A stretch of DNA of 47,214 nucleotides, taken from positions 1 through 47,214 of the IMG/VR virus record IMGVR_UViG_3300046517_000659; one strand, written 5' to 3'. The translations under genes were made by a program, and so were the position numbers. Origin of the DNA: a virus. Under the pieces are notes generated by a model that saw only the letters and a list, made by a program, of their open reading frames with translations, was not told the origin of the DNA and ran no database searches. Position 1 is the first letter of the stretch. The number at the start of each line of letters is the position of its first letter. Below are positions 1 through 47,214 of this stretch, piece after piece.

Positions 1-3
1 CAT

Positions 4-327
4 CTACATCCCCTTCGCGATAATCTTGTCTTTCTGCTGGCTGCTGTGGCTCGACCCGATCCAGAATCCCCAGCCCGCCGAGAACGCCACGACATACGCC
101 TGCAGGATGATGTTCTTCGCGTCGGTCGCCATCTGCGAGGGCTCGGCGCTGAAATAGATGATCAGGAAGAAGAACTGGAACATGATCACCAGGGTAATCA
201 GAAACGCCTTGTCGGTGAACACGTTGCGAAACGTCTCAGGCTCCGACGTGGTGTCGCCCTTGGTGACGGAGGTCTCGTGCCTCTCGGTTTTAGTCTCGGT
301 GGTCGGCGGTGCGGTTTCGTCGGGCAT
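4..327 (-). CDS. Putative holin-like membrane protein
   Basis: 107 residues. A hydrophilic Thr/Glu-rich N-terminus (about 1-40) precedes two hydrophobic helices (about 41-59 and 73-91) joined by a short acidic loop, and the short C-terminus is charged (QQKDK). Two helices with a charged tail are typical of class II holins and of holin-like phage membrane proteins. The ATG overlaps the stop of the upstream gene (ATGA), so the in-frame upstream extension is unlikely to be used. It is the last gene visible in the late block and sits beside a second small membrane protein, which fits a lysis pair. No endolysin is visible next to it, so the holin role is inferred from topology and position only. 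Confidence 0.6.
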   Translation of the reverse strand: MPDETAPPTTETKTERHETSVTKGDTTSEPETFRNVFTDKAFLITLVIMFQFFFLIIYFSAEPSQMATDAKNIILQAYVVAFSAGWGFWIGSSHSSQQKDKIIAKGM

Positions 328-530
328 CAGCCAATCCGCATCGGGCGATTGAGCGTTTGCAGGCTCACTCCGAACAGCGAGAAGAACCAGAGCACCACGA
401 CGATCACCACAATCGCGACGATTACCCAATGAAGGATTTGCGAGATTTGGGCGTCCATCGGGATTTTACTGAGTAGCCAGAGGGCCACCCCAGCCACGAC
501 AATGAATAGAATCAACTCGACTGGTGACAT
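327..530 (-). CDS. Small two-helix membrane protein, possible holin or antiholin
   Basis: 67 residues, almost all hydrophobic: one helix near residues 3-20 and a second near 33-54 that is rich in Val and Ile, ending in an arginine-containing tail (RPMRIG). A Shine-Dalgarno sequence (AGGAGA) lies about 7 bases before the ATG. The stop overlaps the start of the next membrane gene. A pair of adjacent small membrane proteins at the end of a late operon suggests a holin/antiholin pair, but no family is recognised. Confidence 0.55.
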   Translation of the reverse strand: MSPVELILFIVVAGVALWLLSKIPMDAQISQILHWVIVAIVVIVVVLWFFSLFGVSLQTLNRPMRIG

Positions 531-539
531 AGAACTCTC

Positions 540-827
540 CTAGCACCCTTCGCAGGGCTTGCCGTCTTTGAGCCACAGATAAACAGGGAAGTGCCTGTCC
601 GTATCGTACTTGACCGTCAGCGTCATCCGCTTGTGGCTGTGCCCGTGAGCCGTCATCGTCGCCGTGGGCGTCGGCGTCTCCTCGATCCACTCCGCCTTCA
701 CCGGCGCGAGGTCGAAGCCTTTGCAACTCTGGCAGCCCGCCATCACGCAGGTCAGCCGGCGCCCTTCGTGGAACAGCGCCCGATGCCCGCAAGTGCAGAA
801 TGCGTCCTGTGCTATCGGTTCGCTCAT
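540..827 (-). CDS. Small cysteine-rich protein, probable zinc binding
   Basis: About 95 residues. The first half has metal-ligand spacing: CTCGH near 11-15, a second Cys near 26, then CQSC near 32-35. The end is GKPCEGC. A His-rich stretch (HGHSHK) lies in the middle. The N-terminus (MSEPIA) resembles that of the next gene upstream (MGEPIA), so the two may be a tandem duplication. There are two adjacent ATG codons (830 and 827); I chose 827 because it matches the neighbour's start motif. The function is unknown; a structural zinc fold is inferred from the cysteines. Confidence 0.5.
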   Translation of the reverse strand: MSEPIAQDAFCTCGHRALFHEGRRLTCVMAGCQSCKGFDLAPVKAEWIEETPTPTATMTAHGHSHKRMTLTVKYDTDRHFPVYLWLKDGKPCEGC

Positions 828-831
828 CATA

Positions 832-1014
832 CTACACCGTGCAAATAATTGCGTCCGCGCGGTCCTGCTCCTCATAAGCCGATGGGCAGGCGTCGCATTT
901 GCCGTCGTTCCCATAGCCGCCGTTACAACAGTTATTGCCGCACTTGCCGCAGATGACCATATCGCGCCGACAGTGTGAACAATAAGACCACCGATGTGCT
1001 ATCGGTTCGCCCAT
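832..1014 (-). CDS. Small cysteine-rich protein, probable zinc binding
   Basis: 60 residues with nine cysteines in tight CxxC-type spacing (YCSHC, CGKCGNNCC, KCDAC), so it probably binds two zinc ions. The ATG at 1014 is preceded by AAGGGG at a good distance; the longer frame would need a TTG. It ends one base before the preferred region of the paralogous-looking gene downstream. The role is unknown. Such mini zinc proteins often bind nucleic acid or act as adaptors, but nothing here shows that. Confidence 0.5.
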   Translation of the reverse strand: MGEPIAHRWSYCSHCRRDMVICGKCGNNCCNGGYGNDGKCDACPSAYEEQDRADAIICTV

Positions 1015-1072
1015 GTCAGCCCCTTTCGCCAATGGTAGAGCATCCAGCTAACCTGACTCGCCTGTTCTGCCG

Positions 1073-1876
1073 TCATTGCCACACGCAATCCCCGCCGCCG
1101 AGGGGACAGTTATCCCCTACGAAAATCCACGGGTACCCCGGCCCTGCGCCCCCGTGTAACTGTATGTTCGTAAACTGCCCCGGCGGTAGCGCGGGCTGCG
1201 GGCGTCCCTTAATCACCACTATAACATCCCCAACATCGGTGAAATACAACCGCACCCACTGGTTGTGCTCGTGTGTGTGGATAATCGGGATCAACTGGCA
1301 ATCGTTATCCGTCGTCACCCAGGTCGGCGGAAACGGCATATCTTTCGTGTAGGCGAAGCCGTTGCCGAGGTCGCGGCAGTTGCCACCGACAGGCCCGGTG
1401 ATGTGGCAAGCGAACAGATGTGAGCGCTCAGCGCTGCCGAGGTTATCGCGGCAATCGGCGAGGCTGTTCCACGGCCCCATGAGACCGGACTGTCCGCCTT
1501 CACGCGCGGTCACGTTGTAGTAGAAGGCCTTTTTGACGTGCGGTGGTATGGCGGAACGTGCAGGATTCGAACCTACGGTGCCCGTAGTTCCAGCTTTCCG
1601 AGCATCCCCTTTATGTCGCCTCTCCAACGGTGCGCGCGCCGTCGGCTCTGGTATTAAAGGCGGGGCGGCTTCATCCACTCGCCCAACGTTCCCAGTTTGC
1701 GCATGGCTGATAATCGTCAGCGTCAGCACCTGCTTCGGCTCGTTGACGAATTGGGCAAAGCGGGCGCTGGCGTGTGCACAGGTGCTACAGAGCAGGAAGA
1801 ACACGGCGAGAGCGACGAGGGCGAGCCACAGTCGCCCGTCCGGTCGCCGCCTCGCGTTGTACTGGGTCGGGTCCAT
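1073..1876 (-). CDS. Exported protein of unknown function, overlapping a tRNA-like element
   Basis: 267 residues. A basic N-terminus (ARRRPDGR) is followed by a hydrophobic segment (about 15-32) and AHA-S, a Sec-type signal peptide. The C-terminal half is rich in Cys, Pro and Gly, with spaced cysteines (SLADCRD, HLFACH, GGNCRD, DNDCQ, GDNCP) that could form disulfides in the periplasm. The frame runs unbroken through the tRNA-like sequence at 1549-1692 (about residues 62-110), and that part of the protein (GTTGTVGSNPARS) looks like translated tRNA rather than selected protein. The ATG is preferred to the GTG at 1906. The protein may be a fusion created when the tRNA-like piece entered. No family is recognised. 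Confidence 0.5.
   Translation of the reverse strand: MDPTQYNARRRPDGRLWLALVALAVFFLLCSTCAHASARFAQFVNEPKQVLTLTIISHAQTGNVGRVDEAAPPLIPEPTARAPLERRHKGDARKAGTTGTVGSNPARSAIPPHVKKAFYYNVTAREGGQSGLMGPWNSLADCRDNLGSAERSHLFACHITGPVGGNCRDLGNGFAYTKDMPFPPTWVTTDNDCQLIPIIHTHEHNQWVRLYFTDVGDVIVVIKGRPQPALPPGQFTNIQLHGGAGPGYPWIFVGDNCPLGGGDCVWQ
1549..1692 (-). other. tRNA-like element with acceptor, T arm and CCA, 144 bases
   Basis: On the minus strand the ends form a perfect 7-bp acceptor stem (GGAACGT with ACGTTCC), followed by G and CCA. Next to it is a canonical T arm (GTAGG, TTCGAAT, CCTGC). The 5' part has a serine-type D arm (GGC GAGTGGATGAA GCC), and a TACGG-GCA-CCGTA hairpin resembles a class II variable arm. 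The middle is about 50 bases too long and folds on its own (CCTTTA/TAAAGG enclosing CCGACGG/CCGTTGG). I cannot place an anticodon with confidence. It could be an interrupted tRNA-Ser, a tRNA-derived attachment site, or a structured RNA with a tRNA mimic end. Confidence 0.5.
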
Positions 1877-1963
1877 TGAGTTAATCCAGCGAAGGGCCGA
1901 GTACACACTGTGAAAGCCAAGCTGTCGATTTCAAGGCTCTCCACGGCCCCTCGCCAGAAAGGA

Positions 1964-2260
1964 TTACGGATTCGCGGCGATGGTCCCAAGCGCGGCCACG
2001 CTGGCCTGCGCCGAGGTATGCGCCGCCGCCAAGTCTGCCACCGCCTGATCGAGTTCCGCCTGCGTCACCGTGCCAGCCTGCAAGCCCGCCAGCGCGGTCT
2101 GAACGGCGGTAATGCCGGTGCCAACCGCGTCGAGGTCGGTTTTGATGGTTGCGATGCCTGCTGCCAAGTCTGCTTCAGTCGCCATGATTTTCTGTACTCC
2201 TGCCCAAATCTTGTTGAGGGTTATGCGATCGCTCGCGTTAAAGCCGTCGAACCATTTCAT
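1964..2260 (-). CDS. Small alanine-rich coiled-coil protein
   Basis: 98 residues. After a short N-terminus (MKWFDGFNASD) nearly the whole protein is Ala, Thr, Leu and Asp in a regular helical pattern (residues about 25-95), consistent with a long coiled coil. There is no signal peptide or membrane segment. Its ATG overlaps the stop of the membrane/coiled-coil gene upstream (ATGA), so the two are probably made together. It may be a virion or lysis accessory rod; no family is recognised. Confidence 0.5.
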   Translation of the reverse strand: MKWFDGFNASDRITLNKIWAGVQKIMATEADLAAGIATIKTDLDAVGTGITAVQTALAGLQAGTVTQAELDQAVADLAAAHTSAQASVAALGTIAANP

Positions 2261-2568
2261 TCTCGTGGTTCCATTCGCCGTTGCAACAATACATCATCCA
2301 ATGTACGCCGAATCGACGTGAACTGTTGCGCGAGACTGCTCTGTCCTTGCAAGAGGTCGCCCCGCAACTGCTGCATCGAGGCGATGTTCTCGGCATGCTT
2401 CAATTGGATATTTGCCTCTGCCATCTCGAAACGCCGGTCATCGTCACGCAAGTGCTTCTTGAAGAACCAAAACAGAACGCTCCCGATACTGGCAAGAACC
2501 GTCCCATAGACCGCCATGAACCATTCAAAGAAAGTCCAAGGTACATAGGTTTCTGGCGGTGTTGGCAT
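2257..2568 (-). CDS. Membrane-anchored coiled-coil protein, possible spanin-like
   Basis: 103 residues. One membrane helix (about 17-36, FMAVYGTVLASIG then LFWFF) is followed by KKHLRDDDRR and a long charged helix to the end. An N-terminal anchor with a periplasmic coiled coil is the layout of inner-membrane spanins and of some virion proteins. The ATG at 2568 has GAGGA about 5 bases upstream. An in-frame ATG at 2685 would add about 39 basic residues but lacks a good ribosome site. It is coupled to the next coiled-coil gene. The spanin role is a guess from topology and position near the holin-like genes. Confidence 0.45.
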   Translation of the reverse strand: MPTPPETYVPWTFFEWFMAVYGTVLASIGSVLFWFFKKHLRDDDRRFEMAEANIQLKHAENIASMQQLRGDLLQGQSSLAQQFTSIRRTLDDVLLQRRMEPRE

Positions 2569-2712
2569 TATTCCTCGTCGTGCTAACTCACTGTCAGGTT
2601 TACTAGACTTGTTGTCAAGCCGTCGTTTACTCCCCTTTGCCTTATGTGTGCCCCGATAACCTAAGCTATTGCTTGTGTGAACCATGTTCTCGGTCCACAA
2701 TTTTTATAACGT

Positions 2713-2952
2713 TCACTTTTCACCGCCGCAGATGCAATTCGTGCAGTAAATCGGCCCTATCGGCTTTACCCCTTCTTCAATCGGGTCCAGCACGATTATG
2801 GCCTTGTTGTCGGGCTTTTGAATACACCGATAATGATACGGCGTTATGTGCATGGGCCTGAGCGGTGTCTGCCCTGCCGGTATTGGAATCTCCCACAGGC
2901 GCGGCGTCGGGGTCGCTATTGCCAGAACTATCGCTGCCGCGGCGAGCATCAT
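2713..2952 (-). CDS. Small exported protein with C-terminal cysteines
   Basis: 79 residues. It begins with a short hydrophobic Ala-rich segment (MMLAAAAIVLAIA) that could be a signal peptide, and ends with a Cys cluster (YCTNCICGG). A further Cys lies mid-protein (YRCIQKP). The start overlaps the stop of the large fibre-like gene upstream (ATGA). The function is unknown. The gene fits the run of exported small and large proteins around it. Confidence 0.45.
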   Translation of the reverse strand: MMLAAAAIVLAIATPTPRLWEIPIPAGQTPLRPMHITPYHYRCIQKPDNKAIIVLDPIEEGVKPIGPIYCTNCICGGEK

Positions 2953-5015
2953 CGACTGTCCGCCAGAATCCAGTCGGGGTCGTTGCGCGAGATGAAGTCC
3001 TGATACGTCGAGTGCGCTGCGGGCGGCGTCGGCGCGGGCGCGAGACTCCATATCTCCTCAATCTGCTGCTGGAGCCGTACCGCTGCGCTGGTCTGCGTTG
3101 GAGCGCTCGCCGCCTGTAGCGGCACGGCTACGGACGCGTAGGCCACTGCCGACGACGCTACAATGAGGCTGGCTGAGGCGTAGTCAATGGCTTCGTAATC
3201 CGCCGTCATGCGGCTGCCGAACGTCACGTTCTGCGGCAACTGGACGGCTTGCGGCGCGCCCGGTGAACCGCTCGCGAATCCCGTGAATACCAGTGCCAAA
3301 TCATCGTTCACCGTGGCCGGCCCAATAGGCGCCGCCACGTCGTGTGAGATACCCTCATTCCCCAGCGTGCCGACGATCCCGTCGACCGGCGTAGTGGTGT
3401 TGAGATTCCCCACGTTCACGATAAAGGCGTCGAGTGCGGTCCCCGTAGCCACCATAAAAGTTTGCGTCGAACCGGCAGACAGTCCGGTCTGCGAAAAGAC
3501 GTTCATTTGCACCGTGCCGGAATCATTAGCCTTGGTCCCGACCGTGGCCCAACTAGACGTGCCGGTCAATCGGATAATCCCGATACTTTCTAGCTCCCAT
3601 GATTGGCTGCCTGTACTGGTGAAGTTTTGCGTCCCGATCGAACCCGGCGAGGTTTGGTTGACGTAGCCTGCAGCGTTATTAGTGGGGCTCCCTGAAAGCG
3701 CAGTAGTGGTGCCGCTAGGTTTCGTGACAGTGAACGCGCCGCCTTGATTCGTCGCGACCAGTGCCATTTCATTGTTGGAGATGGTCGTTAGCGCTGGCGC
3801 GTTGGCGTTATTCGCGCTGCCCGAGCTACCGCACGACGAGGCAGGGTCGATTGCCCATCCAGTTCCACTAGTGTTGTGCCAGTCAGTGTAAAAGACGTTA
3901 GGGCTGCCACCAGTCCAGGTATAGGTTGTGCCGATATCCCCGATGACCAGAACTTTATACTGGCAGGCGCTCGGAAAATTTGCCGAGTTGTTACAAATGG
4001 GGATTGAGTTAAGACCCGATGGTGCGGTTAGTGCGCTCCCTGAGTAGGCGCAAGTGACCATCAGGTCGCCGACCGAAGCCCCAGCGTTGATGGTAAAGCT
4101 GCCCGTTGCGGATTTGGCCGAGAATGCCAGCGTCGAGACCGATGCTCCAGTTTGCGGCATCGGAAACACGTTCTGCGCGGAGCCAATCGTTTCGACGCCG
4201 GCAAACGAAACATCGGACGATTGCGCTAGAGCACTCAGGGTTGCCGTGATCGAGGTCACCGAACCAGAGTTGAAGCCTTCAGCGCCGGCGCCTACCATGA
4301 CCGAGCCTGTACTACTGGCCTCCACTGCGCCGGTGAAGCAGGCTACGTCAGCCGAGGAGCCGCTCTGCGCTGGCATGGTCGGTGAGCCGCTATTCTGATT
4401 CCAGCCCAATACGCCGCTGACTAGCGCCGTGCCGAGGTACGTCGGGAAAGGATGAGCAATGGTCGTCCACCCCGCGCTGCCCGCCGCCCAGTTGCATTCG
4501 CTGAATACCAGGTCACCATTCTGCGCAGGCGTCACGGTCGAGGGCGTACAGCTTGTTGAAGCGGCGCAGCCCGTGGTCGCGGGCGTCTCGAACGTCGGCG
4601 CCACGCCATCTGCCGGATGAAATATCCACTGAAGGACTTCGCCTTGATTACCGTTGGTCCAGCTCGTTGCGATCGCCGAACCCGCATCGCCCGCGATTAG
4701 TATTTTTTGAAAGCACGAGATGACGGTTTTGGTCTGGGTTTTCGGACTGCCCCATGCGCTGATGCCGGTCGCCGACCCGTTGATGGTGATCGCCACGCCA
4801 GTCGCAGCCGACCCCGCCCCACCCCAGTTATTCACACAAATTGCGATACCGTCGCCAACACTGGCATAAGCCGCCACCGTTCCGGTGTTGCACGAGGTCG
4901 ATGCCGCGTTGCTGCAATAGGCGGACTGCGAGCCGTAAGTCACCAGCGCGGCGGCGTGAACCTTTGTCGAAGCGCACACCACCAGAATCGCTATGAGCAG
5001 GACGAGCCGCTTCAC
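2949..5015 (-). CDS. Large exported beta-rich repeat protein, fibre or adhesin like
   Basis: 688 residues. The GTG start overlaps the upstream stop (GTGA) and has a GGAG site before it; it gives a clear signal peptide (VKRLVLLIAILVVC, cleavage near VHA-AA). The mature part is rich in Ser, Thr, Gly, Ala and Val with repeated beta-strand blocks: GSVMVGAGAEGFNSGS and GSFTINAGASVGDLMV are similar units. Paired cysteines suggest disulfides in an oxidising compartment. It lies where receptor-binding or fibre genes usually lie in podoviruses, yet classical fibres carry no signal peptide. The alternative is a host-surface or outer-membrane-associated protein made late. No named family is recognised. 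Confidence 0.6.
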   Translation of the reverse strand: MKRLVLLIAILVVCASTKVHAAALVTYGSQSAYCSNAASTSCNTGTVAAYASVGDGIAICVNNWGGAGSAATGVAITINGSATGISAWGSPKTQTKTVISCFQKILIAGDAGSAIATSWTNGNQGEVLQWIFHPADGVAPTFETPATTGCAASTSCTPSTVTPAQNGDLVFSECNWAAGSAGWTTIAHPFPTYLGTALVSGVLGWNQNSGSPTMPAQSGSSADVACFTGAVEASSTGSVMVGAGAEGFNSGSVTSITATLSALAQSSDVSFAGVETIGSAQNVFPMPQTGASVSTLAFSAKSATGSFTINAGASVGDLMVTCAYSGSALTAPSGLNSIPICNNSANFPSACQYKVLVIGDIGTTYTWTGGSPNVFYTDWHNTSGTGWAIDPASSCGSSGSANNANAPALTTISNNEMALVATNQGGAFTVTKPSGTTTALSGSPTNNAAGYVNQTSPGSIGTQNFTSTGSQSWELESIGIIRLTGTSSWATVGTKANDSGTVQMNVFSQTGLSAGSTQTFMVATGTALDAFIVNVGNLNTTTPVDGIVGTLGNEGISHDVAAPIGPATVNDDLALVFTGFASGSPGAPQAVQLPQNVTFGSRMTADYEAIDYASASLIVASSAVAYASVAVPLQAASAPTQTSAAVRLQQQIEEIWSLAPAPTPPAAHSTYQDFISRNDPDWILADSR

Positions 5016-6250
5016 CGCTCCACCTTCGCGGTGATCTTGCCGGCGTTGGCCGCGCCCGACCATGCGCTGCTCGTCGAGGGGTCAGTTGCCGAGACACAAC
5101 CGATTTGCTGGTAGGTTCCGACCATCAGGGCGACTCCGATATTGTTGGCGTCCGCCCCAATCGAGAACCCGTTATCGAACGGGCAGTTATACGTCGTCCC
5201 CGAGATGTTCCAGCCAAGTTGCGCCACGCGCGTTCCGACCGCCGTCTTCTCGACGCTCGCCCGCTGCGTAATCATCAGAATGTTCGAATGCGTGCCGAGT
5301 GTCATGTTGAAAATGTCGATCTGGGCCGCCGTGGCGTCGGAGTTGAAGCTCAGCGCCCCAGGTGTCGCCGCCGCGGCGTTCTGATAGTTGGTGTTCGCGT
5401 TGGGCGTCCACTGGACCGTACCGTTCGAGGTCGGCTGATAATCGACCACATACAGCGTCGTCAGCGCACTCGCGGGACAGGCCGCGCCCGAGTCGTAAAC
5501 CGCCCACGGCCCGAAATCCATCGTGCCGCCCGCGCCTAGTTCGTAATCGACCGGAGTGATGCCGCTGCCGCCGCCGATGTTGGGCGTCGTTGTTGCGGGC
5601 GTCGCGTTGCTGACGAAGTTGCTCTGATTGAGCCACGCCGACTCTTTCGACGGTACGGTGCCCGAACCGTTGGTTCCCGCGATATAACACCATTCGAGTT
5701 GAGCCCAGGTCGCCAGCGTCAGCGCCGCGCTCTTGGAGCCGCTGCCGGTATTGGTGGTGAAAAGCTTGTTGTCGGTGCCAATCTGCATCGACGCATAATC
5801 GACACATCCGAAGGCGTTGCCCGTACCAAGAGGCGCCGTGCAATCATTGAATCGGTTGATGAAGGTCGCGGACGTGATATTGTTATTGAGCCGAATCCAT
5901 TGTACGAGTCCGAGCGCGCGATGGGGTTGCGGGAGCTTGTAGTAAATCCCTTGCCCCGGATTTGGCGACCCACCACCCGCGCAGCCGGAGCCGTTGGTTG
6001 CCGTGACATAGTAATCGGTGCCGACGGCGTTCGGATTCCACGGCGCAGCGCTGGTCGAAAATAGCCCGAAGCAATTCGGCGCGAACACCGCGTAAGGGAA
6101 CATCCCGAAGTAGTTGGTCGTCCCTGCGTTGATCGGATTAGGCGTGCCGAAGCCGTTCCAGGTGCCGCCAGCAATCCACGTCCGCGTCTGCGCCGCTGCG
6201 GGCGAGGCCAGCGCCAGCACCATCACGAGCGTTGCGAGAAGCCGTCTCAC
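5012..6250 (-). CDS. Exported fibre-like protein with a LamG-type fold
   Basis: 412 residues. The GTG start is coupled to the upstream stop (GTGA) behind GGGAG, giving a signal peptide (VRRLLATLVMVLALASPAAA, then Q). The middle (about 95-260) resembles a laminin-G/concanavalin-type beta sandwich: FINRFNDC, DYASMQIGTDNKLFTT, TWAQLEWCYI. The C-terminus is a smaller beta-rich block. The LamG-like fold often binds glycans, which suits adhesion to the host surface. The call rests on residue pattern only. Confidence 0.6.
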   Translation of the reverse strand: MRRLLATLVMVLALASPAAAQTRTWIAGGTWNGFGTPNPINAGTTNYFGMFPYAVFAPNCFGLFSTSAAPWNPNAVGTDYYVTATNGSGCAGGGSPNPGQGIYYKLPQPHRALGLVQWIRLNNNITSATFINRFNDCTAPLGTGNAFGCVDYASMQIGTDNKLFTTNTGSGSKSAALTLATWAQLEWCYIAGTNGSGTVPSKESAWLNQSNFVSNATPATTTPNIGGGSGITPVDYELGAGGTMDFGPWAVYDSGAACPASALTTLYVVDYQPTSNGTVQWTPNANTNYQNAAAATPGALSFNSDATAAQIDIFNMTLGTHSNILMITQRASVEKTAVGTRVAQLGWNISGTTYNCPFDNGFSIGADANNIGVALMVGTYQQIGCVSATDPSTSSAWSGAANAGKITAKVER

Positions 6251-7659
6251 AGCGCTCCCGCATTGGCCGAAATGGTGATACCGCCTTGAGTCAGGGTCGT
6301 GTCGCCGGTCGCAGGGCCATCGATTTCCAGCAGGTCGGTCGCCGCCAAGCTGACCGCGCCCGAGCAAGTAAAGGCCGCTGTCTTGCCCGAACCGCTCCAG
6401 ACTGCCGTCCCGATGGTCGTGCTCGAACCGCCCGAAGTGATTTTCTTGATGGTGAAAGTCGTCGAGCCGGTCGCCGCAACCACAGAGGTTCCCGCCGACG
6501 CGGAACAGTTAATCGGTACGGTCTCCGCGACCGTCATGGGGATGTCGCAGAGAATCGCGTTATTGGTCGCCGCGGCGGGCAGCGGACAGGAGAATTTATC
6601 GGTCTTTTGCGTACAGGTCGGCACGCCCGATGAACTGATGCTGGTGACGATGGAGCCTGCCGAGCATGAGCCGCCCGGAGTCGTGCCGTTGATTTTCGTA
6701 CAGGTGATTGAGTAGGCGTGCGAGCCGGTACGGCTGTATGTACAGTCGCCGCCGAGCGTTTCAAACTCAGGGGCATTCGACCCATCAAGCCCGAGGAATT
6801 GCGGGGAGGTCCCCGACGGTACGCCCGTTGGCGCAGCCGTCCAAGTCATCGCGGACGATCCACCGCCCGCGCTCGTCAAGAAGTACCCCGAGGTTCCTGC
6901 CGTTATCGGCCAGTTCCAGTTGTAAGTGCCCGCCGCCGCTTGTGGTACGAGTGAGATATTCCCGCTTGCGGAGCCCCAGAAGTGCTCCGTTCCAACGTCG
7001 TCAACCGACCAGAGCTTCGCCTCGCCCAACGTCTCCACATCGAGTATCGTGCCGGTCGCGCTCGGGCTGGTGTCGGTGTTGCGAATTAGATGGAGAGCGG
7101 GACTCTCGCCGTTGGTCGGCTGATTGAAAATGCATCCGCCGTTGTAGAACGTGCCCGCGCCATCGCCGTAGCAAATCATCGGCTCCCAAAGCGCGGAGAC
7201 CAACTCGAATTGCGCGAAATGCCCGTGTCCGAGAGTCGATGAATCAGCGGCCTGCAAGCCCCAGCCGGTGTTAGCGCCACCAGTTTGAAGCAGCAGCAAC
7301 GAATCGTGATTCGGGTCCAACTGGACGAGAATGTCCGGGTCACCGGGCGCTGCCTGAAGATTGTGAACCGTCAACTTGCCCAGCACTCCCATGTTCCCGA
7401 CTGCGTCTGCGGTATCGATGTTGGGCGACACCACATTCCCCGTGGTCGCGTAATAGGCGATGTCATTCATCGTGCCGGGGTTGACGCCACCGCCCGAGCC
7501 GAAGGTCGCGCAAATCGGCGGCGTATTCGGCAGCAGTTGCACGACGGCCTTTCCCGCAGGGCACGCTCCAACCCCCGGATGCGGCGTGCTGTTATTGTTT
7601 TGCGCAAAGGCTGGCGTTGCCAATGCCGCGAGCAAGGCGATGACGGCGAAGAACCTCAT
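6247..7659 (-). CDS. Exported tail-fibre-like protein
   Basis: 470 residues. Signal peptide MRFFAVIALLAALATPAFA then Q, with cleavage AFA-Q. The body has phage-fibre features: a knob-like middle (LHLIRNTDTSPSATGT, LWSVDDVGTEHFWGS), then a Gly/Ser/Thr-rich linker (SAGGGSSAMTWTAAPTG) and a C-terminal Thr-rich beta domain. The start ATG overlaps the upstream stop (ATGA). It is probably a receptor-contacting or surface-coating protein. The signal peptide is the odd part and is shared with its neighbours. Confidence 0.6.
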   Translation of the reverse strand: MRFFAVIALLAALATPAFAQNNNSTPHPGVGACPAGKAVVQLLPNTPPICATFGSGGGVNPGTMNDIAYYATTGNVVSPNIDTADAVGNMGVLGKLTVHNLQAAPGDPDILVQLDPNHDSLLLLQTGGANTGWGLQAADSSTLGHGHFAQFELVSALWEPMICYGDGAGTFYNGGCIFNQPTNGESPALHLIRNTDTSPSATGTILDVETLGEAKLWSVDDVGTEHFWGSASGNISLVPQAAAGTYNWNWPITAGTSGYFLTSAGGGSSAMTWTAAPTGVPSGTSPQFLGLDGSNAPEFETLGGDCTYSRTGSHAYSITCTKINGTTPGGSCSAGSIVTSISSSGVPTCTQKTDKFSCPLPAAATNNAILCDIPMTVAETVPINCSASAGTSVVAATGSTTFTIKKITSGGSSTTIGTAVWSGSGKTAAFTCSGAVSLAATDLLEIDGPATGDTTLTQGGITISANAGAL

Positions 7660-8006
7660 TGAGTCATTATCGCCCCATAAGTCGTCGCAACCGTTGAAAT
7701 CACGCTGATGTACTCAGTCGGGCAGACCGGCAGGATAAAGCCATGCGGCAGATTCGCTACGCGCGGCGGCAGTGGCCCGCCGAACTGGTATTCGGTCCCC
7801 GGCTGTAGTTCGATTTCGCCGTTCAGCCCCAACGTCGCAGTGACGCCGAAGGCAACATAGATAATGCCGGTCTGCGGCGCACCCGCCGACACGGTGGGCG
7901 GGTTGTTTGCGTAGTTCTTAATCCACAGAAAGCGGCGCGTGGTGTCGAGCGCGAGCGCGATTGCCGCCGTGCCGGTCGCTGCGATTGGTGTTTGTGCTGT
8001 TGCCAT
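7656..8006 (-). CDS. Small beta-rich structural protein
   Basis: 116 residues, no signal peptide. Sequence such as ALALDTTRRFLWIKNYANN and GEIELQPGTEYQFGGPLPP suggests a compact beta sandwich (jelly-roll-like), as in phage decoration or fibre-associated proteins of about this size. It is coupled by ATGA to the exported fibre-like gene downstream. Between its start and the next minus-strand gene lies a plus-strand cassette. Confidence 0.5.
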   Translation of the reverse strand: MATAQTPIAATGTAAIALALDTTRRFLWIKNYANNPPTVSAGAPQTGIIYVAFGVTATLGLNGEIELQPGTEYQFGGPLPPRVANLPHGFILPVCPTEYISVISTVATTYGAIMTQ

Positions 8007-8009
8007 CTA

Positions 8010-8039
8010 TTGACTTGCTTCCCTAGTGGGTGGTACTTA
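8010..8039 (+). promoter_or_regulatory. Promoter of the plus-strand zinc-ribbon cassette
   Basis: TTGACT (8010-8015), an 18-base spacer, then TACTTA (8034-8039). Only seven bases separate the -10 box from the ATG at 8047, so the transcript should start at or next to the initiation codon. No Shine-Dalgarno sequence is present. The same arrangement recurs at 28907 and 44086. Confidence 0.5.
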
Positions 8040-8046
8040 TTGCGAA

Positions 8047-8181
8047 ATGACCGTCGTTCAAGTCACCGCGTTCAAGTGCGACCGATGCCATTGGCTCTGG
8101 ACGCCACGAAAGAAGTCCAAGCCGCTGATTTGTCCCAAGTGCAAAAGCGCGTACTGGAATACGCCAAGGAGAAAGAGATGA
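8047..8181 (+). CDS. Small zinc-ribbon protein, first gene of a plus-strand cassette
   Basis: 44 residues: CDRC at 11-14, then CPKC at 29-32, followed by SAYWNTPRRKR. It matches, part by part, the zinc ribbon at 28946 (CERC, CPNPQC, SPYWNRPRSKK), so the two are paralogues. The pattern C-x2-C, W, C-P-x-C, YWN-x-PR is a widespread mini zinc-ribbon family thought to bind DNA or act in regulation. It stands against the surrounding minus-strand genes, has its own promoter and is probably translated from a leaderless message. Its stop overlaps the next gene (ATGA). Confidence 0.7.
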   Translation: MTVVQVTAFKCDRCHWLWTPRKKSKPLICPKCKSAYWNTPRRKR

Positions 8182-8423
8182 AACGCTTCGCGCCTGTAGT
8201 CGGTCTGTTCGCTCTGTTCTGTCTGCAACTCCCCAACCTCGGCTCGCTAAATCATTTGCTGCAATCCGTCGAGGAACATCAGCTCGGACTGCCGCATGAG
8301 ATCATTACTTCCGATGGCAATGGCGGCTATGTCCTGTTCTTTCGAGCCGACCTCACGCAGCAGGTCATTCAAAATTTCCTCTACAATAATCAACCCGATG
8401 CCTCTTTCTGTCCGGCGTCCTAG
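8178..8423 (+). CDS. Small exported protein in the plus-strand cassette
   Basis: 81 residues. The start overlaps the stop of the zinc-ribbon gene (ATGA), with AAGGAG upstream. The N-terminus (MKRFAPVVGLFALFCLQLP) looks like a signal peptide, starting like the exported fibre-like proteins on the other strand (MKRFALLL at 12564). The rest (HEIITSDGNGGYVLFFRADL) is unrecognised. The 3' end overlaps the convergent gene by 4 bases. Its role with the zinc ribbon is unknown. Confidence 0.5.
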   Translation: MKRFAPVVGLFALFCLQLPNLGSLNHLLQSVEEHQLGLPHEIITSDGNGGYVLFFRADLTQQVIQNFLYNNQPDASFCPAS

Positions 8424-11065
8424 GGGCTCATCCTCGTGGCGACCAGCGACGACCCGGCCTTGACCGCCGTCGCTGTACCGTCCGAGGTATTCTGCGCCCA
8501 TTGTAATTGCACCGTTCCGGGCGTTACTCCGTTGATTACTTGCCCGATGAGTTTCGACATATAAGCCGTAACGCTACCGCCGCCTGTAGCTAATGTGAGA
8601 CTTGTGCCGGATACGGTCTGCGGCGCTGTCCCGCTCACAGCCACCCATTGCAGCGTACAACCGGCGGGTACGGTAAATGCCGCCTTAACCCCCGAAGCGG
8701 CCCCACCATCGAACGTCGAATAGATGTCTATTTCAAACTGCCACACTTCACTCGCAGCAACGGGGAATGAGAGCGCCGTATCGTTGACGAGCGTCGTGCT
8801 CGACGCAACGGTCTGATCGGTGGGCTTGTAAACGCGCAGTAGTGGCGCCGTCCCTATCCAACTAAGGTTGCCGCTACCATCATTGACCAACGTAGTTTCG
8901 GCGCCACCCGAAGCTGTAGGGAGTACGAGGTCCGCTGGACTACCCGCAGCAGCAGCTACCTTGATCGCAGCCGACCCGCTGGTCGATCCATTCATGGTCA
9001 ACTTACCGCCGGTAGCAGCCGCCGTGCCGCTCGTCAGAGTTCCCGCTACCGCGAGGTTGCCCGCCACGCCACCCGTGAGAGTGGTTGCGCCGGTGACGCC
9101 CAGCGTGCCGGTGACGGTCGCGTTACCCGCGACACTCTGGTTGCCGCTGACTACGTTGTTCCCGCCGACATTGAACGCGCCTGTGGTATTGACGGTCGGT
9201 GGCACAGCCCCTGGAGCCGCCATCGAGTTATCCGTGAATGTGAGCACGCCAGCGCTCACGGTTCCAACCAACCCCAGCGAGCCGCCGATGCGCCCATAGA
9301 TGTTGAAGCCGCCATGACACTGAGACTCCGCACTCCATGTGACTGTGTTGAAGTGCGTTCCGTCCAGCGTTGCGGCATTGACCGAAGTAGAGCCACTGCT
9401 TGCCAGCGTCTCCGTCGAGTTATCGCCGAGGCAAGAAACTTTATAGGTGTACGTCGTCGCACAAGTGCCAGAGCAGGTCGCCGACACGCCCACGCCGCTT
9501 GGCGCGGTTAATTGCGTCGAGTTGAGCGTGTTGATGTTGATGCCGGAGTAATTATTGAAGTTGGCCGTAGCCGTCAGCGGAAAAGTCGCAACCCCGGCAA
9601 ACGTAGTAGCCGTCCCCGATAATTGAGTCCCGTTTGTCGCGACGAACTGCCAGATGTTATGAGCGTTTGCTGCCGTGCTCGGCATAGCGGGCTGGCTTCC
9701 GGCTCCCGGCCACGCCAGCGACCATCCAGCCGGAACGGTAAAGGTCGGCGACCAGCCGCCCGTCCCATTTTCGGTGATGTCGATTAAAAAGCTCGCGCCA
9801 CTGGCGAAGTTCGTAAGGGCGACGGTCGCATTGCCCGTCAGAATTACTTGCTGGACGTTCCCGTTGACGCCGATATTGACGGTGGCCGTCGTGCTTTGCG
9901 TCTGCGAGAACGCAGCCGGTGCGGTAATGGTCGATGTCCCGATAGTTCCCGGCGGCGGATTCGTTACCGTCACGCCCGCGAACAGGGGTCCCGCCGTAGC
10001 GACTGCGCTTACCACTTCCGGCGGGTCCGTCTGCGACAGCATGATCGCAGTCAGGTCGCAGGTCGTGGAAAAAGGGATTACCAGCGGAATCGTCGGGCCG
10101 AACCCGACGCTGAGATTGACGTGGGCGCCCTGCTGCACCTGGCAGCCTGAAAGGATGGTTCCCGTGTTGTCGGTGTGGCAGACCAGCTTGGACGGCGCGA
10201 TCGGTAGCACACTCCCCCCTCCTGGTACTTGCAGCGCGGTCGTGGTGAAGGTCAGGTCGGCGTTTTTGAACGCCTGCGCCGTCGCCGGATTGAGCGACGC
10301 AATCTGATTCGAGAAAGCGCAATAGCTATTCGTTATCGGGGTAGGATTACCGCCCGTGAGCGTGACCGCCTGCGCATCGGTGAGCTGGGTTCCGTTCCAC
10401 CACGCCGTTGCGTAGAGGGTACCGTTGAAATTCTGGTAGCTCGGGCTGAGTTGCCAGCCCGCCGTATTGATGCCGCCGAAGAACCAGTAGCCATTGACGT
10501 AGTTCGCCAACGTCAACGTCCGCGAGGCGACCAGCGAGCCATCGACGTAGAGCTTCATGCCCGCTGCGCCAACGCTCACCACCGCCTTGTGCTCGTTGCC
10601 GTCCGCGTAAGGTAACGGCGACTGGAGCACTTGCTGCGTCGAGAAGTTGTTGACGCCGAAGGTCAGCTTGCCGTGGTTATCGAGAAAGAGAACGTAGTAG
10701 GGCGAAGCCGACAGTGATGAGGCCGTCGCGAGTTGCGCGATGCCGCCCGACGTGCCCGCGAAGTCCCAGTACATCGTCATCGGCTGCGGGTTGCTGTAGT
10801 TGGTCGGCGTCGTGATATTGCAGCCCAGCGCCGTATTATTGCAGGCGATTCCGCCGTTCTGGTTTAAAGTATAGCTGCCCGAAATCGTTCCACTGTTGGA
10901 ATCAATGGTGTCGGAAATCAGCGTGCCGACCGTCTCCTGCATGGGATAGCAGGAGGTTGCGGCGGGCGACGTGCCGGTTACGGCGCTCGGGCAGGTGAGG
11001 GCCAAAGCGCCCCGCGCGCTCATCATCCACAGCAACGCCACCACCACAGCAGCGAGTCGTTTCAC
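8420..11065 (-). CDS. Very large exported LamG-containing fibre or adhesin protein
   Basis: 881 residues, GTG start overlapping the upstream stop (GTGA) behind GGAGG. A signal peptide (VKRLAAVVVALLWMMSARG, cleavage near ALA-L) leads to a LamG domain at about 75-240, with characteristic parts: MTMYWDFAGTSGG, GNEHKAVVSVG, MKLYVDGSLVASR, YWFFGG. A middle Ig-like or beta-sandwich region follows, then phage-fibre repeats built on TVTGTLGVTGATTLTGG (around 670-700) that resemble beta-helical fibre shafts, and a C-terminal beta domain. LamG domains bind carbohydrates; the fibre repeats point to a trimeric tail fibre. Its combination with a signal peptide is unusual. Confidence 0.65.
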   Translation of the reverse strand: MKRLAAVVVALLWMMSARGALALTCPSAVTGTSPAATSCYPMQETVGTLISDTIDSNSGTISGSYTLNQNGGIACNNTALGCNITTPTNYSNPQPMTMYWDFAGTSGGIAQLATASSLSASPYYVLFLDNHGKLTFGVNNFSTQQVLQSPLPYADGNEHKAVVSVGAAGMKLYVDGSLVASRTLTLANYVNGYWFFGGINTAGWQLSPSYQNFNGTLYATAWWNGTQLTDAQAVTLTGGNPTPITNSYCAFSNQIASLNPATAQAFKNADLTFTTTALQVPGGGSVLPIAPSKLVCHTDNTGTILSGCQVQQGAHVNLSVGFGPTIPLVIPFSTTCDLTAIMLSQTDPPEVVSAVATAGPLFAGVTVTNPPPGTIGTSTITAPAAFSQTQSTTATVNIGVNGNVQQVILTGNATVALTNFASGASFLIDITENGTGGWSPTFTVPAGWSLAWPGAGSQPAMPSTAANAHNIWQFVATNGTQLSGTATTFAGVATFPLTATANFNNYSGININTLNSTQLTAPSGVGVSATCSGTCATTYTYKVSCLGDNSTETLASSGSTSVNAATLDGTHFNTVTWSAESQCHGGFNIYGRIGGSLGLVGTVSAGVLTFTDNSMAAPGAVPPTVNTTGAFNVGGNNVVSGNQSVAGNATVTGTLGVTGATTLTGGVAGNLAVAGTLTSGTAAATGGKLTMNGSTSGSAAIKVAAAAGSPADLVLPTASGGAETTLVNDGSGNLSWIGTAPLLRVYKPTDQTVASSTTLVNDTALSFPVAASEVWQFEIDIYSTFDGGAASGVKAAFTVPAGCTLQWVAVSGTAPQTVSGTSLTLATGGGSVTAYMSKLIGQVINGVTPGTVQLQWAQNTSDGTATAVKAGSSLVATRMSP

Positions 11066-11697
11066 GAATGAGCCTCCATCGAACACTTGGCCTCTAACGC
11101 GGTCGGCGTGCCATTCGGTGTGGACGTATAATTAAGGATGTCGTTGGCCGAAATGCTTACGGTGGCGGAGCTGGTACACGTAGAAATCGCCGCCGTGATA
11201 GTACACGTCAGGGCAGATGAGGAATTGTTCACTTGAAGCGCAAGGACGTAGTTTGTTCCGCCCGCGACCGTGACGGTGCCGCCGGAAGTCATCAAGGTGC
11301 AACGAAGATTAGTCGCGGTATAAGCTCCAGATGAAACAGTCTGAACGTTACCGACGGTCCCCGACGATGCCGCCGGTGAAAATCCATTAACGGCAAAGAA
11401 CGATGCCGCCGAGGTCGAGAGCGTGGCATTGGACCCCCCTAGCCATACCCACGAGATATTAGGCCCAGTCGGTCCTGTAGGGCCTGTAGGTCCGGTCGGA
11501 CCAGTGGCTCCGGTCGGACCCGTCGGGCCTGTGGCGCCCCCAGGCCCCGCCGTGCCCACGCCGCCTCCGCCGCCTACGAATGCCCACGCTGGCAGTTGCA
11601 CAAAGGATGCAGCGGCCATTACAAATGCGGCAAAGAGAACGCCGATGACAATGCCCTTCGCGCCCTTTCGCGTCTGTTGTCTTTGCTGACGTTCCAT
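11062..11697 (-). CDS. Exported collagen-like protein (short)
   Basis: 211 residues. A basic start (RQQRQQTRKGAKG) and hydrophobic helix ending AWA form an anchor or signal peptide. Next come a glycine run and about 12 Gly-X-Y triplets, mainly GPT and GAT (residues about 48-80), then a C-terminal beta-rich domain with paired cysteines. Gly-X-Y segments in phage proteins form triple helices that trimerise fibres. The stop of the upstream gene is directly followed by this ATG (TAAATG). A second, much longer collagen-like protein lies at 21255-22403. Confidence 0.6.
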   Translation of the reverse strand: MERQQRQQTRKGAKGIVIGVLFAAFVMAAASFVQLPAWAFVGGGGGVGTAGPGGATGPTGPTGATGPTGPTGPTGPTGPNISWVWLGGSNATLSTSAASFFAVNGFSPAASSGTVGNVQTVSSGAYTATNLRCTLMTSGGTVTVAGGTNYVLALQVNNSSSALTCTITAAISTCTSSATVSISANDILNYTSTPNGTPTALEAKCSMEAHS

Positions 11698-12564
11698 TTA
11701 TAGACCCGTCTGCAACCAGTTCGTCCCGTTGCAATAAATTTGACAGTGAGTCGATCCGCTGCTCGTCGCCGTGGCGCCGGCAGAGCAAGCTCCAGTGCTA
11801 TTCGTTTCCGTTGCCGAGCGTCCTTCCGCAGCACTGTTGCAGGTGCCGAAGGTTGCGAGCACCGCAGGAGAACTTCCGACACCGAGAGTCGTTACGACAA
11901 CCGCGCCAGTGATCGCGCCGTCCTTGGAAACTGTCGCTTTGTTTGCCCCGTTGACCTTCAGGTCCATCAAATCGACCGAGGTTCCCGAAGGCGCATTCGC
12001 CACAATCTCGACGGTTGCGGTATCGGTTGGCGACGAAAACAGTTCGCCCTTTTGCGAGATAGCCGCCTGCGTGATGCTGTTGTCTTGGCAAACGAAGCAG
12101 TTGCCCGCGGTGTCCGTGCTCGGGATGTTGGCGAAGAAGGCGTCGTTCGTCGTGTCAATGGGAATCGCGGCGAGAGATGCGACCTGCGATGAGTTATGCG
12201 ATGAGTCGGCGCCCCCGGGTACGGCGAACAATGTCTGATTGGCGCTGTTCTTTACGGCGATGGAGTTTCCGGTCGTGGACGCGGGCATCGTGATGTCGAG
12301 CGCATCGTGGCTGGTGCTCACCGGCGCGATCGTAACGGTATCCGAGAAGGTTCCGCCGCCAGTATTGGGCGTCGCAACAAACGCCGACCCGCTCCAGTAA
12401 TACAGCCCGTGCGCGGTCGTATCAAAGCACCACTGGACCGACCCGAAATGCGGCGAATGGGCGCAATCTAGAGACTGCATGGCAAAGGTAATTGCACCTT
12501 GAGCCCGCGCAAGAGCGGGTGCGGCCAAGGTGAGGAGACTCAATAAAAGGGCGAAGCGCTTCAT
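11698..12564 (-). CDS. Exported fibre-like protein with C-terminal Cys domain
   Basis: 288 residues. Signal peptide MKRFALLLSLLTLAAPALA, cleavage ARA-Q. The N-terminal third (CFDTTAHGLYYWSGSAF) resembles the neighbouring protein at 12565-13359 (CFDTVLNTFNVWNGTTF), so the two are related. The end (FGTCNSAAEGR, then HCQIYCNGTNWLQ) matches a short phage fibre tip often seen in tail proteins. It is probably a surface fibre or adhesin subunit. Confidence 0.6.
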   Translation of the reverse strand: MKRFALLLSLLTLAAPALARAQGAITFAMQSLDCAHSPHFGSVQWCFDTTAHGLYYWSGSAFVATPNTGGGTFSDTVTIAPVSTSHDALDITMPASTTGNSIAVKNSANQTLFAVPGGADSSHNSSQVASLAAIPIDTTNDAFFANIPSTDTAGNCFVCQDNSITQAAISQKGELFSSPTDTATVEIVANAPSGTSVDLMDLKVNGANKATVSKDGAITGAVVVTTLGVGSSPAVLATFGTCNSAAEGRSATETNSTGACSAGATATSSGSTHCQIYCNGTNWLQTGL

Positions 12565-13359
12565 TCACTTCCCTACGCAGATAACACCGAAGCTGTCGGT
12601 GCCTGCGGTGGTCACGACGATGCTCGTAGTTCCCGGCGATGACACTGCGCAGCCATGAGCCGCCGTCGAGATGTTCGAGCAGACGCACACCGGAGCCGCC
12701 GCGAATGCCGTCCCGAAGGTCACAGTCGCGGGGCTGGTCGCGCCCGTCGCGATGAACGCTGAATCAGTTCCGCCAGCCGTTATCGAGCCAGTGCCGATGG
12801 TCGGAGGCGTGCCCGCGCCAATCGGATTCGAGATGTGACCGCCCGCACTCGCGTTGATGGCTTTGTCGCCAGTGCTCGATGCGGTGACGCTCGTGACCGT
12901 CGGAGTGGCTGAGTAGGCTGGGACCGTTGCCGTGCCGCCCGAAGTCAGCACAGAGCCGGTCGCCACGTCCGCGAGGTCCGCTTGCTGGCCCGTGCCGTTG
13001 GAATAGGTCACGAGAGCGCCCTGCACCGGAACCGTCGATTTCAGGGTCAGCGTATAGGCGGTCGGAGCCGAACCGGACGAAATGTTGATGTGCCCCGACG
13101 CGGTGCCGTTCAACTGAAGCGGCGACGTGAAGGTTCCAGTGCCGTTCGAGATAACCGAGAAGGTCGTCCCATTCCAAACGTTGAAGGTGTTGAGCACGGT
13201 ATCGAAGCACAGATACGCGCTGCCGTAATCCGGCGAGCCGATACAGGCGTTCGAGAACATCATCGGCCCTTGCGGGCCGGGGTTCTGTGCGCGACTGATC
13301 GAGGGCAGAAACAGGGCCAGCGCCACCGTCAGCAGAATCAGGTTGAAATATCGTTTCAT
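12565..13359 (-). CDS. Exported fibre-like protein, paralogue of its neighbour
   Basis: 264 residues. Signal peptide MKRYFNLILLTVALALFLP, cleavage SRA-Q. A shared N-terminal module (CFDT..NxFNVWNGTTFSV) is followed by Thr/Ser/Gly-rich beta repeats and a C-terminal domain with CVCSN and a cysteine near the end, as in phage fibre tips (FGTAFAAAPVCVCS is typical of such tips). An AAGGAGA site lies upstream of the ATG. Confidence 0.6.
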   Translation of the reverse strand: MKRYFNLILLTVALALFLPSISRAQNPGPQGPMMFSNACIGSPDYGSAYLCFDTVLNTFNVWNGTTFSVISNGTGTFTSPLQLNGTASGHINISSGSAPTAYTLTLKSTVPVQGALVTYSNGTGQQADLADVATGSVLTSGGTATVPAYSATPTVTSVTASSTGDKAINASAGGHISNPIGAGTPPTIGTGSITAGGTDSAFIATGATSPATVTFGTAFAAAPVCVCSNISTAAHGCAVSSPGTTSIVVTTAGTDSFGVICVGK

Positions 13360-13378
13360 TGGAATCTCCTTGCTGTGA

Positions 13379-13774
13379 TTAGCGTGAACACCAGTCCACG
13401 ACGGTTGACGTGCTGCCGCTCAACAAAACTGCCGCCCAACCCTGCCCCATCGCATCGAGACAGGTCGGAGCCGGACAAGTAACCGCGTCGGGAAGGTAGC
13501 TCCCCGAGGGAATCTCCATCGCCGCCGCAGGGCTAGGAACCGCCGTCGGAACTGTTCCCGTGTACGGGAAGATGAGCACGGGGTCCGCCGCTGGCGTCGA
13601 ACGTACATGCGCAATCCACGTTGTCATGCGCCCCGGCGTTGCGACCGCCACCGGTGACGAGGAGGAACTAATCGTCGTACTCAGGCAGGTGTAGGTGTTG
13701 TTGGTCTGCGCCCACACCACGCCGACGTACCCCAGCACCAACGCCACGGGGAGAAATCTAAGCCACTTCTTCAT
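13379..13774 (-). CDS. Small exported protein
   Basis: 131 residues from the ATG at 13774, which overlaps the stop of the ejection-protein gene (ATGA). Signal peptide MKKWLRFLPVALVLGYVGV, cleavage VWA-Q. The mature part has cysteines (TYTCLS, VTCPAPTCLDA, DWCSR) that probably pair as disulfides. The in-frame upstream extension lies inside the neighbour and is ignored. The function is unknown; it heads the run of exported fibre-like proteins. Confidence 0.55.
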   Translation of the reverse strand: MKKWLRFLPVALVLGYVGVVWAQTNNTYTCLSTTISSSSSPVAVATPGRMTTWIAHVRSTPAADPVLIFPYTGTVPTAVPSPAAAMEIPSGSYLPDAVTCPAPTCLDAMGQGWAAVLLSGSTSTVVDWCSR

Positions 13775-16533
13775 GGTTGAGCCTCTTGCTCCTTGTCGTC
13801 CTGTTCCTTCATTCGTCGCATTGCGACTGCCGTAGCGACTCGCGCCATTCGTGCTCCGAAGCGCCCCGCATTGAGCGTGTTCGGTGCCATTTCGATCGCG
13901 TGCCAATATTGCGCCGCCGCCTCTGGCGTACTGAGTGCTGGTCGGAGCATTGTGCGAATCTTGTTTGCCCCCATCATGCCGAGAATCATTCCCGAGATTG
14001 CGCCTTGATAGCCGAGCCCCATGCTATGACCACCGGCGGCGCCCGCCGCCATGCCGCCGATCATCATCGGCAGGTGCCACGCAAAGAGCCGTCGCTTGAG
14101 CATCCCCACGGTCGGATCATTGGCGGACTGCATTAGCTGCTGAACTGCGGCGTCTTCGCGGACCTTATTGATGTCCAGTCCTTTCTCGATCTGCTTCGCC
14201 TCGCGCACAGCGTTGAATGCTTGCTTTGCGGGCACCTGTTGCGCCTGTTGGTAGAGTTGCTGCGCCTGTTGCTCGTTGATCGGAAATTCCTGTTCGACGA
14301 TACGTGCGGCTTCCGTCGGGTCTTTGGCGGCGAGAATCTTGGCGAGTTTACTGCGCCCCATCGGCCCGAGCCTTTCCGCCAACTTAATGCCCGCTTTGCG
14401 CACGTCGGCGGCGTGCTCTTCGGTGATGGTCTGCAATTCGCGCTGAAAGCCCATCTGCGAAATGCGGCGCATATCGGGGCTCTGCGCTCGCGCGGCTTCC
14501 CACGCCAACGCCTTCGGCGTCGATTCCGTCCACGGCTTAAGGTTGGCGTAGGGCGTATCGCCAAATAGTTCCTTCATGACCGACGGATTCACCTTTTTGC
14601 CGAGCACCATCGGAGACATCCGCTTCGAGTAAACGTAATCCGCGAATAACTGCTTCAGGCTGTCTTTTTCGTCGGGCGTTGCGCCCCTAATAATGCTGAG
14701 GCCGCGTTTAGGATTCTCGAATAGCGATTTGCCGTAGTCGGCGGGATTGCCTGCCGTGGCGACGCTGCGCCGAAACGCCGAATTGAATAGCGCCTTGTGC
14801 GTGCCCCATTGCTCACGGAGTTCCTTCGGAATCTCTACGCCGGAATCCATCAAGGTCTGGTCGATGGCGTCGCGCAGTTGCAGGGCGACTACCTGGTTGT
14901 GATCGGTCTGCGAGGCCGCGAGCTTGGTCGCTTCAGTGCGCCAGCCGAGCAGCTTGCCAATAGTCGGCAAATCTTCATTGCCCGCCAAGGCCATCGACAC
15001 GAGTTGGTGATTCGTCTCAGACTTAATAGATTTGCTCGGATTCGCCCGCACCCAAGCGTCAAAGAGTTTGGTATATCGCGCCTGCGAGAGCTTCTCGCCT
15101 TCACCCGCCATTATGTCAGCGTATTGCGCTTGGGTAGCTTCCGCTGTCTGCGGCTTTGGGAATTGCTCCAACAGGTCGCGAATCGGCTTCGATACCGACT
15201 TACCGCGCTCCGACAGCCACTCGTGCTCACTCGCAATCGTCTTGGCGAGCGGGTCGAGATTTTCGACGGGATTGTTCAGCTTGCCTTCGGTCGCTACCTC
15301 GAATTGTTTGCCAAGGTCCTCGCCGATGCGATTGACCGGCCCGAACACGACGTTGCGCATATTGGCGCGATGCAAGGCGTAATCTTCGGGCGTCATTTCC
15401 AAGACGGACTGACTCTCCGCTGGCGTGCGCCCGAGGAATTTGCCCATCGCCGCTTGCGATGCAGCGGGTGCCTGCGCTTCTAGCGCCTTCCCTTTCTGTG
15501 CGATGGATTCATCGCGAATGTTCTGAACTTCCTTCACGCCCTTTTCGTAGGCGCCCTGCATTTTGTCGGCCTTCGCACGTTCGGCCTTACTCACATCACC
15601 GCCGAACTCGTAAATGTCCTTCGGTGCGCCTTCGAGCGCTTTGGTCTCGGCAGTATCGGCCGCTGTGCGCGCGGCCTGCTCTTGAGCGGCAGGCAACGAA
15701 CGAAGATTCGCTGCCGAACTCCCAAGGCGTGATTCGAGTCCGCCAACTACCATCGGAGCCGCAAAGCCCGCGACGGCGCCGATGATGGGCGCTGCCGCCT
15801 TGACCGTCGGATTGTCGGACTGGGCCGCCTTCTCAGTTGCGTAATTGCCCGCCTTTTCTGCCGTCCAGCCGTAGAGGTATTGTTCGGCAGTGCCAATTCC
15901 GGCGTTCAGAATGCGCCCTGCTGCCGTTTTAGGGACGAACCCGATGCCGGAACCCAGTCCCGCAGTCATCACGCCTATAGTGGCGTTTTCGACCATCGGG
16001 TCGGACATATCCGTACCACCGCCTTCAACGGCTTTGCGCTGCGCTTCAATCTTCGACGGGTCGGTTCCTCGCGCGGGGAAGTTTACGTTGCGCGGCTTGG
16101 CGAGCGTTCCCGCAGGCTGCGGCTTTTCGTCCACAACCTTCGCGTCTTTCCAGAAGTCGCCGCCACCTTCTACGGTCGCGCCACCCCAGAAGCTATTTGA
16201 TGCGTCCGCCATTACCTTCGGAACGTAATCCCTTGTTTCCTTCGGCCATGCGCGAGGATTGTCGCCAACGCGATCAATGTTCCCCGGCCCCCAGTTATAC
16301 GCGGCGAGCGCAAGGCGATGATTACCGTCGTACTTCTTGAGCAAGTCGTTGAAGTAGCGCGTTCCGACATCACGATTAACGGCGGGGTCGGAAAGCTGCG
16401 ACGGATCGACGCCATAATCCTTGGCGGTCTCAGGCATGATTTGCATGAGTCCGCGCGCACCCTTGGGCGACGTTGCGCTTGTGTCGCCCGCGGATTCGTT
16501 CTGGATAATCGCATCGACAAATGGATCGCTCAT
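13771..16533 (-). CDS. Internal virion/ejection protein with lytic transglycosylase domain
   Basis: 920 residues. The N-terminal 110 residues form a soluble lytic transglycosylase domain: catalytic Glu13 in NESAG, GLMQIMPETA at 28-37, and AYNWG at 78-82. The rest is mostly charged helix with an Ala/Gly-rich, membrane-compatible patch near the C-terminus (GMAAGAAGGHSMG). Large podovirus ejection proteins have this architecture (T7 gp16-like): the enzyme opens peptidoglycan while the rest helps span the envelope during DNA entry. It lies next to two other probable internal proteins. The ATGA overlap with the next gene suggests coupled synthesis. Confidence 0.85.
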   Translation of the reverse strand: MSDPFVDAIIQNESAGDTSATSPKGARGLMQIMPETAKDYGVDPSQLSDPAVNRDVGTRYFNDLLKKYDGNHRLALAAYNWGPGNIDRVGDNPRAWPKETRDYVPKVMADASNSFWGGATVEGGGDFWKDAKVVDEKPQPAGTLAKPRNVNFPARGTDPSKIEAQRKAVEGGGTDMSDPMVENATIGVMTAGLGSGIGFVPKTAAGRILNAGIGTAEQYLYGWTAEKAGNYATEKAAQSDNPTVKAAAPIIGAVAGFAAPMVVGGLESRLGSSAANLRSLPAAQEQAARTAADTAETKALEGAPKDIYEFGGDVSKAERAKADKMQGAYEKGVKEVQNIRDESIAQKGKALEAQAPAASQAAMGKFLGRTPAESQSVLEMTPEDYALHRANMRNVVFGPVNRIGEDLGKQFEVATEGKLNNPVENLDPLAKTIASEHEWLSERGKSVSKPIRDLLEQFPKPQTAEATQAQYADIMAGEGEKLSQARYTKLFDAWVRANPSKSIKSETNHQLVSMALAGNEDLPTIGKLLGWRTEATKLAASQTDHNQVVALQLRDAIDQTLMDSGVEIPKELREQWGTHKALFNSAFRRSVATAGNPADYGKSLFENPKRGLSIIRGATPDEKDSLKQLFADYVYSKRMSPMVLGKKVNPSVMKELFGDTPYANLKPWTESTPKALAWEAARAQSPDMRRISQMGFQRELQTITEEHAADVRKAGIKLAERLGPMGRSKLAKILAAKDPTEAARIVEQEFPINEQQAQQLYQQAQQVPAKQAFNAVREAKQIEKGLDINKVREDAAVQQLMQSANDPTVGMLKRRLFAWHLPMMIGGMAAGAAGGHSMGLGYQGAISGMILGMMGANKIRTMLRPALSTPEAAAQYWHAIEMAPNTLNAGRFGARMARVATAVAMRRMKEQDDKEQEAQP

Positions 16534-16946
16534 TTCTCGAAGTATGCCTTCTTCCCCGGATGCGTGCTCATAAAGTGCGGAATGCGATTCGCGAGCAAAT
16601 ATCTCTTAAACGCATCCACGGCTTGATCAACGCTCATCCCCTTGGCCCGCAATCCCTTCACGTATTGAATCGCCGTCGGAGGCCACGAGTCGCCCTCTGA
16701 CGTTCCTGACTTGCCACTGAACAAGGCTCGAATATCGCCGCGCTGGGTATCGCGCGGAATATCGACCCACGGCGTAGCCGTCTTTGGATCGATGTAAGCT
16801 CCTCCTTCAGTTGGATTCTCCACTAGCGTCTTGCCGTCTTTGCTATGCACTTCGTAATCGAAACGATCCTTGAAGCGGTCAAAGACTCCCTCCGGCAGAA
16901 CCAGCCGAAGGGCCTCCTTCCAACGGTTTCGCGTTCCCCTTATCAT
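16530..16946 (-). CDS. Putative internal virion protein, overlapping its neighbour
   Basis: Up to 138 residues. The C-terminal part (about 85-138) is helical and charged. It overlaps the 3' end of the upstream gene by 68 bases in another frame if the ATG at 16946 is used. No ribosome site precedes that ATG, but a strong GGAAGGAGG lies further inside, so initiation may be at a later non-ATG codon. Its stop overlaps the transglycosylase start (ATGA). It is probably a small member of the ejection-protein group; no family is recognised. Confidence 0.5.
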   Translation of the reverse strand: MIRGTRNRWKEALRLVLPEGVFDRFKDRFDYEVHSKDGKTLVENPTEGGAYIDPKTATPWVDIPRDTQRGDIRALFSGKSGTSEGDSWPPTAIQYVKGLRAKGMSVDQAVDAFKRYLLANRIPHFMSTHPGKKAYFEK

Positions 16947-17904
16947 CGATTTGATAGCGCTTGCCGTTCACCGTGACGGTCTTGCCCCAGAGTTCCTTCG
17001 GCGGAGGCGGAATACTAGAGGTTCCCGCGCTTCGCAACTTATCGGATGCGGTAGAAGTCGCACGTGGTTTGAGCCCTAGATTGCTCGACGCTACCCGCTC
17101 CGCGACTTCAGGATCGGTCCCCGACGCAACCATCGAGGCCACCGCCTCATCGCGATATGCCTTCATCGCCTCGGGTCTCATGCTGCCCGCTACTGGAGGC
17201 CCCCCACTGCCCGTCTTGAAAGCGTTAAAATCCTGCAGAGCCTTTGCGTTCTTCTGTTCAACGTTCAACGGCTTCGCGAGGGTGCTCGGCGCCACGCCGG
17301 ACGCGATCTGCGTGGTCTCTCCATTCGGCCCGATACCAAGCACGCTCGTCGTGCCATCCTTGTTGGTTATGACCTTAACGCCGTTTGGAAACTTTCCGCT
17401 CGTGACCGACTTGATGTAGGCTTCGAGTATGGGCTTCCCCGCTGTCGGCCCCATCTGTTCGATACTGTCGATGATGTCCTTATCGGCACCAAGTGAATGG
17501 TCTTTCTTCAGTGTCTCTAGTCCAAGATTCCAGTTGCCGCCTTCGATCTTGTTTTTGGTGTATTCCTGCGGATTCTCCATCGCGATCGCGCGTTCGCTTT
17601 CCGGCAAGGTCTGGACGTAATCGTTCCACGATTGCGCCGTCTTCATCGCCATCTGAGCTTGCGTGCTTTCAAGGCCGAACTGCTGCCACTTCATCGCCAT
17701 TTCTTGCTGCTTAAGCTGCAAGTCCATCTGGCGTTCTTTGTTCTCCTGAATCCCCTCGCCCGCCATGCCAGCCGCAGCAATCCCGCCACCTGCGCCGCCC
17801 AAGGCGGCCCCGAGCGCTGCGGGTAGAGCGTAGGGCAGCACGGCTCCAATGGCCGAGCCCACCTTGCCCATAATTCCGCTGGATTGCTGAGTGTCGTCCG
17901 CCAT
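16879..17904 (-). CDS. Putative internal virion/ejection protein
   Basis: 341 residues. The N-terminal 50 residues are Gly/Ala-rich and hydrophobic (VGSAIGAVLPYALPAALG), able to enter a membrane; then comes a Gln/Met/Lys-rich coiled coil (about 55-95) and a less regular C-terminal half ending in Pro/Gly-rich sequence. This resembles the hydrophobic-plus-helical layout of podovirus internal core proteins. The ATG at 17904 overlaps the upstream stop by one base (TGATG). It belongs with the transglycosylase gene two positions downstream. Confidence 0.6.
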   Translation of the reverse strand: MADDTQQSSGIMGKVGSAIGAVLPYALPAALGAALGGAGGGIAAAGMAGEGIQENKERQMDLQLKQQEMAMKWQQFGLESTQAQMAMKTAQSWNDYVQTLPESERAIAMENPQEYTKNKIEGGNWNLGLETLKKDHSLGADKDIIDSIEQMGPTAGKPILEAYIKSVTSGKFPNGVKVITNKDGTTSVLGIGPNGETTQIASGVAPSTLAKPLNVEQKNAKALQDFNAFKTGSGGPPVAGSMRPEAMKAYRDEAVASMVASGTDPEVAERVASSNLGLKPRATSTASDKLRSAGTSSIPPPPKELWGKTVTVNGKRYQIDDKGNAKPLEGGPSAGSAGGSL

Positions 17905-18440
17905 CAAATTGACCCTGGTGGCTGAATCGGCATTTGCGGCTGTAGCGCCAGCGGCGAGGTCTGGCCCGTGGCCGAACTATGTGGCGGCGCCCAGTCCGTC
18001 TTTTGCTTTTGCTTAAGCAGATTCATCTGCTGGATGTAGTTCATATATGACTGGCCCACCGGCCCGAGACCGGACATCGCAGCGTCGAAGCCGCCAGACG
18101 CGCTCATTGACGGTGGAGCGCTCGGTGGAGCGGCTGCCACATTGGTCATCGTTGGCCCTGCTGCAGACCCCGGAGTTGCGGGCATTCCAAACATGCCCGT
18201 GCCCGTCGGACCCGCTCCCGCATCCATCGGCATAGCCGCGTTAGGCGCGGCCATCGACGGCGTACCTGCGGGCCCGCCCATGCCAGCAGCCGCCATCATC
18301 GGCCCCGCCGTTTCTGCCGCACCGGTCAGTCCGTTTTTCAGCGCACCCATTGGACCGCCCGTAATTCCCCCACTTATCGCGGCAGGAATTGCGCCGAACA
18401 TATTGGTTATCGGCTGGATCGCGTTCATTAGGCCGCTCAT
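17904..18440 (-). CDS. Small Gly/Met/Ala-rich internal virion protein
   Basis: 178 residues of low complexity, rich in Gly, Ala, Met and Pro, ending in a Gln/Pro-rich tail after a short charged helix (YIQQMNLLKQKQK). Hydrophobic, flexible small proteins beside the large ejection protein are usual in podoviruses and may line the DNA passage. The start is coupled by ATGA. No family is recognised. Confidence 0.5.
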   Translation of the reverse strand: MSGLMNAIQPITNMFGAIPAAISGGITGGPMGALKNGLTGAAETAGPMMAAAGMGGPAGTPSMAAPNAAMPMDAGAGPTGTGMFGMPATPGSAAGPTMTNVAAAPPSAPPSMSASGGFDAAMSGLGPVGQSYMNYIQQMNLLKQKQKTDWAPPHSSATGQTSPLALQPQMPIQPPGSI

Positions 18441-19267
18441 TTGCCCCCTCCACCGGCAGGCCCCGTGGTCACAGTCGTGCCGCCGCCCATACCGGCTTGA
18501 CCGAGGCCCGCACCAAATTGCGACAGAAGGTTGAACGGCCAGTTTGCCGCTTGCTGCGCATTCTGAGTCGCCGCGTTATTCACGTTTTGCTGCTGCTGTT
18601 GTTGCGCCGCCCCGATGTTGTAAAGGTTCTGGCTCGGTGCATAGAGATTCGCGATGCCCTGTCCCGCGTTCTGCGCGGCATTGAGCATATTCGAGCTTTC
18701 CTGCTGGTACGCAGGCTCGTAGATATTCGCTCCGAGCGTCGCCAAACTCTGCCCCAGTCCGTATTCATTGAGACCCTGCTGCTCGTTGAAGCCCGACGAA
18801 TTGAAGGCCCCAGCCTGCTGCGCTTGCGCCATCAACGCGGGGTTGGTCGCGTACTCGTATTGATTGCCGACCTGTTGCGCGGCCTGATTGTAATACTGGT
18901 TGAGGTACGGATTTGGCCCGAGCATCCCGCCGCTCGCGTAAAGCTGCTGCGTCGAAGCGCCTTGGTCGGCAAGGCTCTGCGCCTGTCCAGTTTGTGCCTC
19001 GCCCTGCGCCATAGCGTTCTGCTGGTCCTGCGAGAACCCCGCGACGTTCTGATTCAAGGCGGTGTTGTACGGAGCGATTTGCGGATACCCACTGCCGCCT
19101 TGACCGCCTTGGATGCCAAGCCCCGGGATGTTCGGCAGATTCATCCCCGGAAAAATTTGGGACATCTGCTCGCCAAGAAACAGCTTGGCGTAAGGCACGA
19201 GCCACGAGGGCGGCCCCGTCTTGGTGGTCGAGCTTTGCGACCCGCTGCTACCGCCGCCCATGCCCAT
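18437..19267 (-). CDS. Putative minor virion protein with Gln/Asn-rich helices
   Basis: 276 residues from the ATG at 19267, which overlaps the upstream stop (TAATG). After a Gly/Ser start comes a long helical Gln/Ala/Asn region with the pattern NPYLNQYYNQAAQQV. Similar segments are common in an unnamed podovirus virion protein family near the ejection genes. A QQQQQQ run lies near residue 240. No signal peptide. It is probably part of the internal core or tail. Confidence 0.55.
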   Translation of the reverse strand: MGMGGGSSGSQSSTTKTGPPSWLVPYAKLFLGEQMSQIFPGMNLPNIPGLGIQGGQGGSGYPQIAPYNTALNQNVAGFSQDQQNAMAQGEAQTGQAQSLADQGASTQQLYASGGMLGPNPYLNQYYNQAAQQVGNQYEYATNPALMAQAQQAGAFNSSGFNEQQGLNEYGLGQSLATLGANIYEPAYQQESSNMLNAAQNAGQGIANLYAPSQNLYNIGAAQQQQQQNVNNAATQNAQQAANWPFNLLSQFGAGLGQAGMGGGTTVTTGPAGGGGK

Positions 19268-19782
19268 TAGTAGAAATCCTTCCTGAAGAAGTATTGGTGG
19301 ACGCGATAGCCGCGACGCAGCACCCGACGCATCCATTGTGGGCGCGAGCTAATCCCCGTGAGGCCGCGCAAGCCAAAGCCTTTCGCCCGCTCGATCATCT
19401 GCGGCTCGATGTCAGGGAGCACCTTCCAGAACGGCGCCCCTTCGCACCAGATAATCCATTGATGCAGGTACATCGGCACGCCAATGAATTCGTCGTTGAA
19501 TGCCTGCGTGACGATGAAGCCAACCGGTCCCTTGTTACTCTGGAGAATCAGGAAGCACTCGCAAATAATCTGTCCGGCCAGTCCTGCTTCGAGGCGATGA
19601 CGGACGTGCTCCGGTTGCCAGTAGCCCGAGTTCTTATCCTTCTCCTTTATACGAACGAGACCGGGGCGAATGACGGTCGGCCAAAACTTCTTCACGGCGT
19701 CGCGGTCACACAAAAGCAGACTCCACTTCGGAGCAGCTTTCGCGACTTCGACAACGCCGTTGGTGTGAGCTTCGATTTCCAT
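19267..19782 (-). CDS. GNAT-like acetyltransferase-fold protein
   Basis: 171 residues. The pattern LILQSNKGPVGFIVTQAF, LHQWIIWCEGAP and the end RRGYRVHQYFFRKDF fits a GNAT-type fold (central strands and a final beta strand). Proteins of this size and fold are often found in phage tail or ejection clusters, where their enzymatic role is unproven. A true acetyl-CoA loop (Q/RxxGxG/A) is not clear, so it may be a structural or degenerate member. Confidence 0.5.
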   Translation of the reverse strand: MEIEAHTNGVVEVAKAAPKWSLLLCDRDAVKKFWPTVIRPGLVRIKEKDKNSGYWQPEHVRHRLEAGLAGQIICECFLILQSNKGPVGFIVTQAFNDEFIGVPMYLHQWIIWCEGAPFWKVLPDIEPQMIERAKGFGLRGLTGISSRPQWMRRVLRRGYRVHQYFFRKDFY

Positions 19783-21254
19783 TTATGGGAACGCCCCCAT
19801 CGAGTTCAGCCCGCCGGGTAACCCCGGAAGTCCTGCATTGTGCAGAGGACTCGGCCCAGTCAGGGTAAAATCGTGCGCGGCTGCGTTGGTGTAGAGCGGA
19901 TTGACGTTGCTGATGCTGTGCGCGCCCGCCGCAGTATCGTTCGACACCTGCCCCTGCGCTCCGCCGCGATCGTTATAGTCGTCGGTGAAATGAACGAGCA
20001 CATTCACATGAACCGTGCCGCCATCATAAATCAGATTCTTGGCGTCAATCGTCGTGTCTTCGTTAAATCCGCATCCCGAACTCGGAGCTTCGCAGTCGGA
20101 CGCGAGTAGCGCCTTCGCCACGGCTCCGGCTGTGTACCAAGTATTGTTATAAACTTCTTCATGTTGCGGGCAGTGCGTGCCGGACAATGGTAGGCAGTTC
20201 GCATCGGGCGAGCTTTGGAAATCCAAAGCTGAACCATAGGCCACATTTTGCGTAATCAGATTGTCGCTGCCCACCCCACCATGAAATGAGTTGGCGATGT
20301 AGTACGCGCTTTGGCAATTACTCCCACAGGTTGTTACTCCAGTCGTCGCGACATTCTGAGTGATGGTTGCCTGAGTCGTCCCGAACGTCCCCGAGCCTTT
20401 TACGTCGATGCAGTTATGAACGCAGCCGGGGCCGACCGTATTCCCCTGAACAATCGGCGCACCCCCGTCGTAATGAACCTGAAGGCAGTTATGCCCGCCG
20501 CAGTGGTTTACGATGTTGTTGATGAAATGGACGTTATCGATGCCCGCGCCTTTGCCGGAGTCCTCGAAGTCAAGCTGGTTGCGATAGGGCAAAGTCGGAT
20601 CGTCACAACCGCCCGCGACAATTCCGCCACCCACTGGTGCGCACTTATTATCATTCGCGGGGTTGGGGCCGAGGGTGGTGTTCGCCGCATATGCGCCCGG
20701 ACCTGTATCGTGAAGGTTGGAGTTCTGAACGGTGATTCCCGGCATCCCGCCGTTGACCGTCTGAAAGGTGATGGCGTACTGCGTAGTATTTTTGCACTCG
20801 AAGCCATCAATCGTAATGTATTTCGCGGTGGTCGAAATCGCGTTTATACAGGTGTGCCGAGTCGAACCGCCGTCGATAATCGGCAACGCCCCGGAGCCAT
20901 AGTTCCCTAGAATGATCGGATGGCCCGAAGTGCCCTGCATGTTCGTGATAGTCAATTCTTCGGTCCACGTATCGCCGCGTTTCCATAAGACTTGCGCATC
21001 GGGCGATAGCGAGGCTTGAATCGCCGCCACTGGACGGAACGAACACCACGGTTGGGCCGGAGACGTACCGAATCCTGCATCCGCAGCCGCACACACTCCA
21101 CTCGGCGCCGCCGATCCATTGTAACCGCTCTGGTTGGAATCGACGTAATGAGCGCCACTCGGCGTGTGCGCCGTGAACGTAAAGGCGATGCTGCCCGTCT
21201 GAAATCCCATCAGGTAAGTCGCGGCCACCAACAGCAATGCTAACCACACGATGT

Positions 21255-21258
<4 letters not shown>
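19783..21258 (-). CDS. Exported right-handed beta-helix protein, candidate polysaccharide-degrading or binding protein
   Basis: 491 residues. A signal peptide or anchor ([19 protein letters not shown]) is followed by a pectate-lyase-like start ([36 protein letters not shown]) and repeated rungs of Asn-rich beta helix ([43 protein letters not shown]). Phages use such solenoids as depolymerases that cut capsule or lipopolysaccharide, but they normally lack signal peptides. Many cysteines suggest disulfides. Catalytic acids cannot be assigned from sequence alone. Confidence 0.6.
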
Positions 21259-22399
<1,141 letters not shown>

Positions 22400-22403
<4 letters not shown>

Positions 22404-22873
22404 CCCGCCGCCCATTGGCCCACGCCAATATCCCTGAGTCGTAGGGCGTCATATTGGATAGTGATGTTCGCCGCGCCGGTTGTGTCGTTAATCGTATCCG
22501 TCCCGAAGGGCGTGACCGCGATATTGAAGGCGTTGCCGTCACGCTTGCTGATTTCGAGTTCCCGCCCTGAACCAGTTGCAGCGGGCAAGAGAACAATCGT
22601 ATCCGCCGCGACTCCCGCGAACGCTGCAACATAAGACTCGGTGGCGCCGACGGTATATGGCGACAGGGTTGCGTCGAGCGTGACGAGGACGTATTGCCGC
22701 GGCACAACGGCGTTGTACACGTTAGTGAGATAGGTCTGAAGATAAAGGCTAAGGCCGCGCAACAGCTTGAAAGTATGCGTGAACCCATGATGAATGCTGT
22801 GCCAATCAGAGACCGGCGGCGCATTGCCGACGGTCGGCTGTACTTGCGGCGGCTGTAAGACCTGCTGGGGCAC
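22400..22873 (-). CDS. Tail or fibre-associated structural protein
   Basis: 157 residues with a GTG start behind GGGAGAGG. The N-terminus is Pro/Gln-rich ([11 protein letters not shown]), and the rest is a beta-rich domain ([35 protein letters not shown]) like small fibre or tail proteins that follow the hub gene. It is coupled by ATGA to the collagen-like gene. The overlapping 22384-22875 frame is rejected for codon and start reasons. Confidence 0.55.
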
Positions 22874-22874
22874 A

Positions 22875-24302
22875 CTAGACCTCTCCCGTCGGGTCCATAT
22901 CCACGGTGCCTTGCGCCACCTCGGAGGTCCCGTAAAGGTCCATGCGGTAGCGCACGAGCCGCCCGCTCACCATGCGATTGAACCAGCCGTCCTGGGAGAT
23001 GGTCGTCGGGGCCTTAGCCACAGGCGCTACGCCCGTCGGACCCATCTGCACTAAAGGCGTAAGCCGCGCCGGAGGAGCGAAGGTCGTTGGCACCGGATAC
23101 TGCGTAAACCCCGGTCGCACCCGCCGATGCTGATAGACCATCTGCCGGTCGCCAAAGTCATTCGACGTAATAAACACGCCCGACACCGGATTGAAGGGAT
23201 TCAGCTCGTCGTACAGAAACAGCGAATGGTCGAGCAACATCAGGCCGCTATCGGGGGTCGTTGCCCCATGCTGCGGGTCTGGCGCTGGCGTGCTCAGCGG
23301 GAGTTCAACGTCGAGGCGCCCGAAGAACCACCGTGGCGGATTCGGGCGCTGATAGAAACCGATATAGCTGTCGAGCAATCCCGCCTGCCCGCGTGCCGTG
23401 CTGCTGCTCGGATAATGCCACACCACGAGGTCACGCTGAATGTCGTAGCGCCCCGCGATGTTGGCGATAAACCCTTGATTCAGATCGCGGAAGAACCATT
23501 CCTTAACGTGATTGGGAATGCGGTTGAGGTTGTACCCATCAAACTGCCAGAAGTCGTCAGGACCGACGAAATAGTCGTAGTCCCCGGTATTGATGACGCA
23601 CTCATTCCCCGCGACCCCCACGGAATCCGAAATGGTTCCGGGCTGTCCAAAGTTCCATCCAATAGCCCCACCCACAAAGGTCGCAGACTGGATAGCGTTT
23701 TGCCGATAGACGGCGAGGAGTTGCCGCTTGCGCTGGACCGACGTGATATTGCCCGGAAGATTCGCCAAATTGTACGCATAAACCTCTACCGCGAAGTTGG
23801 GCACCCACGACGCCGTATCTGAGAGATTGCTGTAGAGCGTCTGCGAATTGGGCGGCACCAGAATAACCGCATAGTCGGTGGTTGCGACGAGCGACGAGAC
23901 CGGCGGCGACCCCGGTAGCGGCGCAAAGCTGCCCGCGCTGAGGCGGTAGAAATAAGGCACATCCACGCCATCGACGGCGATTAAGTCCTGCCCATAGGTC
24001 GCGAAGCGCCAGCGATTCGAGGTGTTGGTGAGGCCCGTCACCTGCGGCTGAAAGATGCCGTTCGAGTCGAGCACGTAGAGGCCGTTCACGGTCGCGCCGA
24101 CGACAATCGACGTGCCGAGCAAATACGCCGTATAGGCTCCAAAGGCGGTCGATGGCAGACCCGACGAGATGCGGGCGAGTCCCGGCAACGTGCGGAAGCC
24201 CTTCTCGGTCGGAAAGACTCCGCCCATGTCCTGACAGGCGCCCGGAGTGATCGTGTCCTCGTCCGGTGCGTACTCGTTGAATATCAAAGGCTGCAGGCCC
24301 AT
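22875..24302 (-). CDS. Tail hub/stabilisation protein of the P22 gp10 type (beta-propeller-like)
   Basis: 475 residues. Pattern of the family: GFRTLPGLARISSG, LLGTSIVVGATVNGLYVLDS, NRWRFATYGQDLIAVDG, DYDYFVGPDDFWQFDGYNLNRIP and WFFRDLN, spaced as in phage tail proteins that plug the head-tail channel. These proteins form a beta-rich tube or propeller below the portal and keep packaged DNA in place. It follows the head-tail adaptor gene, as in P22-like phages (gp4, gp10). One base overlaps the stop of the small gene upstream. Confidence 0.75.
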   Translation of the reverse strand: MGLQPLIFNEYAPDEDTITPGACQDMGGVFPTEKGFRTLPGLARISSGLPSTAFGAYTAYLLGTSIVVGATVNGLYVLDSNGIFQPQVTGLTNTSNRWRFATYGQDLIAVDGVDVPYFYRLSAGSFAPLPGSPPVSSLVATTDYAVILVPPNSQTLYSNLSDTASWVPNFAVEVYAYNLANLPGNITSVQRKRQLLAVYRQNAIQSATFVGGAIGWNFGQPGTISDSVGVAGNECVINTGDYDYFVGPDDFWQFDGYNLNRIPNHVKEWFFRDLNQGFIANIAGRYDIQRDLVVWHYPSSSTARGQAGLLDSYIGFYQRPNPPRWFFGRLDVELPLSTPAPDPQHGATTPDSGLMLLDHSLFLYDELNPFNPVSGVFITSNDFGDRQMVYQHRRVRPGFTQYPVPTTFAPPARLTPLVQMGPTGVAPVAKAPTTISQDGWFNRMVSGRLVRYRMDLYGTSEVAQGTVDMDPTGEV

Positions 24303-24475
24303 CAGCTATCCCGACACGCCAGCACTTCATTGGCGATGGTTTCGGGGTCTTCGCCCTCCATCTTCTCGCTCATCGCCGCGACCCGCTGCCCGAGCGCCGT
24401 CCAGTTGACGCCGCGCTTGTTGGCGAGCCGCTGCGCACAGGCGGCCATCACGTCGGAGCAGACCTTGGTGTTCAC
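24302..24475 (-). CDS. Small protein between the adaptor and tail hub genes
   Basis: 57 residues starting at GTG, which overlaps the adaptor stop (GTGA); its own stop overlaps the hub start (TGATG). Two cysteines near the start (VCSDVMAACAQ) and one near the end. Mostly helical and charged. Tight coupling on both sides supports a real gene even though it is short. The function is unknown. Confidence 0.5.
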   Translation of the reverse strand: MNTKVCSDVMAACAQRLANKRGVNWTALGQRVAAMSEKMEGEDPETIANEVLACRDS

Positions 24476-25104
24476 AGGTATTGCTTCACGAAGGACGGTT
24501 GCGTCATCGCGTGCGCGTTCTGCATCAGCTTCTCCAGCGCCGCCGCCTCGTTCGCGCGAAACGTCATAATTCGTGGCGAGTTGGGGACGGCAATATCCGT
24601 GTACTCAGCGCAAATCTCGGCGCACGTCGCGTTGATCAAGAGTATCCGCCCGTCATTGCACCAGAAGTTCGTCGAATCGGAATCGTCGGTCGGCGCAGCG
24701 ATGGTCTGCATCATCGTCAGTTCGACGGGATATTGCTGGTTGGGCGTCGGAAAGATTCGAATCTGATTCCCATACACCGCGCACATCGACACCGGCAGTG
24801 ACGTAAAGGGCGGCTGGAGCGCGTCGGCGACCAGAATGGTCTCGTAGTCCACCATCGGCACCACGATCCACACGCCGTTGTAGAGCACGCGGACATAAGT
24901 AACGCTCTGGACGCCCGCAGGCAGCGTGTAGAATTGCTGACCCGGCTGGGTCACGATGTCGTAGTTGGTTACAGAAGCGGGCGTGAAGATTTGCGGGCCG
25001 TAGAAGTCAATTCGCTCCTTCAGCATCTCCAAGACGAAATCGGCGGGCAGGTCGTCCCGATTGAGCCGGAATCCAATTGCGGACTGTAACTGCCCCCAGT
25101 TCAT
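24472..25104 (-). CDS. Head-tail adaptor protein (P22 gp4-like role)
   Basis: 210 residues. The N-terminal helices (LQSAIGFRLNRDDLPADFV, LEMLKERIDFYG) followed by a beta insert (YTLPAGVQSVTYVRVLYNG) and a C-terminal helical end match small podovirus adaptors that bind the portal and the tail hub. It sits directly upstream of the hub gene. Size and position fit; sequence identity to a named family cannot be checked here. Confidence 0.65.
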   Translation of the reverse strand: MNWGQLQSAIGFRLNRDDLPADFVLEMLKERIDFYGPQIFTPASVTNYDIVTQPGQQFYTLPAGVQSVTYVRVLYNGVWIVVPMVDYETILVADALQPPFTSLPVSMCAVYGNQIRIFPTPNQQYPVELTMMQTIAAPTDDSDSTNFWCNDGRILLINATCAEICAEYTDIAVPNSPRIMTFRANEAAALEKLMQNAHAMTQPSFVKQYL

Positions 25105-25114
25105 CCATTACGTC

Positions 25115-25306
25115 CTACTTGCCGTCGTCCTCGTGCATATAATTCATGGGCGGATTGCCCTTGCGCGGCGCCGCGCCGGAGACCTTCGGTTTCTCCAATG
25201 AGCGCTCGTAAACCTTAGACCGCTGAACGTCCATTGCCTCCTGCCCCTTGGGGTTGGCTATGCTGCGCTCGCGGAGATAGTCCAGGTCATTTTTCGGCTT
25301 AGGCAT
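25115..25306 (-). CDS. Small charged protein with C-terminal NYMHEDDGK motif
   Basis: 63 residues, charged and probably helical or flexible. Its last residues, NYMHEDDGK, are almost identical to those of the next gene upstream (NYFHEDDGK), though the rest of the two proteins differs. A shared C-terminal tail suggests a common binding partner, for example a capsid or tail protein. The function is unknown. Confidence 0.55.
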   Translation of the reverse strand: MPKPKNDLDYLRERSIANPKGQEAMDVQRSKVYERSLEKPKVSGAAPRKGNPPMNYMHEDDGK

Positions 25307-25308
25307 GA

Positions 25309-25497
25309 TTATTTGCCATCGTCTTCGTGGAAGTAGTTCAACCCTTCGCTCTTGCGAAGCTGTCCCTCGATCTGGCCGTGAATCTTCTGCACCTCACCGA
25401 CACCGGTAAGGTCTTTGACGCCTTCTACGACCTTCGAGCCGACGTGTTTCGCCTCGTCATAGACCTCTTTGGCTTTCTCTTTGATTTCGTCGAGCAT
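25309..25497 (-). CDS. Small helical protein with C-terminal NYFHEDDGK motif
   Basis: 62 residues. The N-terminal 30 are an amphipathic Lys/Glu helix (EIKEKAKEVYDEAKHVGSK), resembling stress-type CsbD-like helices in composition. The end carries the NY-x-HEDDGK motif shared with the neighbour. TAATG-type coupling to its partners. It may be a head-associated or assembly protein; no direct evidence. Confidence 0.5.
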   Translation of the reverse strand: MLDEIKEKAKEVYDEAKHVGSKVVEGVKDLTGVGEVQKIHGQIEGQLRKSEGLNYFHEDDGK

Positions 25498-25682
25498 CAG
25501 TAATACCGCATCACCTTCGATTGGGTCTTCGCGGGGTGCTCGCCGCTCTGCGTTCCCTCGCCGCCGATCTGCTCAAGCCCGCCGTCGAGCTTGTCGAGAT
25601 CGTTGGCGAAGTCACCAGTCGGGGGCATTCCTGTAACCTTCGCGGGCTGCGAACCTGTCACCTTGTAGTCGGGCCTTGCCAT
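25497..25682 (-). CDS. Small protein of unknown function in the head-region run
   Basis: 61 residues, polar, with PAKVTGMPPTGDFANDLDKLDGG in two short segments and the end VMRYY. No domain. The ATG overlaps the stop of the Pro/Gly-rich gene upstream (TAATG). It belongs to the set of short genes between adaptor and capsid genes, probably minor head proteins. Confidence 0.45.
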   Translation of the reverse strand: MARPDYKVTGSQPAKVTGMPPTGDFANDLDKLDGGLEQIGGEGTQSGEHPAKTQSKVMRYY

Positions 25683-26014
25683 TACGGTTTACTCCAAGGG
25701 CCTATCGGTACGGTGGGGGCGTGAACAGGGCGCCCCTCGCCCATATGGCGCATTCCCCTGCCGACGAACGTAGGTCCGCCAGAGTGCATCGGAGGACCAC
25801 CCGGATTGGTTCCGCCCATGTCGCCAGAGGCGGGACCGCCGCTAACTGGACCCACCGGCCCAATTGCGGGGAATCCTCCCGGAGGCGCTGTCGGCGCCCC
25901 CGGCGCGACCCCTTGACCACCCGGATTGATGCGTTCGCCCATCGGCACGCCACCATTGGACGGCACGACAGGCGTAACGCCGCCTACGCCGCGAGGAAGA
26001 GGACTGAGCGGCAT
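25682..26014 (-). CDS. Pro/Gly-rich small protein
   Basis: 110 residues dominated by Pro, Gly, Val and Met with no predicted fold (PRGVGGVTPVVPSNGG, GGPPMHSGGPTFVGRG). Low-complexity small proteins beside capsid genes may act as flexible decoration or assembly factors. Coupled to the next gene by TAATG. The function is unknown. Confidence 0.45.
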   Translation of the reverse strand: MPLSPLPRGVGGVTPVVPSNGGVPMGERINPGGQGVAPGAPTAPPGGFPAIGPVGPVSGGPASGDMGGTNPGGPPMHSGGPTFVGRGMRHMGEGRPVHAPTVPIGPWSKP

Positions 26015-26018
26015 TGTC

Positions 26019-26414
26019 TTATTCTCCGCCCTTCTTGCTCATCCCGACGGAGTTGTAGTTCTGCGGGCCTTCCGCCATTTTCTTGCCACCAGTCGTGGTG
26101 ACGTAGCTGGCGTTGTCCTGCATTCCAGCGCCGCCTTCCATGCCGGCCTTTCCGATCATCCCCATAGCCTTTGGGTCGCTGGGAGAGAATGTCGCCAGAT
26201 GGCGCTCTTCGCCCATCGGGTCAAGGTCGTAGTTGTTGCCGACCTCAAGACCGCCGAACATATCCCAATCGCGCGGCGCGCCAGTCGTCAGCATCTCGAC
26301 GCTAGTTGTCCATCCCGCACGGTCGGAATACGCGAGGTCATCGTTCATTCCGATTTCCCAGTTGTAATCCGGGAGATAATCGGTGCCAGCCTTCAATTTG
26401 AAATCAGCAGCCAT
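26019..26414 (-). CDS. Hypothetical head-region protein
   Basis: 131 residues, polar, with Asp/Gly/Met-rich loops and a basic Gly-rich end (GMSKKGGE). It begins MAADFKLKAGTDYLPDYNW. No membrane segment or named motif. Located between capsid and adaptor genes, so a minor capsid or assembly role is likely by position. Confidence 0.45.
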   Translation of the reverse strand: MAADFKLKAGTDYLPDYNWEIGMNDDLAYSDRAGWTTSVEMLTTGAPRDWDMFGGLEVGNNYDLDPMGEERHLATFSPSDPKAMGMIGKAGMEGGAGMQDNASYVTTTGGKKMAEGPQNYNSVGMSKKGGE

Positions 26415-26423
26415 AGTCGTTCC

Positions 26424-26714
26424 TCAGTCCGGGTAAGGCCCCGGTTTACGTCCTGTTAGCGTACCCACGGTCACGCAAAAGCCACGGTCGGCGATGTCGG
26501 CTCGACTCATCTCATTACCCGTCGCCTTCTCGGGGCGCTCCGGGTAAACCATGCAGTCGAGCCAGTAATCCGAGCCGCCTTCGAGGTGCCCGCCCAGCGG
26601 AAGCCGGTTGTGATAGCCGTCACTCTGATGGGGCGACGGGTCCGACTCGTGAATCGGCATATCGTTCGTCGGCCACGGATCAGCCTTGCCGATGCCGCCA
26701 TCATTACGGCTCAT
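26424..26714 (-). CDS. Hypothetical head-region protein
   Basis: 96 residues, Pro/Asp/His-rich at the start (DPWPTNDMPIHESDPSP) with a more ordered middle (GGSDYWLDCMVYPERP). Overlaps the start region of its upstream neighbour by 11 bases. No recognised family; minor virion role inferred from position. Confidence 0.45.
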   Translation of the reverse strand: MSRNDGGIGKADPWPTNDMPIHESDPSPHQSDGYHNRLPLGGHLEGGSDYWLDCMVYPERPEKATGNEMSRADIADRGFCVTVGTLTGRKPGPYPD

Positions 26715-26904
26715 TGGAGTCCTCCTGCGGCTCGCTGACGAGCGCGTGGCCCGTCTCAGAGACCAACGGCTCGACCGTCGCCTCGGGTTTCCCCGTCATG
26801 TGCTCGAGCATCTTCTCCAGCACGACGGCGATGCGGCACAAAGCATCCGCGCTCTTGATTTCGTTCGCGCGCTTCTGGCGCTCGTAGCTGACTGCCTCTG
26901 CCAT
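26704..26904 (-). CDS. Small helical hypothetical protein
   Basis: 66 residues. The first 40 form a likely amphipathic helix (SYERQKRANEIKSADALCR, VVLEKMLEHM); the end is acidic and flexible. Follows the beta-rich capsid-associated gene by 9 bases. Unknown; might be a minor head component. Confidence 0.45.
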   Translation of the reverse strand: MAEAVSYERQKRANEIKSADALCRIAVVLEKMLEHMTGKPEATVEPLVSETGHALVSEPQEDSNEP

Positions 26905-26913
26905 CGGCTACTC

Positions 26914-27474
26914 CTAGAACGTCACAGCAGACTGCAAGAGCGTCTGCATCATCAAGTACCCTTTGATCGTGCCGGTGGTAGTCGCCGTATTCGGCGCGGT
27001 CGTGACCTTAAGCACGAAATCGACCACCGGGAAGGTGCTGCCCTGAGTCGTGTAAACCGCGCTCGCGAGGTACTGTTTCGGAACGACGCCGCGCACCGGC
27101 GCTGTTGCGGTCGTGCCGGTCCAGCTCATCGTTGGGTCGAGCACGCCGGTTGCGTTGATGCCGATACCGACCGCGCTCACATAGGTCGCCTGAAAGGCGT
27201 TGCTCGCCGCGTTGGTGTCGCCCAAGCTGATGCGTACCGAGGTGCCGGTATCCAGCGACGGGATTTCGACGTGGTAGCCAAGCACCAGCACGCCATAACC
27301 GCCCGATTTATACGGGATGGGGCAGAGGCGCACGGTGTCGTTGATGATGAATCCGGTCGCCGCCGTCCCAGTTGCGATGTTGAACGAAAACGGTCGGCAG
27401 AAGGTTTGCGCGACCCCCCACGGGGCACTAATCTGAGTGTCCCCATAGGTATCTGCGGTATAGGCTGTTGCCAT
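26914..27474 (-). CDS. Probable capsid-associated beta-rich protein
   Basis: 186 residues, beta-rich and Thr/Ala/Gly-rich (FSFNIATGTAATGFIIND, GVLVLGYHVEIPSLDTG), no signal peptide. In phages with N4 gp56-type capsids a protein of this size and composition commonly follows the major capsid gene and may decorate the capsid. That role is inferred from position and composition. Confidence 0.55.
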   Translation of the reverse strand: MATAYTADTYGDTQISAPWGVAQTFCRPFSFNIATGTAATGFIINDTVRLCPIPYKSGGYGVLVLGYHVEIPSLDTGTSVRISLGDTNAASNAFQATYVSAVGIGINATGVLDPTMSWTGTTATAPVRGVVPKQYLASAVYTTQGSTFPVVDFVLKVTTAPNTATTTGTIKGYLMMQTLLQSAVTF

Positions 27475-27534
27475 CTCAATTCTCCCTAGCCATTGCTACG
27501 GTCTGCGGTCTGAGTGCAGCGTAGGGTTACTCCG

Positions 27535-28680
27535 TTAAGGGGCCGCGTAAGTCGAAATTACGATGCTGGCGTAGTTCTGCGCGGTGCCGCCGATGGTCAC
27601 CTGCGGAAGCGCACAACCCCAGATAAAGCCGCCGGTCACGCGCAACTGATTGCCCGCGTCCAGAATTTCTTCGTACCACCGGACTCGCAGCGGACGCCCT
27701 TCGATGTTGTCGGCGGACCCGAAGGCTACCGCCAGCGCTTGCGCACCCATGAAGACCGCGCGGGCTACCGAGGTCGTGCCGAGTACAGTCGGCGAAGCGA
27801 TGAGCGTCCCCGTCGCGTTCATCATCTGGTTCTGCGACGAAGTGCCCCACGGCACGTTGGCGTCGGCGTGCATCGGCACATTCTCGTAAACGCCGATTGC
27901 ACCGGTGAACAGCGGGTTGCCCGTCACCTGTCCGCCCTGCAGAGCCATGCCGAACAGATTGCCCCATTCGCCCGCCTGAAAGTTGTTCTTCAGGTCGCGT
28001 ACCTGGGTCTGGTGCATGAACAGAATGCCGGAAACTTCGATGCCCTTGATGATGGGCGGCTTGATCGGAAAGATAAGCGTGCTCTGCGCCTTGACGATGG
28101 CCTCGTTAATCAATTCGAGGTCCATGATTTCCTGCGAGGTCAGAGAGGCTTCATTGGCCGCGCCGCCCGACAGGATTTGGTGCGAGCTGTCCAGCGTCGC
28201 CGGCGAATTCAGGCCGGTGTACGCGACATTGGTCTGGTTGGTGTTGCAAGCCGCCTGATTCAAGAGGCCCGCATCGATGATGGTTTTTACCCAGTTCGCC
28301 AACTGCGCATAGGCCGCGTCACGCATCGACCAGGGGATGCGCTGTTGCGACATCTTGCCGACATTGAGCACCGCGTTGCGCTGCTGGTTGATGATGAAGC
28401 TGGAGGTCTGCCACGTCATCGCCGTCTCTTGGCCGGTAATCGGGGCGTCACCGATGACGCCGGGGCCGGTCAGATTCGGAAGCGTGTCGAACTTTACGGT
28501 GTCGCCGGGTCCCTTCAGAGGCTCATCGAAAAGTTGACAAATGTTGGTCTGGTCGCGGGCGTTGAGGCCCGGGGCCATGAGCTTCGCGAGAACGGGCGTG
28601 TGGATTGCTTGGAGGTAAACGCGGCGGCTGTAAATTACGACTGCGGCCGGGTCATTCGCAACTACGACGGTTTCTGCCAT
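27535..28680 (-). CDS. Major capsid protein, N4 gp56 family
   Basis: 381 residues, the normal length. The N-terminal part has the family pattern QLFDEPLKGPGDTVKFDT, LPNLTGPGVIGDAPITGQE, then MTWQTSSFIINQQRNAV; later come FPIKPPIIKGIEVSGILFM and the GNPLFTGAIGVYENVPM segment. It forms the HK97-fold icosahedral shell. A TAGGAG site precedes the ATG. The scaffold gene lies about 3 kb upstream with glycosyltransferase and methyltransferase genes between them. A plus-strand cassette starts 265 bases upstream, so this gene may have its own promoter. Confidence 0.9.
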   Translation of the reverse strand: MAETVVVANDPAAVVIYSRRVYLQAIHTPVLAKLMAPGLNARDQTNICQLFDEPLKGPGDTVKFDTLPNLTGPGVIGDAPITGQETAMTWQTSSFIINQQRNAVLNVGKMSQQRIPWSMRDAAYAQLANWVKTIIDAGLLNQAACNTNQTNVAYTGLNSPATLDSSHQILSGGAANEASLTSQEIMDLELINEAIVKAQSTLIFPIKPPIIKGIEVSGILFMHQTQVRDLKNNFQAGEWGNLFGMALQGGQVTGNPLFTGAIGVYENVPMHADANVPWGTSSQNQMMNATGTLIASPTVLGTTSVARAVFMGAQALAVAFGSADNIEGRPLRVRWYEEILDAGNQLRVTGGFIWGCALPQVTIGGTAQNYASIVISTYAAP

Positions 28681-28696
28681 TTTCAGCGACTCCTAA

Positions 28697-28717
28697 CTCG
28701 CGTCTCCTTGGCGCGAG
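28697..28717 (-). promoter_or_regulatory. Hairpin in the capsid gene leader
   Basis: CTCGCG (28697-28702) pairs with CGCGAG (28712-28717) around a 9-base loop. In the minus-strand message it lies just before the Shine-Dalgarno sequence of the major capsid gene, and the loop itself carries a second AAGGAG. It may set translation level or message stability; this is inference. Confidence 0.35.
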
Positions 28718-28906
28718 CGTGAACAAGGATGTTGCCGCTGTATGGCCTGCGGTGGGCCTCGTCACTTCAACCAATCCGCAAGCGACGAGGAGCGTAGCGA
28801 CCTTATCGGGGCCTATGCGCCTTACTCTTTCAGTTCGCCTCTCCACGAGGTCTGGGGCCTCATAAGGTTAGCCCGATGTTCTAGTTTTGATAGGAAATAT
28901 ATCTAG

Positions 28907-28936
28907 TTGTCAACGGTGCCTATTTTATGGTACCAT
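28907..28936 (+). promoter_or_regulatory. Promoter of the zinc-ribbon/HNH cassette, with palindromic -10 region
   Basis: TTGTCA (28907-28912), 18-base spacer, TACCAT (28931-28936). The -10 box is the end of a perfect 10-base palindrome, ATGGTACCAT, a possible repressor site. The ATG at 28946 follows nine bases later, so the leader would be only about 3 bases. GTTGTCAAC at 28906-28914 also offers TTGACA to the minus strand (28913-28908) with a weak TATCAA 15 bases on, so capsid transcription may diverge from the same spot. Confidence 0.45.
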
Positions 28937-28945
28937 TGTGTTGGT

Positions 28946-29122
28946 ATGAAAATCGCCCTGCAAGGATACCAATGTGAACGCTGCGGATACCGTTGGCCTA
29001 TACGACAGGATCAAGGAAAGGCGCAGGACATGGCGCCAATTCGCTGCCCAAATCCACAGTGCCGAAGCCCTTATTGGAATCGGCCCCGATCTAAGAAATG
29101 GGCTATTCGCAACGATTCGTAA
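28946..29122 (+). CDS. Small zinc-ribbon protein, first gene of a plus-strand cassette
   Basis: 58 residues: CERC, then CPNPQC and SPYWNRPRSKK. It aligns with the 44-residue zinc ribbon at 8047 (CDRC, CPKC, SAYWNTPRRKR). Both stand on the plus strand inside the minus-strand late block, and both have a promoter ending just before the ATG. A DNA-binding or regulatory role is likely from the family. The ATG at 28946 is preferred to the upstream ATG at 28907, which overlaps the -35 box. Confidence 0.7.
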   Translation: MKIALQGYQCERCGYRWPIRQDQGKAQDMAPIRCPNPQCRSPYWNRPRSKKWAIRNDS

Positions 29123-29456
29123 ACTTCACGCGGCGGGTGTCGATTTCAAAATCAGTTTTGAAAAGTACGATGCGGCGTTGACGCTCAAGCGACAGAACAA
29201 TCCGCGACTCAGGAATCGCGCCGTGCCGATTCGTCAGAACGCTTTCGATAAGTTGGCGCTAATTCAACAGGTTGCTTGCGCGATTTGCCGCGAGCCGTTT
29301 CAAAGCGAACGAAATATTCGCGTCGATCACGATCACGACACAAACAAGACCCGCGGATTGCTCTGTCACAATTGCAACGTCGGATTAGGTCATTTCAAGG
29401 ACAGCCCCATGAGACTTGAAGCAGCGGTCGCTTATTTGCGACGACAGGGAGAATGA
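28974..29456 (+). CDS. HNH / endonuclease VII-type homing-like endonuclease
   Basis: The C-terminal 80 residues carry the recombination endonuclease VII pattern: ACAICREPFQ, the core VDHDHDTNKTRGLLCHNCN, then GLGHFKD, with four zinc cysteines and the catalytic DHDH. These enzymes cut or nick DNA and often act as free-standing homing endonucleases beside structural genes. The start is uncertain: GTG at 28974 has AAGGA 8 bases upstream but overlaps the zinc-ribbon gene for 149 bases in another frame; TTG at 29178 gives a 92-residue core with a weak site. The gene lies next to the major capsid gene, a typical homing target. Confidence 0.75.
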   Translation: MNAADTVGLYDRIKERRRTWRQFAAQIHSAEALIGIGPDLRNGLFATIRKLHAAGVDFKISFEKYDAALTLKRQNNPRLRNRAVPIRQNAFDKLALIQQVACAICREPFQSERNIRVDHDHDTNKTRGLLCHNCNVGLGHFKDSPMRLEAAVAYLRRQGE

Positions 29457-29698
29457 TGAACGCAAAACAGAGGCGAACTGCTCGGCGCGCAATGCGGCGG
29501 CACTGGGCGATTATCGATATACAGCCAATGCCCATCATTCACGCGAACATGCTCGAAACAATGGAGTGGGCACAGCGGCAGATTATTGCAATCTGTGGGC
29601 TATCGAAAGAACTGCTCACCGCGCATGAAACGAGCAGTCAAGTCGGCTTGATTGCTTTCAGCACGAAGGCCAGCCGGTCTTCGCCCTTTTGCAGATGA
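29456..29698 (+). CDS. Small basic protein, third gene of the cassette
   Basis: 80 residues; the N-terminus is very basic (MNAKQRRTARRAMRRHW), suited to nucleic-acid binding. The start lies at the HNH stop (ATGATGA) behind AGGGAG. The last 61 bases overlap the convergent methyltransferase gene, so the C-terminus may be under double constraint or spurious. No family recognised. Confidence 0.45.
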   Translation: MNAKQRRTARRAMRRHWAIIDIQPMPIIHANMLETMEWAQRQIIAICGLSKELLTAHETSSQVGLIAFSTKASRSSPFCR

Positions 29699-30180
29699 AC
29701 GCACTCGAAGTTCGTATCGCCCAAGTACCGCAGATAATCGGCCAGCGTGGTCTTGCCGAGTTGCTTCAGAGTCTCCTCGCGGGAGAGATAGACCAGCGTT
29801 AGCTCATTGATAACGCGGCGATGGCCGGGGTCCCCCCATGCGTGGTCGCTATCGAAGCGCGGCACGATGGCGCACAGCAAGCCGTTTGGTTCCAGCACGC
29901 GCCAGTATTCGCCGAATTCGTGGAAGAACTCGCGATACTGACCCTGATAGCCGAGATGTTCCAGCACGTCGTAGGCGTGAATCTCGCCGAAGGTGTTGTC
30001 CTCGAACGGCAGCTTGCGGGAATCCACCGCCACTTCGTCAAGGTCGAAGATTACGTCAGCTTCGGATTCCTTGTAGCAGTCCAGCGTAGTCAGGTTGAGG
30101 AATTCCTTGCCGGTCGGCGTGCTCATGTCCTTGGTTCGCCGATGGCCGCAGCCGAGGAGCAATTCGCGGTAGTTGGTCAT
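29638..30180 (-). CDS. SAM-dependent methyltransferase (type 11-like)
   Basis: 180 residues. The SAM-binding loop is LLLGCGHRR (7-15); LPFEDNTFGEIHAYDVLEHL (57-76) is the usual second motif, and VLEPNGLLCAIVP (95-107) the third. Fold and size match class I small-molecule or sugar methyltransferases rather than DNA methyltransferases (no NPPY or DPPY). With the glycosyltransferase upstream it may methylate a glycan on the virion or the host surface. Coupled by ATGA to the tiny membrane gene. Confidence 0.75.
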   Translation of the reverse strand: MTNYRELLLGCGHRRTKDMSTPTGKEFLNLTTLDCYKESEADVIFDLDEVAVDSRKLPFEDNTFGEIHAYDVLEHLGYQGQYREFFHEFGEYWRVLEPNGLLCAIVPRFDSDHAWGDPGHRRVINELTLVYLSREETLKQLGKTTLADYLRYLGDTNFECVHLQKGEDRLAFVLKAIKPT

Positions 30181-30278
30181 TTGGCCGGCCGGATAAAGAT
30201 CGAGATTATGAGCAAAACGGCGACGACATCGATTGCATTGCAGATAAATTCAATAACGCGGAACTCTGTGCCACTCAT
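30177..30278 (-). CDS. Tiny one-helix membrane protein between glycosyltransferase and methyltransferase
   Basis: 33 residues; a hydrophobic helix (VVAVLLIISIFI, about 18-29) ends in RPAK. Both ends overlap neighbours by ATGA, so it is likely translated with them. It may anchor the two modification enzymes at the inner membrane, where glycan lipids are made. That link is inference from position. Confidence 0.5.
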   Translation of the reverse strand: MSGTEFRVIEFICNAIDVVAVLLIISIFIRPAK

Positions 30279-30994
30279 AGCTTGACCTCAAATGGAGACG
30301 AGACTTTACCCAGCGACGGATCGTGCGCGAGGAGCGCCTGCACCATCGCGAAATCGATCGTCCATTTCTTGATGTGACCGAGCACTAATCCGGCGTGCCC
30401 CCACGTTTGGAATCCCAACTTGCCCGCGCGAACGCAAAAGCACATATCCTCGCCGTAGGCATATTTGCGCCCTTTGTAAGTGTACTGGTCGCGTCCGAAC
30501 CACGGCCACGCATCGTCGGCGTGCGCCTTACCGACCACCTCCAGCACGTCACGCCGAATCAGGCAGCAGCCCATCCCCACCGCGCTTACCGGATGGACGA
30601 GGCCCATCTGGAACGAATCCATCACACGCAATCCCTCGCCATCCACCTGGGGCTGGAACCACACTGGCTGCAGGGCTTTCTCTTTCAACTCTCCGAAGTA
30701 CAGCGCCGAGCATATCGGGAAAGAATGGTCTGCGGCGGTGTCGATAAGCGCGTAAATCAATTCCGGCGGGAAGGTATGGTCGGTATCGAGGAAGAGCAGA
30801 TAGTCGTGGTCGCGCTCCATAAACTCGCGGACGACTTCGTTGCGGTTATCGTCGAGGTAGGCACCGCGAATCTTGATCACCTTGCCGTCCACAACGCGCC
30901 GGTTGTTGCTGTCGTGAGCGAGAAAGTTGAAGAGACTCGCCACAAACTCGTTTTCCAACGTCCCGCCGTGGATATAGCCGATGGAAATTTTCAC
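30275..30994 (-). CDS. GT-A type glycosyltransferase
   Basis: 239 residues from the GTG that overlaps the upstream stop (GTGA); an ATG at 31012 is possible. LLFLDTDHTF (67-76) is the nucleotide-sugar/metal DxD motif, preceded by RNEVVREF and followed by GMGCCLIRRDVLE and the YGEDMCFCVRAGKLG acceptor-side motif. These features place it near GT2-type enzymes. The sugar and acceptor are unknown; possibilities are the capsid, fibre proteins, or host lipopolysaccharide. It lies in a late operon, which favours virion modification. Confidence 0.75.
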   Translation of the reverse strand: MKISIGYIHGGTLENEFVASLFNFLAHDSNNRRVVDGKVIKIRGAYLDDNRNEVVREFMERDHDYLLFLDTDHTFPPELIYALIDTAADHSFPICSALYFGELKEKALQPVWFQPQVDGEGLRVMDSFQMGLVHPVSAVGMGCCLIRRDVLEVVGKAHADDAWPWFGRDQYTYKGRKYAYGEDMCFCVRAGKLGFQTWGHAGLVLGHIKKWTIDFAMVQALLAHDPSLGKVSSPFEVKL

Positions 30995-31188
30995 CGATTG
31001 CTCTCTAAGCATCGCTGAATTTCCTGCTCGACCGCAGGCGTTAGCGATAGTTCTCCGTCGAGCACGCGCTGAATATGGCGATTCGCAACACCTAAAGCGA
31101 TCCATTTCCGGTCCGCGACGGCTTGGTTCTCGTTCTCCGCCGCAAGCATAATTTCGTTTCGCTGCTGAATATAATCGTCGATGCTCAT
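30991..31188 (-). CDS. Small helical protein of unknown function
   Basis: 65 residues from the ATG coupled to the upstream stop (ATGA). Charged and helical throughout (YIQQRNEIMLAAENENQAV, LTPAVEQEIQRCLES). The pattern VANRHIQRVLDGELSLTPAVEQEIQ could be a helix-turn-helix, similar to small DNA-binding proteins, but this is weak. Sits ahead of the glycosyltransferase. Confidence 0.45.
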   Translation of the reverse strand: MSIDDYIQQRNEIMLAAENENQAVADRKWIALGVANRHIQRVLDGELSLTPAVEQEIQRCLESNR

Positions 31189-31466
31189 CTCAATCCCAGC
31201 CCCCAACGGAGCGAGCTATGCTCGTTGTGGCCGCTGCGCCGGAAGAAGTCGGGGTCTTTCCACGACTGTTGCGTGCAATGGATGCAATACGGCGCGACTC
31301 CGAACAGCGACCAGCCCATCGCTTCAGGCGGATTCTTTATCTCGCCGTTCTGGTCGCGATTGAGGCCGTGAACCTTAACCAACTCGGTGCGGCAATAGAC
31401 GCACTTCGCCCCCGCCGGAAACGGAAACATGCCGGTACGACCGGCATTATGATGCGGGGAGAACAT
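31185..31466 (-). CDS. Small zinc-finger-like protein
   Basis: 93 residues with CVYC (about 22-25) and CIHC (about 61-64), a paired CxxC arrangement for one zinc ion. The rest contains SLFGVAPYCIHCTQQSWKD. ATG at 31466 overlaps the upstream stop (TAATG). Resembles small phage HNH-like or recycling zinc proteins but lacks the catalytic His core. Confidence 0.5.
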   Translation of the reverse strand: MFSPHHNAGRTGMFPFPAGAKCVYCRTELVKVHGLNRDQNGEIKNPPEAMGWSLFGVAPYCIHCTQQSWKDPDFFRRSGHNEHSSLRWGLGLR

Positions 31467-31552
31467 TACATTGTCCCCCCGTCGCCGATAATGATGATCG
31501 CTAACATCAGTCCCAACACGACGACAAATCCGGTCAGAATATCTCCCAACAT
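31466..31552 (-). CDS. Tiny one-helix membrane protein
   Basis: 28 residues: one hydrophobic helix (ILTGFVVVLGLMLAIIIIG) with a short polar end. GGGGAG precedes the ATG, and its stop overlaps the next start (TAATG). Conserved coupling supports expression. The function is unknown; similar tiny proteins occur at 30177, 40142 and 45758. Confidence 0.5.
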   Translation of the reverse strand: MLGDILTGFVVVLGLMLAIIIIGDGGTM

Positions 31553-31553
31553 T

Positions 31554-31784
31554 TTAGCTCCCCACCACTACTTCAGCGGGAAGCTGTTTCGCGACTTCGA
31601 TTAGTGCGCGCCCCATCGCCTCGCACGCCTTGTCGGTATCGACGTGAATCGCGGCGGAACCGACGATCTTATCCACAGCGCCGGTTATGGGCGACTGAAG
31701 AAATATCGTTATGTCGAATTTGAACGAGCCGTCCGAATGCCGATACGGGCCTTTGACGACGAATTGCGCTCTGCTGAGGTCCAT
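31554..31784 (-). CDS. Small hypothetical protein
   Basis: 76 residues, alternating strands and one helix (FVVKGPYRHSDGSFKFDIT, then AIHVDTDKACEAMGRALIE). No motif recognised. It starts at the last base of the scaffold gene, so it is translated with it. Confidence 0.45.
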   Translation of the reverse strand: MDLSRAQFVVKGPYRHSDGSFKFDITIFLQSPITGAVDKIVGSAAIHVDTDKACEAMGRALIEVAKQLPAEVVVGS

Positions 31785-32869
31785 CAGATATTCCTGTAAG
31801 ACTGCGGGTTGGCGATCATCGCGTCGAGGTCGGCATCGTTGAGGCCCACGACTTCGGAGCGGTTGCGCAGCACACGCGGCTGCGCGCCCGTTTCACCGCT
31901 CTTAGACTCGCTCAGACTATTAGTCGCCTCGCTGATGGCCTTCTGCTTGAGCACCTTCTCGCGCGAGGCTGCGCCGTCATCGACCGACTTGGCTGCCGCT
32001 TCGGCTTGCGCCGGAGTGTAGCCACGCGCGAGCGCGAGGTCGTAGGCGATTGCGGCGGGGTTGCGTCCGGTTGCTTCCGCACCCTGCCAGACCAGTTGTC
32101 GGCGGCTGGCGAGGTAGGTGTCGCGAGCAATCAGATATTGCGCCACGTCCTCGGGGTCTTGGTTGGTTTTAGCGGCTTCTTCCTGAACCGCAGGCTGTGC
32201 GGCCACTTTAGCGAGATGATCGACGTAAGGCTTATAGGCTTCATTCCCCTGTCGGCCCGCGGCGATTGCGGCGCCTAAACTGCGCAGCCCAACGGTGGCG
32301 AGGCCCGCGCGTTCCCAATCCTTGATTTCGGCTTGTTCGAGGAACTTCAGCGCATCGGGGTAGTCCGGCTTGGTTGTCTTGAACTCAGCTTCCTGATTGC
32401 GGATGCCGTCGAGTCGGTCCTTGTTGGCCTGCTCCGCGCGGAGCCGGTTGACTTCGGCTTCGAGGTTCTCCGCCTTGGCCTTCAGGAAATTGGCCGGGTC
32501 ATCGTCGAACGCGGGCGGACTTTTCGGCGCTTCGGCCGGCGGCGTGGTCTCGCGCGACTTCTGCATATCCGCGAGTTGCTTTTCGAGCAGACGGACACGC
32601 TTCCACGCGGCGTTATCTTGCGGAGCGGGCGGTGTATCGGCAGGCTTGGTCTCGACGGGCGCTTTGACTTCCTCGGCAGGCTTGGCTTCCACCGGCGGAG
32701 CCAATTCGCCATCGGCTGGCCGCTGGCCTATATCGGGCGTCTCAGCTTCCGCCGCCTCGGTAGTCGCGGTGACGGGACTTTGGCGCTGCGCTTCGGCAAT
32801 CTTGCGCAATTCGTCGGGGTCGGTTATCTCGCCGATCTTTTCGAGATCGAGCGATGCTTCTTCAGCCAT
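31784..32869 (-). CDS. Probable scaffolding protein
   Basis: 361 residues, strongly charged, Glu/Ala/Pro/Lys-rich and mostly helical, with a disordered N-terminal third (ETPDIGQRPADGELAPPVEA) and long coiled-coil segments (LEAEVNRLRAEQANKDRL). This composition and its place between portal and capsid genes are typical of podovirus scaffolds, which guide capsid assembly and then leave. No protease is visible. Confidence 0.7.
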   Translation of the reverse strand: MAEEASLDLEKIGEITDPDELRKIAEAQRQSPVTATTEAAEAETPDIGQRPADGELAPPVEAKPAEEVKAPVETKPADTPPAPQDNAAWKRVRLLEKQLADMQKSRETTPPAEAPKSPPAFDDDPANFLKAKAENLEAEVNRLRAEQANKDRLDGIRNQEAEFKTTKPDYPDALKFLEQAEIKDWERAGLATVGLRSLGAAIAAGRQGNEAYKPYVDHLAKVAAQPAVQEEAAKTNQDPEDVAQYLIARDTYLASRRQLVWQGAEATGRNPAAIAYDLALARGYTPAQAEAAAKSVDDGAASREKVLKQKAISEATNSLSESKSGETGAQPRVLRNRSEVVGLNDADLDAMIANPQSYRNI

Positions 32870-32878
32870 CTCAGCCTC

Positions 32879-33097
32879 CTACTGTTTCATCGGCGCGTCG
32901 CCGAGCCGGTCCACGACGATTCTCATGCTGACGCCGCTGGCCGTGTTCACTTCGAGCACCTGCGGCGTGCCGTACAGCGCGGCTTCCATCTTACCCATCA
33001 GCGCTTGCAACTCCGCCGCCGTCCCGTTGAGCGTAACGTAAACTTTGGTTGCTGCCGCGCCGGGAGCGCTCTGCACCGCCGCTGTCATAATATCCAT
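32879..33097 (-). CDS. Small beta-alpha hypothetical protein
   Basis: 72 residues: strand-helix-strand pattern (KVYVTLNGTAAELQALMGKM, then TASGVSMRIVVDRLG). No named family. Its stop lies 9 bases before the scaffold ATG, and its start shares one base with the ATP-grasp stop. Probably a head-assembly or accessory protein. Confidence 0.45.
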   Translation of the reverse strand: MDIMTAAVQSAPGAAATKVYVTLNGTAAELQALMGKMEAALYGTPQVLEVNTASGVSMRIVVDRLGDAPMKQ

Positions 33098-34410
33098 CAG
33101 TCGTCTAGCGCCACTTCCGGTTCGGGAATCGGGCCGCCGAACTTGATGCCCTGCGACTCTGCTTCCTCGATTGATTTGAGCAAGTCCACGAAGCCCGCCG
33201 TCTCGACCGAGACCGGCAAATCTTTGATCAACTCCAGGTTCTCTTTGAGATGGTCGATAGCTTCCTCGGCGGAATCGCCCACGCCCAGAATCACGCCCAC
33301 CTCGTCGCTTTCCTCAATGGGGAAGTGATACAGCCCGTCGATTTTGCAGTAGTGGTAGAGCTTCATCCAGCGCAGCGCTTCGTCGGGGATTTCCAGCGTC
33401 TTCCACTCGTTGTCGATGGTCGGGTCTTTGGTCGCCTGCTGATAATGCAGCGTACCCTCAGCGGCGAACTTCCACAGAAACTTCGGTGGAATCACGATGC
33501 CGTTTGCACCGTGCCAGATAACGTCGGCGAGGTTGATGCACGTCTCTAGTTGGTGCTCGCCAGTCTGTCCCGGCATTCGCGGGGTCGGGTCGATGAAATA
33601 CGGGATGCCGTCAGCCACGCGCACTTCGGTCGCCCACCAGCCACGATAGCCGTAGCCCGCGAGCACCGGCGCCATCTTTTCGTTGACGATGCCGATTTCG
33701 GGCGGGAGGTCTTCGTTCGATAGTAGCGAGCCTAAGTACAGCTCGTTTTTCTTCTCGTACCCCTGGAAGGACTCGGGCGGGTAGTCGCCGTCGATGCACC
33801 AGCCGTCGTAGCCCAACTCCATGTCGGATTCGATGTCGTCCTGCACGACGAAGGTGACGGTCTCGGCTGCGCCGCCGAAGATGACCGAGAGGCTATCGAG
33901 CGTGCGTTGCGTGAAGCCGGAAAACTGACGGTGATGCCACGTCTCCATGTTGCCGCGATAGCGATTGATTTTGATCCACTTGTTCTCGTTCTGCTTCAGG
34001 TATTCTTCGAGGGCGCGTAGCCCCACGATGGTTTCGGAGTGGATGGTGGGGAGACCGACAGAATCCAGCACATCCAGAAAAAAGTCACGATAAAGCTCAA
34101 GGTCAGTGGCACCCATGTGCCCCCACACAGCCTTGCCAATACTTTTAAGATGACGTTGGAGACTGCCAAAACCAATGTCAGGGAAAACAAAGAGGTCGAT
34201 AGTGCGAAGGATTTTAGGATCGAGGAAATCATCTAGGCGCTCCACTTTGTCGAGACCCGTTCCGATGACGCAGTTGCGGATGGACTGATATTCAGTCTCG
34301 AACGGCGAATGGTAGTACACCGTTTCCATCGTCTCAGCCAGCTTCTCAGCGACCGATACGAAGGTGCCATAGTCCACGACGGCGGCAGTGACTTCTTCGA
34401 CGCGCTTCAT
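33097..34410 (-). CDS. ATP-grasp enzyme, PurD-like, in the head operon
   Basis: 437 residues. Order of motifs resembles ATP-grasp ligases: pre-domain to about 100; TDLELYRDFFLDVLDSVGLPT (102-122, in two parts) as the entry to the grasp; KWIKINRYRGN near 144-154 with the ATP lysine K148; a glycine-poor second loop; and IDPTPRMPGQTGEHQLE at 273-289, which matches the ExNPR-type metal site (here D-x-T-P-R). The C-terminal GVGDSAEEAIDHLKENL is like PurD. Such enzymes join a carboxylate to an amine using ATP. The substrate is unknown; it could be a nucleotide, peptide or modification of a virion component. Confidence 0.65.
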   Translation of the reverse strand: MKRVEEVTAAVVDYGTFVSVAEKLAETMETVYYHSPFETEYQSIRNCVIGTGLDKVERLDDFLDPKILRTIDLFVFPDIGFGSLQRHLKSIGKAVWGHMGATDLELYRDFFLDVLDSVGLPTIHSETIVGLRALEEYLKQNENKWIKINRYRGNMETWHHRQFSGFTQRTLDSLSVIFGGAAETVTFVVQDDIESDMELGYDGWCIDGDYPPESFQGYEKKNELYLGSLLSNEDLPPEIGIVNEKMAPVLAGYGYRGWWATEVRVADGIPYFIDPTPRMPGQTGEHQLETCINLADVIWHGANGIVIPPKFLWKFAAEGTLHYQQATKDPTIDNEWKTLEIPDEALRWMKLYHYCKIDGLYHFPIEESDEVGVILGVGDSAEEAIDHLKENLELIKDLPVSVETAGFVDLLKSIEEAESQGIKFGGPIPEPEVALDD

Positions 34411-34586
34411 GGTTCATTTCGGATGATCAGGAGTTCACCGTCGATAACTGCGACAACTTTCTCTTTTTCCTCGGGATGTTCCTGCTGATAGGCGTCCCCC
34501 ATGAGAGCGAGCGGTCGCCATTCCGTCGCGTAAAGGCGATTTTTGAGTTCGACTAGCTGCGGTGATGTAATATATCGTTTGTTCAT
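34407..34586 (-). CDS. Small hypothetical protein between ATP-grasp and phage accessory gene
   Basis: 59 residues: a helix (ITSPQLVELKNRLYATEWRP) followed by a short beta part (EKVVAVIDGELLIIRNEP). Both ends overlap neighbours (ATGA), which supports it as real. The function is unknown. Confidence 0.5.
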   Translation of the reverse strand: MNKRYITSPQLVELKNRLYATEWRPLALMGDAYQQEHPEEKEKVVAVIDGELLIIRNEP

Positions 34587-35014
34587 TTTCGATTGCCAGC
34601 CACTCCGCCGTCCAGCGCGATGAACGCTTCGTCGTATTCCTTGGCGTCAACGTCGAGCACCCGCGCGAGGCCGTATTCCACACTCTCAGCGTACTTGTGC
34701 GCCAGCTGGTACGGCGCGTGAACGTCGGAGCCGGGGTCGTTCGTGATAATGCAGCCGCAGGCGGCGAATTGTTCGCCCATCACGCGACGATTCTCGTAGT
34801 CGGCGTCGAAAGCGTCCACGTCAACCTGCGAGATGCCCATGTGACGGCAGACGGTCGCTTCGAGCAGTTCGTGAATCGCGGCGAGATATTCGTAACGCCA
34901 GTTACCGACATGAGACACGGACACGATTAAGTGATGATCCAGAAATTCCCAGTCGGCCCAAGTGGGATATCGTTGATCCTTATGCTCAATTGTCCGCACA
35001 GCGAATAGTTTCAT
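34583..35014 (-). CDS. Phage accessory protein with HELLEA motif
   Basis: 143 residues. The motif AIHELLEATVCRHMG (about 47-61) occurs in a widespread phage protein family; HE-x-x-E could hold a metal, so a peptidase or metal-binding role is possible. DPGSDVHAPYQLAHKYA follows in the C-terminal half. Coupled by ATGA with the portal and the small gene. The family is usually of unknown function. Confidence 0.55.
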   Translation of the reverse strand: MKLFAVRTIEHKDQRYPTWADWEFLDHHLIVSVSHVGNWRYEYLAAIHELLEATVCRHMGISQVDVDAFDADYENRRVMGEQFAACGCIITNDPGSDVHAPYQLAHKYAESVEYGLARVLDVDAKEYDEAFIALDGGVAGNRK

Positions 35015-37215
35015 TTGCTCTTACCCTTCGGCGACGGGTTAGGCCGCAGCGCATCGAACATGGTCTGGAGCGCTTCGAGCGACAGCTTCTTGTCGCCCTG
35101 ATCGCCCTGCCGACTCTTGGCGATCGCGTCGAGTATCAGCTTCAAATCGTTGTTGATAGTCGCGTGCGGGACGGCGCGCGCATCGGCGATCATCTTCTGC
35201 CCCTGCGCCATATCCTTGAACGCACGGCTGTGCTTGAGCGCCACGTCGCCCTGAATCTCTTCGAGGCTGCGCGGCTTGCCGCGACCGCCATACGCGGCCA
35301 TCCCCTTTTCGGCCAACTCCTGCTGCTGCCTCGCGCCGTCGATGATGTCCTTCTTAAGCGACGCGCGGAACTGCGCCGGCATGTTGATGTAATCGACCAG
35401 CGCGGGCGAGAACTTGCCGAGCTTCACCAGAATCGGCGCGAGCGTCATAATCTGCTCGGTGTAATACTGGCGCATGTTCGGGTCGTTCTCGATCTCATCG
35501 AGCACGATGTCGTACTTGATGGCGAAGGGGTCTTTGGTCAGTTGGAGCGCCTGTCCGTCGAATGCCCCACCGACGCGAATCCAGCGGTCATCCGCGAGCA
35601 GCTTGGAAAACTCGAAAATCAGTTCGCCTTCACGTTGCCGATAGCGGGAGAGGGAGTCAAAGTCGCCCGCCAGCAGCACCATCGCCGACGTGAGTTGCCG
35701 GCGGAGCGAGACGCCCGGAGTGGTCGCGCCGACGTTGCCGAGCAGCGACATCGAGAGGCCAGAGATTTGCTCAGTCAGGTCGATGCAGAACTTCAGAATC
35801 TCCATCGAGCCTTGCGGTAGCGTCGGGATGGGCTTCGGCATGATGCGCTGGCCCTGAATCGCGCCCGCTTGCACCATATTGATCGCACCCGGGCGTGAGC
35901 CAGTATCTTCGATATCGCGCTTTTGGGCGGGCGTTATCGCACCGGTCTCAGCGAGATAGCCCCCTTTGGCCGATGCCCCCATGATTTCGAGCACCTGCCG
36001 GAACATGACGTTGGTGTACTTCTGGGTATCCATGAACAGGCGGATGAACGCAACGAATACGTTATCCGTCCGGTCCCACGCCCCCGTCATCACGTTCCAT
36101 GTATAGCCCGCGTCGCCGGTCGGCAGCTTGCGCGGTTCCTGCAAGACGATGCGCCGCTGGAGCAGATATGCCCGTTTGTAAACGCGATGCGCCTGCTCGT
36201 CGTAATCGGTGATGTCCTTTCGGAACATCAGGCGGAGGCGGGCGCGGTACTTGCGAAAGTCGGCCTCATTCAGCCATGCGTCGTCTTTAAACTGCGGATC
36301 GAAGAAGTAGTAGCCCGGTTCATCGTCGTAATATTGCCATTCGAGAATCGGCACCTTGCCGGGTTTGGCTTCTGCCGAACCGCCGCCACCGCCCTTGTTG
36401 AGCGGCGCGGTCATAATCCACGGCACGACGTAAGGGATGGCCTTCTTGGCCCCGTAACCGAAGTCGGGGAACTGGTCCTCTTGTGGAGCGCCGCCCGCCG
36501 CCGCGCGCAGGAACAGCGCGTAATCAGGCCACTTGTCGATGGCCTCGTCCACGTCCATGTCCGACTCGCGGGCGATCCAGCGGACGGGAGACGTGGTGCC
36601 CAGACCGAGATTTTCGCGCCCGGTCTTGGGCCACCAGAATTGAAAGGGGTCGCAGTTGAGGTAACGAGGTCCGCCGGAAGGGTCCATAACGCGGGAGAGG
36701 CCGAGGTCGGTAATGCCGACACCCAGCGTTAGCTTGTTCTCGAAGGCCAGCGAGCGCTCGAAGCCGCCCTTGGATTTATCGATGAACCACTCGTAAACCT
36801 TGGTAATGAGTTCGCCCTTGACCTGCGCCTGCTCGTCCTCGACAGTGCGTGGCGCAAAGAGTAGCGCCTGCTGCGTGCGGCGCTCGATCCCCGCGGCGAA
36901 CTTGACGAACTTCTGAATCTCGTTGACGGCGGTATTGGGGCGGCGTTGCGCGGCGAGGTTGGCGGCGTCGGTATCGGAGAGTTGGTGCGAGTGTTTGAAG
37001 CGGTCGTTTTCCCGCATATGCTCGCGCTGGCCCATGATGTGCGGCTCGGCGCGCGACATTTCGCGGTTGACGTAGCGGGCGAATTCGTCGATAGCGCCGG
37101 AACTGTAGCTCTCGGTACTGGTGAAGCCGGGTTCACCGCTCTCTCCGGTCGGGACCAGATCGAGTGCGTTGTCGCTCGGAATTCCAGACGGCAGCCCAAG
37201 TGTTCCACCAGCCAT
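35011..37215 (-). CDS. Portal protein, P22 type
   Basis: 734 residues, matching the length of P22-type portals. A long helical stem and wing pattern is present: RPNTAVNEIQKFVKFAAGIE, YLNCDPFQFWWPKTG, DVDEAIDKWPDYALFLRAA, and a C-terminal helical barrel region with KKDIIDGARQQQELAEKG. It forms the dodecameric ring through which DNA enters and leaves. Position after the terminase genes and before the scaffold is standard. Confidence 0.85.
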   Translation of the reverse strand: MAGGTLGLPSGIPSDNALDLVPTGESGEPGFTSTESYSSGAIDEFARYVNREMSRAEPHIMGQREHMRENDRFKHSHQLSDTDAANLAAQRRPNTAVNEIQKFVKFAAGIERRTQQALLFAPRTVEDEQAQVKGELITKVYEWFIDKSKGGFERSLAFENKLTLGVGITDLGLSRVMDPSGGPRYLNCDPFQFWWPKTGRENLGLGTTSPVRWIARESDMDVDEAIDKWPDYALFLRAAAGGAPQEDQFPDFGYGAKKAIPYVVPWIMTAPLNKGGGGGSAEAKPGKVPILEWQYYDDEPGYYFFDPQFKDDAWLNEADFRKYRARLRLMFRKDITDYDEQAHRVYKRAYLLQRRIVLQEPRKLPTGDAGYTWNVMTGAWDRTDNVFVAFIRLFMDTQKYTNVMFRQVLEIMGASAKGGYLAETGAITPAQKRDIEDTGSRPGAINMVQAGAIQGQRIMPKPIPTLPQGSMEILKFCIDLTEQISGLSMSLLGNVGATTPGVSLRRQLTSAMVLLAGDFDSLSRYRQREGELIFEFSKLLADDRWIRVGGAFDGQALQLTKDPFAIKYDIVLDEIENDPNMRQYYTEQIMTLAPILVKLGKFSPALVDYINMPAQFRASLKKDIIDGARQQQELAEKGMAAYGGRGKPRSLEEIQGDVALKHSRAFKDMAQGQKMIADARAVPHATINNDLKLILDAIAKSRQGDQGDKKLSLEALQTMFDALRPNPSPKGKSK

Positions 37216-37218
37216 TTT

Positions 37219-37497
37219 CTAGTTCACAACCTCATCCCCTTCCTGCTTGATCATCTTGCCCAGTTGCGCAATTAGTTGCCGCCGCATTTCCTTCGGGTTC
37301 GGCGACAACTTTTCCATCGGCTCGACGGTGATTTTCATAAACAGAATCGTGCCGATGGCAAGTATCTCGTCTGGCGCGAGAGTACCATATTCTTCTATCG
37401 CACTATAAAACCGTTTGTAAGTTGCCAGTACGATTGAGTCAACTTTGCGGGCGGTGTAGCGGGCGACGGTGAGGTCAGTTTTGCTCGGCTTCGGCAT
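37219..37497 (-). CDS. Small helical protein next to the portal
   Basis: 92 residues, helical and basic (LTVARYTARKVDSIVLATYK, PKEMRRQLIAQLGKMIKQE). No recognised motif. Overlaps its upstream neighbour by 23 bases in another frame. Its place between terminase and portal suggests a packaging accessory. Confidence 0.5.
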   Translation of the reverse strand: MPKPSKTDLTVARYTARKVDSIVLATYKRFYSAIEEYGTLAPDEILAIGTILFMKITVEPMEKLSPNPKEMRRQLIAQLGKMIKQEGDEVVN

Positions 37498-37657
37498 CTA
37501 CCCGCTCCACTTCCAGCCAACCACCATCCACCCGAATACCATATCCAACGCGGTGAGGAATCTTTGAACCGAAGGGAATGTCTGTGCCTAACACCGCGCC
37601 GTTGTCCGTGCGGATGAATACGAGAAGCGGCTTATCGCTAGCCTTGAACTGTAACAT
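37475..37657 (-). CDS. Small beta-rich hypothetical protein
   Basis: 60 residues, mostly beta strands (PLLVFIRTDNGAVLGTDIP, GIRVDGGWLEVERVD). Overlaps neighbours on both sides by 20-23 bases. No family recognised. Confidence 0.45.
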   Translation of the reverse strand: MLQFKASDKPLLVFIRTDNGAVLGTDIPFGSKIPHRVGYGIRVDGGWLEVERVDAEAEQN

Positions 37658-38201
37658 CGGCTTTCTTCCCCCGCTTCTTCGGCTGACTCAATAATAGAAA
37701 CTGCATGAACTGGTCGATATTCGCCTGATTGTCCTGATACTCGGTACGCAGCGCTTTCTGGTCGGCGACAATCTCCTTCTGGCGCTCGTTCAGGAACGCA
37801 AGCTGCTGCTTGATCAGGCTCGTCAAATCAACCTTGCCGTTGCTGACAGCGGGCTTGGCGGGGACGCCGTTGCGCGAGGCGCGACCGTTGAGCTTCGGCG
37901 CCGCGGGCGTTTCCTCAATAGGCTTCACGCCGAAAGTCAGGCCAAAGGCTTCGAGGTTGGACTGAATTTCGTAGAGTTGCCCGCCGGTCTGACGCGCGGT
38001 CGTCCAATACTCGAAGGCTTTCGGTGGGATGGGGATGGCCTCGGGATTGGTCCGGTGTTCTTCTTCGCACCACTTGAACAATTCGGTGATGCCGAGCGGA
38101 ATGGCCTGCTCGCGCGGCACGTCCATGACCGAGACCGAGCGGAGCCACGACTTGCCGGTAGCCGAGTCGGTGTGCGTCATCTCCACTGTAAAGTTAGGCA
38201 T
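37638..38201 (-). CDS. Hypothetical protein upstream of the portal
   Basis: 187 residues. The N-terminus is beta-rich (FTVEMTHTDSATGKSW, LRSVSVMDVPREQ), a linker of Pro/Ala/Asn follows, and the C-terminal 60 residues are a long charged helix (LIKQQLAFLNERQKEIVADQ). The end is basic (KKRGKKADV). It may be a packaging or head-assembly factor; no named family. Confidence 0.5.
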   Translation of the reverse strand: MPNFTVEMTHTDSATGKSWLRSVSVMDVPREQAIPLGITELFKWCEEEHRTNPEAIPIPPKAFEYWTTARQTGGQLYEIQSNLEAFGLTFGVKPIEETPAAPKLNGRASRNGVPAKPAVSNGKVDLTSLIKQQLAFLNERQKEIVADQKALRTEYQDNQANIDQFMQFLLLSQPKKRGKKADVTVQG

Positions 38202-38346
38202 CGTCTTTTTGATCCAGAATGGGCAATTTGTCTAGGCTTAAGAGTTTTTCAAGGAACTCCGCATTTAGCCGCTCCTGTTCTTCGACGATTCGCTTCCATC
38301 GCTTGACGCATTCGGCTTCCAACATCGGGAAAATTATGCGAGCCAT
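38194..38346 (-). CDS. Small helical protein after the large terminase
   Basis: 50 residues, amphipathic helix (CVKRWKRIVEEQERLNAEFL). The start overlaps the stop of the gene upstream, and its end overlaps the next start by 8 bases. The coupling supports translation. The function is unknown. Confidence 0.45.
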   Translation of the reverse strand: MARIIFPMLEAECVKRWKRIVEEQERLNAEFLEKLLSLDKLPILDQKDDA

Positions 38347-38516
38347 CAGCCGTGTCTCCGATTATTCTCGACTACCACGAACAGGTGCTTGCGGTACAAT
38401 TCCGCCGCCGCCTCGCACGTCTCGACGCAAAGCTGGAGGTCATCGGCGCTCTCCGGCGTGCCAAGCACGTCGATGATCTTGGAGAGATGATGCGCCTGAT
38501 GCAGGGTCAGGTCCAT
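38346..38516 (-). CDS. Small helical protein after the large terminase
   Basis: 56 residues from an ATG that overlaps the terminase stop (TAATG). Helical throughout (LHQAHHLSKIIDVLG, LQLCVETCEAAAELYRKHL). No motif recognised. Confidence 0.45.
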   Translation of the reverse strand: MDLTLHQAHHLSKIIDVLGTPESADDLQLCVETCEAAAELYRKHLFVVVENNRRHG

Positions 38517-40114
38517 TAGAACCTCGACTCCCAGCTTCCGCCAGCGTCGGCGTAGTTATCGTAAATTTCCTCGTTATCATCGTCCCGATTCACGAACTCG
38601 GGGTAAAACTCGGGATCGCGGATGCGGCTCAGGCAGTCCAGCATATCTTCGTGGGCGACCGAGCCTTCACCGGCGTAGGGCAGATATTCGCGGCTAATGA
38701 AGTAGTTGATGATGTCGAATTGCGAGCCGTCCTGCAGGTCGCGAATCATCCGCTTCGGCAGCCAGATGCGGGCGTCGCGGAAGTCGGGGACCAGTTGCAT
38801 GATGCGGTCGTGCTTTTTGAGGCGTCCGCCCGACATGCCCTTGATGGCTTTGCGCCCGACTGAGGTGACGAGCAGTTGCGTCAGTCCTTCGGCTTCGGCC
38901 TTGAGCTTAAGGAAATATGAATCGGCAGCCAGCGCATACTCCTCATAGACCACCTGCCTGCTTTTCCAGAGGCGAGCCAGTCTAACGATGTGCTCGATAC
39001 GTTCACCCGGATCCAAACGGTCGAGCACGGCATCCACCAAGAAAAAACGATTTTCGGGCCCCGCTGCCAAAACCAAGATACAGGTGCGGTCGTGCGCGGC
39101 TTCTTTGCCCATCGCTGGGTCCACGAGTATGTACGTATTGAACTTATAGAGTTTGGCGTATTCGATGGGTTCGGAGAGAATTGTTCCATCGGTGCGGTAC
39201 TCCGTCTCGCGGCCAAGCGAGTTCCCCTGATTGTCCGACTTCATCACGTAGAAGCGCAGCCACTTTTCGTCGAACCCCTGGTTGAGCTGGGGCACCGGCT
39301 GCTGCTGCCACTTCGCGTTCCAGATGTAGAGGTCTTCCTTGGCCTCGATGTATTTCTCTTTACCGTAGTACGACTCCCACAGGAACGGCGCGGTGCAGTC
39401 GTGGGGCTCCAGTTTGAGGCGGCAGCCCTCACATTTTTCGGGGTCGGGCGCTTGCGCGGGGAGCACCAGCACCTTCCAGCGCTTACCCTCATTTTCGAGA
39501 ATGCGGCCGGCGAAGTCGCGCACCGCCCAGCGCGTCATGGCGAGCACGATGCGCCCGTCGGGACGGAGCCGGTCCTTCAGGACGGCGTTGTACGTGGTGA
39601 AGAGCGAATTCTGGACGGTATCGCTGAGGGCGTCCGTCATATCCTTGATGGGGTCGTCGATGACGAGCAGGTCGGCGCGACGGCCCGTGACACCGCCGTC
39701 CATGCCGAAGGCGTAGAAGGCATTACCCTGCGTGGTGCGGAGAAAGTTGCTCGCGCGGTTCTGGCCGTCGATGCGACACTGCGGGAAGACCTTGGGATAG
39801 ACCTCGCTACGCGTCATGGTGTTGCGAATCTTCGAGCCGAAATCCTTCGCCAGCGAGTCGGTATGCGTCATCAGAATGGCGTTTTTGTTGGCGTTGCGCC
39901 CGAGATACCACGGAATGAAGGTGAGCGTGGCCACGTCGGTCTTCGAGTGGCCGGAAGGCATATAGATGGCGAGCCGATCGATGTCGCCAGACTCCACGGC
40001 TTCGAGGGCGGGGATGAGGCGTTCCTGTTGGAAGTTGACATAATCCCAGCCCGGATTGAGCGCGAGCGCGAACTCGCCCAAGGAATCACGACAGAGGTCG
40101 CGGAGATTAGCCAT
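38516..40114 (-). CDS. Terminase large subunit
   Basis: 532 residues. ATPase part: Walker A-like PSGHSKT (53-59, a variant of GxxGxGKT), Walker B LLVIDD (149-154) and a coupling motif MTRWA (193-197). Nuclease part: YILVDPAMG (328-336) with catalytic Asp332, and a late acidic site in AHEDMLDCL. It is the packaging motor that pumps DNA into the head and cuts it. The variant Walker A lacks the middle glycines but keeps the lysine; this occurs in several phage terminases. The probable small subunit lies about 3 kb upstream. Confidence 0.92.
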   Translation of the reverse strand: MANLRDLCRDSLGEFALALNPGWDYVNFQQERLIPALEAVESGDIDRLAIYMPSGHSKTDVATLTFIPWYLGRNANKNAILMTHTDSLAKDFGSKIRNTMTRSEVYPKVFPQCRIDGQNRASNFLRTTQGNAFYAFGMDGGVTGRRADLLVIDDPIKDMTDALSDTVQNSLFTTYNAVLKDRLRPDGRIVLAMTRWAVRDFAGRILENEGKRWKVLVLPAQAPDPEKCEGCRLKLEPHDCTAPFLWESYYGKEKYIEAKEDLYIWNAKWQQQPVPQLNQGFDEKWLRFYVMKSDNQGNSLGRETEYRTDGTILSEPIEYAKLYKFNTYILVDPAMGKEAAHDRTCILVLAAGPENRFFLVDAVLDRLDPGERIEHIVRLARLWKSRQVVYEEYALAADSYFLKLKAEAEGLTQLLVTSVGRKAIKGMSGGRLKKHDRIMQLVPDFRDARIWLPKRMIRDLQDGSQFDIINYFISREYLPYAGEGSVAHEDMLDCLSRIRDPEFYPEFVNRDDDNEEIYDNYADAGGSWESRF

Positions 40115-40141
40115 CTTTCGGCTTCGACCCCTCGCTGTCCA

Positions 40142-40225
40142 CTATATCCACTCCATCGCGTCGCCGAATGCTACCAACGCACAGAGCACCCCGAATCCGA
40201 ACCCTACCGCAATTATGAAATCCAT
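40142..40225 (-). CDS. Tiny one-helix membrane protein
   Basis: 27 residues: MDFIIAVGFGFGVLCALVAF then GDAMEWI. A strong GGGAGGT lies 7 bases before the ATG, better than most genes here. Sits between the exported protein and the large terminase. Unknown function. Confidence 0.5.
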   Translation of the reverse strand: MDFIIAVGFGFGVLCALVAFGDAMEWI

Positions 40226-40237
40226 TAGCGCACCTCC

Positions 40238-41623
40238 CTAGTACGTTCCCACGTTCGGCGCCACCGAGTTATCGTCGGCCACGCCGTTGACCGGCGACAG
40301 CACCTCGACCTGCAGACCCGCGACATGCTGCGAACTCAGCCACGCCGAGACCGTGCCGCTGCCCGGATTGTTCACGTCCACCGCCGACAGAATCGACCGC
40401 TGCACGTCGGGCGCCCCCGGACAATGCTGTCCCGGCTGGCACGCATACGTTATCTGCACCACCGGCTGCGTCGGATCGCCGTTATCGCTATAGCCGACGG
40501 ACACGATATTTGGGTCCACGTCCGAGATTACATCCATCCATTGCGTGCCGGGGCTGCTGGTCGCGGCGAGCGCCGATTGAACATTAGTGTAAGCTGCCGT
40601 CGCGTTGGCGAGTTGGGTTCCGCTCAAATTGACACCTCCCAATAAAGGCACCACGCCTGGAGGCGAGACCGCGCGGCAGTTGCCGCCCCCCACTTCAAGC
40701 GCCGGATTGCCGGGGATGACCGAACGCGCCGCCGGTACGACCGTCGTCAGATAGTTCTCCGCCCACGCCTTGTAACGAACGCCGGTGCTCTCGACCAGCC
40801 CCAACATGCTCGCGCACGGGTTGCCGTTGGCGTCCTTGGTCGAGACGATGATCGGAGCGCCGCGGTCAGAGGCCAGCGCGGTCAGGCTGCCGACGCGGAT
40901 GAAATTGCCCTTCATGGAAGTCGGCGTTTTGACGTAATTCTTGCCGAGATAGAAATTGACCTTGATTTGGCTCGCCACCTGATCGATATAGCCGATCTGG
41001 TTGCGCGGCGGTCCCATATCGGCCACCTGATCGCGGTAGCTCGCCATCACCACCTGCATCCCCTTGAACGGAATCCCGCCGTAGGGATTGACGGCGAAGT
41101 TGTTGATACCGCTCACCACCATGCCCGCATTGGGCCAAAGGCTCGTGCCGGGGTTCATCACGCCGCCGCCGAAGGCCGCCGGAATCGTCGAAAGTACCGC
41201 TACGTCGCCGCCGTTGGGCATTCTTGATGGCGCCCCGTAATCGAACGGCGCATAAGCCGAGGTCGCCCCGAAGCGGAAATCCTTGGCGCAGAAGCCCGCC
41301 GTGATACCGAGCGCATCCTCAATACAATACAGATAGTTGGGAACGTAGTGGTTATAGAACTGCGGCGCGAAGTTGGTCAGCGTCGCCCCCTGCGCGATCG
41401 AGTTGAGCGTGAGCCCATAGATGCCGCCAGTGGGAGTGCCGATAAAGCCGCTGAAGGCCGTCTCGTTGAAGAAGAACTCATGGCGCACCGGGTCCGCCCA
41501 CCAGTTATCGCTCCCCATGCTCTGCCCCGCGAACATCGGCCACGGCGGCGTCACCTGCGCCTTCGCGATTACCGGCATGAACAGCCACAGCCCCATCGTC
41601 AACACCACGATTCGTCGCTTCAT
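40238..41623 (-). CDS. Exported protein of unknown function between tRNA genes and terminase
   Basis: 461 residues. Signal peptide MKRRIVVLTMGLWLFMPVIA, cleavage AKA-Q; the ATG at 41623 is preceded by GGGGTGGGGA. The mature part has many Gly/Pro/Asn loops, aromatic segments (DNWWADPVRHEFFFNETAF) and a few cysteine pairs (YLYCIEDALG, TYACQPGQHC). No membrane anchor at the end. An exported protein directly before the terminase is unusual. The part of the frame beyond 41623 runs into the tRNA and is not used. No family recognised. Confidence 0.65.
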   Translation of the reverse strand: MKRRIVVLTMGLWLFMPVIAKAQVTPPWPMFAGQSMGSDNWWADPVRHEFFFNETAFSGFIGTPTGGIYGLTLNSIAQGATLTNFAPQFYNHYVPNYLYCIEDALGITAGFCAKDFRFGATSAYAPFDYGAPSRMPNGGDVAVLSTIPAAFGGGVMNPGTSLWPNAGMVVSGINNFAVNPYGGIPFKGMQVVMASYRDQVADMGPPRNQIGYIDQVASQIKVNFYLGKNYVKTPTSMKGNFIRVGSLTALASDRGAPIIVSTKDANGNPCASMLGLVESTGVRYKAWAENYLTTVVPAARSVIPGNPALEVGGGNCRAVSPPGVVPLLGGVNLSGTQLANATAAYTNVQSALAATSSPGTQWMDVISDVDPNIVSVGYSDNGDPTQPVVQITYACQPGQHCPGAPDVQRSILSAVDVNNPGSGTVSAWLSSQHVAGLQVEVLSPVNGVADDNSVAPNVGTY

Positions 41624-41646
41624 TCCCCACCCCTTCCGTTGCTTTG

Positions 41647-41719
41647 AGCCGATAGCAGGAGTCGAACCTGCGACCTCTTGATTACGAATCAAACGCTCTT
41701 CCGTCTGAGCTATATTGGC
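41647..41719 (-). tRNA. tRNA-Thr (anticodon CGT)
   Basis: 73 bases without an encoded CCA. Acceptor stem GCCAATA/TATCGGC has one A-C mismatch; the anticodon loop is TTCGTAA with anticodon CGT; the T arm is perfect (GCAGG TTCGACT CCTGC); the D arm is GCTC...GAGC. The first two pairs (G1-C72, C2-G71) match threonine identity. It would read ACG codons in a GC-rich genome, perhaps raising late-protein output. Confidence 0.85.
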
Positions 41720-41906
41720 TTGTTTTCAATGGCCGATCGGTTGGTATCCCGTACTCTTCACGGCCGAGGAAGTGCATCAGACTAAATCGCGCATGACGAC
41801 CAAGGCGACTAATAGTTTTATCCATGCGTTGCGTGTGGATTTGCATTTTACGGTCTTGGAGTTCCCAAGTTTCCATCATGTCTAGCAATTGAGGGGCATC
41901 AGTCAT
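41682..41906 (-). CDS. Small hypothetical protein ending inside tRNA-Thr
   Basis: 74 residues, charged and helical for the first 45 (LQDRKMQIHTQRMDKTISR). The last 12-13 residues (SSDGRAFDS) are encoded by the tRNA-Thr gene, so the stop lies within it. Coupled by ATGA to the gene upstream. Real up to the tRNA; the C-terminal tail looks like read-through into the RNA gene. Confidence 0.45.
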   Translation of the reverse strand: MTDAPQLLDMMETWELQDRKMQIHTQRMDKTISRLGRHARFSLMHFLGREEYGIPTDRPLKTSQYSSDGRAFDS

Positions 41907-42114
41907 CGGCGGGCTCCTTCAGCGTGGCGAGGGCGTCTTCGGCAATATCCAGTGGACGACAATTATGAGTATGGAAGCGAGGATTGCCCGCGATGTCCCG
42001 CAGCGCCGCCACCAGCCGGTCGTGCGACGCCAGCAGGCATCCTATTGGGGTTCCGCTATAGAGGTCGCGCGGGATTTGCGTAATTATTTGCTCCAACGTC
42101 AATCGGTCAGTCAT
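41899..42114 (-). CDS. Small hypothetical protein between tRNAs
   Basis: 71 residues from the ATG at 42114 behind GGGGA. Sequence LEQIITQIPRDLYSGTPIGCLLASHDRLVAALRDIAGNP resembles a right-arm protein at 46514 (PVAILLESHNRLIETLRDVRTLGNYP), especially the SH-x-RL-x-x-LRD core, so the two may be related. No function known. Confidence 0.5.
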   Translation of the reverse strand: MTDRLTLEQIITQIPRDLYSGTPIGCLLASHDRLVAALRDIAGNPRFHTHNCRPLDIAEDALATLKEPADD

Positions 42115-42319
42115 GGTCCCCATCCCCATCGTCGTACAGGTTGGTTCGCGGGGAAGGACTCGAACCCTCGTTCTCGGGTCCAAAGCCCGATGTCTTACCA
42201 TTGGGCGACCCGCGAGTATTCTTCCGCCCCCGCGCCGCAGCCCGCGCCCGCTCCGCGTTGCTCATCCGCCCCGCGCACTCGTGCTCGTCAGGACAGTATT
42301 TGCAGCGCACCCGTTTCAT
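42107..42319 (-). CDS. Small Cys-containing protein overlapping tRNA-Gln
   Basis: 70 residues. The first 34 (CKYCPDEHECAGR, SNAERARAAARGRKN) look like a small zinc-type basic peptide. From about residue 35 to 60 the frame is encoded by the tRNA-Gln sequence, and it ends just past it. Start coupled by ATGA. The C-terminal part is probably passive read-through. Confidence 0.4.
   Translation of the reverse strand: MKRVRCKYCPDEHECAGRMSNAERARAAARGRKNTRGSPNGKTSGFGPENEGSSPSPRTNLYDDGDGDHD
42142..42215 (-). tRNA. tRNA-Gln (anticodon TTG)
   Basis: 74 bases including an encoded CCA. Acceptor TCGCGGG/CCCGCGA pairs fully; the anticodon arm is TCGGG CTTTGGA CCCGA with anticodon TTG; the T arm is GAGGG TTCGAGT CCTTC with one G-T pair. 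The D arm has one mismatch. It decodes CAA codons. It lies inside a small open frame, an odd overlap. Confidence 0.85.
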
Positions 42320-42477
42320 CGAACCAAATGCGCCACGCCCCAGATGACCGTGGTGAACCCCGTCAGTATCAAAAATCCCGCCAACAGCTCTCGCCCAGCG
42401 TCTATTGCCTTATTTATGAAAGATACCCAGTAGAGCGAGACAAGAATGACTGCGAAGATTTCGAGCCACAGCTTCAT
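42316..42477 (-). CDS. Small two-helix membrane protein
   Basis: 53 residues, two hydrophobic helices (LWLEIFAVILVSLYWVSF and LLAGFLILTGFTTVIWGV) around a short loop (NKAIDAGRE). Topology like a small holin or membrane accessory. Coupled by ATGA to the tRNA-overlapping gene. The function is unknown. Confidence 0.5.
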   Translation of the reverse strand: MKLWLEIFAVILVSLYWVSFINKAIDAGRELLAGFLILTGFTTVIWGVAHLVR

Positions 42478-42510
42478 GCTCTTAGAAAGTAGCAGAGCTA
42501 TGTGCTAATA

Positions 42511-42537
42511 GCAAGTAGAAGAACCGGGAGGCCCCGG
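42511..42537 (-). terminator. Possible terminator after the small Cys gene
   Basis: On the minus strand CCGGG-GCCT-CCCGG forms a 5-bp GC hairpin followed by TTCTTCTACTT. The T-run is broken, so termination may be partial. It lies after the gene ending at 42550. Confidence 0.4.
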
Positions 42538-42549
42538 ACTCGGTAGCAG

Positions 42550-42813
42550 TCAGGGAGTCGCCCAGATTTGGGTGTGGGGGCAGGGGATGCGCAGCCGGCG
42601 AGCCTCCTTGCACAGCAGGCAGAACTTCCGCGTCTGCTTGCCGTTGCCGTCGCGCACGGAAATCAGCGTGCCGATGGTAGCGAGGAGGGCCTGCAGGTCG
42701 CGCACGTGGGGCGTTTTGGCGACAGCATCGTTCAGCGCGTTCTCCGCCTCGGGGTCGAACACGTCACTCTCGCCCTTGTGAATATCATCATTTATCGGTT
42801 TCGGTCGCGGCAT
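42550..42813 (-). CDS. Small zinc-binding protein near the small terminase
   Basis: 87 residues. The end has FCLLCKEARRLRIPCPHTQIW, a C-x2-C plus C-x-H pattern that could bind zinc; the first half is charged and helical (HVRDLQALLATIGTLISVRD). Overlaps the small-terminase frame by 26 bases. Unknown function, perhaps a packaging or DNA-binding partner. Confidence 0.5.
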   Translation of the reverse strand: MPRPKPINDDIHKGESDVFDPEAENALNDAVAKTPHVRDLQALLATIGTLISVRDGNGKQTRKFCLLCKEARRLRIPCPHTQIWATP

Positions 42814-43255
42814 CGATCACCACCTCCTCGCTATCGTCCAGCCCCAGCGCCTGGTTGCGCTTCTTCCGCGCATCAAGCAGCCGCTGCGTGGCCTCGCTCT
42901 CCTCCGTCACGTCGAGCGCCGCGCCCTTCGGCTTCCCCGCGTTCATCTCGATCCACATCTTCAGCTTCTCGGCGCCGAGCATCGCCTGAATGCACGCCCG
43001 CGCCTCCCGAAAGTCGCTCTCCGCAATCGCCTTGCCCATCAATCGGCTCAACGCCCGCAGATGCCAGTCCACCCGCTCGATATTCGATTTCTTCCGCGGA
43101 TAGAGACCGAGAAAAGCGTGCGCCGCCCATCGTGCCGTTCCTGCTCGCGAGGCGATTTCCTGCCGCTGCTCCGGCGTTAACTGGGCCGCTCGGCTTAACC
43201 CGCCATTCCGCTGGCGTATCTTCAGTTCTTCGTCGCTAATACTTAGTGAAGCCAT
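42788..43255 (-). CDS. Probable terminase small subunit
   Basis: 155 residues, mostly helical, with a basic N-terminal half (IRQRNGGLSRAAQLTPEQR) that can form a helix-turn-helix, central helices (LRALSRLMGKAIAESDFREA) for oligomerisation, and an acidic end. Size, composition and position at the head of the packaging genes fit a small terminase that recognises phage DNA. The link is by context; no single diagnostic motif is visible. Confidence 0.55.
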   Translation of the reverse strand: MASLSISDEELKIRQRNGGLSRAAQLTPEQRQEIASRAGTARWAAHAFLGLYPRKKSNIERVDWHLRALSRLMGKAIAESDFREARACIQAMLGAEKLKMWIEMNAGKPKGAALDVTEESEATQRLLDARKKRNQALGLDDSEEVVIDAATETDK

Positions 43256-43313
43256 CGCGTCTTACGATTGATAGCACAAACCCTGCGTCGGATGCTACGC
43301 GCTGCCGTTCTTG

Positions 43314-43586
43314 CTAGGATTCAATCCCGCATCGCAAAACCATCTTTCCCAGCTTCTCGCTCCAGACCAAGCGCCCTGTATCCCTCTTCAGGTACTCCGA
43401 TTTCGCCCTGAGCGCCTGCGCATTACCCCGGCTCATCGGCACCTCTGGCCCGGGCATCTCCTCCAGCTTGTCCCGCTGCGCCCACATCAGCTCGAACGCC
43501 TCTTTCGTCGTATCCGCCGGCAACGGCCACTCCGCACGCCTACCACCATGCCGGTTAGTCTCTATCGGCTTTGCCTTGATTCTCAT
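43314..43586 (-). CDS. Small hypothetical protein at the head of the late block
   Basis: 90 residues from ATG 43586 (GGGAAAAG upstream). Charged and helical (AFELMWAQRDKLEEMPGPEV, ALRAKSEYLKRDTGRLVW). The longer frame to 43823 crosses the promoter region and is not used. First minus-strand gene after the strand switch. Confidence 0.5.
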   Translation of the reverse strand: MRIKAKPIETNRHGGRRAEWPLPADTTKEAFELMWAQRDKLEEMPGPEVPMSRGNAQALRAKSEYLKRDTGRLVWSEKLGKMVLRCGIES

Positions 43587-43603
43587 ATTCTTTTCCCGGC
43601 CTC

Positions 43604-43634
43604 TTGACCCTCTTGACTCAAAGTATGATATAAT
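43604..43634 (+). promoter_or_regulatory. Candidate plus-strand promoter
   Basis: TTGACC (43604-43609) and TATAAT (43629-43634), spacing 19; a second TTGACT starts at 43613. AT-rich TATGATATAATAA stands out from the GC-rich surroundings. It would drive the short RNA that ends at the terminator at 43762. The minus-strand reading has no good -35. Confidence 0.35.
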
Positions 43635-43640
43635 AAAGCA

Positions 43641-43762
43641 CACCGCGACACAGCGACCCCCCACACCCCCTGAAGAAGAGCCGGAAGAGAGAACGCGGCT
43701 GGCGTTACTCCGTCTGTCGACCAGCCACCAGAAAAAGATTGGCCCCGTCCTTGGGCCTTTTT
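43641..43762 (+). ncRNA. Candidate small structured RNA
   Basis: Between the promoter-like sequence and the terminator there is no convincing reading frame. A hairpin GGCTGG (43697-43702) with CCAGCC (43721-43726) is followed by the GGCCC/GGGCC terminator. A transcript of about 120 bases with two hairpins would result. Predicted from sequence alone; no match to a known RNA can be claimed. Confidence 0.3.
43741..43762. terminator. Intrinsic terminator, probably bidirectional
   Basis: GGCCC (43741-43745) and GGGCC (43753-43757) form a stem with TTTTT next on the plus strand. On the minus strand the same stem is followed by AATCTTTTTC. It separates the two arms. Confidence 0.6.
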
Positions 43763-43950
43763 GCGCTCGCCATTGGCCCGAGCGGGCATTGACCTCCCTT
43801 TGCAAAATCGACCGAGGTGTCAAACCACTACCTTCAGGACCCAGGCGGATACGCTGCGGTCATGGGCCAAGGTATCTCCGAGCCATCGAGGGTAACGAGT
43901 GCCTTGCTCGGCAGCTCACACACGTCATCGCACAGCGCTCATGTCGCTAG
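43763..43950. other. Intergenic stretch without a recognised gene
   Basis: About 190 bases of the strand-switch region with no supported reading frame on either strand. Part of the regulatory gap between the terminator and the palindromic cluster at 43951. Confidence 0.5.
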
Positions 43951-43989
43951 TTGACATAATGGTAGTTATGCGAACGCATTATGCGAACG
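43951..43989. repeat. TTGACA box with direct repeat and palindromes, possible operator
   Basis: TTGACA (43951-43956) is followed by two copies of TTATGCGAACG (43966-43976 and 43979-43989), 13 bases apart. The first copy and its flank form ATGCG-AA-CGCAT, and the junction forms CGCAT-T-ATGCG. A protein dimer could bind here. A clear -10 box at normal spacing is missing (CATTAT is 20 away), so the promoter role is uncertain. Confidence 0.5.
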
Positions 43990-44085
43990 AGTCGAGCGCG
44001 AGCGATTAGCAGATTGCGAGGTGATGGCGAGCTGGTCTGGTTCGTTAAACCCTCATCTCGCCTCACCTCATCCCACCAGCGAGCA

Positions 44086-44114
44086 TTGACTCTTGATAGC
44101 GCTTCATCTACAAT
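44086..44114 (+). promoter_or_regulatory. Promoter of the ribbon-helix-helix gene
   Basis: TTGACT (44086-44091), a 17-base spacer and TACAAT (44109-44114). The ATG is only six bases after the -10 box, so transcription should begin at its A. There is no ribosome site, so the message is expected to be leaderless. Confidence 0.65.
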
Positions 44115-44120
44115 GCGCCA

Positions 44121-44318
44121 ATGGACAAACCAAGCACAGTGTCAAAGACCTATAGGGTGACGATGACGGCAGACGAGCATCGAGCGGTGCGAGTCTATTG
44201 CGCGAACCATGATACCAAAGCGAGTGAACTAATCGCCAAATTCCTCAAGCGCCTAATCGCCAAAGAAAATAATCCCGTTGTGCCCGTAGCTGAAATACAC
44301 GAGAGCGAAAATACTTGA
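44121..44318 (+). CDS. Ribbon-helix-helix DNA-binding regulator
   Basis: 65 residues. A beta strand (TYRVTMT, 10-16) followed by helices (ADEHRAVRVYCANH and KASELIAKFLKRLIAK) is the RHH/Arc-CopG pattern; such proteins bind DNA as dimers. As first gene of the plus-strand arm with an operator-like palindrome 10 bases past its stop, it may regulate the right arm or itself. The C-terminal tail is acidic and flexible. Confidence 0.65.
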   Translation: MDKPSTVSKTYRVTMTADEHRAVRVYCANHDTKASELIAKFLKRLIAKENNPVVPVAEIHESENT

Positions 44319-44327
44319 GCCCAGCTA

Positions 44328-44356
44328 TTGACACAAAGCGCCTTGTGTACTAATCT
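44328..44356 (+). promoter_or_regulatory. Promoter with inverted-repeat operator for the right arm
   Basis: TTGACA (44328-44333), 17-base spacer, TAATCT (44351-44356). The spacer is an 18-base imperfect palindrome, ACACAA-aGCGCc-TTGTGT (44331-44348), ideal for a dimeric repressor. The RHH protein encoded just upstream is the obvious candidate binder. Confidence 0.6.
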
Positions 44357-44385
44357 CCATATCATCAAGCAAGGGAGATCGAACG

Positions 44386-44574
44386 ATGAACTACGCGGGA
44401 CAGGTTACGGGAATAATCGAAGCGATTAAACCTCCAACCAAGAGTCGCAAGCGCTCCGAGCTGCGAGTGAGGGTCGAAGAGTCAACCTATCACGTGTTGA
44501 CTTGGATCAAGGATTACTCGGTTGGCCAGTCGATTACGTTGACGCGCCGTGCTGACGGCACAATCGCCCGCTGA
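44386..44574 (+). CDS. Small hypothetical protein, first gene behind the operator
   Basis: 62 residues, beta-rich and basic (KSRKRSELRVRVEESTYHVL, TRRADGTIAR). GGGAG lies 9 bases before the ATG. A small OB- or beta-barrel-like fold is possible. Unknown function; being first behind the operator it is expected to be strongly expressed early. Confidence 0.5.
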   Translation: MNYAGQVTGIIEAIKPPTKSRKRSELRVRVEESTYHVLTWIKDYSVGQSITLTRRADGTIAR

Positions 44575-44608
44575 ACGCATCAAACTTACTTGTAGGAGAG
44601 TAATCGAG

Positions 44609-44815
44609 ATGACCATTCAAGAACGCTACGACAAAATCATGGAGACGCTGAAGGCTGGCGGAGCGGTAATCGTCGCCACCTATACCAAGGCAACTCAGTA
44701 CGACGCGCGACATATCGACTATTTCAAGCTGAGTGGCAAAAGCCTGTATGTACGTCACGGCAAGCGATGGGATTGCATCGATTACTGTGCGCTCCGCTTC
44801 GGACTGCCCCGCTAA
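44609..44815 (+). CDS. Small hypothetical protein
   Basis: 68 residues from the ATG at 44609 with TAGGAG upstream. A helical start (RYDKIMETLKAGG) is followed by strands (AVIVATYTKATQY, SLYVRHGKRWDCID). It ends with ALRFGLPR. No family recognised. Confidence 0.55.
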   Translation: MTIQERYDKIMETLKAGGAVIVATYTKATQYDARHIDYFKLSGKSLYVRHGKRWDCIDYCALRFGLPR

Positions 44816-44840
44816 CCAGCAAGCAGAGGAGATGACGACG

Positions 44841-45020
44841 ATGAACCATGAATTGATTATCACCTATCGGCCTACGGGATTCGAGCGCTCGGTAGTTGTC
44901 GCAACGCTCGAAGATGCTCATGGCGTACTTGAGGCCTTCCGGGAGGGCGTGCCGCAAAGCGTCGCCGATTTGGTATCGCATCGCATCGAATTAACCAATG
45001 CACCAATTTGCAGATTCTGA
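44841..45020 (+). CDS. Small hypothetical protein
   Basis: 59 residues. ATG 44841 is chosen over 44832 because GAGGAG then has a normal distance, as for other genes in this arm. A helix-strand fold (TLEDAHGVLEAFREGVP) is likely. Unknown function. Confidence 0.5.
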   Translation: MNHELIITYRPTGFERSVVVATLEDAHGVLEAFREGVPQSVADLVSHRIELTNAPICRF

Positions 45021-45041
45021 ACTAGGCCACGCAACGCCCGC

Positions 45042-45061
45042 AGGCGCATATCCTTGCGCCT
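45042..45061 (+). promoter_or_regulatory. Intergenic hairpin
   Basis: AGGCGCA (45042-45048) pairs with TGCGCCT (45055-45061) around TATCCT. It lies between two genes and has no T-run, so it may protect the message or slow the polymerase rather than terminate. Confidence 0.4.
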
Positions 45062-45091
45062 CCTTAACTCGTTTGTAGGAGAACGACGACC

Positions 45092-45463
45092 ATGAGCAAC
45101 ACAATCTCTAACCACGATGACGTAATCGACTCTCGGGACGTGATAGCACGGATCGAGGAACTCGAAGCCTTGGAAGGCGACGACGAAAATCCGATGGATG
45201 AATCGGATATCGCAGAACTCAAAGCGCTGCGCAGCCTGCAGGATGACGCTGAGGGCTATTCCGAAGATTGGAAGTATGGCGCGACGTTGATCCGCGATTC
45301 CTATTTTAAGAACTACGCGATGGAACTCGCCGAAGAAATCGGCGCAATCGACAAAGACGCCAAATGGCCGAATACCTGCATCGATTGGGACCAAGCCGCG
45401 CGTGAATTGCAGATGGATTATACCAGCGTCACGTTTGATGGCGTGGATTACTGGATTCGCTAA
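45092..45463 (+). CDS. Very acidic protein, possible DNA mimic / antirestriction type
   Basis: 123 residues with about 32 Asp/Glu and 11 Lys/Arg, net charge near -21. The end (TCIDWDQAARELQMDYTSV, then FDGVDYWIR) recalls the C-terminal end of ArdA-type antirestriction proteins, which imitate DNA and block restriction enzymes. That resemblance is from memory and is weak. TAGGAGA precedes the ATG. Similar acidic proteins are common in early phage regions. Confidence 0.55.
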   Translation: MSNTISNHDDVIDSRDVIARIEELEALEGDDENPMDESDIAELKALRSLQDDAEGYSEDWKYGATLIRDSYFKNYAMELAEEIGAIDKDAKWPNTCIDWDQAARELQMDYTSVTFDGVDYWIR

Positions 45464-45501
45464 CCCCGCGCGGTCCTACACTGCGCCGGCAGTCGCGCGG
45501 C

Positions 45502-45528
45502 GCTGGCAGCCCGGCGATAGCTGCCAGC
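45502..45528 (+). promoter_or_regulatory. Strong hairpin upstream of the 45548 gene
   Basis: GCTGGCAGC (45502-45510) and GCTGCCAGC (45520-45528) form a perfect 9-bp stem with a 9-base loop. No T-run follows; instead AAAGAGGAG, the ribosome site of the next gene, comes directly after. It may act as a processing or stability element, or as an attenuator. Confidence 0.5.
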
Positions 45529-45547
45529 CCAAAGAGGAGAGATGACA

Positions 45548-45730
45548 ATGACCGAACAATTAGCTTGCCAAATGGAAGAATCTTGCAAAGAACCGATAAC
45601 CCATATCGATGACCACGGCTTTATCTACTGCGCTGAGCATGGACGCGACCGTCAGTGGAATAATCGTTGCCGCAAGCTGCGCAGCCACGAAATCAATCAC
45701 CTGCGACGCGCCGAGCCGATCAAATACTAA
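45548..45730 (+). CDS. Small Cys/His-containing hypothetical protein
   Basis: 60 residues with C-x5-C near the start (LACQMEESCKE), then HIDDHGFIYCAEH, suggesting a zinc site. Basic C-terminus (RCRKLRSHEINHLRR). ATG 45548 is favoured for Shine-Dalgarno spacing. Function unknown. Confidence 0.5.
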   Translation: MTEQLACQMEESCKEPITHIDDHGFIYCAEHGRDRQWNNRCRKLRSHEINHLRRAEPIKY

Positions 45731-45757
45731 CGCCAGCCCTAACCCGAGAGGATGACG

Positions 45758-45850
45758 ATGTGTCTAGGAGAATCTATCGGCGTCGGAATCATCATAGCGG
45801 TGATGATTCTCGAAGTGCTCTTGGCCATTGACGAATTGTTCTGGAGCTAA
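45758..45850 (+). CDS. Tiny one-helix membrane protein
   Basis: 30 residues: a short start, then SIGVGIIIAVMILEVLLAI and DELFWS. AGAGGA precedes the ATG at the same distance as in neighbouring genes. Function unknown. Confidence 0.45.
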   Translation: MCLGESIGVGIIIAVMILEVLLAIDELFWS

Positions 45851-45870
45851 CCCGAGAGGGTGACACGACG

Positions 45871-46053
45871 ATGAAAGAGTTATTCGACGTAATTGCAGTA
45901 AATATCGCAACCGGAGCCGAGCGCTTCATCGATCAGAACAAGACGCGCGATAACGCTGAAGCCATCATTTCAATGGCCGTCATGCGTCGGGGAGTCGATG
46001 AGGAATTTTTCATGGCAGTGCCGCATCCACACACGCTCAAGGTGCAATCGTGA
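45871..46053 (+). CDS. Small conserved-type phage protein
   Basis: 60 residues, DVIAVNIATGAERFIDQNKT and AMAVMRRGVDEEFF-type pattern (here SMAVMRRGVDEEFFMAV). Proteins of this form recur in proteobacterial phages and mobile elements as small uncharacterised genes. GAGAGGG lies before the ATG. Function unknown. Confidence 0.55.
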   Translation: MKELFDVIAVNIATGAERFIDQNKTRDNAEAIISMAVMRRGVDEEFFMAVPHPHTLKVQS

Positions 46054-46187
46054 CCGCCGCGCAGATTCAGGCCAGGCGAGCCCTCATCGAGGCCGATTAC
46101 CCGCCGCGCCAGCCGCTGTGGTGGCGCCTGCTCGTCGGCGCGGCTATCGCCGTGGCGCTCGGCGTCCTGCTGGTGGTGTGGCGATGA
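46050..46187 (+). CDS. Small membrane protein, GTG start
   Basis: 45 residues; start GTG overlaps the previous stop (GTGA). A basic region (ARRALIEADYPPRQP) precedes one helix (LLVGAAIAVALGVLLVVW). The next gene overlaps its stop (ATGA). Function unknown. Confidence 0.5.
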   Translation: MTAAQIQARRALIEADYPPRQPLWWRLLVGAAIAVALGVLLVVWR

Positions 46188-46339
46188 TTCCCACCATGAC
46201 GTATTCCTTCGCGATGGCAGCCGCCCACGATGCCGCTAATCGTCAAATGCGTCGCGATGGGCGCAGCCGATGGAATGAAGCCGATTGGGATTTGATGTGC
46301 GAAACATTTAAGCGTCTATGGAGCAACCCAAATGACTAA
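46184..46339 (+). CDS. Small hypothetical protein
   Basis: 51 residues, helical and charged (MAAAHDAANRQMRRDGRSRW, EADWDLMCETFKRLW). ATG overlaps the previous stop (ATGA); its own end overlaps the next start by 8 bases. Function unknown. Confidence 0.5.
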   Translation: MIPTMTYSFAMAAAHDAANRQMRRDGRSRWNEADWDLMCETFKRLWSNPND

Positions 46340-46517
46340 AATCGGCGATATGCTCAACATCGAGCACCAGACCCGCACTTCCGAGCTGGTTCACGCCGTC
46401 GCGATTGTGGCCCTGGTCGCCATCGCGGGCGCCATGTTCTGGTTCGGCGCGCCGCGCGTGCCCGTCTTCAGCCAAATCCATCAGATCGCGATGGCTAAGG
46501 GAGGTTTCCAGCGATGA
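46332..46517 (+). CDS. Small membrane protein
   Basis: 61 residues, one helix (VAIVALVAIAGAMFWFG, about 24-40) between a polar N-terminus and a short periplasmic end. Tightly coupled to neighbours. Function unknown. Confidence 0.5.
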   Translation: MTKIGDMLNIEHQTRTSELVHAVAIVALVAIAGAMFWFGAPRVPVFSQIHQIAMAKGGFQR

Positions 46518-46729
46518 CGAAGCGCACCATATTCGCCCAACTACGACGAGAATTTGGCAATTTTAGAGACCCGCGCTCAGGCGCCCAACATCCCGTCGCT
46601 ATCTTGTTAGAGTCTCATAATCGCTTAATTGAAACCCTCAGAGACGTGCGCACGCTGGGCAATTATCCCGCCGAGCGGCACCGCGTGATCGATGCCGCGC
46701 TGGAAGACCTCGACAAGGAGACCGAATAG
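46514..46729 (+). CDS. Small hypothetical protein related to one between the tRNAs
   Basis: 71 residues. The core HPVAILLESHNRLIETLRD resembles TPIGCLLASHDRLVAALRD in the gene at 41899-42114, suggesting a small paralogous family in two different operons. Helical and charged, no known function. Start overlaps the upstream stop (ATGA). Confidence 0.55.
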   Translation: MTKRTIFAQLRREFGNFRDPRSGAQHPVAILLESHNRLIETLRDVRTLGNYPAERHRVIDAALEDLDKETE

Positions 46730-46731
46730 CG

Positions 46732-46941
46732 ATGCCACTCGCGACGATCTATTACTGCCCGACGCACGACGAGTGGGACGCCGGCCGCGAATCAGGCTGC
46801 CCCCGTTGCATGAGAGATGCGCGAGTTAAAATCGACAAATACGAAAAGGCGCTGCAGTATTATTCGGACGATTCCAAGTTCGGGATGGATTCGCATATAG
46901 ACGGGAAAGTAGCCCGCAAGGCCCTCGACGAGGAAATTTAG
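46732..46941 (+). CDS. Small zinc-site protein
   Basis: 69 residues. Ligand-like residues YYCPTHDEW and GCPRCMRDA give C-x2-H and C-x2-C, a possible zinc site, followed by a helical charged end (RVKIDKYEKALQYYSDD). Unknown function. Confidence 0.5.
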   Translation: MPLATIYYCPTHDEWDAGRESGCPRCMRDARVKIDKYEKALQYYSDDSKFGMDSHIDGKVARKALDEEI

Positions 46942-46943
46942 CG

Positions 46944-47214
46944 ATGTCGCTCGATATCCAGAAATTGCGCGAAGTGCTCGAACGCGCTCAGCCTGAAGAA
47001 GATTGGGAGCGCAAGAGCATCAATCTGACCGAGTTCACCTCGACCGCCGATGAAGCCAACGGCCAAGGCAAAATCTGGTATAGCGACGGCGACCAGTGCG
47101 CCGAGGTTTACGACAACATGGGTATCGGCGTGAATGGTGCCCGCGTGGGCGAACTGATGGTAGCCGCCGTCAATGCGCTGCCGGCACTCCTCGATGCCGC
47201 CGCTCGCGCCGGGA
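46944..47214 (+). CDS. Partial hypothetical protein, cut by the window edge
   Basis: 90 residues visible; no stop before the end. Helical start (DIQKLREVLERAQPEEDWE), a central polar part (GKIWYSDGDQCAEVYDN) and VAAVNALPALLDAAARAG, an Ala/Leu helix pattern seen in small ead-type phage proteins that monitor host DNA. That similarity is weak. Confidence 0.5.
   Translation, partial: MSLDIQKLREVLERAQPEEDWERKSINLTEFTSTADEANGQGKIWYSDGDQCAEVYDNMGIGVNGARVGELMVAAVNALPALLDAAARAG

Follow-up and report, generated by a model that had tools for sequence, protein, structure and literature searches.

The window analysed here is the whole of IMG/VR virus record IMGVR_UViG_3300046517_000659, a linear stretch of 47,214 bases. 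It encodes a phage of the short-tailed type, with a P22-like portal protein (E = 5e-47), a Phage_capsid_3 capsid protein and an SLT-domain ejection protein. Its relatives in INPHARED are distant, with terminase and nozzle proteins mostly 22–30% identical and capsid proteins at most 34% identical. The related IMG/VR contigs are G001, G002 (L004), G003 (L005), G004 (L006), G005 (L037), L038 and L050. G001 is 100% identical to the window across their overlap, and the capsid proteins of G002–G004 are 85–88% identical to that of the window. The ejection protein, which matched no viral contig when used as a direct query, is 46% identical to its counterpart in G002 and 21% in G003.

Directly after the ejection gene lie nine minus-strand ORFs, from 2949 to 13774, here called the array. 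They are given below with the bordering ejection gene and further genes of the window; genes are named in the text by their lower coordinate.

13771..16533, minus strand: SLT-domain ejection/internal virion protein, 0 Cys; upstream border of the array
13379..13774, minus strand: family F1, 131 aa, predicted exported (VWA-Q), 4 Cys; first array gene, 4-nt overlap with the ejection gene
12565..13359, minus strand: family F2, 264 aa, predicted exported (SRA-Q), 6 invariant Cys
11698..12564, minus strand: predicted exported protein (ARA-Q), 288 aa, 8 Cys; N-terminal mature domain in common with F2
11062..11697, minus strand: predicted exported collagen-like (GPT)n protein, 211 aa, 4 Cys; tail-fibre PHROGs
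8420..11065, minus strand: family F3, LamG/concanavalin-like, predicted exported, 881 aa, GTG start overlapping the upstream stop, 13 Cys
7656..8006, minus strand: small protein without a signal peptide, 116 aa; G003 homologue likewise without
6247..7659, minus strand: predicted exported protein (AFA-Q), 470 aa, 12 Cys
5012..6250, minus strand: predicted exported protein (AAA-Q), 412 aa, 8 Cys
2949..5015, minus strand: predicted exported protein, 688 aa, 12 Cys
2713..2952, minus strand: hydrophobic N-terminus, signal peptide not called, 79 aa, 4 Cys
21255..22403, minus strand: collagen-like, weaker signal peptide (SSA-A), 6 Cys
19783..21258, minus strand: hydrophobic N-terminus not called cleavable, 491 aa, 16 Cys
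40238..41623, minus strand: predicted exported protein (AKA-Q) upstream of the terminase gene, 6 Cys, possible Tat motif
1073..1876, minus strand: predicted exported protein (AHA-S), 6 Cys, internal ATG start

The eight signal-peptide genes of the array start at 13774, 13359, 12564, 11697, 11065 (GTG), 7659, 6250 (GTG) and 5015 (GTG). Of these starts, five share 4 nt with the end of the preceding gene and two directly follow its stop (0 nt), indicating that the chosen starts are real; for the remaining gene, 12565, an AAGGAG site is present. Between 8007 and 8419 the array has a gap of 413 nt without a clear minus-strand gene; the plus-strand ORF at 7992–8423 contains an internal start with a hydrophobic stretch after it.

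Some other features of the window were also recorded. Among the head genes (29638–31105 and 33097–34410) are a methyltransferase-like protein, a glycosyltransferase-like protein (PHROG E = 8e-14) and a conserved 437-aa protein, which has no Pfam or PHROG match but relatives, seen by eye, in G002, G003 and G005. These three could be modifiers of virion or fibre proteins. Genes for tRNA-Thr(cgt) and tRNA-Gln(ttg) (41646–42215) lie upstream of 40238, whose longest frame extends into the tRNA-Thr gene. On the plus strand, 45092–45463 matched phrog_25535 (E = 2e-38) and, weakly, an anti-restriction PHROG.

Signal peptides and cysteine content

Signal peptides were scored with our own rule-based scorer, which uses n-region charge, the hydrophobic core and the −3/−1 rule and, in a test, gave scores of 5.4–7.5 for 16 well-known signal peptides of E. 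coli. Eight of the nine array ORFs scored 6.3–8.1 at their starts and carry the n-region, h-region and −3/−1 small residues of a canonical Sec/SPI signal peptide, while the 7656 protein gave no signal-peptide score, exactly the distribution claimed in the first-pass annotation. For comparison, 5 of 377 non-overlapping ORFs (1.3%) in eight reference phages reached a score of 6.2, among them lambda Lom, which is exported, and Rz, which is membrane-anchored. Shuffled sequences reached 6.2 in at most 0.15% of cases. Within the window, the proportion in the array (8/9) was far greater than that in the other late genes (2/28; Fisher P = 1e-5). The cleavage sites are canonical A-x-A, with Q as the next residue in 15 of 20. 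No lipobox (SPII lipoprotein) was found in any signal-peptide protein, so lipoprotein export was rejected, and the only possible Tat motif is that in 40238.

The same annotation had listed further exported proteins outside this run. Strong signal peptides were confirmed at 1073 and 40238 and a weaker one was found at 21255 (score 5.8), whereas the N-termini at 2713 and 19783 are hydrophobic but contain no basic residue, and neither was called.

The mature signal-peptide proteins are also rich in Cys. In the window, G002 and G003 their Cys content is 2.15%, compared with 0.78% for the other listed proteins (MWU P = 5e-7). The number of Cys is even in 18 of 19 of these mature proteins, or 20 of 21 when L050 is included, against 20 of 38 other Cys-containing proteins (Fisher P = 0.001 for the comparison with 20/21). 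Across five homologue pairs that are 41–62% identical, 32 of 33 Cys are conserved; the large ejection proteins contain none. An even and conserved set of Cys fits disulfide pairing in the periplasm, and would fit the signature of an oxidising compartment, which is indirect evidence for export, independent of the signal peptides. Disulfides alone do not prove export, because structural proteins of phage Milano, with 2.1% Cys, are disulfide-linked, apparently without an export step (PMC10811340). Judged from the signal peptides, the Cys pattern, the translationally coupled starts and the layout common to four phages (below), export of the array products is highly likely.

Conservation and fibre character of the array

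A search for the array in related metagenomic phages found the same layout, a block after the ejection gene, in three contigs. The block has three strong signal peptides and one borderline in G002, five genes (one borderline) in G003, and in L050 two complete genes that were called and a third, at the contig end, that was read by eye. Like that of the window, these blocks begin with 4-nt overlaps. The proposed tail-fibre position of the array was borne out, the block lying directly after the ejection genes in four contigs. Families F1 (13379), F2 (12565) and F3 (8420) are common to related contigs, and the F1 homologues, at the same position, are 59.7% (G002) and 32.6% (G003) identical to that of the window. 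In homologue pairs the signal peptides are 35–55% identical and the mature parts 41–62%; the signal peptides have diverged in sequence across relatives while their class was kept. Homology between the 13379 and 7656 families was unsupported (hhalign probability 1.2%).

Several putatively exported proteins of G003, L050 and G005 have long Thr/Pro/Ala-Thr repeats directly after the signal peptide, resembling extracellular linkers. Loci with such repeats are L008 4537–7413, L050 8954–13608 and G005 39562–40350 (reverse complement), and one repeat gene of G005 is within the head-tail block. In G002, a non-exported ORF (L004 18557–19024) sits between two exported genes and has the look, by eye only, of a homing-endonuclease insertion.

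Pfam and PHROG searches of the window signal-peptide proteins gave a clear family match only for the collagen-like and LamG ones. The 11062 protein, with its (GPT)n repeat, matched tail-fibre PHROGs (E = 4e-10, partly via the collagen-like repeat), in agreement with the collagen-like, fibre-like content described earlier. Two LamG-like proteins had been described as well; only 8420 is supported (Pfam E = 1.4e-6), and 2949 and 5012 have no significant Pfam domain. The other match to a fibre-type domain was by a G002 protein, 23568, most other array proteins having no match. Its signal peptide is borderline (score 5.1), its PHROG matches are to tail fibre, virion structural and head decoration proteins, and it matched the solved virion proteins PDB 9efk orf22 (E = 2e-17) and 9nx3, a capsid decoration protein (E = 6e-5). 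Homologues of 23568 in cultured phages, annotated as tail fibre or hypothetical, have no signal peptide and 0–0.2% Cys. The C-termini of 23568 and window 21255 are 41% identical.

No Pfam match to an outer-membrane barrel was found among the signal-peptide proteins, and no docking domain common to all mature array proteins; an N-terminal domain is shared by just two of them, 11698 and 12565. In INPHARED nothing informative was matched by the 8420, 6247, 11698, 12565-family, 13379-family or 21255 proteins, the one match to 8420 being LamG-only. A scan of bacterial genome contigs gave only distant, generic LamG proteins, from Actinobacteria and one Cytophagaceae MAG, and no host assignment. The low-confidence structure model of F1 (pLDDT 67) begins with a helix, and its fold matched several short uncharacterised phage proteins with E values down to 2e-4. 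The 12565 model was discarded (pLDDT 43).

The tail fibres of cultured relatives share an N-terminal domain (DWDTTxANNT type), have few or no Cys and carry no signal peptide. The domain is presumed to be the virion anchor because it lies N-terminally in the fibre. A profile of this domain, built from the fibres of five cultured relatives, recovered the held-out RHph_Y1_10 (E = 3e-24) and C72C1 (E = 9e-13). In the window, G002, G003 and L050 all its matches had E > 0.4, but these contigs are linear and possibly incomplete, so an anchored tail fibre could sit outside them.

Virion fibres or a secreted set

We propose that the array is a tail-fibre/adhesin cassette re-targeted to Sec, with periplasmic export and disulfide folding, a reading to which we give an even chance. 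Late genes after the ejection gene would encode fibre-like proteins with cleavable signal peptides, and these would be exported to the periplasm and cleaved by the host signal peptidase. There they would fold with paired disulfides, as the number, parity and conservation of their Cys suggest, and would substitute for the usual cytoplasmic tail fibre as receptor- or surface-binding fibres. They may then join released particles at or after lysis, as periplasm and cytoplasm mix. That the products are phage fibre-type proteins is probable; that they join virions, the option we prefer, is slightly less than an even bet. Virion fibres are favoured by the position of the array and by the usual fibre not having been found. 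Eight or more fibres, however, would be many for a short tail, and the 7656 protein, inside the array without a signal peptide, also counts against the proposal.

The products could instead be exported and disulfide-bonded but never enter the virion. They would either be retained in the envelope or be released for receptor binding or masking (superinfection exclusion), for exopolysaccharide binding, or for sticking cells and debris to one another. The signal peptides and Cys pattern are consistent with such a role, as are the LamG/concanavalin-like domain and the collagen-like repeats, and the lack of a docking domain shared by the mature proteins speaks for it. There is also a precedent in lambda Lom, an exported outer-membrane protein whose gene adjoins those of the tail fibres (PMC12309495) and which our scorer called. 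Against this, the array fills the usual tail-fibre position in contigs where the fibre N-terminal domain was not found, G002 23568 has a virion decoration/tail-fibre domain, and up to eight genes have been maintained in the late operon of four phages. We consider a purely secreted set a serious but minority possibility.

It is unlikely that nothing is exported by Sec and that the N-termini remain uncleaved, as hydrophobic helices fixing the fibres to the tail or to a membrane. The helix at the first residues of the F1 model (pLDDT 67) and the hydrophobic N-termini of 19783 and 2713, which lack a clear cleavage pattern, would agree with such anchors. The basic n-regions and the canonical A-x-A sites, mostly followed by Q, would not, nor would the even, conserved Cys of the mature parts, and the signal sequences diverge with their class kept, unlike a binding motif. 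An artefact is very improbable, whether from wrong start codons or from an island of host genes that was captured by the phage contig or joined to it in assembly: four ORFs can indeed be read further upstream than the start chosen, and few of the window signal-peptide proteins match a known family, but the starts match stop–start overlaps, the block directly follows phage ejection genes in four separate contigs, and the bacterial LamG matches are generic and distant.

Tail-fibre assembly is taken to be cytoplasmic. If the proposed cassette is real, a conserved, exported, disulfide-bonded fibre array that replaces the usual fibre would imply either that virion assembly has a stage after lysis or that the phage encodes a large secretome altering the host surface, and host-range annotation would have to seek fibres among exported proteins of unknown function. 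More broadly, we tentatively suggest, at somewhat worse than even odds, that a clade of tailed phages builds its host-binding fibres outside the cytoplasm, by Sec passage, periplasmic oxidation and fitting to the virion at or after lysis, or by self-assembly into an extracellular adhesin layer.

Comparison with known systems

The podovirus-like relatives include Rhizobium phages RHph_N3_2 and RHph_Y1_10, C72C1, Microcystis phages, Paracoccus phage KLEP18-1 and Pelagibacter phage HTVC106P. Their capsid and tail proteins are related to those of the window, and nozzle, ejection proteins and fibres follow in the same order in most, although in HTVC106P the fibre genes precede the ejection genes. 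Their fibres, with the DWDTTxANNT-type domain, few or no Cys and no signal peptide, are unlike the array. An apparent exception is a gene adjoining the tail fibre of Microcystis phage Mae-JY35 (L043, 19373–20605), whose product starts MVLFILAFLLSASPASA and has 4 Cys. Read by eye, this cultured relative may have one exported protein in its fibre region, the scorer being negative for want of a basic residue.

The F1 model has a weak fold similarity (E = 0.011, pLDDT 67) to the Ena endospore appendages, which are disulfide-linked pili; there is no sequence relation and membership is not claimed. Agrobacterium phage Milano is similar in the Cys content of its structural proteins (about 2.1%), but there the cross-linked proteins are those of the sheath and baseplate, within the virion (PMC10811340), whereas here the Cys enrichment is concentrated in the signal-peptide proteins, and the ejection proteins contain no Cys. 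Secreted endolysins, such as that of Pseudomonas phage UFJF_PfDIW6, are likewise Sec-exported late phage proteins, but each is a lysis enzyme encoded by a single gene and is not fibre-like (PMC8951688). Lambda Lom is an exported outer-membrane protein among tail-fibre genes, but it is one gene, and the window proteins have no Pfam match to such a barrel family. The array had been regarded as unusual, and a limited literature search with partial coverage was consistent with this, finding single exported phage proteins and no multi-gene exported fibre array. Single exported phage proteins (Lom, signal-peptide endolysins) are already known, and the part that appears new is the multi-gene array of predicted exported fibres.
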